From Alphaproteobacteria bacterium (GTDB taxonomy: Bacteria > Pseudomonadota > Alphaproteobacteria > TMED109), in assembly GCA_022825235.1 (NCBI GenBank), contig JAJDYI010000007.1:1-64000 (forward strand): a stretch of DNA of 64,000 nucleotides, read 5' to 3'. This document shows positions 1 through 64,000 of the stretch, one piece after another. A program made the position numbers and the translations under genes. Positions within the stretch are counted from its first letter, which is position 1; every line of letters begins with the position of its first letter. The notes beneath the pieces were generated by a model. The model was given only the letters and a program-made list of their open reading frames with translations, was not told the DNA's origin and ran no database searches.

Positions 1-200
1 CGCGCTGACCAGGAGCGCCGCCGGTGGAACCTGCCCGGCGGCCGGCGATGCCCCGTCACCTACCGCCGAATCGGGCCCGCCGCAACGCCGCTCGACCGTG
101 GAAGCTACCCCACGGCACGATCCAGACCCCGACAACCGTCCGAATCGCCCCCAAACACCGCCCCGACGTCAGCACATCCGGAGGTGGTGAGCGAAGCGGG

Positions 201-671
201 CTAGCGCAGGCGGGGATCCGTCTCCTGGCGCATGATGGCCGAGTCCCCGACCGCGAGTCCGACCTGGCCGGCACAGCCGCCTTCACAGCCGGACGCGGCG
301 ACCCGCACGCAGTATTCGCCACCACTGCCGGCCGCATGCAGGAACAGCGGAAAATTGAACCGCAGTTCCGTTTCCTCGCCGGCAAACGCGGCCGGCTCCT
401 CGATGAAGCGGTGCAGGGGTTGACCGCACTCACCGGCATCGATTGCGATCGAGAAGACGGCCTCTTCCGCCGCCACCGACCCCAGGCGTTTCAGCGACAG
501 GGCGACGTTGTAGACACCGAGATCGGATGCCCCCTCACCGGCCCCGTGGATCCGGAATTCGCATACCGGGTCATTCCCGGTGTCCGCTGCGCAGGTCGCC
601 TCCTGTCCGAGGGCCGGGGGCGCGGCCAGCAGGGTGCCCAGGAGGGCCGCGCACCGGACTCCGCGGATCAC
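201..671 (-). CDS. Small secreted cysteine-rich protein, function unknown
   Basis: A 156-residue protein that begins with a hydrophobic stretch (about residues 7-22) ending in an AxG-type cleavage site, so it is probably exported to the periplasm. After the signal the mature part holds six cysteines, in a pair near the N-terminus, one mid-protein and a CVRVAASGCEGGC cluster near the C-terminus, which suggests disulfide bonds. The start is GTG, whose last two bases plus the next A form the TGA stop of the upstream dehydrogenase (4-base overlap), so the two are likely translationally coupled. I do not recognise the family. Its function cannot be inferred beyond secretion and co-expression with the Ldh2-type enzyme. 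Confidence 0.6.
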   Translation of the reverse strand: MIRGVRCAALLGTLLAAPPALGQEATCAADTGNDPVCEFRIHGAGEGASDLGVYNVALSLKRLGSVAAEEAVFSIAIDAGECGQPLHRFIEEPAAFAGEETELRFNFPLFLHAAGSGGEYCVRVAASGCEGGCAGQVGLAVGDSAIMRQETDPRLR

Positions 672-1762
672 GATGCGACGGCTTGCGGCGCGATGTCCGG
701 AGCGGGGACGCCGTACTTGTCGCCTGCGGCGCAGATAGAGTCCCAGGTCGTGTCCGTCAGGGGGATCCCGTTCGCGAGCCGGTCGGCGCGGGAGCGGTTC
801 TCGGGCTCGCCAGGCGTCATCACCCGGCCCCCTTCCTCAAGCGGCCGCGCGCTGCGGAAGAACGCGAGGTAGCGCTGCATCTCGGCGGCGAACGCGCTCT
901 CTGAACCCAGCACGTTGGGACGGAAGTAGAACGACAGCATGCCGTTTGCGAGGTTGGACTGGGCGGGGGTCGCACACCCCGAACCCGTGAGGGCGCCGGC
1001 CAGGACTTCACAGAGGAAGGCCAGACCGGATCCCTTGTGCTCGCCCATGGCCCGGATGGCACCGCCGCCACCGCGCATGTCATTTGGATTTGCCCCCGTC
1101 CCGGTGCCGTAGATGAGCTCCGGGTTGGTCGAGAACTCTCCCTCTGCGGAGATCAGGGCGCCATCCGGCAACGGTTTGCCGCCCTGATGGGCCACCAGGA
1201 CCTTGCCTTCCGCCACCACCGAGGTCGCAAAGTCCAGGATGAGCGGATCCTCTCCGGGGATGGGAACGCCGGCAGCGAAAGGATTGGTCGAGAATCTGCG
1301 GTCGGGCGATCCGAAGGGAGCGACCAGCAGGCCGAGGCCCGACGTGTTGACGAAGTGGATGGAGGCGATTCCGGCATCGGTCGCCCGCTCGGGCCAGTCA
1401 CCGATGCGGCCCAGATGGCCGGAATTGCGGATGGCCACGATGGCCAGGCCCTGCTCTTGCGCCTTTGCGATGCCCAGGTCCGCGCAGAATGGGCCGACCG
1501 TCTGCCCGAAACCGAAGCAGCCGTCGACCACGGCGTGCGTGGGTCCTTCGCGCACCACTTCGGGCTGGATTCCGGCCTTCACCGACCCGATCTCCATCCA
1601 GGAGAGGTAGCGGGGAACGCGAATCACGCCATGGCTGTCATGCCCTGCGAGGTTGGCACGGCAGAGATAGAACGCAATCCGCTTGGACTCGTCCTCGGAA
1701 CAGCTGGCGCCCCTGAAGATCTGTGCGACATAGGCTTCCAGCAGGTCGGCAGGGATGCGCAT
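668..1762 (-). CDS. Malate/L-lactate/sulfolactate dehydrogenase family oxidoreductase (Ldh2)
   Basis: A 364-residue NAD(P)-dependent 2-hydroxyacid dehydrogenase of the Ldh2/ComC superfamily, which is unrelated to Rossmann-fold malate dehydrogenase. The family signature GHDSHG sits at about residues 40-45 and carries the catalytic histidine. The conserved NTSG stretch and the GEHKGSGLAFLCEVLAG segment follow in the usual order. I chose ATG at 1762 because an AGGAG lies about 8 bases upstream; the frame stays open far upstream without a ribosome site. The substrate cannot be told from sequence: the family includes malate, lactate, sulfolactate, ureidoglycolate and diketogulonate enzymes. It overlaps the small secreted protein by four bases and is divergent from a short-chain dehydrogenase. 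Confidence 0.88.
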   Translation of the reverse strand: MRIPADLLEAYVAQIFRGASCSEDESKRIAFYLCRANLAGHDSHGVIRVPRYLSWMEIGSVKAGIQPEVVREGPTHAVVDGCFGFGQTVGPFCADLGIAKAQEQGLAIVAIRNSGHLGRIGDWPERATDAGIASIHFVNTSGLGLLVAPFGSPDRRFSTNPFAAGVPIPGEDPLILDFATSVVAEGKVLVAHQGGKPLPDGALISAEGEFSTNPELIYGTGTGANPNDMRGGGGAIRAMGEHKGSGLAFLCEVLAGALTGSGCATPAQSNLANGMLSFYFRPNVLGSESAFAAEMQRYLAFFRSARPLEEGGRVMTPGEPENRSRADRLANGIPLTDTTWDSICAAGDKYGVPAPDIAPQAVAS

Positions 1763-2153
1763 AAGAGAGACTCCTGGCGAAGGTCGTGCATGCGGTCGGC
1801 AGGGTAGCGGCTGGCAGCCCGGTGTGACGACCGGGGCCGGTGCGTCGCTACGAACGGAGAGTGCTCGGAGAACACCGATCGTGCAGTGCGTTCCGCGGAC
1901 AGGATAGTGGGCATTGGACCGGCTGTGCCATATGTGTCCGCCGCGCAATCGGGCCAGCTCCTGCACCGGCTCCAAGCGATCACCTGGAACCGGTTCGTGC
2001 CGTCGCGGCGACATGGCGGCCAGCCGCCGGCAGGCCCGCCCGCATGCTGACGGTCACGGCATCTCCGGGCGTGGCTGTTGCGGTGCAGGGCCGTCCCCAA
2101 TACCTATGGAGCCATCTGCAACACGGCCCGGGTGCGGGCCGGAAAGGATTGCC
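1763..2153. promoter_or_regulatory. Divergent intergenic region between two dehydrogenase genes
   Basis: This 391-base stretch separates the divergent Ldh2-type gene and the short-chain dehydrogenase and must hold both promoters. I found ribosome-binding sites at both ends (AGGAG for the minus gene, GGAAAGGA for the plus gene). I found no -35/-10 pair or inverted repeat that I would defend. Short reading frames that cross it have no start signal or recognisable content. Confidence 0.4.
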
Positions 2154-2915
2154 ATGAGACTGCAAGACAAAGTCGCGATCGTGACCGGGGGCGCCAGTGG
2201 GTTTGGGGAAGGCATCGCGCACCGTTTTGCGCAGGAGGGGGCGCGCGTGGTGGTCACCGACGTCAACGGCAACGGCGCCGAGCAGGTCGCCCAGGCAATC
2301 CGGGATTCCGGCGGCGGTGCCGTCGCCTGCCGGGCCGACGTGGCCAGTGATGCCGACACCAGGCGCATGATCGGAGCCGCAACCGATGCGTTCGGACAGC
2401 TCGACATCCTCGTGCAGAACGCCGCCATCGGGATGAAGCCGACGCCCCTCGTCGAGGTCGACGAGGAGTTCTTCGACCGGCTGTTCCGGATCAACGTGAA
2501 GAGTTGCTTCCTGGGCGCGAAGCACGCCGTACCGGTCCTGCGCCGGCAGGGACGGGGCGGCGTGATCCTGAACACGGTGTCGACGGCGGCGCTGGCGCCG
2601 CGGCCGGGTCTCGCCCCATACAACTCGACGAAGGGGGCCCTGCTCACGTTGAGCCGCACGCTGGCGCTCGAGCTCGCAGCGGAGAACATTCGGGTGAACG
2701 GGATCTGCCCGGTCGCGGGGGAAACCGCGATGCTGCCGGATTTCCTCGGCGACGGTGACCAAGAAGAGGCCCTGGCGCGGTTCCGCGCGACGGTGCCGAT
2801 AGGGCGGCTCTCCACGCCGGCGGACGTGGCAAACGCAGCGCTGTTCCTCGCCTCGGATGAGGCCGAGTTCCTGACCGGGGTGATGCTGGAGGTGGACGGC
2901 GGGCGCTGTATCTGA
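2154..2915 (+). CDS. Short-chain dehydrogenase/reductase (SDR)
   Basis: A 253-residue classical SDR. The cofactor-binding motif TGGASGFG is at residues 11-18, and an aspartate after beta strand 2 (VVVTDV) suggests NAD(H) preference. The catalytic set is complete: N114, S143, Y156 and K160 in YNSTK. The ending, FLTGVMLEVDGG, is typical of the FabG-like and glucose-dehydrogenase-like group. The start is ATG at 2154 with GGAAAGGA six bases upstream; an open extension to 1914 lacks both a ribosome site and homology to the family. It converges on gltX with an 11-base gap. The physiological substrate is unknown; the divergent neighbour is also a hydroxyacid-type dehydrogenase, so a shared catabolic role is possible but not shown. 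Confidence 0.88.
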   Translation: MRLQDKVAIVTGGASGFGEGIAHRFAQEGARVVVTDVNGNGAEQVAQAIRDSGGGAVACRADVASDADTRRMIGAATDAFGQLDILVQNAAIGMKPTPLVEVDEEFFDRLFRINVKSCFLGAKHAVPVLRRQGRGGVILNTVSTAALAPRPGLAPYNSTKGALLTLSRTLALELAAENIRVNGICPVAGETAMLPDFLGDGDQEEALARFRATVPIGRLSTPADVANAALFLASDEAEFLTGVMLEVDGGRCI

Positions 2916-2926
2916 GCTGGCGCTCT

Positions 2927-4324
2927 TCAGTCGATCACGTCGCCGATCCGGCCCAGCGTCTCGGCGCGGCCCAGGACGTCCATGACCGAAAAAATGGGCG
3001 GGGAGGTCGTGGCCCCCGTCAGGGCCGCCCGGAGGGGCTGGGCCACCTTGCCCAGCTTCGTGTCGGTACGCGAGGCATACTCGCGAACCCGCGTCTCGAG
3101 GCCGTCGCTCGACCAGGCGTCGGCCGCGGCAAGGATCTCGGACACGTCCCGCAGGAGCGCCTGCGCGGCCGGATCGAGCTGGCGTTCGGCCTTCGAATCG
3201 AGCGCGAGAGGACGGGGGAGCACGTAGAAGCGGGCGATCGTGGCCAGTTCGTTGAGGGTGCGGGCGCGTACCTTCAGGTCGGGCATGGCGCGGGTCAGGC
3301 GTACAACGTGCTCCGGGTCGCCCGGCAGTCCTTCGGCGCTCAGGCGGGCGCTGAGCTCCGTTGCCAGGTCTGCATCATCGATGTCGCGCAGATAGACGCT
3401 GTTCAGGTGGTCGAGCCGCTTGAGGTCGAAGCGCGCGGCGCTCTGTCCGACCCCGTCCAGGTCGAACCACCGGATGGCGTCCTCGGTACGGATGACCTCT
3501 TCGTCGCCGCGGGCCCAGCCGAGCCGGAGCAGGTAGTTCCTGAGCGCGGCAGGCAGGTAGCCCGCTTCCCGGTAGTGATCGACCCCGAGTGCGCCGTGCC
3601 GCTTGCTGAGCTTCTTCCCGTCCGCACCGTGGATCAGGGGAATATGCGCGAACGCGGGCCGCGTCCACCCTAGAAGGTCGTAGATCTGGCACTGGCGGAA
3701 GGCGTTGGTGAAGTGATCATCGCCGCGGATGACGTGCGTGACCTCCATGTCATGGTCGTCCACCACCACTGACAGCATGTAGGTAGGCGTGCCGTCTGCG
3801 CGCAGGATGACGAAGTCGTCGACTTCCTGGTTCGCGACGTTGACGGTGCCCTGGACAGAGTCAGCGATGATGGTGTCCCCGGTGACCGGCGTGCGGATGC
3901 GGACCGTGGGCGCAATTCCCGCGGGTGCATCGGCCGGGTCGCGGTCTCGCCACCGGCCGTCGTACCACATCGCGCGTTTCTCTGCGGTCGCCTGTGCCCG
4001 CATCGCCGCGAGTTCCTCCGGGGTGCAGTAGCAGCGGTAGGCGTGCCCTGTGCGAAGGAGGGTGTCGGCAATCTCGCGGTGGCGCTCCGAGCGGCTTGAC
4101 TGAAAGACTGGCTCGCCGTCCCAGCCGAGTTCAAGCCAGGACAGTCCGTCGAGAATCGCGCGCGTCGCCTCGCGCGTCGAGCGGGCGCGGTCCGTGTCTT
4201 CCACCCGAAGAAGAAACCGCCCCTCTCGTCCACGGGCGTACAGCCAATTGAAGAGTGCGGTCCGGGCTCCGCCGATGTGGAGGATTCCGGTGGGGGATGG
4301 GGCAAAGCGCGTCACGACGGTCAT
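2927..4324 (-). CDS. gltX: Glutamate--tRNA ligase
   Basis: A class I aminoacyl-tRNA synthetase of 465 residues, the usual length. It charges tRNA-Glu (and, in organisms with GatCAB, often tRNA-Gln). The ATP-binding HIGH-type motif is HIGG at residues 16-19 and the KMSKS-type loop is KLSKR at 238-242, followed by the C-terminal anticodon-binding helical domain. It lies 73 bases downstream of lexA on the same strand. In many alphaproteobacteria comEC lies between lexA and gltX; it is absent here. Cysteines at 98 and 100 (CYC) resemble part of the zinc site seen in some GluRS. Confidence 0.97.
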
Positions 4325-4397
4325 GGGCGAACGCCTCGGGCAGACGGAGGAACGGCGCGCGGAGCCGCGGACGCGCGCCCGGGAAGGGAGCGGGAGC

Positions 4398-5051
4398 CTA
4401 GTAGATGCTGGTGCGGTACAGGCCCTTCATGATGCCCTGTATCTGAAGCTGGCCCGGGTGCACCACGATCGGTTCCATGTCCTTGTTTTCGGGCACGAGC
4501 TCGATGGAGTCGGCTCGCGGCCGGAACCGCTTCAGCGTGGCTTCGCGACCGTCGATAAAGGCGATGACAATCTGCCCGTTTTCGGCGGTCTGCTGGCGCC
4601 GGAAGATCCCCATGTCTCCGTCGAGGATTCCGGCGTCGATCATCGAGTCCCCCTGGATCTTCAGCGCGAAGTGCTCGCCGCTGCCGACACCCAGATTCAT
4701 CGTGGGAGGAACCTTGATGAACGATTCGTGCTGGATGGCCTCGATCGGCGTACCGGCGGCGATCGTCCCGAAGTAGGGGAGGTCGATCAGGGTTCCCCAC
4801 TGGCCGGAGCTGCTGCTCTCGACCGTCGCCGCGGCTTCCTCGGGCTTGCGCACGACCCGGATGGCGCGGGCTCGGTTCGGCAGGCGTTCGACGAAGCCAC
4901 GTTCCACCAGCGAGGTGAGATGGCGGTAGATGCCGGATTTCGACTTGAGCCCGAGGGCGTTCTTCATATCCTCGAACGAGGGGGAGATTCCGGTCTCCTC
5001 GATCCGCTTGTTGAGGTAGACGAGGAGTTCGTGCTGTTTTCGAGTAAGCAT
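4398..5051 (-). CDS. lexA: SOS repressor LexA
   Basis: The transcriptional repressor of the SOS response, 217 residues. It has an N-terminal winged helix (residues 1-70), the self-cleavage bond A99-G100 in the IAAGTP segment, and the serine-lysine dyad S136 (in QGDSM) and K174 (in ATLKRF) of the S24 peptidase domain. It is set in the common alphaproteobacterial neighbourhood moaC-moeA-lexA-gltX. It has its own promoter in the gap after moeA, with a repeated GAAC element over the -10, which points to autoregulation. Confidence 0.97.
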
Positions 5052-5088
5052 GCAGGGAACCCAATGTGGCTGCGGCCCATGCCTCTAT

Positions 5089-5117
5089 GTTCTACTTTGT
5101 TCGCTACAAGAAGTCAA
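5089..5117 (-). promoter_or_regulatory. lexA promoter with overlapping LexA-like operator
   Basis: Read on the minus strand, TTGACT (5117-5112) and TAGAAC (5094-5089) are spaced by 17 bases and make a good sigma-70 promoter about 38 bases before the lexA start. Two direct GAAC repeats (5102-5099 and 5092-5089) lie in the spacer and over the -10. The alphaproteobacterial LexA box is two GAAC/GTTC half-sites spaced by 7 bases; here the spacing is 6. The position is what autorepression would need, so I infer an operator, with the spacing as the main doubt. Confidence 0.6.
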
Positions 5118-5172
5118 TGTGACCACGTTGCGTCCTCTCTGACGGGCGATCGGGTTCGGAATTTGCGGGTGC

Positions 5173-6390
5173 TTATAGACCGCCGGCAGCCGACGGGAAG
5201 AGGAGCGCGGTCACGGGCGTGCCGGCGGGGGCCGCGGGCGCGTGCGGTGGTCGGATGACCAGGCAATCGGCCCGGGCGAGCAGCGATAGCACGGAACTGT
5301 CCTGAAGTTCAAACGGATGCACCGTCATGACGCCGTCGGGATCTCGGCTGGCTGCCGCCCGGAGGTAATCCTCGCGACGGTCATTCTCCGGCAAGTCGCA
5401 GCCGAGTACCGCCTGTGCCGACGCGGGACCCGGGTCGAGCCCCTGCATGGCCCGTAACGCGGGCAGAAGAAACACCAGGGCGCAGACGAACGTGGATACG
5501 GGATTCCCGGGGAAGCCGAGGACCGGGGGTCCGCCCGGCAGCGTTCCGAACAGCAGCGGTTTGCCGGGGCGCATGGCGATTTTCCAGAAGTGCCGGGTCA
5601 ATCCGGCCTCCTCGAGTGCCCGCCCGACGAGGTCGTAGGCGCCGACCGACACGCCGCCGGTCGTCACCAGCAGGTCGAACGCCCGCACGCCGTCGACGGC
5701 GGCCCGCAGCGCGGCCGGATCGTCCGGCACCAGAGACAGGTCGACTGCATCGCCGCCCACGGCCCGGATCATCGATTCGAGTGCGAAGGTGTTCGACGAG
5801 ACGATCTGGCCGGAGCGTCGGGCCTCGCCCGGCAGGACGATTTCGTCGCCGGTCGCGAGCAGCGCGATCCGCGGACGCCGCCGGACGCTGAGCCAGGGCC
5901 AGTCGGCGGCGGCGGACAGGCCGATGTCTCGGGCCGTCAGCACGCTTCCGGCTGCCACGAGGGCGTCGCCTGAACGGAAATCGATCCCGCGGTCGCGGAC
6001 GTGTTTGCCGACCGGGGCCCCGGCCAGGACGCGGATCCGGCCATCGTCCCGGGGTTCCGTGTTTTCCTGGATGACGACACTGTCGGTACCGGCGGGCAGC
6101 GGGGCGCCGGTGAAGATCCGGACGGCATCGCCGATCCGGGCGGTCCCGTCGAAGGGTCGTCCGGCCGGCGCCTCGCCGATGACGGCCAGGTCGCAGGGCG
6201 TTGCCGCCACGTCGGCGGCCCGCACGGCGTAACCATCCATGGCCGATACGGCCGACGGCGGCTGGTCGGTACGTGCGGTGACGTCGGCGGCCAGCACCCG
6301 ACCCAGTGCCTCCGACAGGGCGATCCGCTCCGTCGCCAGCAGGGGCATGGCCTCCAGGATCTGCCGGCGGGCGTCCGCAACCGGGATCAT
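5173..6390 (-). CDS. moeA: Molybdopterin molybdenumtransferase MoeA
   Basis: MoeA inserts molybdate into adenylylated molybdopterin, the last general step of molybdenum cofactor synthesis. The 405-residue protein has the conserved MDGYA (about 51-55), FTGAPLP, LATGDE and [11 protein letters not shown] motifs, then the GFPGNPVS segment. The start is ATG at 6390, overlapping the moaC stop as ATGA; upstream in-frame codons lie inside moaC. It is the last gene of the ppiD-trpEGDC-moaC-moeA run. A second MoeA-type gene lies at 22.3 kb; this copy keeps the full motifs and is the likely housekeeping one. Confidence 0.95.
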
Positions 6391-6866
6391 GGGGCGTGGA
6401 AGGTCCCCGACTTGCCGCCGGCCTTGTGGAGGAGACGGACGCTGCCGATCTGCATCGCGCGATCGACCGCCTTGCACATGTCGTAGACCGTGAGCGCCGC
6501 GACGCTGGCGGCCGTCAGCGCTTCCATCTCCACGCCGGTCCTGCCGGAGGTGGTGCAGGTCGCCTGGACGTCGACCGCCGCGTCGTCGTCATTACAGACC
6601 AACTCCACCGCCACCGAATCGAGCGGCAGGGGGTGGCACAGCGGGATCAGTTCGTGCGTGCGCTTGGCCGCCATGATGCCGGCAACCCGCGCGACGCCGA
6701 GGACATCGCCCTTCTGATGTCCGCCGTCCAGGATCATCTGCAGGGTGGTCGGCGACATGGTGACCCGCGCCGCCGCGGTGGCGGTGCGGCGGGTGACGGG
6801 CTTGGCGCCCACGTCCACCATCCGGGCGTGTCCGGACGGGTCCAGGTGCGTGAAGCGCTCGCTCAT
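6387..6866 (-). CDS. moaC: Cyclic pyranopterin monophosphate synthase MoaC
   Basis: MoaC works with MoaA to convert GTP into cyclic pyranopterin monophosphate, the first step of molybdenum cofactor synthesis. It has 159 residues, normal for the family, with [26 protein letters not shown] and the C-terminal KAGGKSG motif. Start and stop both form ATGA overlaps with trpC and moeA, so translation is coupled. Its placement directly after trpC is typical of alphaproteobacteria. Confidence 0.97.
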
Positions 6867-7669
6867 GCCGCGCCTGCCCGCTGGTTCAGCAGGGTTCGGA
6901 CGGCGGCCGTGACGTCGGCGTTCCGCATCAGCGTTTCTCCAACCAGGAATCGGCGGACCCCGCAGTCGGCCAGGCGGCGGAGGTCCGCCGGTCCGCCGAG
7001 GCCGCTCTCCGCCACCAGATCGCGCCCGGCCGGTGCCCGGGCCGCCAGGCGTTCGGTGGTCGCAAGGTCGACCGCGAACGTGCGGAGGTTGCGATTGTTG
7101 ATCCCGACCAGGTCCGGATCCAGGGCCTCCGCACGCTCAAGTTCGCGCTCGTCGTGCACCTCGGCCAGGACGTCCATTCCGAGCGCCTTCGCATCCGCCG
7201 CCAGCACCCGTGCGTGCGAATCCGTCAGGGCCGCCAGTATCAACAGTACACAGTCCGCGCCGAGCGAGCGGGCTTCCAGGATCTGGTACCGCTCCAGCAT
7301 GAAGTCCTTGCGGAGCATCGGGACCGGTGCGGCCGCGCGCGCGGCCCGGAGGTGGGCATCGGCGCCCTCGAAGAAGGGTTCGTCCGTCAGCACCGAGATA
7401 CAGGCGGCTCCGCCCCGGTGCAAAGCGCGGGCCAGTACCGCGGGGTCGAAATCGTCCCGCAGGCGGCCCTTGGAGGGGCTGGCCCGCTTGATCTCGGCGA
7501 TGAGCCCGTAGGCGTCGGACGCGACCGACCGGCGGAGCGCCGCCGCGAAACCACGGGGGGGATCCTGGTCGGCCACCTGCCGCTCCAGCTCGGCCTCCGG
7601 CACCGCGTTGCGCCGGGCGGCCACGTGGGTGCGCTTCGTCTCGAGGATGGCGCGTAACCGGTCGTTCAT
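6863..7669 (-). CDS. trpC: Indole-3-glycerol phosphate synthase
   Basis: TrpC closes the ring of carboxyphenylamino-deoxyribulose phosphate to indole-3-glycerol phosphate in tryptophan synthesis. It is a single-domain TIM barrel of 268 residues, not fused to TrpF. The beta-1 segment [13 protein letters not shown] carries the catalytic lysine, and the phosphate-binding LVGETLM region is near the end. I chose ATG at 7669, which overlaps the trpD stop by four bases, rather than an in-frame start 18 bases upstream inside trpD. Confidence 0.96.
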
Positions 7670-8694
7670 GCGGACCCCTGCGTGCATGCGACCAGCCGCT
7701 CGAGCGCGGCGCCTGCCGCGCCGGTATCGATCGACCGGGCGGCGAGCGCAGCGCCTTCCCTGAGATCGCCGGCCTGCCCGGCAACGACCAGCGCGGCTGC
7801 CGCGTTCAGCAGCACGATATCGCGGTACGGGCCCGGTGCACCGTCCAGCAGCTGCCGGATGCTGGCCGCGTTCGCCGCGGCATCACCGCCGACCAGGTCT
7901 TCGGGCGAGGCCCTCGCGAGGCCGGCATCCTCGGGGGATACCCTGAACGTGCGCACCCGACCGTCCCTGAGTTCGGCGACGCTGGATTCACCGGTGAGCG
8001 TGAGCTCGTCCATGCCGTCCATGCCGTGCACGATCCAGGCATGCTCGGAGCCCAGTTCCCGGAGCACCTCGGCCAGGGGCGTCAGCCAGCGCGTGGCGAA
8101 CACGCCGATCACCTGGCGTCGCACGGCTGCCGGATTGGCGAGCGGTCCCAGCAGGTTGAAGACCGTGCGCAACCCGAGATCGGCCCGCACGGGCCCGACG
8201 TGTCGCATGGCCGGGTGGTAGATCGTGGCCATCAGAAAGCCGACCCCGGCCGTCCGCATGGCTTCCTCGACCGCCGCGACGGGCGCGGCCACGTCGACCC
8301 CGAGGGCGCCCAGTACGTCGGAGGATCCGGACTTGGACGAGACCGCCCGGTTGCCGTGCTTGGCGACCGGCACGCCGCAGCCCGCGACCACGAGGGCTGC
8401 GGCGGTCGAGACGTTGACGGTGCCCAGCCCGTCGCCCCCGGTGCCGCAGGTGTCGATGGCGTCGGGCGGGGCACTGACGGGCGTGGCCTTCGCCCGCATG
8501 GCCCGGGCAGCCCCGGCGATCTCGTCCACCCGCTCCGTACGGACCCGCAACGCCATCAGGAACGCGGCCGTCTGGGCCGGGCTGGCCGCTCCTTCCATCA
8601 GGAGCGAGAACGCGTGCTGCGCCTGCTCGCGGTCGAGCACGCCGCCGTCGGCGACCCGTGCGAGGACGTCGCGAAACTCCGGCCCGTCGCTCAC
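7666..8694 (-). CDS. trpD: Anthranilate phosphoribosyltransferase
   Basis: TrpD transfers phosphoribosyl from PRPP to anthranilate. It has 342 residues; the PRPP-binding DTCGTGGDG motif, the NVSTAAALV stretch and [13 protein letters not shown] are all present, as is the family's usual N-terminal helical domain. It starts with GTG at 8694, overlapping the trpG TGA as GTGA. It lies third in trpE-trpG-trpD-trpC. Confidence 0.96.
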
Positions 8695-9275
8695 GGGGAC
8701 GGCTCCGTCCGGGTCGTCCGGAGAAAGTTCCGCAATAGCGGGTGGCCCTGTTCGGAGGCGATGCTCTCCGGATGGAACTGGACCCCGAAGAGCGCGTGCT
8801 CGACGTGCCGGATGCCCATGACGACGCCGTCGGCGGTCTCGGCGGTGATCCGCAGGCAGTCGGGCAGCGAGGTCCGTTCGAGCACCAGCGAATGGTAGCG
8901 GGCCGCCGTGAACGGAGAGGGCAGGCCGCGGAAGATGTCCTCGCCGTCATGCTCGATCGGACTGGTCTTGCCGTGCATCACCGTCCGGGCGCGGACGACC
9001 CGGCCGCCGAACGCCTGGCCGATGGACTGATGCCCCAAGCAGACCCCGAGCACCGGCGTCCGGCCGGCGGCGGCGCGCACCAGCTCGAGGCAGATCCCCG
9101 CCTGGTTGGGGGTGCACGGCCCCGGCGACAGGACGATCCCCTCCGGTTCGCGGGCGAGCACGTCCGCGACCGAGAGGGTGTCGTTCCGATGAACCTCGAC
9201 GGACGCCCCCAGTTCCTCCAGGTAGTGCCAGAGGTTCCAGGTGAAGCTGTCGTAGTTGTCGATCAGGACGTACAT
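8691..9275 (-). CDS. trpG: Anthranilate synthase, glutamine amidotransferase subunit
   Basis: TrpG supplies ammonia from glutamine to TrpE. It is a free-standing class I amidotransferase of 194 residues with nucleophile C79 in GVCLGHQS and the H168/E170 pair in QFHPES. It lies 28 bases after trpE and overlaps trpD. In many rhizobia trpE and trpG are fused; here they are separate. A role as the PabA subunit for folate synthesis as well is possible, because no second amidotransferase is visible in the window. Confidence 0.95.
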
Positions 9276-9303
9276 CGACGCGTTCCGGTGCGTGACGCCC
9301 GGC

Positions 9304-10812
9304 CTAGCCGCGGCCGCCGGCGAACCGCACCGCCTCTTCGGCGGCCTGGAACAGCGCCCGGGCTTTGTCGACCGTTTCCTGGTACTCGGCCTCGGGATCG
9401 CTGTCGGCGACGATCCCCGCCCCGGCCTGCACGTACATCGTCCCGTCCTGCACCACCGCGGTGCGAAGCGCGATGCAGGAATCCATCGATCCGTTCACGG
9501 AGAAGTAACCCACGCACCCGGCGTAGATCCCCCGCCGTTCAGACTCCAGCTCGTCGATGATCTCCAGCGCCCGGACCTTGGGGGCGCCGCTCACGGTGCC
9601 GGCCGGAAAGCCTGCCATCAGCGCATCGATGCCGTCGTGTCGGGGGTCCAGATCGCCGTCGACGTTGGAGACGATATGCATCACGTGGCTGTAGCGCTCG
9701 ACGATCATCTGCTCGGTCACCCGCACCGAGCCGGGGACGCTGACCCGGCCCACGTCGTTCCGGCCGAGGTCCAGCAGCATGAGGTGTTCGGCGCATTCCT
9801 TGGGATCCGCCAGGAGTTCGCGTTCGTAGGCGAGGTCGCGCGCGCGGTCCGCGCCCCGCGGCCGGGTCCCGGCGATCGGCCGGACGGTGACCGTCCCGTC
9901 GCGCGCGCGCACCAGGATCTCGGGGCTGGAGCCCACGACGGCGACGCCGGCGAGGTCAAGGTAGAACAGGAAGGGCGAGGGATTGAGGCGGCGCAGGGCC
10001 CGGTAGAGCGCGAACGGCGGCAGCCGGAAGGGGGCGGCGAACCGCTGGGCCAGAACCACCTGGAAGATGTCGCCGTCCAGGATGTACTCGCGCGCCCGTG
10101 TCACCATCCCCCGGAAATGGTCCGGAGACATGTTGGAGACCGGCGTGGGCGGCGGGAGCTGATCGGTGTCCGGCTCCGGTTCGGGCGCGAGCGGCGTCGC
10201 AAGGGCGTGCACCGTGTCCTCCAGGCGGCGTTCGGCCTCGGTGTATGCGGCGTCTGCCGCAAGTTCGCTGTCCGGGTAGACCGGGGTCGCGAGGGTCACC
10301 GTGTCGGATACCGCGTCGAAGATGGCCATGACCGTCGGGCGAATCAGGAGACTGTCGGGCAGCCCGAGCGCGGGCGGGCGGTCCGTCGGCAGTCGCTCGA
10401 TCAGGCGCACCGTGTCGAACCCCATGAAACCGACGAGCCCGGCGGCCATCGGCGGCAGCCCGGCAGGAAGGTCGATGCGCGATTCGTCCAGTAGCCGGCG
10501 CAGTGATTCGAGCGTCCCGAGCGGTTCGCGCTCGAAGGCGTCAGGATCGCGGTGGGCGCTGCGGTTGATTTCGGCCCGGTCGCCGTGGGACCGCCAGATC
10601 ACGTCCGGGGCGAAGCCGATGATCGAATAGCGCCCGCGCGTGTCGCCGCCCTCGACGGATTCGAGCAGGAAACTGTTGGGCCGGCTGCGGGCCAGCTTCA
10701 GCATGGCCGACACCGGGGTCTCGAGGTCCGCGATCAGGGTGCGCCAGACGATCTGCGGGGTGCCTGCATCGTACGGCTGCCGGAACGCGCCGCGCGGGGG
10801 CTGAACCGGCAT
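9304..10812 (-). CDS. trpE: Anthranilate synthase component I
   Basis: TrpE converts chorismate and ammonia to anthranilate. It has 502 residues. The N-terminal domain carries the LLES motif (in [11 protein letters not shown]) that forms part of the tryptophan feedback site, so allosteric control by tryptophan is likely. The C-terminal chorismate-binding domain includes IAGTRPRG, the [10 protein letters not shown] segment and [14 protein letters not shown]. Only 15 bases separate it from the ppiD stop, so there is no room for a leader-peptide attenuator directly upstream. Confidence 0.96.
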
Positions 10813-10827
10813 GCGGGCGGCTCGCCC

Positions 10828-12726
10828 TTAGTTCGCCGTGCCGGTGCTGTCGGTGAGGACCCGGTCCAGCACCGCCCGATTGATGCGCACCTGATGCGCG
10901 GTCCAGAGCGACGCGATGAACGAGTTGACGACGTCGGCGCCGAGCGCGCCACCGAGCGCGGTGCGGCCGGCCGCCAGATCGTCGCTGGTGGGTTCGTCGG
11001 CGGGGATGACCTCGTCGAGCGTCACGACGACATAGCCGCCGCCGAGCTCCTCGGCGCCGCTCGTGGCGCCGCCGGCTTCGAGTGCGAACGCCACCTGCCG
11101 TGCAGCCTCGGGAAAATCGGCGGCCGCGCCCTCGCCGTTGCGCGTGAACGAATCGGAGGTGTGCAGGACGCCCCCGTGCACCGTGGCCAGTGCGGAGAGG
11201 TTGGCGGTGCCGGAGGCCGCCGCAACGTACGCTTCGGCGCGCGCTTTCGCATCGGCGAGCCGGGCCTCCTCCGCGAGATCCTCGAGAATGCCGGCGCGGG
11301 CCTCGTCGAGGGTCATGGCCCGGGCCGGGACATCCTGGTCCACCCGCACGGCCACCATGCGTCCGTCGTCGAGTTCCTCGAGATCGGAAGTGGTGCCGGC
11401 GTTGACGTTGAAGCCCAGCGCCAGGAGCGCCCGGTCGGGCGCGTCCGGGTGCGCGGCGCCGGCGCTGTCACGGCCCCGGGCGTCGATATCGGAGACCGTC
11501 ACCACCGATGCGCCGCTCGCCCGGGCCGCCTCCTCGAGCGAGGCATTGCCGGCGCGTTCGTCATAGAAGACCTCGGCGCGCTCGTGCAGCAGGTCGAAGG
11601 CGCGCTCCAGCTGGAGGGCGTCGGTCAGCGTTTCCCGGATGTCGTCGAGCGACGGCGCCCGGGCCTCCTCGATGTCGGCAACTTCAAAGACGCGCCAGCC
11701 GAAGGTCGTCTCCGCCGGACCGTGCACCGTGTTCGCGCCGGCCGAGAAGACCGCCTCCGCGTAGTCCGCGTCAAGCTCCTCGCGGGCCACAAGGCCGAGC
11801 TCCGTGACCGGCTCGCCCAGTATCTCCTCGACCGCACCGGCGAGGCCTGCGCCCTCGCGCGCCCGGGCCAGCACGCGATCGGCGTCGTCCCGCGAATCGG
11901 CCAGGTACTGCCTGACCCGGCGCCGCTCGGCCTCGAAGTACTCGTCGCGCCGCTGCTCGAACGCCTCTGCCAGCTCGTCCTCGGAAATCGCGACCGCGTC
12001 CTTCAGGGCCTCCGGGTCCAGGACCGCGTAGCTCAGGTGGCGACGTTGGGGGGTCTGGTAGCGCTCGCCCTGGTCGGCGTGGCGGGCCCGCACGGCCTCG
12101 TCCGCCGCCGGTACGGGTGCATCGGAATCGGCGGCCAGGAACACGGCGGCCCGGGCCCGGCGGCGCTCCCGCTCGAGCGCGTGGAAGGCGCGCACCCAGC
12201 GGTCCGGCGGCTGGGCGCCCGACGACACGGCATCGAGCAGCAGCTCGCTGGTGCGCAACTCGCCGAGGAGGGCGAGGAACTCTTCCTGCTGCAGGCCCTG
12301 CGCGCGCGCGGCGTAGGTGAACAGGTTGCGGTCGAACTGTCCCAGGCTGTTCCGGAACATCTGCTGGTCCTGCAGCCACGTTCCGAGATCCTGCTGGCCG
12401 GCAGTGAGGCCGCGTTCGGACACCTCCACGCGGATCAGCAGACGCCGGGCCATGTCGTTGAGGACCTGCTCCGGCAACCCGAGCTGGCGGATCAGGCTCT
12501 CGTCGACCGCGCCGCCCAGGGACTGCCGGAGCTCCGACAGGCGCTGGTTGTAGCGGTCGAAGAAGGCCGATGCGTGAATGTCCCGATCGCCGACCTCGGC
12601 GACGACGGGATCACGGTAGCCGCTGAAGATGTCGCCGACGCCCCACAACCCGAAGCTGGCCGCCAGCAGCAGCAGAAATCCCTTCGCAACCCAGGACCCG
12701 GCATGGCGGCGCATCGCCTGCAGCAT
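10828..12726 (-). CDS. ppiD: Membrane-anchored periplasmic peptidyl-prolyl isomerase (PpiD/SurA family)
   Basis: A 632-residue envelope folding chaperone. One N-terminal transmembrane helix (about residues 15-35, GFLLLLAASFGLWGVG) is followed by a SurA_N/PpiD-type helical domain. A parvulin-like region lies mid-protein with the hallmark FGWRVFEV ending, and a long acidic C-terminal domain follows. The start at 12726 (MLQAMRRH) gives a short basic N-terminus before the helix; upstream in-frame codons run into the divergent tpiA gene. It is the first gene of the trp operon, as in many alphaproteobacteria, so tryptophan genes share its promoter. Confidence 0.9.
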   Translation of the reverse strand: MLQAMRRHAGSWVAKGFLLLLAASFGLWGVGDIFSGYRDPVVAEVGDRDIHASAFFDRYNQRLSELRQSLGGAVDESLIRQLGLPEQVLNDMARRLLIRVEVSERGLTAGQQDLGTWLQDQQMFRNSLGQFDRNLFTYAARAQGLQQEEFLALLGELRTSELLLDAVSSGAQPPDRWVRAFHALERERRRARAAVFLAADSDAPVPAADEAVRARHADQGERYQTPQRRHLSYAVLDPEALKDAVAISEDELAEAFEQRRDEYFEAERRRVRQYLADSRDDADRVLARAREGAGLAGAVEEILGEPVTELGLVAREELDADYAEAVFSAGANTVHGPAETTFGWRVFEVADIEEARAPSLDDIRETLTDALQLERAFDLLHERAEVFYDERAGNASLEEAARASGASVVTVSDIDARGRDSAGAAHPDAPDRALLALGFNVNAGTTSDLEELDDGRMVAVRVDQDVPARAMTLDEARAGILEDLAEEARLADAKARAEAYVAAASGTANLSALATVHGGVLHTSDSFTRNGEGAAADFPEAARQVAFALEAGGATSGAEELGGGYVVVTLDEVIPADEPTSDDLAAGRTALGGALGADVVNSFIASLWTAHQVRINRAVLDRVLTDSTGTAN

Positions 12727-12762
12727 GATCGACTCTCTCGACGGAAAAGCGGTGACCGACAG

Positions 12763-12770
12763 ACTATAGT
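12763..12770. promoter_or_regulatory. Palindromic ACTATAGT, possible shared -10 for ppiD and tpiA
   Basis: The 67-base gap between divergent ppiD and tpiA has one AT-rich element, the perfect palindrome ACTATAGT. It reads TATAGT on both strands (12765-12770 plus, 12768-12763 minus), which fits a -10 hexamer in each direction. No good -35 sits at 17 bases on either side, so this is a weak call resting on position. Confidence 0.35.
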
Positions 12771-12793
12771 GGAGCGCCACGCTCCGGCCACCC

Positions 12794-13609
12794 ATGGCGT
12801 CACCGGTTTCGCGAGAGAGTTGCGCTGTGTCCGTGTCATCCTGCCTGGTGGTCGGCAACTGGAAGATGCATGGAACGCTGTCCGAGGCGGCGGCGCTCGT
12901 GGGCGGCTTGGCGGAGCGGCTGGCAACTGGCGGCTCGACGGTCGTGCGGCATGCGGAGATCGTGCTATGCCCGCCGCATCCGCTGCTCGTCCCGGTGGGC
13001 CAGCGGATCCAGGAGACCCCGTTCCGGCTGGGCGGGCAGGATTGCTCGAGCGCGGAGCCGGGACCGCGCACCGGCGAAGTGGCGGCGGCGATGCTCCGCG
13101 ATGCCGGCTGCGGGTACGTGCTGCTCGGGCATTCGGAGCGACGGACGCACCAGCACGAAAGCAACGCCGCGGTGCGCGCGAAGGTGGTGGCCGCCCAGGC
13201 GGCGGGCCTCACGGCCATCGTCTGCGTCGGGGAGAGCACCGCCGTCCGGCAGGACGGGCAGGCCGAACGGCACGTCACGGATCAGGTCCTCGCTTCGCTG
13301 CCGGCGGCCGTTGATGCCGCGGCCACCGTGGTCGCGTACGAGCCGGTCTGGTCGATCGGCACCGGCGACACGCCGGGCGTGCCCGACATCGAGGCCATGC
13401 ACGCGACGCTTCGCGACGCCCTGGTGCGGATCCACGGTCCCGGTCCGTGGCGGGTGGTCTACGGTGGATCGGTGCGGGCCCGCAATGCCGGCGCGATTGC
13501 GGCGGGGGGCGGCGTCGACGGGCTGCTGGTCGGGGGTGCATCCTTGCAACCCGGGGAGTTCTGGGGCATATGCGAGGCAGTCTCCCTGACCCGGACCGTC
13601 CCGCCATGA
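12794..13609 (+). CDS. tpiA: Triosephosphate isomerase
   Basis: TpiA interconverts dihydroxyacetone phosphate and glyceraldehyde 3-phosphate. The TIM barrel has the active-site lysine in VVGNWKMHG, the histidine in LLGHSERR and the catalytic glutamate in AYEPVWSIGTG. Annotated from ATG at 12794 (271 residues). GTG at 12827, with GAGAG about 8 bases upstream, would leave a 260-residue protein whose N-terminus better fits the family, so the true start may be there. It heads tpiA-secG-pyrG-kdsA-eno, in which adjacent genes overlap or nearly touch. Confidence 0.95.
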   Translation: MASPVSRESCAVSVSSCLVVGNWKMHGTLSEAAALVGGLAERLATGGSTVVRHAEIVLCPPHPLLVPVGQRIQETPFRLGGQDCSSAEPGPRTGEVAAAMLRDAGCGYVLLGHSERRTHQHESNAAVRAKVVAAQAAGLTAIVCVGESTAVRQDGQAERHVTDQVLASLPAAVDAAATVVAYEPVWSIGTGDTPGVPDIEAMHATLRDALVRIHGPGPWRVVYGGSVRARNAGAIAAGGGVDGLLVGGASLQPGEFWGICEAVSLTRTVPP

Positions 13610-13953
13610 CAGCTTTCCTGCTCGTGATCCACGTCTGCGTCGCCGCGGCCCTGGTCGGCACCATCCTGCTGCAGCGGAGCGACGGCGGCGCGCTGGGCGG
13701 GATCGGCGGGGGCTCCGACCCGTTCGGCGGGGTCATGAGCAACCGTGGCTCGGCAAACCTGCTGACGCGCACGACCGCCGTGCTGGCGGTCGCGTTCATG
13801 GGAATCAGCCTGCTTCTGGCAGTGCTGGCTAGCATCCCCGACGATGATCCGCTGTCGGTGGTGCCCATCACCGAGGAGAGCCTGCCGGGCGGCATCCTGG
13901 AGCCCGTGACCGACGAGGCCGACTCCGAGCCGGCGCCGCCCACCGGAGAGTGA
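13606..13953 (+). CDS. secG: Preprotein translocase subunit SecG
   Basis: SecG is the small accessory subunit of the SecYEG channel. It has 115 residues with two transmembrane helices (about 1-20 and 50-72) joined by the conserved cytoplasmic loop, including [16 protein letters not shown] and the [12 protein letters not shown] segment. A proline/acid-rich tail follows. It overlaps tpiA as ATGA. The tpiA-secG-pyrG order is the standard alphaproteobacterial one. Confidence 0.94.
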
Positions 13954-14011
13954 CGACCTTCGCGGTCGCCGGCATCCCCGTTCCGTGCCGCGCCAGCCCC
14001 GGCCCGGCGTG

Positions 14012-15663
<1,652 letters not shown>

Positions 15664-15664
<1 letters not shown>

Positions 15665-16494
15665 TGCCGGCCGGGGCGGTGATGGTGGGTCACGTGACCA
15701 TCGGCAATGATCGGCCGCTCGCCCTGATCGCCGGGCCGTGTGCGATGGAAAGCCGGGCGCACGCATTGGAGACTTGCGCCGCCCTGCAGGAAATCGCCCG
15801 CGAGGCAGGGGTGGGGCTCGTCTACAAGACATCATTCGACAAGGCGAACCGAACGAGTGCCGCCAGCCCGCGCGGGCTGGGGATGGCGCCGGCGCTCGAC
15901 GTGTTCGCGGAGCTGCGCGAACGGCTCGGGGCCGTCGTGGTGACCGACGTGCACGAGCGCGAGCAGTGCGCGCCGGTGGCCGAGCACGTCGACCTGCTGC
16001 AGATCCCCGCGTTCCTGTGCCGCCAGACGGATCTCCTGCTCGCTGCCGCCGTGACCGGGAAACCCGTCATGGTAAAGAAGGGGCAGTTCCTCGCGCCCTG
16101 GGACATGCGGAACGTGGTCGACAAGCTGCGCGGCGCCGGCAATGCGCAGGTTCTGGTGTGCGAGCGCGGCACGTCCTTTGGCTACAATCGCCTCGTGAAC
16201 GACATGCGGGCCCTCCCGGTGCTGCGCGAGACTGGCTGCCCGGTGGTGTTCGACGCGACGCATTCGGTGCAGGAGCCAGGCGGGGAGGGGACCCGCTCCG
16301 GCGGCCGCCGCGAGTTCGTTCCCGTCCTGGCGCGGGCGGCCTGCGCAGTCGGCGTGGCGGCGGTGTTCATGGAGACGCATCCCGACCCCGACCACGCGCC
16401 GAGCGACGGCCCGAACATGGTGCCGATGGCCGGCCTGCCGGCGCTGCTCGGCACGCTGGTGGCGTTCGACCGGCTGGCGAAGGAGCGCGGATGA
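15664..16494 (+). CDS. kdsA: 3-deoxy-8-phosphooctulonate synthase (KDO-8-phosphate synthase)
   Basis: KdsA condenses phosphoenolpyruvate with arabinose 5-phosphate to KDO-8-phosphate for the lipopolysaccharide inner core. It has 276 residues; family motifs include AGPCAMES near the start, the [11 protein letters not shown] segment, [11 protein letters not shown] and [10 protein letters not shown], and the DATHSVQ and NMVPM motifs. The cysteine in AGPC is common to both classes, so I do not assign metal dependence. The start ATG shares its A with the pyrG stop (TGATG), and the stop overlaps eno. Confidence 0.96.
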
Positions 16495-17783
16495 TGACGG
16501 CGACAGCCCTGCGCGCGCTACGGGCGCGCGAGATCTTGGACAGCCGGGGCCACCCGACGGTGGCGGTGGAAGTCACCCTCGAGGCGGGCGCCCGGGCGCA
16601 GGCCGCGGTTCCGTCCGGCGCCTCCACCGGCGCCCACGAGGCGCACGAACGGCGCGATGGGGATCCGGGCCGGTACCGTGGCCGCGGGGTCCTTACCGCG
16701 GTGGCCGCCGTCGAGGGGGAAATCCAGGACGCGGTGCTCGGCCTCGACGCGATGGACCAGCGCGCCCTCGACGACGCGCTCATTACGCTCGACGGCACCC
16801 CGGACAAATCGCGCCTCGGTGCCAACGCGCTGCTGGGGGTCAGCCTGGCCGCGGCGCGGGCGGCATCCAGGTCCCGGAACATCCCGCTCTACCGGCATCT
16901 GGGCGGCCTCGGTGCGCGGACCCTGCCGACGCCGCTCATGAACCTGCTGAACGGTGGCGTCCACGCGCGGAACGGCCTGGATGTGCAGGAGTTCATGATC
17001 GTCCCGGGCGGGGCGTCGACGTTCGCCGAGGCCGTGCGGTGGGGGTCCGAGATCTTCCATGCGCTGGCCGACCTGCTGGGCGAGGCCGGGCACGACACCG
17101 GGCTCGGGGACGAAGGCGGCTTTGCGCCGGCCCTCGAGGGCACCGACGCCGCCATCGGGTGCCTGCTGCAGGCGATCGAACGGGCGGGCTACCGGCCGGG
17201 CGAGGAGGTCGGGATCGCCCTCGACGCGGCGGCCGGCGAGCTGCTGAAGGACGGGCGGTACCGGCTCGCCGGCGAGGACCGCACGCTGGACGCGGCGGAA
17301 CTGGCGGCGTACTGGACCGCCCTGCTCGACCGGCATCCGATCGTGTCGATCGAAGACCCGTTCGGCGACGATGACTGGAGCGCCTGGCAGGACTTCACCG
17401 CCGCCGCGGGGAAGCGGCTCCAGATCGTCGGAGACGACCTGTTCGTCACGAACGTCGGTCGCCTCGAGCAGGGGATCGAGGGCGGAGCCGCCAACGCCCT
17501 GCTGGCGAAGGTCAACCAGGTAGGAACGCTGAGCGAAGCACTGGATGCAATGCACCGGGCGGCTGCAGCGGGCTTCGGCGTGATCGCGTCGCACCGCTCG
17601 GGGGAGACTGAGGACACGACGATCGCGGATTTGGCGGTCGGTACGGGGTGCGGGCAGATCAAGACCGGATCCCTGGCGCGCGGCGAACGCACGGCAAAGT
17701 ACAACCGGCTCCTGGCGGTCGCGGACGAGCTGGGTGCTGGTGCCAGGTACGCAGGCTGGCAGGCGCTGCGGCCCGGGCGCTGA
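16491..17783 (+). CDS. eno: Enolase
   Basis: Enolase interconverts 2-phosphoglycerate and phosphoenolpyruvate. It has 430 residues. Family landmarks are [11 protein letters not shown], the flexible loop [19 protein letters not shown], the metal ligands in LDAAAGE, IEDPF and VGDDLFVTN, and SHRSGETED with the KTGS segment. The product also serves the neighbouring KdsA as substrate. ATG at 16491 overlaps the kdsA stop (ATGA). In most alphaproteobacteria ftsB and pyruvate dehydrogenase genes follow; here a DUF4396 gene does. Confidence 0.96.
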
Positions 17784-18236
17784 ATGGCGGGCATGAGCAT
17801 TTCGAGCACCGTTCCGGTCACCGGCTCCCGCTGGCAGTTGCTGCGCCTGGCTTGCCGCAACACGGCGGCCTGCCTCTTCGGCTGCGCGCTGGGCGATCTG
17901 GGGACGATCTGGGTCTGCCAGCTCGCGGGAGTGACCTGGCCTGTCTGGCTGATCATGAGCCTTGCCATGGTGAACGGCATTGCCACCAGCTTCACGCTCG
18001 AGACCATCCTGCTGGTGCGGATCATGCAGCTGCGCGAGGCGGTGCGGACCGCCTTCGGCATGTCGCTGCTGTCCATGCTCGGCATGGAGGCGGCCATGAA
18101 CGCAGTGGACATCCTGCTCACCGGCGGCGCCAGGCTAACGTGGTGGGTGATCCCGCCGATGCTGGCGGCCGGGTTCCTGGTGCCGCTGCCGTACAACTAC
18201 TGGCGCCTGCGGGTCCTGGGGAAGTCCTGCCACTAG
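17784..18236 (+). CDS. DUF4396-type membrane protein
   Basis: A 150-residue protein with four likely transmembrane helices, a CxxGxxLGD stretch near the first helix and an ending VPLPYNYWRLRVLGKSCH that fits DUF4396. The function of this family is not established; members are often seen near metal or redox genes. Its ATG follows the eno stop with no spacing (TGAATG), so it is very probably co-transcribed and its translation re-initiates after enolase. It takes the place where ftsB normally lies. Confidence 0.7.
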   Translation: MAGMSISSTVPVTGSRWQLLRLACRNTAACLFGCALGDLGTIWVCQLAGVTWPVWLIMSLAMVNGIATSFTLETILLVRIMQLREAVRTAFGMSLLSMLGMEAAMNAVDILLTGGARLTWWVIPPMLAAGFLVPLPYNYWRLRVLGKSCH

Positions 18237-18256
18237 CGGGCTGGCCTGTTGTACCC

Positions 18257-18281
18257 GCCGGACGCCCTCCGGTCGTCCGGC
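18257..18281. terminator. Hairpin between convergent DUF4396 and TorD-like genes
   Basis: A perfect 8-base inverted repeat, GCCGGACG and CGTCCGGC, with a 9-base loop, lies in the 55-base gap between two convergent genes. There is no T-run on either side, so it is not a textbook intrinsic terminator. The location suggests it stops or stabilises transcripts from one or both sides. Confidence 0.4.
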
Positions 18282-18291
18282 ACCCGTGACG

Positions 18292-18921
18292 TCAGTCGAC
18301 CGGAGCGATCTGCTCGAAAGCGCGCTGCTCGGTTTCGAGAAAGGTGCCGCCGGCGGCACCTACCGCCCGGTAGAAGACGGCCTCCTGGTGCTCGACGAGA
18401 TCCCGGAAGAGGGCCGGGATCCAGGTCCAGACGTGCCGCGAGAAGAAGTTCTTTTGCGACGGCAGGGATACCGGCGGTCCGAAGGTGCCGACAATCAGCC
18501 CGGCCATCGTCTCGAGGATCGCGGCCGCATGGTCCTCGGGATCGCCGGTCGTCCGGGCGCCGCGGATCCCGAGGTCGCGGAAAGTGCGCCGGAGTTCTGC
18601 CAGCGGTTTCTCGTACAGGAATCCGGTCAGGTAGTAGGACTGGTACGGGTTGATGCCCGCTTCCCCCAGGCCGAGAAAAAGATCGTCGTACTCGTGGCGG
18701 ACGGCTTCGCGCGTCATCGTGCGGGCGCACCCGCCCAGCTCGCCGAGCGCCCCCAGCAGGGCCACCTCGCCGGCGCCCTCGAGCGCGGCGGCCGTCGCCA
18801 GCAGATCCGCTGTCGGGGGCGCGTGGAGAAGTCCGGAAAACAGCAGGTAGCACTGGGCGCGCGAGCGATCCTCGATATCCAGTGAGGATGGGGTACCGCC
18901 GCCGGATGCGTTCGCGCTCAA
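18292..18921 (-). CDS. TorD/DmsD-family molybdoenzyme maturation chaperone
   Basis: A 209-residue all-helical cytoplasmic chaperone of the TorD superfamily. Such proteins bind the Tat signal and apoenzyme of a molybdoenzyme until cofactor insertion is complete. Support comes from the REAVRHEYDDLFLGLG segment (the family's E(Y)xxLF motif), the NPYQSYYL stretch, and a histidine-bearing helix near DPEDHAA. It is the last gene of a DUF3305-DUF3306-TorD run with four-base overlaps, an arrangement known from formate dehydrogenase loci. Its client is most likely the FdhA at 57.3 kb; the exported IorB-type enzyme is an alternative. Confidence 0.85.
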   Translation of the reverse strand: MSANASGGGTPSSLDIEDRSRAQCYLLFSGLLHAPPTADLLATAAALEGAGEVALLGALGELGGCARTMTREAVRHEYDDLFLGLGEAGINPYQSYYLTGFLYEKPLAELRRTFRDLGIRGARTTGDPEDHAAAILETMAGLIVGTFGPPVSLPSQKNFFSRHVWTWIPALFRDLVEHQEAVFYRAVGAAGGTFLETEQRAFEQIAPVD

Positions 18922-19415
18922 GCCGGTTTCTCCGGCGCATCCTGGTCATCGGCCGCCGTGTCTGCGGTCTCGCCACCGTCCCTGGAGGCGTCCGGAGCGG
19001 GACCGTCCGCCTCGGTCGGGTCGGGGCCGGGCGGGGCAGCCGGTTCCCGGGCATAGCGGCGGCCGGCCCGGACGGCCGCGGCGATCGCCTCGGCGCCGGT
19101 CTTGTGGAGCGAGGCGAAGTCCTCGTCGTAGTCGTTCAGCCCGTCGAGGTTGGCGAGCACCGGGTCGCTCCGCCACAGCCGCCGGAGCGCCAGGCGGCGC
19201 AGGGCCGGCGCGACCGTCCGCTGCAGGAACGGACGGTAGTCGGATTCGGCCCCCAGCTCTTCCACGTCGGGCAGGTCGGGGGGTTCGGGCACGTTCATGC
19301 CCTGGATGCTGTCCGCGGTCGTTGGGACGGAGGCGGCGGGGGAGCCGTCGTCGTCGTGCGCGGGGGGCCGGGCGGCCCTGGCCCGTTTCGACCATCGGGC
19401 AAGGAAGCCGCTCAT
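18918..19415 (-). CDS. DUF3306 family protein (formate dehydrogenase accessory locus)
   Basis: A 165-residue protein that starts MSGFLARWSKRA, the usual opening of DUF3306, and has the conserved LRRLALRRLWRSDPVL and LDGLNDYDEDF motifs followed by a disordered acidic tail. It has no transmembrane helix or signal. DUF3306 proteins occur almost only beside DUF3305 and formate dehydrogenase genes, and their exact role is not known. The start at 19415 overlaps the DUF3305 stop (ATGA); an upstream in-frame extension lies inside that gene. Confidence 0.88.
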   Translation of the reverse strand: MSGFLARWSKRARAARPPAHDDDGSPAASVPTTADSIQGMNVPEPPDLPDVEELGAESDYRPFLQRTVAPALRRLALRRLWRSDPVLANLDGLNDYDEDFASLHKTGAEAIAAAVRAGRRYAREPAAPPGPDPTEADGPAPDASRDGGETADTAADDQDAPEKPA

Positions 19416-19864
19416 CGGGGCGCCCGCGGCGGCCGGGCGAAGGATTCGGGCGAAGGCCTGGGCTGGCGCGCCCGTTTCCGGAATGGCTCCTCGACGTGAT
19501 GGCGACGCACGAATGCGGTCACCCATGCGGCGATGGAGTCGGGCATGGCCACGGCGTCGACGCGCGAATCGGCATCGTCAGCGTAATCCTGTGCCTCGAA
19601 CGGGCACACCGTGGCCAGGAACGGCTCCGACAGGACCCCGTCTCGATCCGGCCTCAGGATCACGTACACGGCTCGCGCGCTGGCGAGATTCGTGCGGTAC
19701 CCTTCGGTTTCCTTGCGGTGAAGCTCCAGTACGAGCTCCGGGTATCCCGCGTTGGCCGGCGTGAATTCGGGGGTCACCGCCACGGCCTGACAGACGGCGG
19801 AAGCCCATCGTCCGGAATCTTCCGTACGCTCGAGCATCACTCGCACCGGTAACCGGGTCCGCAT
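19412..19864 (-). CDS. DUF3305 family protein (formate dehydrogenase accessory locus)
   Basis: A 150-residue soluble protein. It carries the DUF3305 pattern: a start with LPVRVMLER, an ELHRKETEGYRTNL segment, VYVILRP, a VCPFEAQDY motif, and a basic tail beginning with FRKRAR. Its function is unknown, but the association with DUF3306 and FDH is strong. It is the promoter-proximal gene of the minus-strand trio and is divergent from the ferredoxin-type gene, with about 250 bases between them for two promoters. Confidence 0.88.
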   Translation of the reverse strand: MRTRLPVRVMLERTEDSGRWASAVCQAVAVTPEFTPANAGYPELVLELHRKETEGYRTNLASARAVYVILRPDRDGVLSEPFLATVCPFEAQDYADDADSRVDAVAMPDSIAAWVTAFVRRHHVEEPFRKRARQPRPSPESFARPPRAPR

Positions 19865-20114
19865 GCCGGGTCTCCCGCTGGCTCCCGAGAAGACACCATA
19901 TTAGGCGGTGGCGGTGCTCCGTGCGGTTCAGCATCCGCGGCAGAACCGTCGCGCTGCCCCACCGGCGCCGCGTCAGCGTGGGGTCGCACCGGGCGTGGAG
20001 GTGGTGACGGCACCGCGGCTGCGAGTGCGCCGGGGGTCATGACCGACCACCGGACGGCAAACTCGCGCTAAGCTGTCGAGCAGCCGTTTCCGCGTGGTTG
20101 GAGAGGTACCGGCC

Positions 20115-21824
20115 GTGGTGGCAGCGACCCGTTCGCCCCTGGACGCCGCGCTGCGCGCGTGGACGCAGGAACCCGCACCATCGGGGCGGGCGCTGGAGGT
20201 TCGCGGGCGCGGCCGGGTGCTGGTCATGGGCGCCGCTGCCGACGCATTGCCGGCGGGGCATGCGCTTGCCGCGGGGAATTCCGTCACGGTCCTGGCGGTC
20301 GACGGGACGCCGGCAGGCATCGAGGAAGCAGGGGAGATCCCGTTTCCCGTCGTGGCGGACCGGCCGGCACGCCTCCAGGGCCATTTCGGGGCCTGGAGCT
20401 TGACGCTCCGGGACGGTGAAGTGCTGGAAGCGGATGCGGTCCTCGATCTCACCCGCGCTCCAACGGCAATTCAGGCACCGGAGCTCCGGCAGGGGTACGA
20501 GCGTTGCGACCCGCGCAACCCGAGGGCGCTGACAGCCGCGTTGGCTGCGGTCGCGAACTGCCGGGGGGCATTCGAGCATCCGCTGTACGTCGACGTGCGG
20601 AGCGAGTACTGCGCGCACGCGCGAAGCCGGATCCAGGGCTGCACGCGCTGTCTCGACCTGTGCCCGCCTGGCGCGCTGGCTCCCGCGGGCGATCATGTCG
20701 CACTCGACCCGCTCGTCTGTGCGGGCTGCGGGCTCTGCACGGCTGCTTGTCCGACGGGAACGCTCCGCTACGACCTCCCCGCCGAGGAGGCGTCGCTGCG
20801 GCGGCTGCGGGCAGCGTTGCAGGCGTGGAACGGTGCGGCCAGCGATGCCCCGTTCCTCCTCCTTTACGGCGACGGTTTTGGCGCCGAACTGGTGGAGGCA
20901 ACACGGCAGCTGGGGGATGGAGTCCCGTCCGGATGGTTGCCGATCTCGTTGGGGGTCGCGTCGCAAACCGGCGCCGACGTGCTCGCGATGGCGCTGGCGT
21001 GGGGAGCGGCATACGTCGTGTGCGTCAGCAATCCGGCCCGCCCGGACACGCACCGCCCGATCGAAGACCAGATCGCGGTCGTGAACGCAATTACCGAAGC
21101 CCTCGGGTTCGGTGCCCGGGTCGCGCAGGTGGCGACGGCCGATCCCGATGCCCTGCTCGCGAAGATGCAGACCGTGGAAAGCACGGCAGACTGGCCGGTT
21201 GCCGAGTTCCTGCCGCTCGGCGAGCGGCGCGCCGGCGCGCTGCAGGCCATCCGCCACTTGCACGCGAACGCACCGCGCCCTCCCGACACCATCGTTCTGC
21301 CGAAGGATGCACCGTTCGGAGCCGTCGCCGTGGACCAGGATGCCTGCACCCTGTGCCTGGCTTGTGTCGGGGCCTGTCCGACCGGCGCGCTGCAGGCTGA
21401 CCCCGACACCCCCCGGCTGGGGTTTCAGGAAGATGCGTGCGTCCAGTGCGGACTGTGTCGCGCGACCTGCCCGGAGCAGGCGATCACGCTGCATCCGCGG
21501 CTGCAACCGGCGCTCGCTCCCGGGGCGCGCCGCACGCTGCACGAAGAGCAGCCGTTTGCATGCGTGTCGTGCGGCAAGCCGTTCGGCGTGCGCCAGTCTA
21601 TCGAACGCACGCTGGAACGGCTGGCCGGCCATCCGATGCTGGCGGCCGACCCCCGCCTGGCACGTCGTGTGAAGATGTGTGCTGACTGCCGGGTCATCGA
21701 CCAGTTCCAAGACGCCTCTGCGGCCGGTGACCGCCCGCGTCCCAGGGTCCGGACCGCCGACGACTATCGGCGCGGGCCGGACGCGGTGGAGGGTGGCAAG
21801 CGTTCGAATGGCGGGCGGAAGTGA
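20115..21824 (+). CDS. Multi-cluster 4Fe-4S ferredoxin-type protein of the FDH accessory locus
   Basis: A 569-residue soluble iron-sulfur protein. Two tandem 4Fe-4S motifs lie at about residues 175 and 201 (CTRCLDLCPPGA, CAGCGLCTAACP) and two more at about 411 and 442 (CTLCLACVGACP, CVQCGLCRATCP). CxxC pairs follow at about 482 and 522. Between the ferredoxin pairs is a roughly 200-residue globular domain with no cysteine motif. It likely passes electrons in formate metabolism or in maturation of the enzyme; it is typically found with DUF3305/3306, MobB and MoeA. I chose GTG at 20115 because GGAGAGG lies 8 bases upstream; GTG at 20094 is an alternative. Confidence 0.85.
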   Translation: MVAATRSPLDAALRAWTQEPAPSGRALEVRGRGRVLVMGAAADALPAGHALAAGNSVTVLAVDGTPAGIEEAGEIPFPVVADRPARLQGHFGAWSLTLRDGEVLEADAVLDLTRAPTAIQAPELRQGYERCDPRNPRALTAALAAVANCRGAFEHPLYVDVRSEYCAHARSRIQGCTRCLDLCPPGALAPAGDHVALDPLVCAGCGLCTAACPTGTLRYDLPAEEASLRRLRAALQAWNGAASDAPFLLLYGDGFGAELVEATRQLGDGVPSGWLPISLGVASQTGADVLAMALAWGAAYVVCVSNPARPDTHRPIEDQIAVVNAITEALGFGARVAQVATADPDALLAKMQTVESTADWPVAEFLPLGERRAGALQAIRHLHANAPRPPDTIVLPKDAPFGAVAVDQDACTLCLACVGACPTGALQADPDTPRLGFQEDACVQCGLCRATCPEQAITLHPRLQPALAPGARRTLHEEQPFACVSCGKPFGVRQSIERTLERLAGHPMLAADPRLARRVKMCADCRVIDQFQDASAAGDRPRPRVRTADDYRRGPDAVEGGKRSNGGRK

Positions 21825-22330
21825 TCCCTCGGATCGGCATCGTGGGATGGCAGGGAAGCGGCAAGACATCCCTGATCACCCGCATCATTCCCGAACTCGG
21901 TCGCCGCGGCCATACCGTCTCGACGATGAAGCACGCGCATGCGAGCTTCGAAATCGACCGACCCGGGAAGGACAGTTTCGTGCATCGTGAGGCGGGCGCG
22001 CACGAGGTGCTCGTGGCCTCCGGGCAGCGCTGGGCACTGATCCACGAGGAGCGTGATGTCGACCGGACCCCCGAACGGTTGATCGCCCGCATGGAACCGG
22101 TCGACGTCCTGCTCATCGAAGGCTGGAAGGGCGGCGCCCACAAGAAGATCGAGGTGCACCGCCCGGCGCTGCGGCGCCCCCTCCTCGCGACCGACGATCC
22201 CCAGGTCGTGGCGATTGCTGCCGATGCGCCCGTTCCAGGGTGCGGACGGCCAGTCCTCCCCCTCAATGACGAATCGGCCGTCGTCGACTTCGTGCTGGCT
22301 GAACTCGGCCTGTCGAACCGTGCAGCTTAA
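21821..22330 (+). CDS. mobB: Molybdopterin-guanine dinucleotide biosynthesis adaptor MobB
   Basis: A 169-residue P-loop GTPase with GWQGSGKT at about 9-16, the MKHAHAS segment, and a Walker B-like VDVLLIEGWK. MobB assists MobA in making bis-MGD, the cofactor form used by formate dehydrogenases. The start is GTG, overlapping the ferredoxin-type gene as GTGA. The stop lies inside the next gene, a second moeA, so the pair forms a molybdenum cofactor unit dedicated to this locus. Confidence 0.94.
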   Translation: MIPRIGIVGWQGSGKTSLITRIIPELGRRGHTVSTMKHAHASFEIDRPGKDSFVHREAGAHEVLVASGQRWALIHEERDVDRTPERLIARMEPVDVLLIEGWKGGAHKKIEVHRPALRRPLLATDDPQVVAIAADAPVPGCGRPVLPLNDESAVVDFVLAELGLSNRAA

Positions 22331-23570
22331 GGACGATTGCTTCGCGTTCGGCGGTGAGCTGATCCCGGTGGCGGAGGCCCATGCCGAGCTGGGCCGCCGC
22401 CTGCAGGTATGCACGCGGTCGGTCGACGTGCCGGTCGGCTCCTCGTCCGGTCGGGTTCTTGCCGACGACGTCGTCAGCGATCGTGACGTGCCGCCGCATG
22501 CGAACACAGCCGTTGACGGTTATGCATTCCGGTTCAGCGACCTGGGCGAGACGGCTGATGGCTGGCTGAAGTTGGTCGGAAGCGCGGGGGCCGGGCACCC
22601 CTGGGTGGGCGAACTGCCTCCCGGGGCTGCCGTGCGGGTGCTGACCGGGGCCGTCCTGCCGGCGGCCGCAGATACCGTGGTGATGGAGGAGGACGCCGAC
22701 CTCCGGGGCCAGCGCGTGTTCGTGCCGGCCGGGCTGAAACGAGGGGCTAATGCGCGCTCCGCCGGCGAGGACCTCCAGGCCGGGGCGGCGGTGCTGCGCG
22801 CGGGCCGGCGCCTGGGCCCGGCGGAGGCGGGAGTCCTCGCGGCCCTCGGACGCACGTCGGTGAAGGTTCGCACGCGACTGCGGATCGCGGTCCTGTCGTC
22901 GGGCGATGAGCTCGCCGAGCCGGGCGGCGCACTCGGGACCGGCCAGGTCTACGACTCGAATCGGGCGATGCTGTGCGCGCTGGCCAGCGAAGCGGGGGCT
23001 GACGTCAGTGACCTCGGCATCATGGGAGATCGGGCCGAGGATGTGCGCGAGGCGTTCAGCCGGGCCGTCAGGCTTCACGACCTGCTCATCGTCTCCGGCG
23101 GGATGTCCGAGAGCGAGGAGGACCACGTGCGGCGCCTGCTGAACGACACCGGATCCCTCTATTTCTGGCGTCTGGCTGTCAAGCCGGGACGTCCTGTCGG
23201 CCTTGGACAATTCGCGGAGACACCGGTCGTGGGCCTTCCGGGCAATCCGGTCGCAGCTTTCGTGATGTTCCTCGTGGTCGCGCGGCCGGTGATCGCCCGT
23301 CTGGGGGGCGAGGACTGGACGTTTCCGTCCGGGGTGCCGGGAACCTGCGGGTTCACGTACCGGAAAAAGATCGGCCGCCGCGAGTTCCTGCGCGTGCGCC
23401 GGCACTCTGCAGAGCAGCCGGAAGTCCTCGAGCTGTTCCCCCGCGGGGGCGCCGGGATCCTTTCTTCGGTGGTATGGGCGGACGGGCTCGCAGTCCTGCC
23501 GGAGGATGTGGGCGAGGTACGTTTGGGCCAGCCGGTCAGCTGGATTCCATTCCGCGGGCTGCTGGATTGA
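22320..23570 (+). CDS. MoeA-type molybdopterin molybdenumtransferase, second copy
   Basis: A 416-residue MoeA paralogue. It shares the fold markers TAVDGYAF (usually MDGYA), LTGAVLP, LSSGDELAEP and GLPGNPVAAF with the copy at 5.2 kb. The TSGGVSVG-xxD motif near the active site reads SGGMSESEEDH, so the two glycines around the loop are changed while the aspartate is kept. The start is GTG at 22320, giving an 11-base overlap with mobB; the longer open frame lies inside mobB. It could be a client-specific Mo insertase for FDH or have altered specificity; I cannot decide from sequence. Confidence 0.88.
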   Translation: MQLKDDCFAFGGELIPVAEAHAELGRRLQVCTRSVDVPVGSSSGRVLADDVVSDRDVPPHANTAVDGYAFRFSDLGETADGWLKLVGSAGAGHPWVGELPPGAAVRVLTGAVLPAAADTVVMEEDADLRGQRVFVPAGLKRGANARSAGEDLQAGAAVLRAGRRLGPAEAGVLAALGRTSVKVRTRLRIAVLSSGDELAEPGGALGTGQVYDSNRAMLCALASEAGADVSDLGIMGDRAEDVREAFSRAVRLHDLLIVSGGMSESEEDHVRRLLNDTGSLYFWRLAVKPGRPVGLGQFAETPVVGLPGNPVAAFVMFLVVARPVIARLGGEDWTFPSGVPGTCGFTYRKKIGRREFLRVRRHSAEQPEVLELFPRGGAGILSSVVWADGLAVLPEDVGEVRLGQPVSWIPFRGLLD

Positions 23571-23581
23571 TCACTGCGGGC

Positions 23582-23605
23582 GCCGCCGGGAGCGCGGCCG
23601 GCGGC
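23582..23605. terminator. Hairpin after the second moeA gene
   Basis: The perfect inverted repeat GCCGCCGG/CCGGCGGC with an 8-base loop begins 12 bases after the moeA stop and lies between convergent genes. No T-run follows, so it could be a Rho-assisted terminator or a transcript-stabilising stem. Confidence 0.35.
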
Positions 23606-23721
23606 TGTCGCTTCGCGGAGACTCGGCGGCCGCACAATGAGGGCCAAGCCGTTCCCAAGGGGATCGGCGGCGCTCGGCCCGTCGTCGCTGAAGCCGTGCC
23701 GACGGCTCCCGGCGCCGATCC

Positions 23722-24198
23722 CTAGAGAACCGGGCCGTTCACCACCACGGCTGCGCGCTTTTGCAGCGAGCGCGCGATCCGCTCGGCCGGGAAGCCTAGC
23801 TGCGAGAGTCCGATGCCGACATCGAACACTTCCGTGTAATCGGCAATCAACCTGCTGCGAAACCGAAACCGGCCCATGCCCTCCATGGTGACCCGGGTGC
23901 CGCGGGCGCCCGGCAGCAGCGAATCGAAGTGGAACCGGTACGTCCCGTACGCCAGGCCGTTTCCTTCGCAGAGTTCCTTGTACGTCCAGTCCAGGTTTTC
24001 CGAATGCGCGTGAAAGTGATCGTCGATCATGGCCGCGATCGCGGCGCGCCCGCAGAACGCCCCGTAGAAGCCGTCATGGTAGACGCCATCATCGGTGAAG
24101 AATTCCGCGAGCCTGCGGCCAGGGCCGACACAGGCGGCCTCGGTAAAGCGGCCGATGAAGTCGGCAAGGTCAAGAGGGTTGTCGGAGATCGGAGGCAT
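23722..24198 (-). CDS. SnoaL/NTF2-like fold protein
   Basis: A 158-residue soluble protein that looks like an NTF2-like (SnoaL or ketosteroid-isomerase fold) domain: an N-terminal helix, then the AEFFTDDGVYHDGFYGAFCG segment and an AIAAMIDDHFHAH helix, and finally the beta sheet region with YGTYRFHFDS and TMEGMGRFRFR. The histidines in YHDGF and HFHAH could line the pocket. Such proteins are often small isomerases, hydratases or uncharacterised. The start at 24198 (MPPISDN) has AGGGA just upstream. It is divergent from the iron importer. Confidence 0.72.
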   Translation of the reverse strand: MPPISDNPLDLADFIGRFTEAACVGPGRRLAEFFTDDGVYHDGFYGAFCGRAAIAAMIDDHFHAHSENLDWTYKELCEGNGLAYGTYRFHFDSLLPGARGTRVTMEGMGRFRFRSRLIADYTEVFDVGIGLSQLGFPAERIARSLQKRAAVVVNGPVL

Positions 24199-24355
24199 TG
24201 CAGTCCCTGTTGGCGGGCGCATCTCGGCACAGCCGTCTGAAGCACGAGGCTGGCTTGCTGATGGGCGCCGGATCAAGGCGTTGTCCGGCAGCATAGGTCG
24301 GCGGATTGGACTGTCCACGCGGCAGCAGCGGTTGCGGAAGCCGGGGACATGGGTT

Positions 24356-25423
24356 ATGAAGCTGCGAATGATTGTTACTTGCAAAATCTTCGCGATACGT
24401 GCCATGACCGCGGCGCCGGTCCTTGCGATGACCGTGTCCCTGCTCGTGCCGGCGAACGCGGTATTGGCGGAATCGGTCAACTTGTACTCCGCCCGAAAGG
24501 AAGCACTGGTCCGACCACTGCTGGATGCGTTCACGGAGGCTACCGGCACCGAGGTCAGGTTGGTGACGGCAAAGGGCGGCCAACTCCATCAGCGGTTGCT
24601 GGCCGAGGGAGAGAATTCGCCGGCGGACGTCCTCCTCACCGTGGATGCCGGCAATCTCTGGCGCGCAGCCGAAGCCGGACTGTTGCGGACGGTGAGCTCG
24701 CCGTACCTCGATGCCAACGTGCCGGAGACCTACCGTGACCCGGACGGTCGGTGGTACGGCCTCAGCCTCCGCGCACGCGCCATCGTGTATGCGGCCGAAC
24801 GGGTCAGCGACACGGACCTCGCCGACCACCTCGACGGGTACCTCGGGCTGGCTGATCCGGTCTGGCGCGGGCGGATCGCCGTCCGCTCCAGCAATTCGAT
24901 CTACAACCAGTCCCTGATCGCCGCGGTCATCGCGAACTACGGACCTGAGGTCGCCGAGCGGTGGGCGCACGGACTCGTGGAAAATTTCGCCCGACCTCCG
25001 AGCGGCGGTGACCGGGACCAAATCCGCGCGGTGGCGGCGGGCGAGGCCGATCTCTCGATCGTGAACAGCTACTACTACGCGGTGCTGCTCGGTTCCGACG
25101 ATGCGGACTGGTTGGCCGGCACGGCCATCTACTTTCCGGCTGACGCGCAGATGGGCGCCCATGTCAACGTCAGCGGGGCTGGCGTCGCCCAACACGCGCC
25201 GCATCCTGGTGCGGCGCTGGAACTCATCGAGTTTCTGGCCTCGCCGGAGGCGCAGTCGCTCTACGCGGAACTGAACCACGAGTTCCCGGTGCACCCCGAT
25301 GTGGGACCGAGCGGGGTCGTTGCGGAGTGGGGGAGTATCGCGACCGACGACATACCGGTCGTCCAGTTCGGCCGACTGAATCCCGATGCGGTGCGAATCG
25401 CTGATCGCGCGGGGTGGAACTAA
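24356..25423 (+). CDS. Ferric iron ABC transporter, periplasmic binding protein
   Basis: The substrate-binding protein of an FbpA/AfuA/FutA-type importer, 355 residues. A basic N-terminus and hydrophobic core ending in ANAVLA-ES form the signal peptide. The mature protein opens with VNLYSARKE, typical of this class, and has KGGQLHQRLLAEG and the tandem tyrosines NSYYYAVL that ligate Fe(III) in FbpA homologues. The start may instead be ATG at 24368, which gives a shorter n-region. It is followed after 4 bases by the permease. Confidence 0.9.
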   Translation: MKLRMIVTCKIFAIRAMTAAPVLAMTVSLLVPANAVLAESVNLYSARKEALVRPLLDAFTEATGTEVRLVTAKGGQLHQRLLAEGENSPADVLLTVDAGNLWRAAEAGLLRTVSSPYLDANVPETYRDPDGRWYGLSLRARAIVYAAERVSDTDLADHLDGYLGLADPVWRGRIAVRSSNSIYNQSLIAAVIANYGPEVAERWAHGLVENFARPPSGGDRDQIRAVAAGEADLSIVNSYYYAVLLGSDDADWLAGTAIYFPADAQMGAHVNVSGAGVAQHAPHPGAALELIEFLASPEAQSLYAELNHEFPVHPDVGPSGVVAEWGSIATDDIPVVQFGRLNPDAVRIADRAGWN

Positions 25424-25427
25424 GCGC

Positions 25428-27110
25428 ATGCGCCTGGCCAGAATCCGCCGCCTGGGCCATGCGGGACGGCGGATTCGGTCGCTGAACGGCTGGACCTGGA
25501 CAGCTTCCGGCGCGTCGCTCCTGCTGGTCGCGCCACTGTTGGTGGTCCTGTTCGGGGCGGCCGGCCCGGCCAACGATCTCTGGCCGCACCTGGTCGATAC
25601 GGTGCTCGCCGGGTACGTCGTCAATACCGTCGGCATCGCGTTCGGCGTGGCCGCGGGAACGGCGGTCCTCGGGGTCGGCACGGCATGGCTGATCGCCATG
25701 TGCGACTTCCCCGGTCGCTCGATGTTCGCCTGGGCGCTGATCCTGCCCCTTGCACTGCCCGGCTACGTAGCCGCTTTCGTCTACGGCGACCTGCTCGAGT
25801 TTGCCGGGCCGGTCCAGACCGCACTGCGCGACGGGTTCGGCTGGGTCAAGGACGACTACTGGTTTCCGGCGGTACGCTCGCCGCTGGGGGCAATCGCGGT
25901 GCTGTCGCTCGTGCTCTACCCCTACGTGTACCTCCTGGTGCAGACGGCGTTCGCGACGCAGTCGGCCACGCTGATCGAGACCGGCCGGCTGCTCGGGCGG
26001 GGTCCGCTCACGATCTTTCGGACCCTGGCCATTCCCCTGGCCCGGCCGGCGCTGGCCGCTGGCTGCGCGCTCGCAGTCATGGAGACGCTGAACGACATCG
26101 GGGTGGCCGAATTGTTCGGCATCGGAACCTTCACTACCGGCATCTACCGAGCCTGGTTCGGACTCGGGGATGTCGGTGCAGCCGCGCGGCTGGCGACAGT
26201 GCTGCTGCTGGTCGTGCTTGCCGTCCTCTGGGCGGAGCGGCGGCTTCGGCGAACCATCCGGTACCATCCCGAGAACGACCGAAGTCGGCCGGTGAGCCGG
26301 TATGCACTGCGCGGCCGCCGCTCGGTCCTGGCCATCGTCTGTTGTGCCCTTCCGGTTGGCCTGGGGTTCGCATTGCCGGCCGCCGTTCTGATCTGGTGGC
26401 ATGTTCGCGCCGGTGCCCCGGTCGACCCGGCATTTGTCGGAATAGTCTTCAATACCCTCGGCCTGGCGCTTGGCGCCACCGTGCTGACGGTGGGTATCGC
26501 GGGGCTCGTCGTGTTCGGTCTCCGCCTTGACCCGGCGATCGTGCGGCCGTTCGCCAGGACGGCGGGCGCGGGGTACGCGATCCCCGGCGTGGTCGTTGCG
26601 GTTGGCATCCTCGGCCTCTGCTCGCTGCTTGATCACGCACTCGATAGCGCGAGCCACGCCATGTTTGGCACTGGCACCGGACTGCTGTTGTCAGGATCCG
26701 TGGCTGTTCTCCTGTTTGCTTACGCAGTCCGCTTCCTGGCGGTATCGATGAACGCTCTGGAAAGCTCCTACCACCGAATACCAGGCAGCCTCGACGCCGC
26801 GGCCCGGACCCTCGGCGTGTTTCCACGCGGCATATTGCTGCGGGTGCACGTCCCGCTTCTGCGGAGCGGTGTTGCGACGGCCGCCGCGCTGGTCTTCGTC
26901 GAGGTCATGAAGGAGCTGCCCGCTACGTTGATCCTGCGGCCGTTCGACTTCAACACCCTTGCCGTCCGGGCGTTTGAAATGGCCGACGAGGAACGGATCG
27001 CCGATGCTGCCCTGCCGGCCCTTGCGATCGTTGCGGCCGGTCTACTCCCGCTGATCGTGTTGTCGCGCCGGTTTCGGCAGCCGCAGATCCGAGCCGAAGC
27101 CCCCTCGTGA
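25428..27110 (+). CDS. Ferric iron ABC transporter, fused permease
   Basis: A 560-residue inner-membrane permease made of two tandem six-helix BPD_transp_1 domains (about 40-290 and 310-550), the FbpB arrangement. Each half has an EAA-type loop for ATPase docking: GRLLGRGPLTIFRTLAIPLA in the first and AARTLGVFPRGILLRVHVPL in the second. The ending includes the conserved EVMKELPATLILRPFDF segment of iron permeases. The start at 25428 lies 4 bases after the binding protein stop. Confidence 0.92.
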   Translation: MRLARIRRLGHAGRRIRSLNGWTWTASGASLLLVAPLLVVLFGAAGPANDLWPHLVDTVLAGYVVNTVGIAFGVAAGTAVLGVGTAWLIAMCDFPGRSMFAWALILPLALPGYVAAFVYGDLLEFAGPVQTALRDGFGWVKDDYWFPAVRSPLGAIAVLSLVLYPYVYLLVQTAFATQSATLIETGRLLGRGPLTIFRTLAIPLARPALAAGCALAVMETLNDIGVAELFGIGTFTTGIYRAWFGLGDVGAAARLATVLLLVVLAVLWAERRLRRTIRYHPENDRSRPVSRYALRGRRSVLAIVCCALPVGLGFALPAAVLIWWHVRAGAPVDPAFVGIVFNTLGLALGATVLTVGIAGLVVFGLRLDPAIVRPFARTAGAGYAIPGVVVAVGILGLCSLLDHALDSASHAMFGTGTGLLLSGSVAVLLFAYAVRFLAVSMNALESSYHRIPGSLDAAARTLGVFPRGILLRVHVPLLRSGVATAAALVFVEVMKELPATLILRPFDFNTLAVRAFEMADEERIADAALPALAIVAAGLLPLIVLSRRFRQPQIRAEAPS

Positions 27111-27289
27111 CGGATGAATCCATCTGACCTGCCTCGGCGCGTCGGGGCAGGGCAGCCCGTCCTTCCCGAGGCCGCGGTGCTAACGATCTGCCGAGCATCC
27201 CGCCGAAATTGCCTGACCACGTGCAGCCATTGATTCTTGGGGCACCGGGATGCAATTGTCACTCGGTCGGAAGCGCGGAATTACCTCCG

Positions 27290-28342
27290 ATGACAAGCGG
27301 AACCAGGCGTGGCTTGGAAGTCAGGGGTCTGTCGGTGCGGTCGCAGACCGACGACCGGAACCTGATCGCGGATGTGTTCCTGGACGCACGCCACGGTGAA
27401 GTCCTGTGGATCGTGGGGCCGTCCGGAGCCGGCAAGACCACGCTGCTGCGGGCCATCGCCGGAATCGAGCACATTCACGGCGGCTCGATCGTCGTGGATG
27501 GCCGGGTCCTGGCAAACAGTGCCGTCGAGGTCCCGCCGGAGGAACGGCGGGTCGGGATGGTGTTCCAGAATGCTGCTCTGTTCCCGCATCTCAACGCTGC
27601 CGACAACGTGGCGTTCGGCCTGAACGGCGGCGCTCGCCTTGCGCGCACGTCACGGGCGCAGGAGTTGCTGGAGCGGGTCGAATTGGCCGGCGTTGCCGAT
27701 CGGCTTCCGCACACGCTGTCAGGCGGCGAGGCGCAGCGGGTGGCGCTGGCACGCGCGCTGGCCACCGACCCGGACGTCATGCTGCTCGACGAGCCGTTTT
27801 CGGGCCTTGATCCCCAGTTGCGCACCGATCTGGCGGCAGCGACCTGCCGCGTCCTGAGAGAATCCGGGACCGTCGCTGTGCTCGTTGGCCACAACCCGGA
27901 AGACGCGATGCGGTTCGCCGATCGGATCAGCGTGATGCAGGGCGGCACGGTCCTGCAACTCGGCACTCCGCACGAGATCTATGCCCACCCCGCTAATGCA
28001 TTTTGCGCCGGCATCCTGGGGCATGTGAATCGGTTTCCGGTGCAGGTGCACCGTGGCCGCGTGGAGACGCCGTTCGGACCGGTTGAGGCGCCAGGTCTTG
28101 CTGACGGCAGCGCGGCCGAACTTCTCATTCGTGAAGAGGGCCTGTTGCTGGGTGAGGGCACATTGGCCAGCGTCGGTAGCGTGCGCCTCCTCGGCGCGCT
28201 GGCGGTGGTCGAGATCAGGCCGTCCGGCGAGGAGATGATTTTCCACGCCCGCGTGCCTGCGGACGCCGCCCCGGCGCCGGGTTCGGAAGTCGGGATACGG
28301 CTCGATCCGGCGCGCGCTTTCGTGTTTCCGGTAGGCAGGTGA
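27290..28342 (+). CDS. Ferric iron ABC transporter, ATP-binding protein
   Basis: A 350-residue FbpC-type ATPase. Walker A is GPSGAGKTT, the Q-loop is in GMVFQNAALFP, the signature is LSGGEAQRVALARAL, Walker B is VMLLDEPFSGLD and the H-loop is in LVGHNPEDAMR. A C-terminal TOBE-like domain (about 235-350) follows. The start at 27290 (MTSGTRR) gives the usual N-terminus; the ribosome site is weak. It is separated from the permease by 179 bases, unusual for this set, so it may have its own promoter. Confidence 0.92.
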   Translation: MTSGTRRGLEVRGLSVRSQTDDRNLIADVFLDARHGEVLWIVGPSGAGKTTLLRAIAGIEHIHGGSIVVDGRVLANSAVEVPPEERRVGMVFQNAALFPHLNAADNVAFGLNGGARLARTSRAQELLERVELAGVADRLPHTLSGGEAQRVALARALATDPDVMLLDEPFSGLDPQLRTDLAAATCRVLRESGTVAVLVGHNPEDAMRFADRISVMQGGTVLQLGTPHEIYAHPANAFCAGILGHVNRFPVQVHRGRVETPFGPVEAPGLADGSAAELLIREEGLLLGEGTLASVGSVRLLGALAVVEIRPSGEEMIFHARVPADAAPAPGSEVGIRLDPARAFVFPVGR

Positions 28343-28345
28343 TTG

Positions 28346-28373
28346 TTGCGGAACTCCGCATCTTTGCCATACT
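28346..28373 (+). promoter_or_regulatory. Candidate tatABC promoter
   Basis: TTGCGG (28346-28351) and CATACT (28368-28373) are spaced by 16 bases, roughly 55 bases before the tatA start, in the 84-base gap after the transporter ATPase. The match to sigma-70 consensus is moderate; read-through from the iron operon remains possible. Confidence 0.35.
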
Positions 28374-28426
28374 AAGTCTCGCGGGTTGCGTCCCCCAACC
28401 ATGGCGCAGTCGGAGGTTCTAGGGCC

Positions 28427-28678
28427 ATGGGCATTGGCATTTGGCAGGTCATCCTGATCCTTGCGATCGTTCTCATCCTCTTCGGCGCTGGCAAGTTGCC
28501 GCGGGTGATGGGCGATCTGGCAAAGGGCATCAAAAGTTTCCGCTCCGGTATGAAGGAGGAGGTCGCCGGTGACGCCGACGACCCGAAGGAAGTGGCGCAC
28601 GAAGCAACTGTTGCTGCCGATGACGCCGCGCCCTCGGCCGCCGCCGCAGCGAAAGCCGACGAAACGGTCAAATCGTAA
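28427..28678 (+). CDS. tatA: Sec-independent protein translocase TatA
   Basis: TatA polymerises to form the protein-conducting pore of the twin-arginine pathway. It has 83 residues: a short periplasmic start, one transmembrane helix (WQVILILAIVLILFG), the conserved FGAGKLP hinge, and an amphipathic helix (DLAKGIKSFRSGM). An alanine-rich acidic tail ends the protein. GGAGG lies 11 bases before the ATG. Clients in this window carry twin arginines: FdhA, the small FDH Tat peptide and the IorB-type subunit. Confidence 0.97.
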   Translation: MGIGIWQVILILAIVLILFGAGKLPRVMGDLAKGIKSFRSGMKEEVAGDADDPKEVAHEATVAADDAAPSAAAAAKADETVKS

Positions 28679-28708
28679 CGGCACGGCCCAGCGTGCCCCG
28701 AGGCTTTG

Positions 28709-29242
28709 ATGCTCGACATTGGCTGGACGGAAGTCCTTGTCATCAGTGTGGTGGTGCTCTTTGTCGTCGGGCCCCGGGACATACCGAAAGTTCTCCGAAC
28801 GGTGGGGCAGTGGGCCGGGAAAATCCGGGCGCTGGCCAAGGAATTCCGTGAATCCGTCGACGATGCCGTCCGCGAGGCCGAGCTTGACGAGGTCCGCAAG
28901 ACCGTCGAGGCGGCCCGGGGCGGATTTCGCGACGAGATCAGGGCCACGGTAGACCCGGGCGGCGAGCTCACGCGCTCGCTGCAGGACGTCCGGGTGCCGT
29001 CCGAATCGAAGAAGCCCGGGAACGCGACCGCGGAGGAGGAGGACGCGCCGGCCGAGCCGGTCGCAGCTCCACTCAGCCCGCCGCCGGCGCGCCCGCCGAC
29101 CGTGTCGGGCGGTACGCCGGTTCCGCAGCCGGCCGGAGCGACCGCCCGCGCCCAGTCAGAGACCAAGGAAGCCGCCTCTCGTCCGGTCGGATTGCGCCAT
29201 CTCGGCGCGACCGACCCCGAACCGGGCAAGGACGAGGCATAG
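28709..29242 (+). CDS. tatB: Sec-independent protein translocase TatB
   Basis: TatB forms the substrate receptor with TatC. It has 177 residues: the N-terminal helix starts MLDIGWTEVLVISVVVLFVVGPRD, with the TatB-specific GPRDIPKVLR hinge, a long amphipathic helix, and a proline-rich acidic tail from about residue 95. I use ATG at 28709; a TTG codon directly before it is an alternative. Confidence 0.95.
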   Translation: MLDIGWTEVLVISVVVLFVVGPRDIPKVLRTVGQWAGKIRALAKEFRESVDDAVREAELDEVRKTVEAARGGFRDEIRATVDPGGELTRSLQDVRVPSESKKPGNATAEEEDAPAEPVAAPLSPPPARPPTVSGGTPVPQPAGATARAQSETKEAASRPVGLRHLGATDPEPGKDEA

Positions 29243-29251
29243 TTTCCGCAT

Positions 29252-30148
29252 ATGGCGTCGCGCACGGATCGAGATGAAGCGGAGATCGAAGCCTCCAGGG
29301 CACCGTTAATCGACCACCTCATCGAACTGCGGGACCGTCTGAAGTGGGCGGTCATCGCGTTCTTTGTTTGCTTCGTGATCGCCTACGTCTTTGCCGAGGA
29401 CATCTACGCCTTCCTGGTGAGACCCCTCGCGAAGATCTACGAACAGCGCGGCGTCGAAAATCCGCGCATGATCTATACGGCCCTGACCGAGGCGTTCTTC
29501 ACTTACCTGAAGGTGTCGTTCTACACCGCGCTGTTCGTTTCCTTCCCGGTCATCGCGACGCAGCTCTACAAGTTCGCGGCCCCCGGCCTGTACCGGACCG
29601 AACGCCATGCCTTCCTGCCGTTCCTGGTGGCGACACCCGTGCTGTTCGCTCTGGGCGCCGCGCTGGTCTACTCGTTCATCTTTCCACTCGCCTGGTCGTT
29701 CTTTCTCTCGTTCCAGACTGCACCCGTCGATACCGGCCTGGCGATTGAGCTCGAGGCGAAGGTCAACGAGTACCTCTCGCTTGTCCTGAAGCTCATGTTC
29801 GCCTTCGGGCTGGCATTCCAGCTGCCCGTCGCCATCACCCTGCTGGCGCGGGCCGGACTCACGACTGCGGATGCCCTGCGCCGACGGCGAAAATATGCGG
29901 TCGTAATCGCCTTCGTCGGGGCGGCCCTCCTGACGCCCCCGGACCTGATCAGCCAGGTCGGCCTCGGAATTCCTATCATCGTCCTGTTCGAGATCTCGAT
30001 CCTCCTGGCTGCAGCCATGGAGCGCCGCTACGCGCGGGGCGAGGATGAGGATCTCGCCGACAACGAGGGCGACGATCCGGACGACGGCCCGGACGACGGT
30101 GGGCCGGACGATGACATTCCGGAAACCGACTACCACATGGGCAGGTAG
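29252..30148 (+). CDS. tatC: Sec-independent protein translocase TatC
   Basis: TatC recognises the twin-arginine signal. It has 298 residues with six transmembrane helices; the N-terminal [14 protein letters not shown] segment and the first periplasmic loop with [13 protein letters not shown] are hallmarks. The cytoplasmic tail is unusually acidic, with runs of aspartate and glycine (about residues 265-290). It lies 9 bases after tatB and 11 bases before serS, the typical tatABC-serS alphaproteobacterial arrangement. Confidence 0.97.
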
Positions 30149-30159
30149 GCGGGCACGTC

Positions 30160-31440
30160 ATGTTTGCGATGGCGTGGATTCGTGAGCACCCGGATGCGTT
30201 CGACGCCGGGTTGGCGCGCCGCGGGCTCGCACCGCGGGCGACCGCCGTCCTTGAGCTTGATGCCCGGCGGCGCAAGTGCCTGACCGACCTGCAGGCGGCG
30301 CAGACCGAGCGGAATACGGCCAGTCGCGAGATCGGTGTGCGGAAGGCTGCCGGCGACGATGCGGCCGAGCTGATCCAGCGGGTAGGCTCGCTGAAGAAAG
30401 CCATCCCCGAACTCCAGGAACGCGCGGACCAGCTGGGTGCCGAACTCCGCGAGCAGCTTGCGGAACTCCCCAATCTGCCGGCCGCTGAGGTCCCGGACGG
30501 CCCCGACGAGCGAGCCAACCGCGAGCTTCGCCGCTGGGGCGAGCCGCCCGCGTTCGCCTTCGAGCCTCGGGATCATGTGGCCCTGGGCGAAGCGCTCCGG
30601 CTGATGGATTTCCAGCGTTCGGCCCGCATGTCGGGTGCACGGTTCGTGATCCTCTCAGGCGCGCTGGCCCGACTGGAGCGCGCCCTGACCACCTTCATGA
30701 TGGACCTGCAGACCGAGGAGCACGGCTATCAGGAAGTGAGCCCGCCGACGCTCGTCCGCGAAACCGCGCTGTACGGAACCGGCCAGTTGCCGAAGTTCGC
30801 GGAGGATCTGTTTCACACGACGGATGGACGGTGGCTCATACCCACCGCGGAGGTGCCGCTGACCAACCTGGTCGCAGACGAGATCCAGGACGGTGCCGTC
30901 CTGCCGCTCCGGTATACCGCCCTGACGCCGTGCTACCGGGCGGAGGCAGGGGCCGGCGGCCGCGACAACCGCGGCATGATCCGCATGCACCAGTTCAGCA
31001 AGGTCGAGCTGGTTTCCGTCACGCAGCCCGAGGAATCCGACGCGGAGCTGGAACGGATGACCGGCTGTGCCGAAGCGGTCTTGCAGCGCCTCGGGCTCGC
31101 GTACCGGGTGGTCCTTCTGTCGAGCGGCGACATGGGCTTTGCCGCGTGCCAGACGTACGACCTTGAGGTCTGGCTGCCGGGTCAGCAGGCGTTCCGGGAA
31201 ATATCGAGCTGCTCCAACTGTGGGGATTTTCAGGCCCGCCGCATGAATGCGCGGTTTCGCAGTCCAGACTCGGGGGAGCTTCGATTCGTCCACACGCTGA
31301 ACGGTTCAGGTGTGGCCGCCGGTCGGCTGCTGATCGCCGTAATGGAGAACTACCAGGCAGCCGACGGCTCCATCACGGTCCCCGCTGCCCTGCAGCCCTA
31401 TCTGGGCGGCCTCGACCGGATTTCCGCCGCCTCCGATTGA
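30160..31440 (+). CDS. serS: Serine--tRNA ligase
   Basis: A class II synthetase of 426 residues that charges tRNA-Ser. The N-terminal coiled-coil tRNA-binding arm (about 30-105) is followed by the catalytic core with motif 2 ([22 protein letters not shown]) split around its arginine, and motif 3 ([16 protein letters not shown]). The start is ATG at 30160 or 30169 (MAWIREHPD), the latter closer to homologues. The tRNA-Ser gene at 32.5 kb is one of its substrates. Confidence 0.96.
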
Positions 31441-31471
31441 AACCGGCTATCGCACCCACAGGAGACCCTCG

Positions 31472-32452
31472 ATGGAGTATGTGAACTTTGGACGCACGGG
31501 TACCAAAGTGTCGAAGCTTTGCCTCGGCATGATGACGTTCGGCACGCCAGGCTGGCGCGACTACGTGATGGAGGAAGGGCCCAGCCGACCGATCATCAAG
31601 GCGGCTGTGGACGCCGGCATCAATTTCTTCGATACCGCGAACGTCTATGCACTGGGGGGCAGCGAGGAAGTCACGGGCCGGGTGCTGGGGAGCCTCCTTC
31701 GGCGCCACGAGTACGTGCTGGCAACCAAGGTGTTTCAGCGCATGGGCGACGGTCCGAACGACGGTGGCCTGTCACGCAAGCACATCATGGAAAGCATCGA
31801 CGCATCGCTCGGTCGACTCGGCACCGACTACGTTGACCTCTACATCATTCACCGCTGGGATTACGAAACTCCGATCGAGGAAACGATGGAGGCGCTGCAC
31901 GACGTCGTGCGCGCCGGAAAGGCGCTGTACGTCGGGGCGTCCAGCATGTACGCCTGGCAGTTCATGAAAGCCCAGGCGGTGGCGCGGCAGCACGGCTGGA
32001 CTCCGTTCGTGTCGATGCAGAATCACTACAACCTGATCTATCGGGAGGAAGAGCGGGAGATGATCCCGCTTTGCCTCGATCAGGGCATTGCCGTCACTCC
32101 CTGGAGCCCGCTGGCCCGAGGCTTTCTCGTGGGCAACCGGCACCGCCAAGGAGGAGGCGGCACCGTCCGCGCCAAGACCGACGACATCGCCCAGAGCATG
32201 TACTACCGGGACCTTGACTTCGCGATCGCCGACCGGGTTGGAGAAATTGCTGAGCGTCTGGGAGCCTCCCGCCCGGAGATAGCCCTCAGCTGGCTGTTGG
32301 CGCAACCGGCCGTTACCGCACCGATCGTCGGGGTGTCGAGCCAGGAACAGCTGGCCACGCTGTTGAAGGCAGTCGACCGAACGCTCGATGCAGGCGATCT
32401 GGAGTATTTGGAAGAACTCTACGAGCCGCGCGCCGTCGCCGGGCATTCCTGA
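31472..32452 (+). CDS. Aldo/keto reductase
   Basis: A 326-residue NADPH-dependent TIM-barrel oxidoreductase. The catalytic tetrad is complete: D54 and Y59 in DTANVYALGG, K86 in LATKVF and H127 in YIIHRWD. The FMGASSMYAW-like turn reads VGASSMYAWQ, and SWLLAQPAVTAPIVG lies before the cofactor helix. It resembles the YajO/AKR11-14 group, which reduce sugar or aldehyde substrates. It has its own ribosome site (AGGAGA) 31 bases after serS. The substrate is not predictable. Confidence 0.9.
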   Translation: MEYVNFGRTGTKVSKLCLGMMTFGTPGWRDYVMEEGPSRPIIKAAVDAGINFFDTANVYALGGSEEVTGRVLGSLLRRHEYVLATKVFQRMGDGPNDGGLSRKHIMESIDASLGRLGTDYVDLYIIHRWDYETPIEETMEALHDVVRAGKALYVGASSMYAWQFMKAQAVARQHGWTPFVSMQNHYNLIYREEEREMIPLCLDQGIAVTPWSPLARGFLVGNRHRQGGGGTVRAKTDDIAQSMYYRDLDFAIADRVGEIAERLGASRPEIALSWLLAQPAVTAPIVGVSSQEQLATLLKAVDRTLDAGDLEYLEELYEPRAVAGHS

Positions 32453-32460
32453 GTCTGGAT

Positions 32461-32550
32461 TGGCGGATGGGGAGGGATTCGAACCCCCGGATTCCTTGCG
32501 GAATCGCCGGTTTTCAAGACCGGTGCTTTCGACCACTCAGCCACCCATCC
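32461..32550 (-). tRNA. tRNA-Ser (anticodon UGA)
   Basis: Reading the minus strand from 32550, the acceptor GGATGGG pairs with CCCATCC, followed by G and an encoded CCA. The D-arm is GGCTGAGTGGTCGAAAGC, and the anticodon loop CTTGAAA (stem ACCGG/CCGGT-type) gives anticodon TGA. A long variable arm (GATTCCGCAAGGAATC) marks a class II tRNA. The T-arm is GGGGGTTCGAATCCCTC. Length is 90 bases. It lies between convergent-reading frames and just 8 bases past the aldo/keto reductase stop. Confidence 0.97.
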
Positions 32551-32570
32551 GGTTGGTGCAGCCGGCGCGA

Positions 32571-32600
32571 AGACTACGGCGATAACGTGACACCTGCCAA
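32571..32600 (-). promoter_or_regulatory. Candidate tRNA-Ser promoter
   Basis: On the minus strand TTGGCA (32600-32595) and TAGTCT (32576-32571) are separated by 18 bases and lie about 21 bases before the tRNA 5' end. The -35 is good and the -10 is poor. Confidence 0.35.
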
Positions 32601-32668
32601 CGTCTGATCCCGCAAGCCGGCACCGCCCGGCGCATGTCCATCTGAGCAGCGAGCCCCGCCAAGAACCT

Positions 32669-34351
32669 ATGAGCAGCAGCCAACAAACCATACCCGTCGG
32701 CGATCTGGTCGCCGATTTTCTCGATGCGATCGGGGTTGCCACCGTGTTCGGCGTGGTCTCGATCCACAACATCCCAATACTGGACGCCATCGGACGCCGG
32801 AACGCGATCCGTTTCGTGATGGGGCGTGGCGAGGCCGGCGCCGGGCACATGGCAGATGCCTATGCCCGCGTATCGGGCGGGCTCGGTGTCCTGGTCACGA
32901 GCACGGGCCCGGGAGCGGCGAACGCTTCGGGGGCCCTGGTCGAAGCCGGGTTTGCCGGCACGCCGTTGCTGCACCTGACCGGCCAGACTGCGAGCGGTTA
33001 TCTGGACCGCGGCCAGGGCCCGGTGCATGACGTGCCGGATCAGCTCGGCATGCTTGACTCGGTATCCAAGGCGGCATTTCGGGTGCGGAGTACGGAGACT
33101 GCCTTCGGGACGCTCGTGCAGGCCGCCACCTTGGCGCTGACGCCGCCGACCGGCCCGGTCAGCGTCGAGATTCCGATCGATATTCAGCGGGACACGCTCA
33201 CCCGGCCGGGGGAATTGGAATTCCTGTCCCTGCCGGTACCGCGTCCCGATCCCGGTGCGACAGCCGGCCTCGATGCGATCGCAGCACGGGTCGCGAACGC
33301 GCGCCGCCCGCTGCTATGGACCGGCAACGGAGCCAAGCATGCTCGCGCCGCGGTGGAACGCTGGCTGCAGCTCGGCATCCCGTTGGCGACGAGCTGGAAC
33401 GGCCGCGGCGTCGTGCCGGAAGAGAGTCCGCTGGTCCTCGGTCCCCTCATGACCACGCCCGAGTGCGTCGAGTTCCTGGGCTCCGTCGATCTCCTGGTGG
33501 TCGCCGGGTGTCGACTTCGTGGACAGGAAACCGTCGACATGAGCATGCCGCTTCCGGAAAGCCGGATTCACATTGACGTGAACCCCATGGCGTCCGGGCG
33601 CACGTACAGCGCTGACCTCTTTCATGTGGGCGAGGCCGGGGCGGCCCTCGATGCCATCGCCGGGCGACTTGAAGCGGTATCGCTCTCGATCGACGCCGGG
33701 CACGCCGCTGCGGTTACTGAAACCAGGGATCGGGCAGTGGCCAGCTATGTGGACGGACTGAATGCGTACCGGGAATTCCCGGCCCGCCTGCGCGAAGCGA
33801 TACCACGGGATGCCGTCTGGGTTCGCGACATCACGCTCGCGAACAGCACGTGGGGTAACCGGATTTTCCCGCTCAGCGATCCGCGCACAAACGTCTTTCC
33901 GGTTAGCGCGGCGATTGGCCCGGGGCTGCCGTTCGGCATCGGCGCGGCCATTGGGGCCAAGGGCCGGAAGGTCGTCTCCATGTGCGGAGACGGCGGTTTC
34001 TGTCTCAGCCTGGCCGAGGTGTGGACCGCGGTGCAGGAGCAGTCGGACGTCGTCTTCGTCGTCATGAACGACAACGGATACGGCGTGATCCGGCACATCC
34101 AGGACGCGCTGTACGGCGGCCGGCACTTCTTTGGCGATCTTCTGGCCCCGGATTTTCAGCAGTTGGCGGCGCTGGCCGGGCTGCACTTTGCGCGGGTACA
34201 GGCGGTGGATCAGCTTGACGGGGCCATGCGGGAGGCGCTGGCGGTAAGTGGGCCGGCGCTGGTCGAGATCGACATGGCGGCGATCGGTGAGTACCCGCGC
34301 TACTTCAGGCCCCCGCCGTACACGCGACAGAGTGACCGGACAAGTTCCTGA
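32669..34351 (+). CDS. Thiamine diphosphate-dependent enzyme (acetolactate synthase-like)
   Basis: A 560-residue three-domain ThDP enzyme: pyrimidine-binding domain (about 5-180) with the cofactor-activating glutamate in MGRGEAGAGHMADAYAR, a central domain (about 195-330), and the pyrophosphate-binding domain with GDGGF...NDNGYG, the metal/ThDP motif. It resembles the acetolactate synthase/benzoylformate decarboxylase group. No small regulatory IlvH subunit is adjacent, and the pathway neighbours of branched-chain synthesis are absent, so a decarboxylase or carboligase with another 2-oxoacid substrate is as likely as acetolactate synthase. Confidence 0.85.
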   Translation: MSSSQQTIPVGDLVADFLDAIGVATVFGVVSIHNIPILDAIGRRNAIRFVMGRGEAGAGHMADAYARVSGGLGVLVTSTGPGAANASGALVEAGFAGTPLLHLTGQTASGYLDRGQGPVHDVPDQLGMLDSVSKAAFRVRSTETAFGTLVQAATLALTPPTGPVSVEIPIDIQRDTLTRPGELEFLSLPVPRPDPGATAGLDAIAARVANARRPLLWTGNGAKHARAAVERWLQLGIPLATSWNGRGVVPEESPLVLGPLMTTPECVEFLGSVDLLVVAGCRLRGQETVDMSMPLPESRIHIDVNPMASGRTYSADLFHVGEAGAALDAIAGRLEAVSLSIDAGHAAAVTETRDRAVASYVDGLNAYREFPARLREAIPRDAVWVRDITLANSTWGNRIFPLSDPRTNVFPVSAAIGPGLPFGIGAAIGAKGRKVVSMCGDGGFCLSLAEVWTAVQEQSDVVFVVMNDNGYGVIRHIQDALYGGRHFFGDLLAPDFQQLAALAGLHFARVQAVDQLDGAMREALAVSGPALVEIDMAAIGEYPRYFRPPPYTRQSDRTSS

Positions 34352-34450
34352 GGCGACACAAGATCGCAACTACGGCCCCGGTGGGGTTTGATGGTTCGTG
34401 CGACTGGCGCCGGTCCCCGGCTCGTCGTGCGTCGGGGAATGCCCCTCCTG

Positions 34451-35188
34451 CTACCCGTCGATAGCCGCGAACTGCCTCAGGACTTCCTGGTGCATTAACC
34501 GCTCGAACGCGTCTTCCTTGGGCGCCGCCTCGATGCGCGCAAGCAGTTCCTCGGCCTGACCTCGGAAGTCGTCTGCATCGAGCTGCAAGAGCCCGATGGC
34601 ATAGCCGGCCATCACGATGACATTGTCGGGTGCGAGTTCCGTCGCGCGCTGGAAGTGGGCGAGCGCCGCATCTTCGCTGGCGCCGTAGATCACGGCACCC
34701 AGGAAACCGGCCGCATCGATGATCTTGGCGTGCCAGCCGCCGACCGCCAGATGCCCGTACACGAAGTCGGGATCAATCTCGAGGCCCCGTTTCATCGACT
34801 CGATCGTCTTCTCGGCGTAGCCGCCACTCAAGGCCTGGGTGGTCGGAAGCGTTTCCGCGTACCGTCCCATGGCATGCGCCAACTCCTGATGCGCGAGCTT
34901 GTTTGAGTCGTCGAGTTCGACGGCTCGCTCGCCCAGACCGACGGCCCGGGAGAGCACAGCCTGCTTCTCTTCCTTCGTCTCGGCGAGATGATGCCCGTAG
35001 ATCGCCAGGGCTTGCGCGGCCAGGGCATACCCTTCCGACGTGCCGATCGCCTCGCCAAGATCCGCCGCCTCGAGGAACCTGCCCTCGAAACGGGCCGTCG
35101 TCACGTCTTCGATGGTCTGCGCGGCGGCTGCTCCCGAGGCCACGATGACGATTGCGAGCAGCGCGAACGGTCTTGCAAGTTTGGCCAC
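34451..35188 (-). CDS. Periplasmic TPR-like protein
   Basis: A 245-residue secreted protein: signal peptide MAKLARPFALLAIVIVAS... ends at about residue 24 (AAAAQ-TI). The mature part is helical with TPR-like units: one around the KLAHQELAHAMGRYAET stretch, one at IESMKRGLEIDPDFVYGHLA, and a clear one at AALAHFQRATELAPDNVIV. I chose GTG at 35188, which has AGAGG about 7 bases upstream and gives a compact signal peptide; ATG at 35212 has no ribosome site. A role in protein-protein contacts in the envelope is likely; its partner is unknown. Confidence 0.75.
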   Translation of the reverse strand: MAKLARPFALLAIVIVASGAAAAQTIEDVTTARFEGRFLEAADLGEAIGTSEGYALAAQALAIYGHHLAETKEEKQAVLSRAVGLGERAVELDDSNKLAHQELAHAMGRYAETLPTTQALSGGYAEKTIESMKRGLEIDPDFVYGHLAVGGWHAKIIDAAGFLGAVIYGASEDAALAHFQRATELAPDNVIVMAGYAIGLLQLDADDFRGQAEELLARIEAAPKEDAFERLMHQEVLRQFAAIDG

Positions 35189-35491
35189 AGGACACCTCTG
35201 GGGTTGCGTCATGGATGGGCACGGATTGTACCGGCTGCCGCGCCTCGTTCCACCGTGGTCGCCTCGCCGCATCAGGGAGCATCCGCGACTCGGGACCCGC
35301 ATGCCGTGGTGTCCAGGCTTGCGTCGCCGCCCGTGCAGCGCGAAGACGAGCGAAATCGGGCACCGGAGTTCGCCCCAACGCGTCAGACGGCTAGCTGGAT
35401 GGCGGTCGCAAATGTTCGGCCGCATATCGCCGGCGCGATGCGGCTCCGGCTATCGCATCGCTGGAACCGCACTCGCTAGAGTGCGGTTCGG
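35189..35491. promoter_or_regulatory. Divergent region between the TPR gene and glpK
   Basis: This 303-base gap must carry promoters for the TPR protein and glpK. No convincing sigma-70 pair is visible. The one clear signal is the perfect inverted repeat at its right end, immediately before glpK, listed separately. I see no RNA gene or extra coding frame with a ribosome site. Confidence 0.4.
35464..35489 (+). promoter_or_regulatory. Perfect inverted repeat at the glpK start
   Basis: GAACCGCACTC and GAGTGCGGTTC, 11 bases each and perfectly complementary, flank the loop GCTA. The right arm ends two bases before the glpK ATG at 35492. No T-run follows, so it is not an intrinsic terminator. It is either a repressor operator or an RNA stem that hides the ribosome-binding region. 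Confidence 0.7.
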
Positions 35492-36994
35492 ATGAACGGC
35501 ACCATGACACAACCTGCGCTCCTCGCCATCGATCAGGGGACCAGCAGCAGCCGGGCCATCGTGTTCGGCCTCGACGGGAGCCCGCTGATAGTCGCCCAGG
35601 AAGCGATCGCTTCACGGTATCCCGCTGACGGTTGGGTCGAGCAGGATCCTGAGGAGATTTGGCGCGCTACGCTCTCGACGTGTCGTGCCGCCGTTCGCGC
35701 CGCGGACGACCAGGGACTGGCGATCGTCGCTGCCGGTATTGCCAATCAGCGCGAAACGACGCTGGTGTGGGACCGAGTCACGGGCCGACCTGTCTACAAC
35801 GCGATCGTCTGGCAGGACCGCCGGGGGGCGACACGCTGCGCCGAACTTCGACGAGAGGGGCTTGCGCCGGCGATTTCGAGGGCGACCGGCCTGGTTCCAG
35901 ATTCCTATTTTTCCGCGACCAAGCTCGAATGGTTGCTCGGGCACGTCGGGGCGAACGGTGCGGGGGCCCCAAGTGACGCCCTGGCGTTCGGGACGATTGA
36001 CAGCTTCCTGCTGTGGCGCCTTACCGGCGGCCGCGTGCACGCGACCGACGCCACCAACGCTTCGCGCACCATGCTGTTCAACATCGCTACCCAGCAATGG
36101 GACCCGGATCTGCTTCAGCTGTTCGGGGTAGCCCGTTCGGTGCTGCCGGAAGTCCGGGACAGCGTGGCCGACTATGGAACGATCGATGCCGCATTGTTCG
36201 GAGACGGGATCCCGATCTGCGGCGTGGCCGGTGACCAGCAGGCGGCGGCGGTGGGCCAGGCATGCTTCTCGCCGGGCATGGCCAAGTGCACGTACGGAAC
36301 GGGCGCGTTCCTGCTGATCAACGTCGGGAGCGATCTGCCGGAACCCGGGGGCGGGCTGCTGGGGACCGTAGGTTCCCGAATCGGAAATCAGGTCAGCTAC
36401 GCCATCGAAGGCACAATCTTCAATGCCGGCGGCACGATGCAGTGGCTAAGCAAAACCCTTCGGCTGGTGGCTGATCCTGCCCGATCCTCCGGGTTGGCCG
36501 GGACGGTGCAGGACAACGGCGGAGTCGTGCTGGTACCGGCATTTACCGGATTGGGGGCGCCGCACTGGGATCCGGAAGCACGCGGCGGGGTCTTCGGTTT
36601 GACGCGTGATACGACGCCGGCGCACATCGTGCGCGCGGGTCTGGAAGCGGTCGCCTACCAGACCCACGATCTGGTTTCGGCAGCCGGCGGGCTCGGCCGG
36701 GACGGTCGGCTTCGGGTCGACGGGGCAATGGCCAACAACGACTGGCTCATGCAGTTTCTCGCGGACACCCTTGACGCGCCCGTGGAGCGGCCGCTGGTGA
36801 GCGAGACGACCGCTCTCGGGGCGGCTTTCTTGGCGGGCCTCGGCGCCGGGATCTACGGCGATACCCGGGAGTTGAGAAGGCTTTGGAAGGAAGACCGCTG
36901 CTTCGAACCGACCGGCGCCGATCCTTCCGCCGACCTTGCGCTTTGGCAGGAATGTGTCCAGCGCGTGCGGCGGACCGGCGACGCCGTGTCCTGA
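35492..36994 (+). CDS. glpK: Glycerol kinase
   Basis: GlpK phosphorylates glycerol to sn-glycerol 3-phosphate with ATP. It has 500 residues, FGGY-family. The N-terminal phosphate-binding AIDQGTSSSRAIVF, the GWVEQDPEEIW and NQRETTLVWDR substrate segments, and the adenosine motif (DGAMANNDWLMQFLAD) are in place; the family's FGGY signature around TYGTGAFLLIN is intact. No glycerol facilitator, GlpD or GlpR is adjacent. The start may be ATG at 35492 or 35504; neither has a strong ribosome site, which matters given the hairpin directly upstream. Confidence 0.95.
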   Translation: MNGTMTQPALLAIDQGTSSSRAIVFGLDGSPLIVAQEAIASRYPADGWVEQDPEEIWRATLSTCRAAVRAADDQGLAIVAAGIANQRETTLVWDRVTGRPVYNAIVWQDRRGATRCAELRREGLAPAISRATGLVPDSYFSATKLEWLLGHVGANGAGAPSDALAFGTIDSFLLWRLTGGRVHATDATNASRTMLFNIATQQWDPDLLQLFGVARSVLPEVRDSVADYGTIDAALFGDGIPICGVAGDQQAAAVGQACFSPGMAKCTYGTGAFLLINVGSDLPEPGGGLLGTVGSRIGNQVSYAIEGTIFNAGGTMQWLSKTLRLVADPARSSGLAGTVQDNGGVVLVPAFTGLGAPHWDPEARGGVFGLTRDTTPAHIVRAGLEAVAYQTHDLVSAAGGLGRDGRLRVDGAMANNDWLMQFLADTLDAPVERPLVSETTALGAAFLAGLGAGIYGDTRELRRLWKEDRCFEPTGADPSADLALWQECVQRVRRTGDAVS

Positions 36995-37192
36995 GCGACC
37001 CGCCGGATCCGGCGTCGGTCGACGGGCCATCGTTCGGCTGGCCGCGCCGTCCCGCTTGCAAAATTCGTTCGTTGCGCCTAGACGAAGGCCAGTACTCACA
37101 CGGGATCGGCCCGGCGTTGTCTGCGCCCGGCCTTCCGGTGCCGGATTTCCGGTTTCTCCCGTGGCGGCTCAACCGGATAAAGGAGCTCCCGA

Positions 37193-38260
37193 GTGTCCAT
37201 TCCTCACTTCACGATGCGCCAGCTCCTGGAAGCTGGCGTGCACTTCGGTCACATGGTTCGCCGATGGAATCCACGGATGGCCCCGTTCATCCACAGCGAA
37301 CGTGACGGCATACACATCATCGATCTGCAGCAGACCGTGCCGATGCTGTACGCGGCCCTGGCGTTTCTGCGGGAAGTCGCGGCCGGCGGGGGCCGCGTCC
37401 TGTTCGTCGGCACCAAGCGGCAGGCACAGCGCCCAGTTGAAGAGCACGCCCTGCGGTGTGGTCAGCACTACGTCAACCAGCGCTGGCTTGGCGGCATGCT
37501 GACCAACTGGAAGACGATCTCCAAATCCATCGACCGCCTGAAGCAAATGGAACAGCGGTTGGAGGAAGATGAGGGCAACCTCCCAAAGAAGGAGGTACTG
37601 AACCTGCAACGTCAGCGCGTGAAACTGCTCCGCTCGCTCGGCGGAATCCGTGAAATGGGCGGGCTGCCGGACGCCATGGTGGTCGTTGATACCAATCACG
37701 AGCGCATCGCCGTAGCCGAGGCCAGGTCACTGGGGATCCCTGTTATCGCCGTCCTGGACACGAATTCAGACCCGGTGGGGATCGATTACCCGATCCCGGG
37801 CAACGATGACGCCACGCGCGCGGTGATTCTGTACTGCGAGCTGGCCGCCAACGCAGTGCTGGGCGGGCTGGAAGAGGAGCAGAAGCTGGCCGGAGTTGAT
37901 GTCGGCGCATCGGAGGAGGGAGGCGTTGGAGACACGTCGCTCGATGTGGGCGACGAGACGGCCGAGGCCGACACGACGGCTCCGGCAGCACTGGCTGCCG
38001 ATGCGGCCGTACCCGTGGAGCCCCCGGGCGAAGCCGCAGCGACCGCACCCGTCAATTCCTCTGATGAAGCGGAACCGGCGGCAGCAGGCACCGGAGACGA
38101 GACGGTGCCTGAGGAGGCCGGATCGGCAGAGGTCGCGTCCGAGGAGGCCGGATCGACAGAGGTCACGTCCGAGGAGGCCGGGTCGGCAGAGGCTGCACCC
38201 GAGGAGACTGTCTCGCCCGAAGCGGCCGTGCAGGAAACGGTCGGGGAGACAGAACAATGA
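37193..38260 (+). CDS. rpsB: Small ribosomal subunit protein S2 with an acidic repeat tail
   Basis: S2 sits on the back of the 30S subunit. Residues 1 to about 230 are normal S2, with MRQLLEAGVHFGH, RWLGGMLTNW and the INGDAxRA-like nucleotide end replaced by PGNDDATRAVILYC. The protein then continues for about 110 residues of acidic, alanine/proline-rich, low-complexity sequence that includes a tandem 10-residue repeat. The usual length is about 240-260; here it is 355. The start is GTG at 37193, with AAGGAG 8 bases upstream. The stop overlaps tsf (ATGA). Confidence 0.95.
   Translation: MSIPHFTMRQLLEAGVHFGHMVRRWNPRMAPFIHSERDGIHIIDLQQTVPMLYAALAFLREVAAGGGRVLFVGTKRQAQRPVEEHALRCGQHYVNQRWLGGMLTNWKTISKSIDRLKQMEQRLEEDEGNLPKKEVLNLQRQRVKLLRSLGGIREMGGLPDAMVVVDTNHERIAVAEARSLGIPVIAVLDTNSDPVGIDYPIPGNDDATRAVILYCELAANAVLGGLEEEQKLAGVDVGASEEGGVGDTSLDVGDETAEADTTAPAALAADAAVPVEPPGEAAATAPVNSSDEAEPAAAGTGDETVPEEAGSAEVASEEAGSTEVTSEEAGSAEAAPEETVSPEAAVQETVGETEQ
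38111..38208 (+). repeat. Tandem 30-base repeat in the 3' end of rpsB
   Basis: Three 30-base units starting at 38111, 38141 and 38171, each opening GAGGAGGCCGG, plus a partial fourth. The translation is EEAGSAEVAS, EEAGSTEVTS and EEAGSAEAAP. The units differ at only a few positions, mostly between the second and third, suggesting recent duplication within the S2 tail. Confidence 0.92.
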
Positions 38261-39180
38261 CCCAGATTTCTGCAGCGCTGGTCAAGCAGCTTCGAGAGAA
38301 AACCGGCTCCGGCATGATGGACTGCAAGCGCGCGCTGGCGGAAACCGACGGCGATCTGGAGGCGGCACAGGACTGGCTGCGCGCAAAGGGTATCGCCGGA
38401 GCCGAGAAGAAGGCGGGGCGGGCTGCCGCCGAGGGACTGGTGGGTCTCCGTGTGGACGGCAACCGGGCGGCATTGGTTGAAGTCAATGCCGAAACCGACT
38501 TTGTCGCGCGGAATGCAGAATTCCAGGCCTTTGTTCGCGAGGTTGCCGAGGCAGGGCTGGACGCCGGCGGTGACGTCGAGGTGCTTGCTGCGTCGCGGTT
38601 GGCCGGGGGCGCGACGGTAGCCGAGCGGGCGATCGAGGTGAGCGCCCGCACCGGCGAGAACATTGTGGTGCGCCGCACCGAGTCGGTCGCGATCGAGCGC
38701 GGACTGATCGGGAGCTACATGCACGGTTCCGTCGTGCCTGGCCTCGGACGCATCGGGACGCTGGTCGCGGTTGAGACCGACGGGGATCCGGTCGGCCTTG
38801 AAGAGTGCGTCAAGCAGCTTGCCATGCATGTGGCCGCCGCCAGGCCGCAGGCAATCCGTCGCGACGACCTCGATCCCGCATTGATCGAGCGGGAGCGGGC
38901 CGTGCTCCTGGAACAGGCGAGGGAAAGCGGCCGGCCGGACCATATCATCGAGAAGATGGTCGATGGCCGGATGCGAAAGTTCTATGGCGAGGTGGTGCTC
39001 ACCGAGCAGGTGTGGGTCATCGACAACAAGACAAAGGTCAGCGATGCCCTCGCCTCGGCCGCGAAGGAAGCGGGAGTAGGGGCTGAACTGTCCGGCCTCG
39101 CCTGTCTCGTGCTCGGTGAGGGCGTCGAGAAGCGGGAGTCCAATCTGGCCGCCGAGGTTGCCGGTACGCTCAAGGGATGA
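38257..39180 (+). CDS. tsf: Elongation factor Ts
   Basis: EF-Ts exchanges nucleotide on EF-Tu. It has 307 residues. The N-terminal UBA-like domain (LVKQLREKTGSGMMDCKRAL) is followed by the core dimerisation domains, with the TDFVARN motif that contacts EF-Tu at about residues 80-86 and the coiled-coil-like KFYGEVVLTEQ segment near the end. It overlaps rpsB by four bases, which is the universal rpsB-tsf arrangement. Confidence 0.97.
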   Translation: MTQISAALVKQLREKTGSGMMDCKRALAETDGDLEAAQDWLRAKGIAGAEKKAGRAAAEGLVGLRVDGNRAALVEVNAETDFVARNAEFQAFVREVAEAGLDAGGDVEVLAASRLAGGATVAERAIEVSARTGENIVVRRTESVAIERGLIGSYMHGSVVPGLGRIGTLVAVETDGDPVGLEECVKQLAMHVAAARPQAIRRDDLDPALIERERAVLLEQARESGRPDHIIEKMVDGRMRKFYGEVVLTEQVWVIDNKTKVSDALASAAKEAGVGAELSGLACLVLGEGVEKRESNLAAEVAGTLKG

Positions 39181-39214
39181 TCGGCCCGGCGATCGCCGGT
39201 GGTGAAGGGGACCG

Positions 39215-40048
39215 ATGGGCGCGAGCAGAGGGACCAGGGCGAAAACGGTAGCGCTCCCGCCGGGGCCGTACTATCGCCGGGTGCTGGTGAAGCTGTCCGG
39301 TGAGGCTTTCGCAGGTCCGCAGGGCTACGGGATCGACGGCGAGAAGGTAAGCCACATCGCCAGAGAGGTACGGTCGGTCTACCGCCTCGGCGTCCAGGTC
39401 TGCATTGTGATCGGGGCGGGCAATATTTTCCGCGGCGCAGAGAGCAAGCTGCAGTACCTTGACCGTCCCACGGCGGACGAAATGGGAATGCTGGCGACCG
39501 TCATCAACGGACTGGCGCTGCACAGCGCCCTGCGGGCACACAACATCAAGGCGCACGTGATGTCCGCAATTTCCATGCCGGAGATTTGCCAGCCATTCGT
39601 GCGCTGGCAGGCGCACACCTATCTTGAACAATCAGAGGTGCTGGTGTGCGCCGCAGGCACCGGGTCCCCGCTGTTTACCACCGATACTGCGGCCGCCGTA
39701 CGTGCAGCGGAACTGCGGTGCGACGCGATCTTCAAGGGAACGCAGGTGGACGGGGTCTACGATTCCGATCCGCATCGCAACCCGAACGCCAGGCGATTTC
39801 CATGGATATCGTACCAACATGCCCTTGCAAAGAATCTCAAGGTGATGGATTCGGCCGCGCTGTCGATCGCCCGGGACGCAAAGATCCCAATCCTGGTCTT
39901 CTCCCTTGAAGGGACCAATGCACTTGTCGATGCCGTGCAGGGCCAAGGGACGTTTACGATGGTCAGCGACGAGCCACGCCACTTGGTGCTGCACGACCGG
40001 CGGGTCGGCGAGAAGGCCTTCGGTATGATGGGCGCTGAGGAAGGCTGA
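39215..40048 (+). CDS. pyrH: Uridylate kinase
   Basis: PyrH phosphorylates UMP to UDP. It belongs to the amino-acid kinase fold and has 277 residues, longer than the usual 235-245 because of an extra N-terminal 18 residues and a C-terminal tail after FTMVSDEP. Motifs are VLVKLSGEAF, VIGAGNIFRG, the TADEMGMLATVINGLAL stretch and GTGSPLFTTDTAA. GAAGGGG precedes the ATG. It sits in the invariable tsf-pyrH-frr order. Confidence 0.95.
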   Translation: MGASRGTRAKTVALPPGPYYRRVLVKLSGEAFAGPQGYGIDGEKVSHIAREVRSVYRLGVQVCIVIGAGNIFRGAESKLQYLDRPTADEMGMLATVINGLALHSALRAHNIKAHVMSAISMPEICQPFVRWQAHTYLEQSEVLVCAAGTGSPLFTTDTAAAVRAAELRCDAIFKGTQVDGVYDSDPHRNPNARRFPWISYQHALAKNLKVMDSAALSIARDAKIPILVFSLEGTNALVDAVQGQGTFTMVSDEPRHLVLHDRRVGEKAFGMMGAEEG

Positions 40049-40053
40049 CTACC

Positions 40054-40611
40054 ATGACCGATTCGAATCTCGCCGACGCCAAACGACGCATGGAAGGCGC
40101 CATTCGTGTTCTCAAGGAAGAGTTCTCCGGGCTACGCTCCGGGCGCGCCCACACGAGCCTGCTGGAACCCATCCAGGTCGAAGCGTACGGACAGACCATG
40201 CGGCTTGCCGAGGTGGCGACCGTTGGCGCACCGGAAGCACGACTCCTGACCGTCCAGGTATGGGACCAGGGCAACGTCAAGGCAGCCGAGCGGGCCATCC
40301 GTGAATCGGATCTCGGGCTCAATCCCATCACGGAAGGAACCCTCCTCCGGGTTCCGCTGCCGGAACTGACGGAAGACCGGCGCAAGGAGTTCGCAAGGAC
40401 TGCTGACCGGTATGCCGAGCAGGCCCGGGTTGCCATTCGAAATGTCCGCCAGCACGTGATGCAGGGTCTTCGCAACGCGCAGCGGGAGGGAACGCTGTCG
40501 GAGGACGAGCACCGTCGAGAAGGCGATGAGGTGCAGAAACTTACCGATGATTTTGTCGGGCAGGTCGACCAGTTGGTAGCAGTCAAGCGGCAGGAAATTC
40601 TGCAGGTGTGA
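40054..40611 (+). CDS. frr: Ribosome recycling factor
   Basis: RRF splits the post-termination ribosome with EF-G. It has 185 residues, normal length: the three-helix bundle plus head domain, with the LRSGRAHTSLLEPIQVEAYG segment and the VRNxR-like stretch (IRNVRQHV). It starts 5 bases after pyrH and overlaps uppS (GTGA). Confidence 0.97.
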   Translation: MTDSNLADAKRRMEGAIRVLKEEFSGLRSGRAHTSLLEPIQVEAYGQTMRLAEVATVGAPEARLLTVQVWDQGNVKAAERAIRESDLGLNPITEGTLLRVPLPELTEDRRKEFARTADRYAEQARVAIRNVRQHVMQGLRNAQREGTLSEDEHRREGDEVQKLTDDFVGQVDQLVAVKRQEILQV

Positions 40612-41366
40612 TTCGGAAGACCGGCCCTCGAGTTCCGGAGGGCGCGCGGGCCGATCAGCCCACCGGGAGCCCTGCGCACGTTGCCGTGATCATGGACGGC
40701 AATGGCCGTTGGGCCGTGCAGCGCGGGTTGGCCCGTGTCGACGGACATCGGAAGGGCGCGGATGCCGTTCGCGAGACGATTGCCGGCGCAATCGCCTGCG
40801 ATGTGCGCTATCTGACGCTCTACGCGTTCTCAACCGAGAACTGGAAGCGGCCCCGCAGCGAGATCGAGGTGCTGATGTCGCTCATGGTCCGGCATGTGCA
40901 TTCCGAAATGGAGGCACTGGCGGAACAGAACGTGCGGGTGACGTTTATCGGTGAGCGGGCGCAGCTTCCGGCGGAGGTGTCGGAAGGCATGGAGATGTTG
41001 GAGGACCACACATCCTCGAATGACGGCCTGCAGGTGATCGTCGGACTGAACTACAGCGGTCGCAGCGAGCTGGCCTGGGCATTTCGCCAGCTGCTTCGGG
41101 ACGCCATCGAAAGGCATATCGATCCCTCGGACCTGAACGAGAGAGATCTCGGCCAACGGCTGATGACCGCCGGCGTGCCGGATCCCGACCTCGTGATCCG
41201 AACGGGGGGTGAGCACCGGATTTCCAATTTCCTATTGTGGCAGATCGCGTACTCCGAACTGTATTTCACGTCCATTCTCTGGCCGGATTTCACCCGCCAG
41301 GACTTTCAGAACGCGATCGCGGCATATACGTGCAGGCGACGCCGGTTCGGCGGGATCGATGCGTAG
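40608..41366 (+). CDS. uppS: Isoprenyl transferase (undecaprenyl diphosphate synthase)
   Basis: UppS makes the C55 carrier lipid for peptidoglycan and O-antigen by cis-addition of isopentenyl diphosphate. It has 252 residues. The catalytic aspartate is in VIMDGNGRWA, the STENWKRP segment is intact, and the C-terminal RTGGEHRISNFLLWQ and ELYFTSILWPDF motifs bind diphosphate and IPP. The start is GTG at 40608; the first 25 residues are not conserved in homologues. Confidence 0.96.
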   Translation: MIRKTGPRVPEGARADQPTGSPAHVAVIMDGNGRWAVQRGLARVDGHRKGADAVRETIAGAIACDVRYLTLYAFSTENWKRPRSEIEVLMSLMVRHVHSEMEALAEQNVRVTFIGERAQLPAEVSEGMEMLEDHTSSNDGLQVIVGLNYSGRSELAWAFRQLLRDAIERHIDPSDLNERDLGQRLMTAGVPDPDLVIRTGGEHRISNFLLWQIAYSELYFTSILWPDFTRQDFQNAIAAYTCRRRRFGGIDA

Positions 41367-42153
41367 GGCCGCCCGGGTGGAACTGGCTGTCCGCATGGCG
41401 TCAGCGGCTGTGCTGGTGCCCCTTGCACTGGTTCCGGCGTGGACGGGTGGATGGCCGCTGGCGCTGCTGCTCATCCTGGCGGGCTGGAGAATCGTTTTCG
41501 AATGGTTCTACATGCAGGGTAAACGTGGCCTGGCGGCGCAGCTTCCGGCATCCGGCGCTGCTGCCGGGGGCCTAGCGGCTTACTTCTTCGCAGGCCCCGT
41601 TGCAGCCGTCGCTGCTGCGTGCTTGGGCGCCGTCACCGGCAGGATCGTACGCGAGGGGTTCGCCCGAACGCTTCACCGAGGACTGCTCGGCATCGCGTTG
41701 CTTACTGTTCCGCTGGTACTGCTCTGGGAGCTTCGGGAGATCGGCGAGGACGGGCGCGACCTCTTGCTGTGGTGCCTGCTGGTCGTGTGGACCACCGATA
41801 CCTTCGCGTTTCTGTGCGGACGCGTCCTGCGGGGCCGGCTTCTGATACCTGCGATCAGCCCCGCCAAGACCTGGAGCGGCCTGTTCGGCGGCATCTTCGC
41901 GGCCGGTGTCGTGGGCGGCTACGCCGGGATACTGCTAGGATTTCCTGCCGAAACCGCCGCGCTCAGCGCAGTTTGCGTGGGGATGGCCACGATCACGGGT
42001 GACCTTGTCATGAGCGCGGTCAAGCGCACGCACGGATGCAAGGACACCGGCCGGCTGATACCTGGCCATGGCGGGGTTCTCGACCGTGTCGACGGGCTCC
42101 TGTTTGGCGTGACGCTCGTGGCAATCTGGAAGCTGATCGTCGAAGGGGCCTGA
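41359..42153 (+). CDS. cdsA: Phosphatidate cytidylyltransferase
   Basis: CdsA converts phosphatidic acid and CTP to CDP-diacylglycerol. It has 264 residues and multiple transmembrane helices. The family signature is spread over ISPAKTWSG and the KRTHGCKDTGRLIPGHGG segment followed by VLDRVDGLL. The start at 41359 (MRRAARV) overlaps uppS by eight bases; the long upstream frame is inside uppS. Confidence 0.95.
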   Translation: MRRAARVELAVRMASAAVLVPLALVPAWTGGWPLALLLILAGWRIVFEWFYMQGKRGLAAQLPASGAAAGGLAAYFFAGPVAAVAAACLGAVTGRIVREGFARTLHRGLLGIALLTVPLVLLWELREIGEDGRDLLLWCLLVVWTTDTFAFLCGRVLRGRLLIPAISPAKTWSGLFGGIFAAGVVGGYAGILLGFPAETAALSAVCVGMATITGDLVMSAVKRTHGCKDTGRLIPGHGGVLDRVDGLLFGVTLVAIWKLIVEGA

Positions 42154-42154
42154 A

Positions 42155-43318
42155 GTGGGACCACCGGGAAAGGCGATCACGGTGCTCGGCTCCACCGGCT
42201 CTGTGGGGCAAAGTACCGTAAGCCTGCTGCTTGAGCATCCGGAGCGCTGGGAGGTCGTGGCGCTCGCTGCCGGCAGCAACGCGGCGAGGCTGGCGGAACA
42301 GGCCCGGGCGCTGGGCGCCCGGTATGCGGCGATCGCTGACCAGAGCCAGGCCAAGGTTCTCCAGGATGAACTCGCCGGGACCGGGATCGAGGTCGGCGCC
42401 GGCGAGGACGCCGTCGTCGAGGCCGGTGCGCGCCCGGCGGAATGGGTCATGGCGGCGATCGGCGGTGCCGCGGGCCTGGCGCCCACGGCGAAGGCCCTTG
42501 AACGAGGCGCCACGGTGGCACTAGCCAACAAGGAAAGCATGGTGTGTGCCGGGACCCTGCTCAAGCGTACGGCAGCCCGGTCAGGGGCCAGCATCATTCC
42601 GGTCGATTCCGAGCACAGCGCAATATTCCAGGTATTCGACGCAGGTCGGCCGGAACGGGTGCGGGCCGTCGTCCTGACTGCATCCGGAGGACCGTTCCTG
42701 GACCGCAGCGTGGACAGCCTCGCATCCGTCACGCCGGCAGACGCCGTCGCACATCCGGTATGGGACATGGGCGCCAAGATTTCCGTGGATTCGGCGACGA
42801 TGATGAACAAGGGGCTCGAGCTGATCGAGGCCGCGCACCTGTTTCCGGTGCAACCCGAGCAGCTTGACGTCCTGATCCATCCGCAATCCATCGTCCATGG
42901 GCTGGTTGAGTACGTGGACGGTACCCTGTGTGCCGTCCTGGGCATCCCGGACATGCGGGTACCCATTGCGTGCGCACTGGCGTGGCCCGACCGCATGGAG
43001 CTGGAACTGCCTCGCCTCGACCTGGCTGATCACGGCCAACTCACGTTCCGGAAGCCTGACCCGGACCGATTCCCGGCGCTCCGGATCGCGCGGGAAGCCT
43101 TGCAACAAGGCGGGTCGGCGCCTACGATCCTGAATGCGGCCAACGAAGAAGCGGTTGCCGCGTTTCTTCGCGGCGCGCTCCCGTTTTCAAGAATTACCGC
43201 CGTGTCCGAGGAAGTCCTCGCGACGCTCCCGGATACTCCCATTGATGACTTCAATGCTGTCGTCGCGGTCGACGCTCGGGCCCGTGCGTCCGCCCGTGCT
43301 TTGACCGGCGTGCATTAG
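42155..43318 (+). CDS. dxr: 1-deoxy-D-xylulose 5-phosphate reductoisomerase
   Basis: Dxr commits carbon to the MEP isoprenoid pathway, making MEP with NADPH. It has 387 residues. The NADPH motif VLGSTGSVGQST is near the start; ALANKESMV, the VDSEHSAIFQ metal/substrate segment and MGAKISVDSATMMNKGLE are present, and NAANEEAVAAF lies near the end. The start is GTG at 42155, one base after the cdsA stop. Its product supplies the UppS pathway upstream. Confidence 0.96.
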   Translation: MGPPGKAITVLGSTGSVGQSTVSLLLEHPERWEVVALAAGSNAARLAEQARALGARYAAIADQSQAKVLQDELAGTGIEVGAGEDAVVEAGARPAEWVMAAIGGAAGLAPTAKALERGATVALANKESMVCAGTLLKRTAARSGASIIPVDSEHSAIFQVFDAGRPERVRAVVLTASGGPFLDRSVDSLASVTPADAVAHPVWDMGAKISVDSATMMNKGLELIEAAHLFPVQPEQLDVLIHPQSIVHGLVEYVDGTLCAVLGIPDMRVPIACALAWPDRMELELPRLDLADHGQLTFRKPDPDRFPALRIAREALQQGGSAPTILNAANEEAVAAFLRGALPFSRITAVSEEVLATLPDTPIDDFNAVVAVDARARASARALTGVH

Positions 43319-43332
43319 GGTTCACAGCGTCC

Positions 43333-44433
43333 GTGCTTTCATCCCTGCTCTGGTTCCTGTTGGTGCTCTGCATCGTCGTGTTCGTCCACGAACTCGGGCA
43401 TTACCTGATCGCTCGCTGGAACGGCGCCAAGGTGGAGGTCTTCTCGATCGGGTTTGGACGCGAGTTGGTCGGCGTCACTGATCGGGCGGGCACACGATGG
43501 CGTCTCAGCGTCATTCCGCTCGGCGGGTATGTCCGCTTCCCGAATCCGCCGGATCAAGCAGACGGCGATGCGGACGTTCCGGAGGTTCCGGACGAGAGCC
43601 TGCAGGCGCATGCGCCGGTGCGGCGCATCGCCATTCTGGCGGCGGGTCCGGGGGCTAACTTCCTGTTTGCCGTCATGGTGTTTTTCGGGTTGATTCTGAC
43701 GTTCGGGAAGACTGGCGTCTCGAACACTGTCGAACAGGTCCTCCCGGACAGTGCGGCCGAGAGCGCGGGCATTCTGGCGGGAGACCGTATTCTGTCCATC
43801 GACGGGCAGACGGTCACGCGCGCCCAGGAGATTCGTGACGCCGTCAGCCCGTATCCCGGGACCGCGCTCACGTTTGTCATCGACCGCGATGGTCGGGTGA
43901 TGGAACTGGACGTGACGCCGGTGGCGGTGGACTGGACCGATCCGCTGGGCACGGTCCACAGGGTCGGCCGAGTCGGGGTGGCCCTGGCCCGGCCAGAGCG
44001 CGAGCCGGCCACGATGCTGGAAGCCGCGCGGGATGCCGTCGGTGAGACGTGGTACCTGACGAGTTCCGTACTGCGGGCCTTCGGCGAGATCCTGACGGGG
44101 CGCCGCAGCACGGACGAGCTGGGCGGTCCGGTGATGATCGCGCAGGTGTCGGGAGACTTCGCTGAGCAGGGGCTGCTCCCGCTGCTTGGTTTCATCGCAT
44201 TCCTTTCCGTCAATCTCGGGATCATCAACCTGTTCCCGATTCCGATGCTGGATGGCGGACAGATCGTCGTCGCGGTAGCCGAACTCGCCCGCGGGCGGAG
44301 GCTCAGTCAGCGTTTCATGTACTGGTTTCAGATGACGGGGCTCGTGACAGTCGGGGGCCTCATGTTGTTCGTCATCGCCAATGACCTGAGCCGTCCCAGC
44401 GTGCTGAATTTCGTAGGTGGACTGTTCCAATGA
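43333..44433 (+). CDS. rseP: RIP metalloprotease RseP
   Basis: An intramembrane site-2 zinc protease, which in other bacteria cleaves anti-sigma factors and remnant signal peptides. It has 366 residues: HEXXH at residues 19-23 (HELGH) in the first helix, a single PDZ-like domain (about 125-200; two are common in gammaproteobacteria), and the third zinc ligand in PIPMLDGGQ. The start is GTG at 43333. It lies directly before bamA, overlapping it by four bases. Confidence 0.94.
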   Translation: MLSSLLWFLLVLCIVVFVHELGHYLIARWNGAKVEVFSIGFGRELVGVTDRAGTRWRLSVIPLGGYVRFPNPPDQADGDADVPEVPDESLQAHAPVRRIAILAAGPGANFLFAVMVFFGLILTFGKTGVSNTVEQVLPDSAAESAGILAGDRILSIDGQTVTRAQEIRDAVSPYPGTALTFVIDRDGRVMELDVTPVAVDWTDPLGTVHRVGRVGVALARPEREPATMLEAARDAVGETWYLTSSVLRAFGEILTGRRSTDELGGPVMIAQVSGDFAEQGLLPLLGFIAFLSVNLGIINLFPIPMLDGGQIVVAVAELARGRRLSQRFMYWFQMTGLVTVGGLMLFVIANDLSRPSVLNFVGGLFQ

Positions 44434-46739
44434 TGGGATGTCGTCTTGCCCCGTTCTCCGGGCTCCTTCTCATCGCCGGTATCGTCCTGCTGCTCGGCGG
44501 GCCAAGTGCTGCAGATGCGCAGGACAGCCCGATCAGTGACATCCGGATCGAGGGCAACCAGCGGATCGAGGACTCTACGATCCTGTCGAACCTGACCGTA
44601 CGCGCCGGCCAGCAGATTGAGCCCGGCAGCCCGTTCGACCCGCTGCTCCTCGACACCGCCCTGAAATCGCTCTTCGAGACAGGGCTGTTCGCCGACGTCA
44701 CGCTAGCCCGCGAGGGCACCACACTGATCGTGCGGGTGGTGGAGAACCCGATCGTTAACCAGGTGGTGTTCGAAGGCAATCAGAGGGTTGAAGACGAAGA
44801 CCTCGCCAGCGAAATCACCCTGCGTCAACGCACCGTCTTCACGCGCAGTCGAGCCCGTACTGATCAGGAGCGCCTCCTCACCGTCTATCGCCGGAGCGGC
44901 CGGTTCGGGGCATCGGTCGTGCCAAAGGTCATTCTCCTGGACCAGAACCGGGTCAACGTGATCTTCGAAATCGATGAAGGGCCACTCACGGGAATCGAGA
45001 GTATCAATTTTGTCGGCAACCGCCGCTTCAGCGATGGCGACCTGCGGGACGTGATGCGCACGCGCGAAAGCCGCTGGTGGCGGTTTCTGTCATCGAGTGA
45101 CCGGTACGACCCTGATCAACTTGCCTTCGACGAGGAGCTGCTCCGCCGTCACTACTTCGACCGGGGGTACCTCCGCTTCAGGATCCTGTCCTCGGCCGCC
45201 GAGCTGCTGCCTGACGGGGACGCCTTCCTGATCACGATCGCCGTCGACGAGGGGAACCGCTACACCATCAGCGAAACCTCCGCGAGCTCGGAGCTGCCCG
45301 AGGTGGATGTCGAGCCCTTGCAGGATCTCATCGAGACCGAGGTCGGAGACGATTACAGCCGCAGCGCCATCCAGGACACGATCGGCATCCTGTCGGACGC
45401 CGTGGTAACGGCGGGATTTCCGTTCGTCCAGGTCGATGTCGAACCGGAAATCGATGAGGAAGCGAAGACGGTCGCGCTGCACTACCGGCTGAGCGAGGGC
45501 GAGCGGCTCTACGTTGATCGCATCGAAATCAGGGGGAACGTCCGCACGCTTGACCACGTGGTCCGTCGGTACCTTCGCCTGTCCGAAGGGGATCCCCTGA
45601 ATCGGGGTCTGCTCGCTCGCTCGCGGACGCTGATCGGAAACCTCGGCTTCTTCTCCGACGTGCAGTTCCAGGAAGTGCCCGGGAGCGCCGCCGATCAGCG
45701 GAACGTCGAGCTGACCGTGGAGGAACGCTCCACCGGCGAAATCAGCTTTGGTCTGGGGTACTCGACCAGCCGCGGCGCGATCGGAAACATCTCGCTTCGC
45801 GAGCGCAACCTTCTGGGCACCGGCAGCAGCCTGACGGTGGCCCTGGAGAACGCGCGCACGGGAGGCTTGTACAGCATCGCCTATTCCGAGCCGTACTTCC
45901 GGCAGCGCGACGTGTCCCTCAGCACCAGTGTCTTTTCCTCCAACACGGACCGGATCGGCACCGCGTACGAATCGGATGAGCAGGGTGCCCGAATCGGTTT
46001 CGGCTTCAGCCTCGGTGAGTATCTTCGTCAGCGCCTGACGTACGGCATCACATGGGTTCGGGTGACGGGCCGGGAGGAAGTTCAGGTCGATCTCGGCCGG
46101 CGGCTGATCTCCTCGATCACGTCCTCCTGGTCGTACGATCGTCGCGACAGCGCGCTGTTCCCGACCGAGGGCTACAATTTCGATCTCTCGACGACCGTCG
46201 CTGGTCTCGGTGGCGACGACCGGTACGTCCGACTGACCACGAGCGGGGGCTACTACACCGATCTCCTGCGGGACGAGTGGGTCCTGGGCCTGCTGGCCAG
46301 TGCCGGAATGATCGACGGCATCGACCAGGACGTCAGTATTTACGATCGCTTTCTGCTGGGTGACCGGAGTTTCCGCGGGTTCGAGTACGCGGGCATCGGG
46401 CCCCGCTACCTGGGGGCCAACCGCTCCAGCGGCCTCGGCGGGAACATGTTCGCGACGCTGACCGCCGAGCTAAAGGTCGATCTCGGGCTGCCACGGGAAC
46501 TCGGCATGCACGGGCGGGTGTTCGCCATCGTCGGCACCTTGACGGGCATCGACCGCGAGACGGTGGTCACCGATGGCGGTACCGTCGTGGATTCCGGCTC
46601 GGCACGGGCCTCGGCCGGCGTGGGGCTGTCTTGGAGTTCGCCCGTCGGACCGATCCGTATCGACTGGACGTCAGCGCTCGCCAAAGAGGACTACGACCGG
46701 ACGGAAACCATTCTCTTCAGCCTCGGCAGCACCTTCTGA
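44430..46739 (+). CDS. bamA: Outer membrane protein assembly factor BamA
   Basis: BamA is the central Omp85 component that inserts beta-barrel proteins into the outer membrane. It has 769 residues: a signal peptide ending near ADAQD (about residue 32), five POTRA domains (about 32-435), and a 16-strand barrel domain that includes FLLGDRSFRGFEYAGIGPR (the VRGF/Y loop motif) and ends in the C-terminal phenylalanine typical of outer membrane barrels. It is co-transcribed with rseP and skp. Confidence 0.97.
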   Translation: MMGCRLAPFSGLLLIAGIVLLLGGPSAADAQDSPISDIRIEGNQRIEDSTILSNLTVRAGQQIEPGSPFDPLLLDTALKSLFETGLFADVTLAREGTTLIVRVVENPIVNQVVFEGNQRVEDEDLASEITLRQRTVFTRSRARTDQERLLTVYRRSGRFGASVVPKVILLDQNRVNVIFEIDEGPLTGIESINFVGNRRFSDGDLRDVMRTRESRWWRFLSSSDRYDPDQLAFDEELLRRHYFDRGYLRFRILSSAAELLPDGDAFLITIAVDEGNRYTISETSASSELPEVDVEPLQDLIETEVGDDYSRSAIQDTIGILSDAVVTAGFPFVQVDVEPEIDEEAKTVALHYRLSEGERLYVDRIEIRGNVRTLDHVVRRYLRLSEGDPLNRGLLARSRTLIGNLGFFSDVQFQEVPGSAADQRNVELTVEERSTGEISFGLGYSTSRGAIGNISLRERNLLGTGSSLTVALENARTGGLYSIAYSEPYFRQRDVSLSTSVFSSNTDRIGTAYESDEQGARIGFGFSLGEYLRQRLTYGITWVRVTGREEVQVDLGRRLISSITSSWSYDRRDSALFPTEGYNFDLSTTVAGLGGDDRYVRLTTSGGYYTDLLRDEWVLGLLASAGMIDGIDQDVSIYDRFLLGDRSFRGFEYAGIGPRYLGANRSSGLGGNMFATLTAELKVDLGLPRELGMHGRVFAIVGTLTGIDRETVVTDGGTVVDSGSARASAGVGLSWSSPVGPIRIDWTSALAKEDYDRTETILFSLGSTF

Positions 46740-46776
46740 CGCCGCCCCTGCAATTTTCCTCGAAGGATCCCCCATT

Positions 46777-47385
46777 ATGCACCACGGTCTACGGCTCCTC
46801 ACCGCAGTCGCACTGGTCGCCTATGCCGCGACTGCGCACGCGCAGGAGGACAACGGCGCCGAGCCGCCCACCATTGCCGTACCCGAGAACTTCGCAATCG
46901 GTCTCATCGATATCAACCGGATTTTTCGTCTCTCGACAGCCCTGAACGGCGTACGGGAAGAGGTCGGTGCGCGTGAGCAGCGCTACCGCGAGGAAATCAC
47001 GGCTGCTGAGGAGCGCCTGCGCCAGCAGCAAGAGGAGCTGTCGCAGAAGCGCGGCGTCCTTTCCCCCCAGGAATACGCCGTCGAGGAGGCCAGTTTCCGG
47101 GGCGAGGTCGAGAATCTGCAGAAGCGGGTGAACGAGCGGAATCAGGAACTCCAGGAAATCATGGCCCAGAGTCAGCAGCAGGTGCAGGAAGAAACGGTTC
47201 GCATCGTGGCCGAGATCGCACTCGAACGGAATTTCGCGCTGGTCTTCGATGCCTCGCAGCTGGTGATCGCCGCCGAACAGATCAACATCTCGGACGAAGT
47301 GGTCGAACGGCTCAATGAACGGTTTCCAAGCCTCGAGATTCCTGAAGCCGGTTCCATGGAGGAGGCTGAGGACGGGGACGGTTGA
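46777..47385 (+). CDS. skp: Periplasmic chaperone Skp/OmpH
   Basis: Skp holds unfolded outer membrane proteins in the periplasm. It has 202 residues: a signal peptide cleaved after AHAQ (about residue 22), a beta-strand start (FAIGLIDINRIF), and a long coiled coil (about 60-145) rich in E, Q and R. It then closes with ALVFDASQLVIAA, which matches the OmpH C-terminal strand. The start is ATG at 46777 with GAAGGA upstream. It sits in the classic bamA-skp-lpxD order. Confidence 0.93.
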   Translation: MHHGLRLLTAVALVAYAATAHAQEDNGAEPPTIAVPENFAIGLIDINRIFRLSTALNGVREEVGAREQRYREEITAAEERLRQQQEELSQKRGVLSPQEYAVEEASFRGEVENLQKRVNERNQELQEIMAQSQQQVQEETVRIVAEIALERNFALVFDASQLVIAAEQINISDEVVERLNERFPSLEIPEAGSMEEAEDGDG

Positions 47386-47391
47386 GGGACG

Positions 47392-48438
47392 ATGCCGGAC
47401 CCACGTTTCTTTTCTTCCAGGGGACCGCTCTCGCTGGCAGTGCTTGCGGAGCTGGGAGATGCGCGGCTGGTGCGGCCAGACGACGGCGGCCGGCTGATCG
47501 GAACCGTCGCGCGCGGGGCCGACGCGACTGCCGGCGCATTGAGCTACGGCGTCTCGAGGTCGGAACTCCGGCGCCTGGGGCCAGACGCGGGCGCCTGTGT
47601 CACGGCCGACGCGCTGGTAGCGGAAGTGCCGCCCGGAATCCCCTGCCTGGTAGCGGCCAATCCGCGTCTTGCGTTTGCCCGCATGGCCGGCGCGCTCTTC
47701 CCGGATCCGCTGCCCGCCCCCGCGGTCAGCGACCGGGCGGCCGTCGATCCTGCCGCAGCGCTGCATCCCAAGTGCCGGATTGAAGCCGGAGCGGTGATCG
47801 GCGCGCGTGCCGAGATCGGGCCCGGAGCGTGGGTCGGATGCAACACGACGATCGGCCCGGGGGTGGTGATCGGGGCGCGAACGCGCATCGACGCGAACGT
47901 GACAATCGTCTGTGCGCTCGTCGGAGCGGACGTCCGGATCCACGCGGGGGTGCGCATCGGGCAGGCCGGGTTCGGACTGGTGATGGACGGACCCGCGCCG
48001 GGACACGATCGCGTTCCGCAGCTCGGCCGTGTCCGAATCGAGGATCGGGCCGATATCGGAGCGAACACGTGCATCGATCGGGGTGCGCTCGGGGACACGG
48101 TGATCGGGGAAGGGGCCTTCCTGGACAACCTGGTCCATGTCGGCCACAACGTGCAGGTCGGCCCGCATGCGGTGCTGGCCGGCCAGACCGGCATCGGCGG
48201 CAGCAGCACCATCGGCGCGTTCACCGCGACCGGCGGCCAGGCGGGGATCTCGGATCACATCGAGGTCGGGTCTCGGTGCGAGATTGGCGCCCAGGCAGGA
48301 GTCACGCGCGATCTCCGTGACGGCGCCAAGGTTGCTGGCACGCCCGCCGTCCCGGTCGCTCGCTATCTTCGTCAAGCGGTTGTACTCGGACGCATGGCAA
48401 CGCGTCGGGGGCAGGCAGCTGGGGATGCAGGATCATGA
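47392..48438 (+). CDS. lpxD: UDP-3-O-(3-hydroxyacyl)glucosamine N-acyltransferase
   Basis: LpxD adds the second, N-linked hydroxyacyl chain in lipid A synthesis. It has 348 residues: an N-terminal uridine-binding domain (1 to about 105) and a left-handed beta helix of hexapeptide repeats. The catalytic histidine is in LVHVGHNVQVG, and the segment with GFGLVMDGP and VPQLGRVRIED is present. ATG at 47392 is preceded by GAGGGA. Confidence 0.96.
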   Translation: MPDPRFFSSRGPLSLAVLAELGDARLVRPDDGGRLIGTVARGADATAGALSYGVSRSELRRLGPDAGACVTADALVAEVPPGIPCLVAANPRLAFARMAGALFPDPLPAPAVSDRAAVDPAAALHPKCRIEAGAVIGARAEIGPGAWVGCNTTIGPGVVIGARTRIDANVTIVCALVGADVRIHAGVRIGQAGFGLVMDGPAPGHDRVPQLGRVRIEDRADIGANTCIDRGALGDTVIGEGAFLDNLVHVGHNVQVGPHAVLAGQTGIGGSSTIGAFTATGGQAGISDHIEVGSRCEIGAQAGVTRDLRDGAKVAGTPAVPVARYLRQAVVLGRMATRRGQAAGDAGS

Positions 48439-48917
48439 ACAAGTCGGACGATCGCGAGGGCAGCGCCGCCCTTTCAACAATCCTTGAGGCGATCCCGCAT
48501 CGTTACCCCTTTCTCCTGATCGATCGGATTACCGAGTACGTCGCGTACGAGCACGCGGTGATGCTGAAGAACGTGACGATCAACGAAGGGTTCTTCCAGG
48601 GACATTTTCCCGAGCATCCGGTCATGCCAGGTGTGCTGGTCGTCGAGGCGATGGCGCAGGCGGCCGGCGTGTTTGCCATTCGCTCGATCGGCAAGGAGGG
48701 ACAGGATCACATTGTCTATCTGATGGGCCTCGACAACGTCCGGTTCCGCCGCCCCGTAGTGCCGGGAGATCAGCTGTGGATTCGTGTCGAGAAGCAACGG
48801 ATCCGCGAGAATGTCTGGCGTGTCGCCGCGACTGCCGAAGTTGACGGCGAGCGGGCAGCCGAGGCGGTGCTCACCGCCATGATCCGTCCCCGAGACCAGT
48901 TGGCCGACAGCGGATGA
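48435..48917 (+). CDS. fabZ: 3-hydroxyacyl-ACP dehydratase FabZ
   Basis: FabZ dehydrates 3-hydroxyacyl-ACP in fatty acid elongation and competes with LpxA/LpxD for the same pool. It has 160 residues and a hot-dog fold with catalytic H57 in GHFPEHPVMPG and E71 in VVEAMAQAAG. It overlaps lpxD and lpxA by four bases on each side. Confidence 0.97.
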   Translation: MNKSDDREGSAALSTILEAIPHRYPFLLIDRITEYVAYEHAVMLKNVTINEGFFQGHFPEHPVMPGVLVVEAMAQAAGVFAIRSIGKEGQDHIVYLMGLDNVRFRRPVVPGDQLWIRVEKQRIRENVWRVAATAEVDGERAAEAVLTAMIRPRDQLADSG

Positions 48918-49729
48918 GCCGCTGGCACCCCACCGCGGTCGTGGACGAGCGGGCGGACATTGCCGACGGCGTGGAGATCGGGCCGCACTGCACGATCGGG
49001 CCGGGCGTCCGGATCGGCTCCGGCACCCGCCTTATCTCGCATGTGGCAATCGACGGCGAGGCGACGCTCGGCGTCAACAACCTCATCTACCCCTTTGTTG
49101 CAATCGGGTATCCACCGCAGGTGCGGCCGGCAGTCGATGGCGCGACCCGGATCGAGATCGGTTCCAACAACGTGATCCGCGAGCATGTCACGCTGCATAC
49201 CGGGACCCCCAAGGGTGAACGGGTGACCCGCGTGGGCAGCAACGTACTCTTCATGGTCGGCACGCACGTCGCGCACGACTGTTCGATCGGTGATCACGTC
49301 ATCCTCGCGAACGGAGCCCAGGTTGGCGGCCACGCGGTGATCGGTGACTTCGCTCAGGTCGGCGCGTTGACAGGTGTGCACCAATTCGTGCGCATCGGCG
49401 CCTACGCGTTCATCGGCGGATGTTCGGCCGTTGAGAAGCACGTCATCCCGTACGTACTCGCGACGGGGAACCGGGCCTGGCTGCGCGGTCTCAACATCAT
49501 CGGTCTGCAGCGGGCGGGTTTCAGCAAGGCGGAAATCGACGACCTGCGGAAGGCATACGGATTCCTGTTTTCCGGCGACGAGCTGTTCCGGCTGCAGGTG
49601 GCCAATCTCCAGGCCGAACTCGAGGGATCCGAACGGGTCGCGGAGATCGTGCGTTTCTGTGGTGAAATCGAAGATTCGCCGGGGCTCGCCAGGCGGGGGA
49701 TGTGCCTGCCTCGAGACGGCCGCCTCTGA
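48914..49729 (+). CDS. lpxA: UDP-N-acetylglucosamine O-acyltransferase
   Basis: LpxA performs the first acylation of lipid A. It has 271 residues: hexapeptide-repeat beta helix (about 1-190) with the catalytic histidine in FMVGTHVAHDC and the GGHAVIGDFAQVGALTGVHQF segment. A helical C-terminal domain (about 195-271) containing NIIGLQRAGFS follows. ATGA overlap with fabZ. Confidence 0.97.
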   Translation: MSRWHPTAVVDERADIADGVEIGPHCTIGPGVRIGSGTRLISHVAIDGEATLGVNNLIYPFVAIGYPPQVRPAVDGATRIEIGSNNVIREHVTLHTGTPKGERVTRVGSNVLFMVGTHVAHDCSIGDHVILANGAQVGGHAVIGDFAQVGALTGVHQFVRIGAYAFIGGCSAVEKHVIPYVLATGNRAWLRGLNIIGLQRAGFSKAEIDDLRKAYGFLFSGDELFRLQVANLQAELEGSERVAEIVRFCGEIEDSPGLARRGMCLPRDGRL

Positions 49730-49734
49730 GATCC

Positions 49735-50580
49735 GTGCCCGAATCCGGTACCGATGTGTCCGGGACCCCGGTCGGGATCGTTGCCGGCGGCGGCTTGCTG
49801 CCCGGGCTTGTGGCGGAAGCCTGCCGGACGGTCGGCCGTCGGTGTTTCGTGCTCGGATTGGCCGGGCAGGCAGATCAGTCCGCTTGCGGACTTGAACCCG
49901 ATGCGTGGGTCCGGCTGGGGGCTTCCGAGGAGTTGCTCGGGATTCTTCGCGAGGCGGCTGTTGAGACGGTGGTATTGGCGGGGCACGTTCGACGGCCCTC
50001 GCTCGCCGAGCTTCGCCCGGACGCAAGAGCGCTCCGCGTGCTCGCCCGGGCCGCCCGCTTTGCGCTCGGCGACGACGGCCTCCTGCGCGCCATCGTCGAT
50101 GAATTTGAACGCGAAGGATTCCGGATCGTGGGTGCCGATTCTCTCGTTGATGAGCTCTTGGCTCCGCCCGGACTCTGGTCAAAACAGGAGCCGGACGAAC
50201 AGGATGAGATCGATATCGCCCGGGGAGTTGTGGTGGCGCGCGCGCTGGGAGCTATCGATGTCGGCCAGGCGGCGGTGATTCAGGGCGGCCACGTTTTGGC
50301 CGTGGAAGCCGCGGAAGGCACGGCTGAAATGGTGCAGCGGGCCGGCAAGCAGCGTCGGGGCGGAAGCGGGGGCGTGCTCGTGAAGGTGGCAAAGCCCGAT
50401 CAGGAGCGGCGCGTCGACCTTCCGACCATCGGGCCGGATACCGTGACGGAGGTCGCCGCCGCCGGGCTCGCAGGCATTGCCGTGGAAGCAGGCTCCGTAC
50501 TGGTTATCCGGCGCGAAGAGGTGATCGAGCGCGCGGATGCACACGGGCTCTTCGTGCTCGGCCGCCGCATCGACGACTGA
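49735..50580 (+). CDS. lpxI: UDP-2,3-diacylglucosamine pyrophosphatase LpxI
   Basis: LpxI (DUF1009) hydrolyses UDP-diacylglucosamine to lipid X; it replaces the unrelated LpxH in alphaproteobacteria. It has 281 residues. The N-terminal domain starts VGIVAGGGLLPGLVAE, and the C-terminal domain has GQAAVIQGGHVLAVEAAEGT and GGVLVKVAKPDQ, with TIGPDTV. I chose GTG at 49735, just past the lpxA stop; an in-frame start at 49702 would overlap lpxA by 28 bases. Confidence 0.93.
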   Translation: MPESGTDVSGTPVGIVAGGGLLPGLVAEACRTVGRRCFVLGLAGQADQSACGLEPDAWVRLGASEELLGILREAAVETVVLAGHVRRPSLAELRPDARALRVLARAARFALGDDGLLRAIVDEFEREGFRIVGADSLVDELLAPPGLWSKQEPDEQDEIDIARGVVVARALGAIDVGQAAVIQGGHVLAVEAAEGTAEMVQRAGKQRRGGSGGVLVKVAKPDQERRVDLPTIGPDTVTEVAAAGLAGIAVEAGSVLVIRREEVIERADAHGLFVLGRRIDD

Positions 50581-50584
50581 CCCG

Positions 50585-51751
50585 ATGCCGCACCTGTTCC
50601 TGGTGGCGGGCGAGGCGTCGGGAGATGAGCTCGGGGCGCGGTTGATCCGTGCCCTGGCGGCGGAAACCGGGGACAAGCTCCGCCTGGACGGCGTGGGTGG
50701 CCCAAGGATGCGGGACGCCGGCTTGACGCCACTGTTTCCGGCTGACGATATCGCCCTGATGGGGTTTGCCGAGGTCGTACCGCGTATCCCGCGCGTGCTC
50801 CGTCGGCTGCGCACGGTGGAATCGGCCGTGCGCCGGTTGCGCCCGGATGCGGTAGTCACCATCGACGCACCCGGCTTCAATTTCCGGCTGGGAGCGCGTC
50901 TCCGTGGTGCCGGCATCCCGCTGATCCATTACGTGGCACCGACGGTGTGGGCCTGGAAACCGGGCCGTGCCCGCAAGGTCGCCCGTTTCCTGGACCGGAT
51001 GCTGACCCTGTTCCCGTTTGAACCATCCTACTTCGAGCAGGAGGGTCTGCCGGCTACGTTCGTCGGCCACCCCGTCATCGAAGCATCATTGCCAAAGCCG
51101 TCCGAGGACCTCCGCCGGAAGCGAGGCATCGACGCGGACGCGCCGGTTCTCCTGATCCTGCCCGGCAGCCGGGCAGGGGAGGTGCAGCGGCTGGCCCCGC
51201 CGTTCGCGGCATGTGCGCGAATGCTCCTCCACCGCCGGGAGGCCCTCCGGATCGTCATTGGCGTGGCCCCCGGACGCTTGCGCCAAATCGAGGCGGCCTT
51301 TGCGGGCCTGCCGGTGATGCTGGTTGCGGACGAAGCCGAGAAACATGAATGGTATGCGGCGGCCGATACCGCACTCGTGGCGTCGGGAAGCGTGACCCTC
51401 GAACTGGCACGCCAACGCACCGCCATGGTGGTGGCCTACCGAATGGCCCCGCTTTCCTGGGCGATCGTTCGGCGGATGGTGACGATCGATTACGCTTGTG
51501 TAATCAATGTCATGCGCGGGATCGAGGTGATACCGGAGTTTCTCCAACAGGCTTGCGGCCCGGAACGGCTGGCCGAGGCAGTCGACGTGCTCCTCGACAG
51601 TCCAGAGACGCGCGCCAGTCAGATCGCCGTCACGTCGGCTGTCATCGGGGAACTCCGGAGCGGTGATCTCCCGCCGAGCCGGCACGCAGCCCGAACGATC
51701 CTTGCTACGCTTGCGTCCTCACGCGACCCGCTGAAGGAGAGTGAGCGTTGA
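50585..51751 (+). CDS. lpxB: Lipid-A-disaccharide synthase
   Basis: LpxB is a GT19 glycosyltransferase that joins lipid X and UDP-diacylglucosamine to the tetra-acyl disaccharide. It has 388 residues. It begins HLFLVAGEASGDELGA; the family motifs IDAPGFNFRLG, YVAPTVWAW, LLILPGSRAGEV and VASGSVTLELA are present. The start at 50585 is 4 bases after lpxI; the stop overlaps gloA (TTGA). Confidence 0.96.
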   Translation: MPHLFLVAGEASGDELGARLIRALAAETGDKLRLDGVGGPRMRDAGLTPLFPADDIALMGFAEVVPRIPRVLRRLRTVESAVRRLRPDAVVTIDAPGFNFRLGARLRGAGIPLIHYVAPTVWAWKPGRARKVARFLDRMLTLFPFEPSYFEQEGLPATFVGHPVIEASLPKPSEDLRRKRGIDADAPVLLILPGSRAGEVQRLAPPFAACARMLLHRREALRIVIGVAPGRLRQIEAAFAGLPVMLVADEAEKHEWYAAADTALVASGSVTLELARQRTAMVVAYRMAPLSWAIVRRMVTIDYACVINVMRGIEVIPEFLQQACGPERLAEAVDVLLDSPETRASQIAVTSAVIGELRSGDLPPSRHAARTILATLASSRDPLKESER

Positions 51752-52155
51752 CTGCTAACGATGCCAATCGATTCCACATGCTTCATACGATGATTCGGGT
51801 CCGCGACCTCGAGCGCTCGTTGGCCTTCTACACGGGCATGCTGGGTATGGAAGTTCTTCGGAGACAGGATTATCCGAGCGGTCGTTTCACCTTGGCGTTT
51901 GTTGGCTACGGCCCCGAGGAGAATCACACGGTCCTGGAGCTCACACACAATTGGGATCAGGACAACGATTACGTGCAGGGCGATGCATGGGGACATATCG
52001 CGCTCGGAGTCCCCGACATCTACGGAACCTGTGCGCGGCTTGAGGCGGACGGCGTGCCCATCCCGCGACCGCCTGGACCCATGCAGCATGGACAGACGGT
52101 GATCGCATTCATCGAAGATCCAGATGGTTACAAGATCGAATTGATCCAGCGCTGA
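51748..52155 (+). CDS. gloA: Lactoylglutathione lyase (glyoxalase I)
   Basis: GloA isomerises the methylglyoxal-glutathione hemithioacetal to S-lactoylglutathione. It has 135 residues with the four metal ligands in place: H13 (HMLHTMIRV), E64 (TVLELTHNW), H83 (WGHIALGV) and E131 (KIELIQR). The short form without insert loops suggests the Ni/Co class. The start is TTG at 51748, with AAGGAGA about 9 bases upstream, overlapping the lpxB stop. That is an uncommon start for a metabolic enzyme and ties it to the lipid A operon. Confidence 0.92.
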
Positions 52156-52252
52156 ATGGCCGGAGGGAGGTTCGTTTGCCCCTGTAAGGGGGGCTAGGTA
52201 CGGTACCGGCGCATACCGGTTTGCTGATCGCTCGGATCCGAGAGAGAGACCC

Positions 52253-53560
52253 ATGGCCATGGATACGGAACGACGGATAGCGCAACTGACGCTTAGTGAC
52301 GGCCGGACTTTTCAAATGCCGGAGTTGTCAGGCACGGTCGGCCCCGACGTGGTCGACGTGCGGGCGCTTTACCGGGATGCCGGCATATTTACGTACGATC
52401 CCGGCTACACCTCGACCGGATCGTGCGAATCGAGAATCACGTATATCGACGGCGAGCAGGGCATCTTGCTTCACCGGGGCTACCGCATCGAGGATCTTGC
52501 CCAGAGTTGTGATTTCCTGGAGGTCGCGTACCTGCTGTTGCGCGGTGAATTGCCGGACGCACAAAGCAACCAGGAGTTCGCCTACACCATCAGCCGGCAC
52601 ACGATGTTGCACGAGCAGCTGAGCTACCTCTTCCGGGGCTTCAGGCGCGACGCCCATGCCATGGCGATACTGTGCGGCGTGGTCGGGGCTCTGTCGGCGT
52701 TCTATCACGACAGCACGGACATCACCGATCCGCACCAACGGATGGTCGCTTCCCATCGCCTGATCGCGAAGATCCCGACGATTGCGACGATGGCGTACAA
52801 GTATTCGATCGGGCAGCCGTTCATCTATCCGCGCAACGATCTCGATTACGCGGAGAATTTCCTGCACATGATGTTTGCCGTACCGGCCGAGGAGTACGTG
52901 ATCAACGACGTGCTCGCGCGTGCGATGAACCGAATCCTGATCCTGCATGCCGACCACGAACAGAACGCCTCGACGTCGACTGTCCGGCTGGCGGGATCGT
53001 CCGGTGCGAATCCGTTCGCTTGCGTGGCCGCTGGAATCGCGTCGCTGTGGGGCCCGGCGCACGGGGGCGCGAATGAGGCGGTAATCAACATGCTTCAGGA
53101 AATCGGGGACGTATCACGGGTGAAGTCGTTCATCGATCGCGCCCGTGACCCGGCCGATCCGTTTCGCCTGATGGGCTTCGGGCACCGTGTCTACAAGAAC
53201 TACGACCCCCGCGCCCGCGTCATGCAGTCGACCGCCCACGAAGTGCTCGGAGCGTTGGGGAAAGAGAACGAACCCATGTTCCGGCTGGCCAGGGAGTTGG
53301 AGCGTATTGCCCTGGAGGATGACTATTTCATCGAGAAGAAGCTGTATCCCAACGTTGACTTCTATTCTGGAATTACGCTGCAGGCTATTGGATTTCCAGC
53401 TAATTTGTTCACAGTGCTGTTTGCGGTCGCACGGACGGTCGGCTGGGTCGCGCAGTGGAATGAAATGATCGAGGATCCCGCCCAGCGGATCGGGCGACCG
53501 CGCCAGCTGTACACCGGCGTGGGTGAGCGCCCGTTTGTCCCGATTGAGGACCGCGCCTGA
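52253..53560 (+). CDS. gltA: Citrate synthase
   Basis: Citrate synthase condenses acetyl-CoA and oxaloacetate, entering the TCA cycle. It has 435 residues, in the size range of the hexameric, NADH-sensitive type. The catalytic residues are in [10 protein letters not shown] (His), [14 protein letters not shown] (His) and NVDFYSG (Asp). The 97-base gap before it, containing a small GCCCC/GGGGC hairpin (52178-52194), likely carries its promoter. In relatives gltA often adjoins gltX; here they are about 48 kb apart. Confidence 0.97.
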
Positions 53561-53594
53561 CGCGGAAGATCGGCTCGAAAAGGGCCCTGCAAGC

Positions 53595-53623
53595 TTGCTG
53601 AATCGGGCGTCGGCAACTACAAT
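53595..53623 (+). promoter_or_regulatory. iorAB promoter with palindrome over the -35
   Basis: TTGCTG (53595-53600) and TACAAT (53618-53623) are spaced by exactly 17 bases, about 95 bases upstream of the iorA start. The 10-base palindrome GCAAGCTTGC (53589-53598) overlaps the -35 and could be an operator. Confidence 0.68.
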
Positions 53624-53718
53624 GAACGAAACCGGGGCCTGTTGTTGCGCGCTTGCCGGTTCGCCAATCGAGCGAGCCGCATCGCCGGTGGTCCCCTTTG
53701 TATTCCTGAGGAGGGATT

Positions 53719-54180
53719 ATGGCTGTTCTTAACATCAACGGCGTGTCGCACGTCGTCGATGCACCGGGGGACACCAAGCTTCTGTGGGTGATTCGCGAGG
53801 GATTGCGTCTCACCGGCACGAAGTTCGGATGCGGCATTGGCCTCTGTGGGGCCTGTACGGTTCACCTGAATGGTGAAGCCGTGCGGTCCTGCCAGCTGCA
53901 GTTGTCGGACGCCGAAGGTGCCACGATCACTACGATTGAAGGCCTCGACCCGAAGGGTCAGCATCCGGTGCAGAAGGCGTGGCTGGAGTTGCAGATTCCC
54001 CAGTGCGGGTACTGCCAGTCCGGGCAGATGATGAATGCCGCTGCGTTCCTCGAGTCCAACTCGAGCCCGAGTGACGCGGAAATTCTCGACGCCATGCAAG
54101 GCAACATCTGCCGCTGCTCAACGTACGCTCGAATCAAGCAGGGTGTCCGTCGGGCTGCCCAGATGATGCAGGAGGCGTGA
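53719..54180 (+). CDS. iorA: [2Fe-2S] subunit of an isoquinoline 1-oxidoreductase-type molybdoenzyme
   Basis: The small electron-transfer subunit of a xanthine-oxidase-family enzyme, 153 residues. The N-terminal plant-ferredoxin-like cluster is bound by C38, C43, C46 and C58 (GCGIGLCGACTVHL); the second cluster is bound by C96, C99, C131 and C133 (CGYCQSGQ, NICRCSTY). No FAD-binding medium subunit is nearby, which fits the two-subunit IorAB type, where electrons go to a cytochrome or quinone. AGGAGG lies before the ATG. The substrate is unlikely to be limited to isoquinoline. Confidence 0.88.
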   Translation: MAVLNINGVSHVVDAPGDTKLLWVIREGLRLTGTKFGCGIGLCGACTVHLNGEAVRSCQLQLSDAEGATITTIEGLDPKGQHPVQKAWLELQIPQCGYCQSGQMMNAAAFLESNSSPSDAEILDAMQGNICRCSTYARIKQGVRRAAQMMQEA

Positions 54181-54182
54181 CC

Positions 54183-56474
54183 ATGACCAAGCACATGAAA
54201 GACTTGGGCGGCGCAACGCGCCGCGACGTACTGGTCGGCTCTGCCGTAGCCGGTACCGGATTGGTGGTCGGTTACTCGGTCCTGCCGCACGTGACCGGTG
54301 GCGCCCGTGAGGCGCTGGCGGCCGGCAATTTCGAGCCGAGCCTGTTCCTCACGATGGAGCCGAGCGGGATCGCGACTGTCCACATCACGAAGACCGAGAT
54401 GGGGCAGCACGTTGGCACCGCCCTGGCACAGGCCGTTGCCGAAGAGCTTGAAATCGACTGGAACGACGTCCGCATCGATTATCCGGACAGCCACGAGAAG
54501 TGGGGCCTGATGATCACCGGCGGATCATGGTCGGTGAACTGGACCTTCGACCGCAACTCCCGGATCGGTGCGGCTGCCCGCATGGCTCTGGTGGAAGCGG
54601 GTGCCAATATGCTTGGCGTTCCGGCCAGCGAGTGCACCGCTGCCAACAGCACGGTTACCCACACCGGCACCGGGCAGTCGGCGACGTACTCGGAAATCAT
54701 CAGCGGAGGCCCGATCGACCGGACCTTCAGCGAAGATGAAATGAAGGCGATCGAGCTGAAGAAGTTTGGCGAGTACAAGCTCGTCGGCACTTCGGTTCCC
54801 GCTCTCGACATTCCGGCGAAGATCAACGGGACCGCACGGTACGGGATCGACGTATTCGTTCCGAACATGGCGTACGGGCGGATCGTGACCTGGCCCACCC
54901 GCTGGGGTGCGATGCCGAAGTCGGTCGACGACTCGGCTGCCAGTGGCATCGACGGCTACATCGGGACCGAGATCATCGAGGACCCGACCGGCGTCCAGCG
55001 CGGTTACGCGATCGTGCTTGCCGAGAGCATCTGGGCCGCCGAAAAGGCTGCGGATGCTGTCTCGGTCGATTGGGACCTGGGGCCGAACGCCAGCGTCAGC
55101 ACCGCTGACATTCTTGCCTACGCCAAGAAGGCGACGGCTGACGGCGAAGGTTTTGCCTGGGTGATCGACGGTGACACGGATGCCGGCATGAGCGGTGCCG
55201 CCACCGTGGTCGAGGCTGAGTACGAAACCAGCATCGGCTACCACGGCATGATGGAGCCGATGAACTGCGTTGCTATGGAGCAGGACGGGGTCTGGCACCT
55301 CTTCACTGCGTGCCAGTGGTCCACGCGTTGCACGGCGATGACGGCTGAGGCGCTCGGCGTTGAGCCCGCCAATGTCGTTCACCACCAGCAGTACGCGGGT
55401 ACCGGGTTCGGCCGTCGGCTCGAACCGGACGCAATGATTCCCGCAGCGCTGGCCGCGAAAGCAGCCGGTCGTCCTGTCAAGCTCGTGTTCACGCGTGAAC
55501 AGGACGTGATGTTCGACTTCCACCAGTCACTGACCTACCAGACCGTTAAGGGTGGGATCAACGTGGCCGGTGACCTCGACACCATGGTTCACACGGTCTG
55601 CTCGGCTTGGGCAACCAAGCGGCAGGCTCCGGGATTCCTGGCGGAATCCGTCGACAAGAAGGGCAAGATCGACCCGTTCTCGACGAACGGTTCGGACCAC
55701 TGGTACAACATTCCGAACCAGTACGTCCGGTCCATTGAAAACGTGGTCGGCCAAAGTGCCACTCCTCCGGGCCAGCTGCGCGCAGTTGCGCCGACCTGGA
55801 CGATGTGGGCTGTGGAGTCGTTCCTCGACGAGGCCGCGCATGCAGTCGGACGTGACCCGCTTGAATTCCGGACGTCGCTGCTGAAGGCAGTCGGCAAGAA
55901 CGCAGGGACCCCGCCGAACACGGTCGGTGGTTCCGAGCGTCTGCGGAATGCCCTGTTGGTTGCGGCCGGACGCGCTGGCTACGGCGTGAAGCCGCTGCCC
56001 GCGAACACCGCGCAGGGCATCGCCAGTGTCACGTCGCAGGAACGTGGTTCCCCGACGTGGACGGCCTGTGTCGCGGAAGTGCACGTCGACCCCGAATCCG
56101 GGGAGCCGACTGTCAGGAAGCTCTCCATCGCGATGGATGTGGGCACGGCAGTCAACCCTGACGGCGTCATTGCGCAGATCCAGGGTTCGGCCATCTACGG
56201 CACCTCGCGAGTTCTCTACGAGAACATCACGATGAAGGACGGCTCGATTGAGCAGTCGAACCTCGATACCTGGACCCCGATGCGGATCAACCAGGCACCG
56301 GAAATCGACGTCAACATCATCCAGAACGGCCACTACCCGGCCGGAACGGGTGAGCCCGTCGTGACGGTTGTCGGACCTGCCATCGCCAACGCCATTCATG
56401 CAGCAGTGGGTGCACGCGTACGTTCGTGGCCGATTACTGCAGAGAAGGTGAAGGCGGCCATGACCGAAGCCTGA
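54183..56474 (+). CDS. iorB: Molybdenum-binding subunit, IorB/aldehyde dehydrogenase type, Tat-exported
   Basis: The large subunit, 763 residues. A Tat signal lies at residues 10-35 (ATRRDVLVGSAVAGTGLVVG), so the enzyme works in or faces the periplasm. Two molybdopterin-binding domains follow, with QYAGTGFGRRLEPDA typical of IorB proteins. The catalytic glutamate is in GTGEPVVTVVGP close to the C-terminus. I chose ATG at 54183, with AGGAGG about 7 bases upstream; GTG at 54177 is an alternative overlapping the iorA stop. A strong terminator follows. Confidence 0.88.
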   Translation: MTKHMKDLGGATRRDVLVGSAVAGTGLVVGYSVLPHVTGGAREALAAGNFEPSLFLTMEPSGIATVHITKTEMGQHVGTALAQAVAEELEIDWNDVRIDYPDSHEKWGLMITGGSWSVNWTFDRNSRIGAAARMALVEAGANMLGVPASECTAANSTVTHTGTGQSATYSEIISGGPIDRTFSEDEMKAIELKKFGEYKLVGTSVPALDIPAKINGTARYGIDVFVPNMAYGRIVTWPTRWGAMPKSVDDSAASGIDGYIGTEIIEDPTGVQRGYAIVLAESIWAAEKAADAVSVDWDLGPNASVSTADILAYAKKATADGEGFAWVIDGDTDAGMSGAATVVEAEYETSIGYHGMMEPMNCVAMEQDGVWHLFTACQWSTRCTAMTAEALGVEPANVVHHQQYAGTGFGRRLEPDAMIPAALAAKAAGRPVKLVFTREQDVMFDFHQSLTYQTVKGGINVAGDLDTMVHTVCSAWATKRQAPGFLAESVDKKGKIDPFSTNGSDHWYNIPNQYVRSIENVVGQSATPPGQLRAVAPTWTMWAVESFLDEAAHAVGRDPLEFRTSLLKAVGKNAGTPPNTVGGSERLRNALLVAAGRAGYGVKPLPANTAQGIASVTSQERGSPTWTACVAEVHVDPESGEPTVRKLSIAMDVGTAVNPDGVIAQIQGSAIYGTSRVLYENITMKDGSIEQSNLDTWTPMRINQAPEIDVNIIQNGHYPAGTGEPVVTVVGPAIANAIHAAVGARVRSWPITAEKVKAAMTEA

Positions 56475-56496
56475 TCCCGCTTCTCTAGACACTCAC

Positions 56497-56531
56497 GGGG
56501 CGGCGGTCGCCTGACCGCCGCCCCTTTTTTT
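56497..56531 (+). terminator. Strong intrinsic terminator after iorAB
   Basis: A perfect 12-base stem, GGGGCGGCGGTC and GACCGCCGCCCC, with loop GCCT, is followed by seven Ts. It begins 22 bases after the iorB stop and is the clearest intrinsic terminator in the window. Confidence 0.97.
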
Positions 56532-57029
56532 GTGCTCGGTGTCTTGTGCGCTAAGGGCACCATCGCGCGTTGCTCGGTCGGTACCAGGTAAACCGGCCGC
56601 GTGCCCCGCTGGCAGAGCCTGGGCCCCGCGAACACGATTCCGTTCCGCTACCTGCAGTCGTTGCCGTGGCAGTAAACTCCCTCTGCGCCCCCAATCGGGC
56701 ACTGGGCACCATCCAGCGATGCCCGCCCCAATGTTGCAGCCCGGACGTGCGGAGATAATGAGGTGCAGACCCGGCGGATCGCGGGATGCAGCAGATCCGA
56801 TCGCCACCGCGTGCGTAAACGCTCACGGATTTGATCGCTTACTCGATCCATTCAGGCACCGTTGCAGCCACCGGGCATCGGGTTCCCCCTCCAGACCGAC
56901 CTGCTGAAGAGCGCATCGCGCGGGCGAGCCGACATTTCGCTGATTCGGCGATCCGCTGTTCCAGAAGACAGCCGCGCAATTGTGGCTTGGTACGGCTATG
57001 CTTCCCGGGTGGTAACGAAGGAGGAGCGT
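56532..57029. promoter_or_regulatory. Regulatory region upstream of the formate dehydrogenase operon
   Basis: This 498-base gap between the iorAB terminator and the first FDH gene is the only long non-coding stretch in the right half. It should hold the FDH promoter. GATAAT at 56754-56759 is a good -10, but no -35 fits at the right distance; I see no FNR box or sigma-54 site I would defend. Short frames within it have no ribosome site. A long 5' leader is possible. Confidence 0.45.
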
Positions 57030-57242
57030 ATGCCACTCCAATCGACCAATTCCGAGCAAAAGGCTCGTCGGCGGCGCGGCCTCAGTCGCCGCACCCTTTT
57101 CGCCGCTGCCGGTGCCACCGGTGCCGCCGGGCTGGCCGTCCGCCCCTCGGCCGCCGTCACGTCCCCAAAGCGCTCCAAACCACGTGCCGGTTACCGCGAG
57201 ACTGAGCACGTCCGCACGGTCTACCGGCTGGCGCGCTTCTAA
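57030..57242 (+). CDS. Formate dehydrogenase region Tat-target peptide
   Basis: A 70-residue protein of the small family found just before fdhA (formate dehydrogenase region TAT target). It has a twin-arginine signal LSRRTLFAAAG at about 18-28, a short hydrophobic part, and the conserved C-terminal GYRETEHVRTVYRLARF motif. GGAGG lies about 6 bases before the ATG. Its function is unknown; suggestions are an assembly factor or extra subunit of FDH. It is 32 bases before fdhA, so co-translated. Confidence 0.9.
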   Translation: MPLQSTNSEQKARRRRGLSRRTLFAAAGATGAAGLAVRPSAAVTSPKRSKPRAGYRETEHVRTVYRLARF

Positions 57243-57274
57243 CGACTCTCCTCGGGCTTACTGCAGGTGTCCTG

Positions 57275-60097
57275 ATGTCTTCTCGATCATCCATCGCCGG
57301 CACCGCGCTTGATCGCCGGGCCTTTCTTCGCAACTCAGGCATTGTCGCCGCTGGTTCCGCACTGGCCGGACTTGTACCGGGAGGACGGATCGAGGCGGCT
57401 GACTCCGCCCCTGCCCGCGGCGGTGACATTCAAAACGTCCTGTCCGTGTGTACCCACTGTTCCGTGGGCTGCGCGGTCACGGCCGAAGTACAGGACGGGG
57501 TGTGGATTGGCCAGGAGCCCAGCTTCGATAGCCCCTTCAATTTAGGAGCGCATTGCGCCAAGGGCGCATCCGTGCGGGAGCACGCACACGGAGAGCGTCG
57601 TCTCCGGTACCCGATGAAATTGGTGGATGGCCGCTGGGAGCGCTTGGATTGGGAGCAGGCGATCGATGAGGTCGGCGCTGAGCTGGAACGCATCCGGACG
57701 ACCGCGGGGCCCGACTCGGTGTATTGGCTGGGTTCCGCCAAGCACAATAACGAACAGGCCTATCTCTTCAGGAAATTCGCCGCATTCTGGGGTACCAACA
57801 ACGTCGATCATCAGGCCCGGATTTGTCATTCCACCACGGTTGCAGGTGTGGCCAACACCTGGGGCTATGGTGCAATGACCAACAGTTATAACGATATCCA
57901 CAACTCCAAGTCGATCTTCCTGATTGGCGGGAACCCTGCAGAAGCACATCCGGTCTCCATGGTGCATCTGCTGAAGGCCAAGGAGCAGGGCGCCCCGTTC
58001 ATTGTCGTGGATCCGCGCTTCACGCGCACCGCGGCGCACGCTGACGAGTATGTGCGAATTCGTCCCGGATCCGACGTGGCGCTGGTCTGGGGGATGCTCT
58101 GGCACCTGTTCGAGAACGGGTGGGAAGATCAAGCGTTCATCCAGGCACGTGTGTGGGGACTCGACCAGATTCGTGAGGAGGTGGCGCGCTGGACTCCCAG
58201 GGAAACTGAGCGCGTAACCGGAGTACCGGGCGAACAGGTCCGGAAGATCACCAAGATGATGGCCGACAACCGCCCAGGAACGGTCATTTGGTGCATGGGC
58301 GGAACACAGCACACGACCGGAAACAACAACACCCGTGCGTACTGCATCCTGCAGCTGGCCCTTGGCAACATGGGCAAAGCTGGAGGCGGCACCAACATTT
58401 TCCGCGGTCACGACAATGTCCAGGGGGCAACAGACCTCGGAGTGCTGAGCCACACGTTGCCCGGCTACTACGGTCTCTCCGAGGGAGCATGGAAGCATTG
58501 GGCCCGGGTCTGGGGAGTCTCGTACGAGACGCTCGCAGCGCGGTTCTCTTCTTCGAATTTGATGCAGTCGAAGGGAATTCCCGTATCCCGCTGGGTGGAC
58601 GGTGTTCTCGAGGACAAGGAAAACCTCGATCAGCCGGAAGCACTAAAGGCCATGATTTTCTGGGGCCACGCGCCGAATTCACAGACGCGGCTTCCGGACA
58701 TGCGCAAGGCGATGAACAAGCTTGACCTGCTGGTGGTCGTGGACCCGTACCCCACACTGACTGCCGTTCTGCACGAACGTCAGAACGGCGTCTACCTGCT
58801 GCCCGCAGCCACGCAGTTCGAGACTTACGGGTCGGTGACGGCCTCCAACCGGTCACTGCAATGGCGTGAACGCGTCGTCGAACCGTTGTTCGAGGCGAAG
58901 CCCGACCACGAGATCCTGTACCGGCTCGCCAATCGGCTGGACATTGCCGGGCCGCTGTTCCACAACATCGAAGTGCGGGACAACGAGCCGGTGATCGAGG
59001 ACATCACGCGCGAATTCAACCGGGGCATGTGGACGATCGGCTACACCGGCCAGACGCCGGAGCGGCTGCGCAAGCACATGGCGAACATGGCTACCTTTGA
59101 CCGCACGACGCTCAAGGCGGAAGGCGGCCCTTGCGATGGCGAGTACTTCGGACTGCCGTGGCCGTGTTGGGGAGATGAGAAGCTTGCTCACCCGGGGACA
59201 CCCATCCTTTATGACACCTCACAGGCGGTTGCTGACGGCGGGTTGACCTTCAGGGCTCGTTTCGGGGTTCTCAGGGAAGGTGAGAATCTGCTAGCAGACG
59301 GTTCTTTCAGCAAGGATTCTGAAATCGAAGATGGTTATCCTGAATTCACGATGGCGATGCTCAAGAGGCTTGGCTGGGACAGCGACCTGAGCGAACAGGA
59401 GCGGTCCGTAATCGAGTCAATCGCCGGCGAAAAGACGAACTGGAAGACGGATCTCTCCGGCGGCATCCAGCGGGTGGCGATCATGCACGGGTGCGCACCG
59501 TTCGGAAATGCAAAGGCCCGGGCCGTCGTCTGGAATTTCCCGGACCCTGTCCCCCTGCATCGCGAACCGCTCTATACGACCCGCCGCGATCTCGTATCCG
59601 ACTATCCAACCTATGAGGACACCCGCGGATACCGGGTGCCCGTCCTGTATCGCTCCATCCAGGAGCGGGATTACTCAAAGGACTACCCGATCATTCTGAC
59701 GACTGGGCGCCTCGTGGAGTACGAAGGCGGCGGCGACGAGAGCCGGTCAAATCCGTGGCTTGCGGAGCTTCAGCAGGAAATGTTCTGCGAGGTTCATCCG
59801 CGGGATGCGAACAATGCCGGCTTCCAGGACGGCGACGACATCTGGGTCGAAGGGCCGGAGGGCGGGCGCGTACTCGTCAAGGCGCTGGTGACCCGCCGGG
59901 TCGACCCGGGGGTGGCGTTCATGCCATTCCACTTCGGCGGGCGGTTCATGGGGCAGGACCTCCGTGACCGCTACCCGGAAGGGGCCGACCCGTACGTCCT
60001 CGGCGAATCATCAAATACCGTGGGTACTTACGGCTATGATTCCGTGACCCAGATGCAGGAGAGCAAAGTCACGCTCTGCCGCATCTCAGCGGCCTGA
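57275..60097 (+). CDS. fdhA: Formate dehydrogenase, catalytic alpha subunit (cysteine type)
   Basis: A 940-residue bis-MGD molybdoenzyme (Mo or W) that oxidises formate to CO2. It carries a Tat signal (DRRAFLRNSG, residues 13-22), so the active site is in the periplasm. The [4Fe-4S] cluster is ligated by C59, C62, C66 and C94. The metal ligand is cysteine C184, followed by H185 (ARICHSTT); the codon is TGT, not UGA, so no selenocysteine is needed. A C-terminal molybdopterin dinucleotide domain with EYEGGGDESRSNPWLAELQQ split from LVTRRVDPGVAFMPFHFGG follows. It is first in fdhA-fdhB-lipoprotein-fdhC. Confidence 0.95.
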   Translation: MSSRSSIAGTALDRRAFLRNSGIVAAGSALAGLVPGGRIEAADSAPARGGDIQNVLSVCTHCSVGCAVTAEVQDGVWIGQEPSFDSPFNLGAHCAKGASVREHAHGERRLRYPMKLVDGRWERLDWEQAIDEVGAELERIRTTAGPDSVYWLGSAKHNNEQAYLFRKFAAFWGTNNVDHQARICHSTTVAGVANTWGYGAMTNSYNDIHNSKSIFLIGGNPAEAHPVSMVHLLKAKEQGAPFIVVDPRFTRTAAHADEYVRIRPGSDVALVWGMLWHLFENGWEDQAFIQARVWGLDQIREEVARWTPRETERVTGVPGEQVRKITKMMADNRPGTVIWCMGGTQHTTGNNNTRAYCILQLALGNMGKAGGGTNIFRGHDNVQGATDLGVLSHTLPGYYGLSEGAWKHWARVWGVSYETLAARFSSSNLMQSKGIPVSRWVDGVLEDKENLDQPEALKAMIFWGHAPNSQTRLPDMRKAMNKLDLLVVVDPYPTLTAVLHERQNGVYLLPAATQFETYGSVTASNRSLQWRERVVEPLFEAKPDHEILYRLANRLDIAGPLFHNIEVRDNEPVIEDITREFNRGMWTIGYTGQTPERLRKHMANMATFDRTTLKAEGGPCDGEYFGLPWPCWGDEKLAHPGTPILYDTSQAVADGGLTFRARFGVLREGENLLADGSFSKDSEIEDGYPEFTMAMLKRLGWDSDLSEQERSVIESIAGEKTNWKTDLSGGIQRVAIMHGCAPFGNAKARAVVWNFPDPVPLHREPLYTTRRDLVSDYPTYEDTRGYRVPVLYRSIQERDYSKDYPIILTTGRLVEYEGGGDESRSNPWLAELQQEMFCEVHPRDANNAGFQDGDDIWVEGPEGGRVLVKALVTRRVDPGVAFMPFHFGGRFMGQDLRDRYPEGADPYVLGESSNTVGTYGYDSVTQMQESKVTLCRISAA

Positions 60098-60111
60098 GGA
60101 GGACCGTCACA

Positions 60112-60702
60112 ATGGCCCGCATGAAGTTCCTTTGTGACGCGGACCGTTGCATTGAGTGCAACGCTTGTGTCACGGCCTGCAAGAACGAGCATGAAGTACC
60201 TTGGGGCGTCAATCGGCGGCGCGTCGTTACGATAAACGACGGGCAGCCTGGCGAACGCTCCATCTCAACCGCCTGCATGCACTGCTCAGATGCTCCTTGC
60301 ATGGCCGTATGTCCGGTCGACTGCTTTTACCAGACCGATGAGGGCGTCGTACTGCACGACAAGGACCTCTGCATCGGCTGCGGGTACTGCTTCTACGCCT
60401 GCCCGTTCGGAGCCCCCCAGTATCCTCAGGCTGGGAACTTTGGCGGGCGGGGCAAGATGGACAAGTGCACGTTTTGCGCCGGCGGCCCGAAGGAAGACGG
60501 CTCCGAGAAAGAGTTTGCCCTTTACGGCAGAAACCGCCTCGCAGAGGGCAAACTTCCCCTGTGCGCGGAGATGTGTTCGACCAAGGCGCTGCTGGCCGGA
60601 GACGCGGACACCGTGTCGGACATTTATCGGGAACGTGTAACGGCACGCGGTTTTGGTGGCGGAGTCTGGGGATGGAACACGGCATACGAATCCGACACCT
60701 GA
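60112..60702 (+). CDS. fdhB: Formate dehydrogenase, iron-sulfur beta subunit
   Basis: A 196-residue electron-transfer subunit with four [4Fe-4S] motifs: C13/C16/C19/C23, C55/C58/C63/C67, C87/C90/C93/C97, and a last set with C119, C122 and LCAEMC. It lacks a signal peptide and the C-terminal membrane anchor of E. coli FdnH, so it probably rides through Tat with FdhA and docks to the cytochrome. It ends with GFGGGVWGW, as in related FDH beta subunits. It starts 14 bases after fdhA. Confidence 0.95.
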   Translation: MARMKFLCDADRCIECNACVTACKNEHEVPWGVNRRRVVTINDGQPGERSISTACMHCSDAPCMAVCPVDCFYQTDEGVVLHDKDLCIGCGYCFYACPFGAPQYPQAGNFGGRGKMDKCTFCAGGPKEDGSEKEFALYGRNRLAEGKLPLCAEMCSTKALLAGDADTVSDIYRERVTARGFGGGVWGWNTAYESDT

Positions 60703-60869
60703 GCACGGTCTGCGTCATCGCAGTGGTCGCCCTCGGCGGCTGCCGCGAAAGCGAACAGGGGCGCCGCCTGGACACCGGCAAGGGCGCCTACGCAGGCGCA
60801 CCTGACCAGCAGTTGAGTGCAGAAACCCGTGACGCGTTGGCGCTCCGCGCCGAATACCAGCGGTTCTGA
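60672..60869 (+). CDS. Small lipoprotein in the FDH operon
   Basis: A 65-residue protein. An N-terminal hydrophobic stretch (STVCVIAVVALGGC) ends in lipobox LGGC at about residue 24, so the mature lipoprotein is only about 42 residues. The mature part contains DTGKGAYAGAPDQQLSAETR and ends LRAEYQRF. ATG at 60672 overlaps the last 31 bases of fdhB in another frame. It lies 6 bases before the cytochrome subunit. I do not know a defined function; a link to assembly or docking of FdhA/B at the membrane is possible. Confidence 0.75.
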   Translation: MEHGIRIRHLSTVCVIAVVALGGCRESEQGRRLDTGKGAYAGAPDQQLSAETRDALALRAEYQRF

Positions 60870-60875
60870 TCGGCC

Positions 60876-61964
60876 ATGTCGCAGCTGCTACGTTCCTTCC
60901 TGGCAGCGGTAGGGTTGATCGCCGCGCTGGCCGCCGCTGGCTACGTCGCCGTCATCGTGGGTGCGGCCACCGTGATTGGCCAATCGGAAACCGGCATTGA
61001 GGAGAGCGCCAGGTCCGATGGATGGCGCGGGGTGCGGAGCGGCACCGCCGGTCGCGTCTCGATTCCCGATCCGCAAGCGGGCATCCTTATCCAGTCCGAG
61101 GGGGAGATCTGGCGCTCGATTCGAAACGGACCCGTGACGGCGGCAGGTGCGTGGAGCATGTTCGTCATGCTGATCCTGCTGGCCGTCTTCTACGCATGGC
61201 GCGGGCGCATTCCGCTGGCAGGTAAGCCGACCCGCCGGGAAGTGGTGCGCTTCAATGGCATTGAGCGCTTTGCCCATTGGATGACGGCCGCCAGTTTCAT
61301 CGTGCTTGCCCTGTCCGGACTGAATCTTCTGTACGGGCGATACCTCTTCATTCCTGTTGTCGGCAAGGAAGCATTTGCGGTCATCACCGAGGCCGGAAAG
61401 TTCCTGCATAACTTTGTGGCCTTCCCGTTCATGGCAGGGCTGATCCTCATGTTCGCGCTTTGGGTACGCCACAACGTGCCTACGCGGGTCGACCTGCAGT
61501 GGCTCCGGCTGGGAGGTGGATTGCTCTCCGATCGCCATCACCCGGCAGCGGAACGCTTCAATGCTGGCCAGAAGGCGATCTTCTGGATCGTCATACTTGG
61601 AGGTGTATCGGTCAGTCTTTCCGGTGTGGCGCTGCTCATGCCGTTTGCGTTTCCGATCTTCGGAAAGACCTTCGTTTTTCTCAACCTGTTTGGCTTCGGC
61701 CTCCCCGACATGCTGACACCGATGCAGGAAATGCAGCTCGCCCAGGTGTGGCATGCCGTGGTGTCGCTGGGACTGATCGTCGTAATGTTTGCGCACATCT
61801 ACATCGGAACGATCGGGATGGAAGGAGCGTTCCAGGCGATGGGGAGCGGCAAGGTCGACGCTGCGTGGGCGGAGCAGCATCACAGTCTCTGGGCGGCAAG
61901 CGCTGAGGAATCGGTGACCGATGATGACTCCGTGCCCGTGGCTGCTCGAGAGGGCCAGGGCTAG
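60876..61964 (+). CDS. fdhC: Formate dehydrogenase, cytochrome b gamma subunit
   Basis: The membrane cytochrome b that passes electrons from FdhB to quinone, 362 residues. An N-terminal transmembrane helix and about 90 extra residues come first, then the four-helix FdnI-like core. The likely haem ligands are in ERFAHWMTA, the KFLHNFVAFPF segment, VWHAVVSLGL and FAHIYIGTIGMEGAF. It follows the lipoprotein by 6 bases and is the last of the structural set before a 210-base gap. Confidence 0.92.
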   Translation: MSQLLRSFLAAVGLIAALAAAGYVAVIVGAATVIGQSETGIEESARSDGWRGVRSGTAGRVSIPDPQAGILIQSEGEIWRSIRNGPVTAAGAWSMFVMLILLAVFYAWRGRIPLAGKPTRREVVRFNGIERFAHWMTAASFIVLALSGLNLLYGRYLFIPVVGKEAFAVITEAGKFLHNFVAFPFMAGLILMFALWVRHNVPTRVDLQWLRLGGGLLSDRHHPAAERFNAGQKAIFWIVILGGVSVSLSGVALLMPFAFPIFGKTFVFLNLFGFGLPDMLTPMQEMQLAQVWHAVVSLGLIVVMFAHIYIGTIGMEGAFQAMGSGKVDAAWAEQHHSLWAASAEESVTDDDSVPVAAREGQG

Positions 61965-62174
61965 CCGCCGGAAGAATCCACCGGACGTCCTCCCTGAAGT
62001 CTTGCTACAGGACGGCGGAAACCCGCCCGACTTCCCCAGTCAGCATTTGGCGTGCCGCCTGACGCGGTGGCCAGTTCGTCTGACGAAATGCATGATGAAG
62101 CACGGCGCAGGACACTGCGTGGCTGAACAGGTCCGGGTGCAACGCCAGCCCGGTCCACGGTTTGGAGTGCTGTC

Positions 62175-63104
62175 TTGAAATTCCAAAACTTAACGGGTGT
62201 GTCGCACTTGCTGCGACGCCGTGAGCATGCTGATGCGGTCGTTCCTCCACGCCCCCACGACAGCGCGGGAACGGAAACTGGCCGAGGGAGCCCAGCTGCT
62301 GGAATACGTGACAGGATTCGTCGGCTGGTCGATGCACCCGCGTTTCACGCGACGACAATGACTGTCATCGTGCTCAATGCAATTGCGCTTGGACTCGAGA
62401 CAGCTCCGACGGTGACCGCTGCAATCGGCCCCCAACTGCACGTCTTCGATCAGATCGTGATCACGCTCTTTTGCGTCGAGATCGGGCTTCGAATCATCGC
62501 AAGAGGATTCCGGTTCTTTCGCGATCCGTGGGGGCTATTCGACTTCGCCGTCGTTGCGATCACCCTGGCTCCTGCCAGTGACTCGCTATTGATTCTCCGT
62601 GCTTTACGCGTGCTGCGTGTGCTGCGCGTGGTGTCGGCGATTCCCCGGCTGCGCCGGGTGGTGGGGGCGTTACTGCACGCGGTCCCCGGAGTCGCCGCAA
62701 TTGCGGTGCTGCTGTTGCTCATCTTCTATGTCTACGCCGTGATTACGACCAATTTGTTCGGCGTGGCTTACCCGGACTGGTTCGGAACCATCGGTGAATC
62801 AATGTTTTCCCTGTTCCAGATCATGACGCTCGAAAGCTGGTCCATGGGTATCGTCCGTCCCATTCTTCAGCAGTTTCCGTGGGCATGGACCGTCTTCGTG
62901 TCCTTTATCATCGTTTCCAGCTTTACCGTGCTCAATCTCTTCATTGCGATTGTGATCGATTCGATGCAAACGATTCACTCGAGCGAACAGGATGCTTCCG
63001 CATCCAAATCGGCTGGGAATCCGGCAGATTCCGAACCGGTACTCGAGGAGCTCAGGGCATTGCGCAGGGAATTTGCCGAATTTCGTGCACGGCACCCTGG
63101 CTAG
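62175..63104 (+). CDS. Bacterial voltage-gated sodium channel homologue (NaChBac type)
   Basis: A 309-residue single-repeat ion channel with six helices. S4 has arginines every third residue (about R142, R145, R148, R151, then R158 and beyond), the voltage sensor. The pore loop carries TLESWS at 218-223, which matches the sodium-selective TLESWAS filter of NaChBac rather than a potassium filter. S6 (SSFTVLNLFIAIVIDSM) and a C-terminal coiled coil (VLEELRALRREFAEFRA) follow. The start appears to be TTG at 62175, with GGAG 8 bases upstream; GTG at 62199 is possible. Confidence 0.9.
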   Translation: MKFQNLTGVSHLLRRREHADAVVPPRPHDSAGTETGRGSPAAGIRDRIRRLVDAPAFHATTMTVIVLNAIALGLETAPTVTAAIGPQLHVFDQIVITLFCVEIGLRIIARGFRFFRDPWGLFDFAVVAITLAPASDSLLILRALRVLRVLRVVSAIPRLRRVVGALLHAVPGVAAIAVLLLLIFYVYAVITTNLFGVAYPDWFGTIGESMFSLFQIMTLESWSMGIVRPILQQFPWAWTVFVSFIIVSSFTVLNLFIAIVIDSMQTIHSSEQDASASKSAGNPADSEPVLEELRALRREFAEFRARHPG

Positions 63105-63183
63105 CAACCATGCCTGGGGCAGGATGAGGGAGCTGGCTGGCGGCGTTGCCGGTTCGAACTTCCGTCATGGTTCGCAATCTGGC

Positions 63184-63309
63184 CTACAAACGTACGTGCG
63201 TACCAACCCGCGCGTCCTGACCGTAGCAGTCTGCCCAGCCGGGCAGTGTGATCGCAGTGAGGACGGCAATGCCGCCCATCGCCAGTAACGCTGCCAGAAA
63301 TGCCTTCAT
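63184..63309 (-). CDS. 41-residue membrane micropeptide
   Basis: A tiny minus-strand gene: MKAFLAALLAMGG, one transmembrane or signal-like helix up to about residue 24, then a short polar tail with DARVGTHVRL at the end. An AGGAGA ribosome site lies 7 bases before the ATG, stronger than at many of the large genes. Small alphaproteobacterial membrane peptides with an MKAF start and VRL ending are, as I recall, often near FDH genes; that is from memory and unverified. Longer in-frame extension upstream overlaps other genes and lacks support. Confidence 0.65.
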   Translation of the reverse strand: MKAFLAALLAMGGIAVLTAITLPGWADCYGQDARVGTHVRL

Positions 63310-63400
63310 GGTTGTTCTCCTGCCGAACATGGCCATACGAACTAAATGTATCTTGCACGGGTAGGGCGGATTCCGCCACCGTCGCCTAAGGAGATCGTCG

Positions 63401-63604
63401 ATGGACGAAGAGATCCTCAACCGCAGCCTCCGCCGATTCCTGAAAACGTTGGGTGTCAACGCACAGCGTGAAATCGAGACAGCCGTGCGTTCGGCTTTGG
63501 CCGACAAGAGGCTGCCAGACAAGCCGCTGCAGGCGACGGCCGAGATCCATATCCCGGAGATTGATTTTCATTTCAAACTCGACGCCGTCATTCAATCCTC
63601 CTAA
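63401..63604 (+). CDS. DUF6494-type small protein
   Basis: A 67-residue soluble protein with a helical N-terminal half (NRSLRRFLKTLGVNAQREIETAV split here as two stretches) and an ending TAEIHIPEIDFHFKLDAVI of beta-strand character, which fits DUF6494. AAGGAG precedes the ATG. It lies 5 bases before fdhD. Proteins of this kind occur beside formate dehydrogenase genes; their role is not known. Confidence 0.75.
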   Translation: MDEEILNRSLRRFLKTLGVNAQREIETAVRSALADKRLPDKPLQATAEIHIPEIDFHFKLDAVIQSS

Positions 63605-63609
63605 GTCAC

Positions 63610-64000
63610 ATGAATGAGCGGAGCGCAGCGGCCGGTTTGCCGGACAGTGGCGACGAAATCTCGTCGGGAGAGTTTCTGATCGCACCCAGTCCCGACGATC
63701 CGGATCTCACCCGCCGGGTATCGGGAATTGACCATGAAGGCCGGAGGAGAACTGCCTACGTCGTCGCAGAGCGACCGTTGACGATCTTCCTGAACGATCA
63801 GGAAATCGTGACGGCTATGACCGTGGGTGATCATCCGAAGCTGCTGGCGGTGGGCTACCTCGTCAACCAGGCCATGCTTCAGCGTGACGATACGCTGAGC
63901 GGGGTGGAGTACGACGAAGAGAGCGAAGTTGTGGTGGTAAGAACGGAGCGTGCTACTGACTACGAAGAAACGATGCGCCATCGTATTCGTACTTCCGGAT
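63610..64000 (+). CDS. fdhD: Formate dehydrogenase accessory sulfurtransferase FdhD (5' part)
   Basis: The first 130 residues of a gene cut by the window edge. FdhD moves sulfur from the IscS desulfurase to the bis-MGD cofactor of FDH, an essential activation step. Visible are the AERPLTIFLNDQEIVTAMTV start (ExPLTIxxN), the VGDHPKLLAVGYLVNQ segment and a beta region. The catalytic CGxC motif lies beyond the edge. The ATG at 63610 is 5 bases after the DUF6494 gene. Confidence 0.9.
   Translation, partial: MNERSAAAGLPDSGDEISSGEFLIAPSPDDPDLTRRVSGIDHEGRRRTAYVVAERPLTIFLNDQEIVTAMTVGDHPKLLAVGYLVNQAMLQRDDTLSGVEYDEESEVVVVRTERATDYEETMRHRIRTSG

Follow-up and report, generated by a model that had tools for sequence, protein, structure and literature searches.

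The genes at positions 18292–23570 of the window (the whole 64,000-nucleotide stretch of DNA analysed here) are very probably the known accessory set of an FDH3-type formate dehydrogenase, which was cut from its structural genes between torD and fdhX before the genus radiated and which works in trans. The observations behind this reading are the gene set itself, its tight co-occurrence with FDH3, a cut that is kept in seven genomes of the genus and the disruption of the eno–pdh gene order. An initial annotation had proposed either that the formate dehydrogenase cluster was split by a rearrangement or that the island is shared with IorAB; the former is upheld by the comparisons below and the latter is not.

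Pfam searches confirmed the six genes that this annotation had placed in the island. Three lie on the reverse strand: a torD-like chaperone gene of the NarJ/TorD family (18292–18921; PF02613, E 3.9e-22), a DUF3306 gene (18918–19415; PF11748, E 9.4e-20) and a DUF3305 gene (19412–19864; PF11749, E 7.6e-27). All three families, which mark the FDH3 accessory set, scored over their cut-offs. From the junction sequences, the TTG start of the torD-like gene overlaps the DUF3306 stop, and the DUF3306 gene is itself shorter than its longest open reading frame, with an ATG at 19415 that overlaps the DUF3305 stop (ATGA). Across a gap at 19865–20093, presumed to be a divergent promoter region, three genes follow on the forward strand, encoding a 576-amino-acid poly-4Fe4S protein with multiple Fer4 modules in Pfam (20094–21824), MobB (21821–22330; PF03205, E 1.1e-44; TIGR00176 over cut-off) and MoeA2 (22320–23570; PF03453, PF00994 and PF03454, or MoeA_N/MoCF/MoeA_C), the last with a probable GTG start codon. 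MoeA2 carries MoeA domains I–IV, which identifies it as a MoeA molybdotransferase, and it is a paralogue distinct from the product of the gene beside moaC at 5173–6477, whose probable assignment as MoeA comes from a reading of its sequence and from a tree of MoeA proteins, where it pairs with G114. In that tree MoeA2 grouped with the FDH-linked MoeA proteins of G180, G168 and G039.

The torD-like gene is the only PF02613 match in the genome. Its product belongs to this wider family but scored below the TorD, DmsD and DMSO-type-II chaperone models; against the NCBIfam TorD equivalog it reached 51.4 bits for a cut-off of 132, and so it is not TorD in the strict sense. FdhE was ruled out as a member of the accessory set, as there is no PF04216 match in the genome. 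An Rfam scan of the window returned one tRNA only; no structured RNA, such as a molybdenum-cofactor riboswitch, was matched at the island. For DUF3305, a profile search for a solved relative gave a best E of 0.31, and searches with a structural model (Foldseek best E 0.075; VIA best Z 2.3) gave no clear PDB match; no fold is claimed.

The structural genes of the FDH3-type enzyme, fdhX-A-B-C, occupy 57030–61964 on the forward strand. The product of fdhX (57030–57242) fits the small Tat-signal protein of such loci in position, length and Tat signal, with a TIGR02811 score (E 2.4e-08, 34.1 bits) below the cut-off of 48.45; in the other six genomes of the genus, too, the gene adjoins fdhA. The catalytic subunit, which has a Tat signal, is encoded by fdhA (57275–60097; PF00384/PF04879/PF01568) and matched the FdhA of 9vap_A with a phmmer score of 1379.7 bits over residues 9–940, the second-best match scoring 328.2 bits. 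The FDH3 beta subunit gene fdhB (60112–60702; NF038355, 344.6 bits, cut-off 240) and fdhC for the cytochrome b gamma subunit, the membrane anchor (60876–61964; TIGR01583, 151.6 bits, cut-off 115.85), complete the operon core. The order then continues through a channel gene to fdhD, which starts at 63610 on the same strand (PF02634) and runs past the window edge at 64000 to 64536, and to mobA (PF12804), right after it beyond the window at about 64533–65171 of C85. The maturation set itself is therefore divided, as fdhD and mobA (and fdhX) stay with the structural half. The genome also has a second formate dehydrogenase, an NAD-type enzyme with a fused NuoE/NuoF-like subunit and FdhA (C5). A second complete locus with its own accessory genes had been named as evidence that would count against a split cluster; the NAD-type locus does not provide it, and was rejected as an alternative home for the island, since FdhD is matched just once in the genome, at the FDH3 locus.

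Between the end of moeA2 at 23570 and the start of fdhX at 57030 lie about 34 kb, as first reported. The intervening genes were also largely as described (TatABC, serS, rpsB-lpxB-gltA and an ABC importer), several of these names being readings of the sequence; that the importer carries iron is only plausible, as every NCBIfam match was under its cut-off and the best were to aminoethylphosphonate and thiamine types.

Comparison across genomes places the cut precisely. Among the FDH3-bearing genomes of the class that do not belong to the genus, all 31 have torD directly beside fdhX in the same orientation, whereas the cluster is split there in all seven genus genomes: in six the halves share a contig at 40–54 kb, and in G008 they are on two contigs. 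The full run DUF3305-DUF3306-torD-fdhX-fdhA is present at 29 of the 31 non-genus loci, the exceptions being a contig break in G031 and a local displacement in G138, and in G180 all twelve genes of both halves fall inside one 20-kb slice (L108). FDH3 beta lies no more than 13 kb from the nearest DUF3305 gene in 76 of 77 genomes; in the window genome, where the accessory genes are not contiguous with fdhX-A-B-C, the distance is 40.7 kb. A cluster that is joined at torD–fdhX outside the genus and cut at exactly this junction within it supports a split by rearrangement. As it occurs in all seven genus genomes, the split is old and fixed and is not peculiar to the window genome. Sharing of the split by all relatives, which had been put forward as an argument against a rearrangement, thus holds for the genus, but relatives outside it are unsplit.

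The site beside the island shows a demonstrable rearrangement breakpoint. At 18237–18291 torD meets a DUF4396 gene where the canonical cluster would run on into fdhX; DUF4396 sits between this junction and eno, and the island abuts a disrupted eno–pdh junction (eno | ftsB-pdhAB). The order pyrG-kdsA-eno-pdhA-pdhB is intact in five of five genomes from sister genera, while in the genus, for which three genomes were examined, the pdh genes lie on the opposite strand, 93–107 kb from eno. At the other end, the sequence between iorB and fdhX (56475–57029) has a GC-rich hairpin and a T run directly past iorB and then a leader before fdhX. A single inversion would account for the reversed orientation of both the torD block by eno and the pdh block. 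It is not a complete explanation, because fdhX now follows iorAB and not ftsB, which calls for one or more further rearrangements or for an independent move. Shared repeats were dismissed as the cause, as the junction stretches compared had only matches of 11–12 bases in common, a length that chance explains, and no longer repeat. The FdhA tree, with the genus on an unresolved backbone and two long rows, gives neither a date nor a test of a common origin of the halves.

The accessory block is the standard, already known set that goes with the FDH3-type enzyme. Loci of the torD/dmsD-fdhGHI type with DUF3305, DUF3306 and 'fdh tat' are reported in PMC4464133, which also describes a separate TorDfdh clade, and DUF3306 is named once in PMC7160927. 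These proteobacterial FDH3 clusters (those with an NF038355 beta subunit and the PMC4464133 loci) share with the window the same families, the divergent poly-4Fe4S/DUF3305 arrangement and the fdhX-fdhA-fdhB-fdhC order. The window departs from them in being cut at torD–fdhX, with the accessory block inverted some 34 kb away. The mobB-moeA2 pair is joined to the poly-4Fe4S gene here and likewise in G180, moeA2 being near the FDH cluster in only three of the 31 class loci.

DUF3305, a family without assigned function, and FDH3 beta were found in an identical 77 of 396 sampled phylum genomes, which makes DUF3305 a strong candidate for an FDH3-specific maturation factor. Within the class (241 genomes) DUF3305 was present in 34, FDH3 beta in 33 and both in 33. 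This near-complete association (77/77 and 33/34 DUF3305 genomes) argues against the island being a maturation locus for molybdoenzymes at large, IorAB included, a reading that we regard as improbable. Such a role would fit the presence of one PF02613 chaperone in a genome whose MopB enzymes besides FDH3 include one of BisC type (C65) and one resembling DmsABC (C51), and MobB and MoeA are general by nature; TorD, MobB and MoeA2 may also serve these enzymes. For IorAB itself, DUF3305 is commoner with an IorB-like gene (25/83 class genomes) than without one (9/158), but it is absent from the other 58 of the 83, among the 241, that have such a gene, and, beyond the genus, from all four genomes whose IorB is closest (48–55% identity; G165, G077, G174 and G243). 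The cofactor also differs, as IorAB is a xanthine-oxidase-type enzyme with a cytosine-dinucleotide cofactor, and TorD and MobAB belong with the guanine-dinucleotide (DMSO reductase) family.

Another possibility is that this lineage never had the halves in one cluster and gained them separately, with the accessory block at one place and the structural operon at another. The five genomes from sister genera of the same family all lack DUF3305 and an over-cut-off FDH3 beta, such that the genus could have gained both, and the FdhA tree is unable to place the genus; however, these sister genomes are small (1.5–1.7 Mb) and loss is as easy as gain. We consider separate acquisition unlikely because the two blocks fit together exactly into one cluster with their edge at torD–fdhX, the divergent poly-4Fe4S/DUF3305 pair is kept in the island as in other alphaproteobacteria and there is a breakpoint next to it. 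An assembly or binning artefact is scarcely credible: the genus genomes are all fragmented (40–130 contigs), and five of them bear a title as metagenome-assembled genomes, but six show the same single-contig order with sequences that differ, the poly-4Fe4S proteins being 72–90% identical to that of the window.

We propose that a chromosome rearrangement in the ancestor of the genus separated torD from fdhX and left torD, DUF3306, DUF3305, poly-4Fe4S, mobB and moeA2 in inverted orientation, some 34 kb away from fdhX-A-B-C-(channel)-fdhD-mobA. MoeA2 with MobA/MobB would make the bis-MGD cofactor, FdhD would supply sulfur, and the TorD-like protein would hold and proofread apo-FdhA before Tat export. 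By association, DUF3305 and DUF3306 may be assembly factors in the cytoplasm that are specific to FDH3, and the poly-4Fe4S protein may supply electrons or serve as a scaffold. As soluble proteins, the accessory factors would all act in trans, and distance would cost only co-transcription; action in trans has precedent in the second FDH3 copies of G064, G143 and G413, which have no DUF3305 nearby.

The model of the poly-4Fe4S protein (pLDDT 85; invariant cysteines in 26 aligned sequences) resembled electron-transfer subunits of methanogen heterodisulfide reductase, with a predicted fold match over most of each domain. Residues 28–230 of the N-terminal half matched HdrA (8rvy_A; VIA Z 12.6, rmsd 3.3, 195 aligned; Foldseek E 4.4e-09), the middle part (248–373) matched MvhD (5odh_D; VIA Z 12.5, rmsd 3.3, 126 aligned) and the C-terminal part resembled the HycF ferredoxin (VIA Z 10.7). 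Unlike HdrA, the 26 sequences lack the canonical dinucleotide-binding glycines of the FAD site, and unlike MvhD the middle part has no invariant cysteine to act as cluster ligand; the gene also goes with a periplasmic formate dehydrogenase, in contrast to the HdrA/MvhD setting. More tentatively, DUF3305, DUF3306 and this HdrA/MvhD-like protein could together be a machine, not described before, that is dedicated to the assembly of FDH3-class enzymes in the cytoplasm. In it a redox scaffold related to heterodisulfide-reductase electron-transfer subunits would deliver electrons (or clusters) while apo-FdhA receives its cofactor or is sulfurated. If so, the split would be a natural experiment that sets assembly apart from catalysis, each half being under its own control. 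As it stands, the split is an oddity in the gene order of a single genus of uncultured alphaproteobacteria, and the census is a useful by-product with relevance to the production of complex formate dehydrogenases in other hosts.

By its matches to family models, the formate dehydrogenase encoded by fdhX-A-B-C (57030-61964) is of the FDH3 type: FdhB scored 344.6 bits against the FDH3 beta-subunit model (cut-off 240), FdhC exceeded the cut-off of the gamma-subunit model and FdhA matched the solved FdhA 9vap_A at 1379.7 bits. FdhX, a small Tat protein encoded directly upstream of fdhA, scored under the cut-off of its family model. In the genus, fdhC and fdhD are separated by a gene for an ion-channel protein (PF00520; 62175-63104). 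Curated families confirmed all six genes named by the initial annotation for the accessory island (18292-23570), which encode a TorD-like chaperone (PF02613), DUF3306 (PF11748), DUF3305 (PF11749), a 576-amino-acid protein with several 4Fe-4S modules (poly-4Fe4S), MobB and a second MoeA (MoeA2). The six genes fall into two units: torD, DUF3306 and DUF3305, whose stops and starts overlap, run leftward, and the poly-4Fe4S gene, mobB and moeA2, which overlap as well, run rightward. MoeA2 (22320-23570) and its genus copies have SGGMSESEEDHV at the position where FDH-linked MoeA2 proteins from other families have SGGVSTGxEDHV. An ABC importer (24095-28342), whose binding-protein and permease family matches were all under cut-off, is encoded between the island and tatABC. 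The claim that the maturation set stands apart from the structural operon held for the six island genes but not for the whole set, as the structural half keeps fdhD (start 63610, running past the window edge) followed by mobA, and the order fdhX-A-B-C ... fdhD-mobA is common to the six other genus genomes. The break therefore divides the maturation set itself, with TorD, DUF3305/3306, poly-4Fe4S, MobB and MoeA2 on the island side and FdhX, FdhD and MobA on the enzyme side.

The canonical layout was established from 20-kb slices of FDH3-bearing class genomes, in which genes were located by profiles of the window proteins; one locus was counted for each of 31 non-genus FDH3 genomes, and the count excluded G117, which lacks FDH3, and the additional loci in G064 and G143. 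torD lay beside fdhX on the same strand in all 31, and the run DUF3305-DUF3306-torD-fdhX-fdhA was unbroken in 29; in G031 a contig break interrupts it, and in G138 DUF3305/3306 are locally displaced. The poly-4Fe4S gene fell within the slice at 24 of these loci, fdhD at 7 and moeA2 at 3. In G180 a single slice (L108) held all twelve genes of both window halves, which are thus parts of one set. At L092 (G114:C42) a whole FDH3 cluster is flanked by lexA on one side and moeA-moaC-trpCD on the other, the gene neighbourhood also present at 4398-8694 in the window. Both halves occur in all seven genus genomes, on one contig 40-54 kb apart in six and on two contigs in G008. iorB is followed by fdhX-fdhA in all seven, and torD by DUF4396 and eno in the six where this is visible, the G007 contig beginning at DUF3305. 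The proposal that a rearrangement split the cluster is supported, as torD and fdhX are joined in 31/31 non-genus loci and apart in 7/7 genus genomes; a split shared by all relatives, which had been held to speak against it, extends to the seven genus genomes but not to the 31 others. The order is represented by just 12 sampled genomes; the five of them that belong to other genera are small in size, and DUF3305 and over-cut-off FDH3 beta were absent from all five.

The same five sister-genus genomes all keep pyrG-kdsA-eno-pdhA-pdhB together. In the window genome (3.85 Mb, 87 contigs; window on contig C85), about 93 kb separate eno from ftsB-pdhA-pdhB-aceF-lpd-lipA, which is on the other strand; G009 and G011, the two further genus genomes examined, have the same arrangement. 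Since this order is broken in these three genus genomes and intact in the sisters, there is a rearrangement breakpoint where the island now lies. Both the accessory block and the pdh block would end up inverted if an inversion had brought the torD side next to eno; for fdhX to come to lie after iorAB, a further event would be required. No repeats marking the junctions were found in the stretches compared. In five of the seven genus genomes the gene at 16506-17783 is accompanied by another enolase-like gene with 43-45% identity to it. Judged by identity to the window in five other genus genomes, the accessory proteins (DUF3306 54-83%, TorD 69-91%) diverge faster than the enzyme (FdhA 93-98%) within the genus.

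DUF3305 and FDH3 beta were found in the identical 77 of 396 genomes of the phylum sample and, in the class sample (n=241), in 34 and 33 respectively with 33 common to both, although these samples overlap and contain related genomes, so that the counts are not independent trials. The pattern extends over many families, and the nearest DUF3305 lay within 13 kb of FDH3 beta in 76 of these 77 genomes from the phylum sample, against 40.7 kb in the window genome. The extra class genome, G117, has DUF3306-DUF3305-mobA-fdhD and a divergent poly-4Fe4S gene; its slice (L099, C3:99000-118999) lacked torD and FDH3, and FDH3 beta was not found in this 98% complete genome. The G117 set may be a remnant or an accessory set put to another use. 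At L138 (Pelagibius marinus), L146 and L152, the available flank of the poly-4Fe4S gene contained neither DUF3305 nor FDH3 structural genes. The initial annotation had also suggested that the island serves IorAB. Of the 241 class genomes, 83 have IorB-like genes (E <= 1e-60, at most four candidates scored per genome); DUF3305 is present in 25 of these and in 9 of the 158 others, a loose positive association, conjecturally put down to larger genomes containing both, with no dependence. Service to IorAB is not supported: 58 IorB-bearing genomes are without DUF3305, and the four closest non-genus IorB proteins (48-55% identity) likewise all come from genomes without it. Transcription from iorAB probably does not continue into fdhX, because a GC-rich hairpin and a T run lie 3' of iorB.

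From their named families, MoeA2 would act in molybdenum insertion, MobA/MobB in guanylation, FdhD in sulfuration and the TorD-like protein in apo-enzyme binding and Tat proofreading. An NCBIfam MobA model that includes a DUF3305 domain aligns with the window DUF3305 at a score under its cut-off, and mobA is the immediate neighbour of DUF3305 in G117 and adjoins it at several other loci; together these hint that DUF3305 may work close to cofactor delivery. Its confidently predicted structure (pLDDT 84.8) had no clear match among solved structures by profile or structure comparison. The predicted structure of the poly-4Fe4S protein (20094-21824; pLDDT 85) matched, from N- to C-terminus, HdrA over the first half, then MvhD and finally the HycF ferredoxin. 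The protein has an additional CxxC...CxxC pair; no invariant cysteines were found in the alignment of its MvhD-like part, and the flavin-type glycine motif is absent. We hypothesize that it is a cytoplasmic electron-transfer scaffold for assembly.

Passages of PMC4464133 describe a TorDfdh clade, an 'fdh tat' gene and dmsD-fdhGHI loci, 60% of which have DUF3305 and DUF3306; on that account the kind of cluster is already known, and the window layout, which differs, is a variant of it. That accessory genes should work in trans is not strange, because an additional FDH3 locus with no DUF3305 close by is present in each of G064, G143 and G413. Two of these copies are L115 (G064:C2) and L114 (G143:C27), the latter adjoining pyrG-kdsA. 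L155 (G000:C5:6000-18000) encodes a formate dehydrogenase of the NAD type, one subunit of which is a NuoE/NuoF-like fusion, and four of the five sister-genus genomes have their sole fdhD match a few kb away from a PF00384 gene in the size class of NAD-type FDH. The window genome has a single PF02613 chaperone and also encodes two further enzymes, one of BisC type and one a DmsABC-like complex; none of the PF00384 matches in the five sister genomes corresponds to either. TorD, MobB and MoeA2 may serve these two enzymes too.
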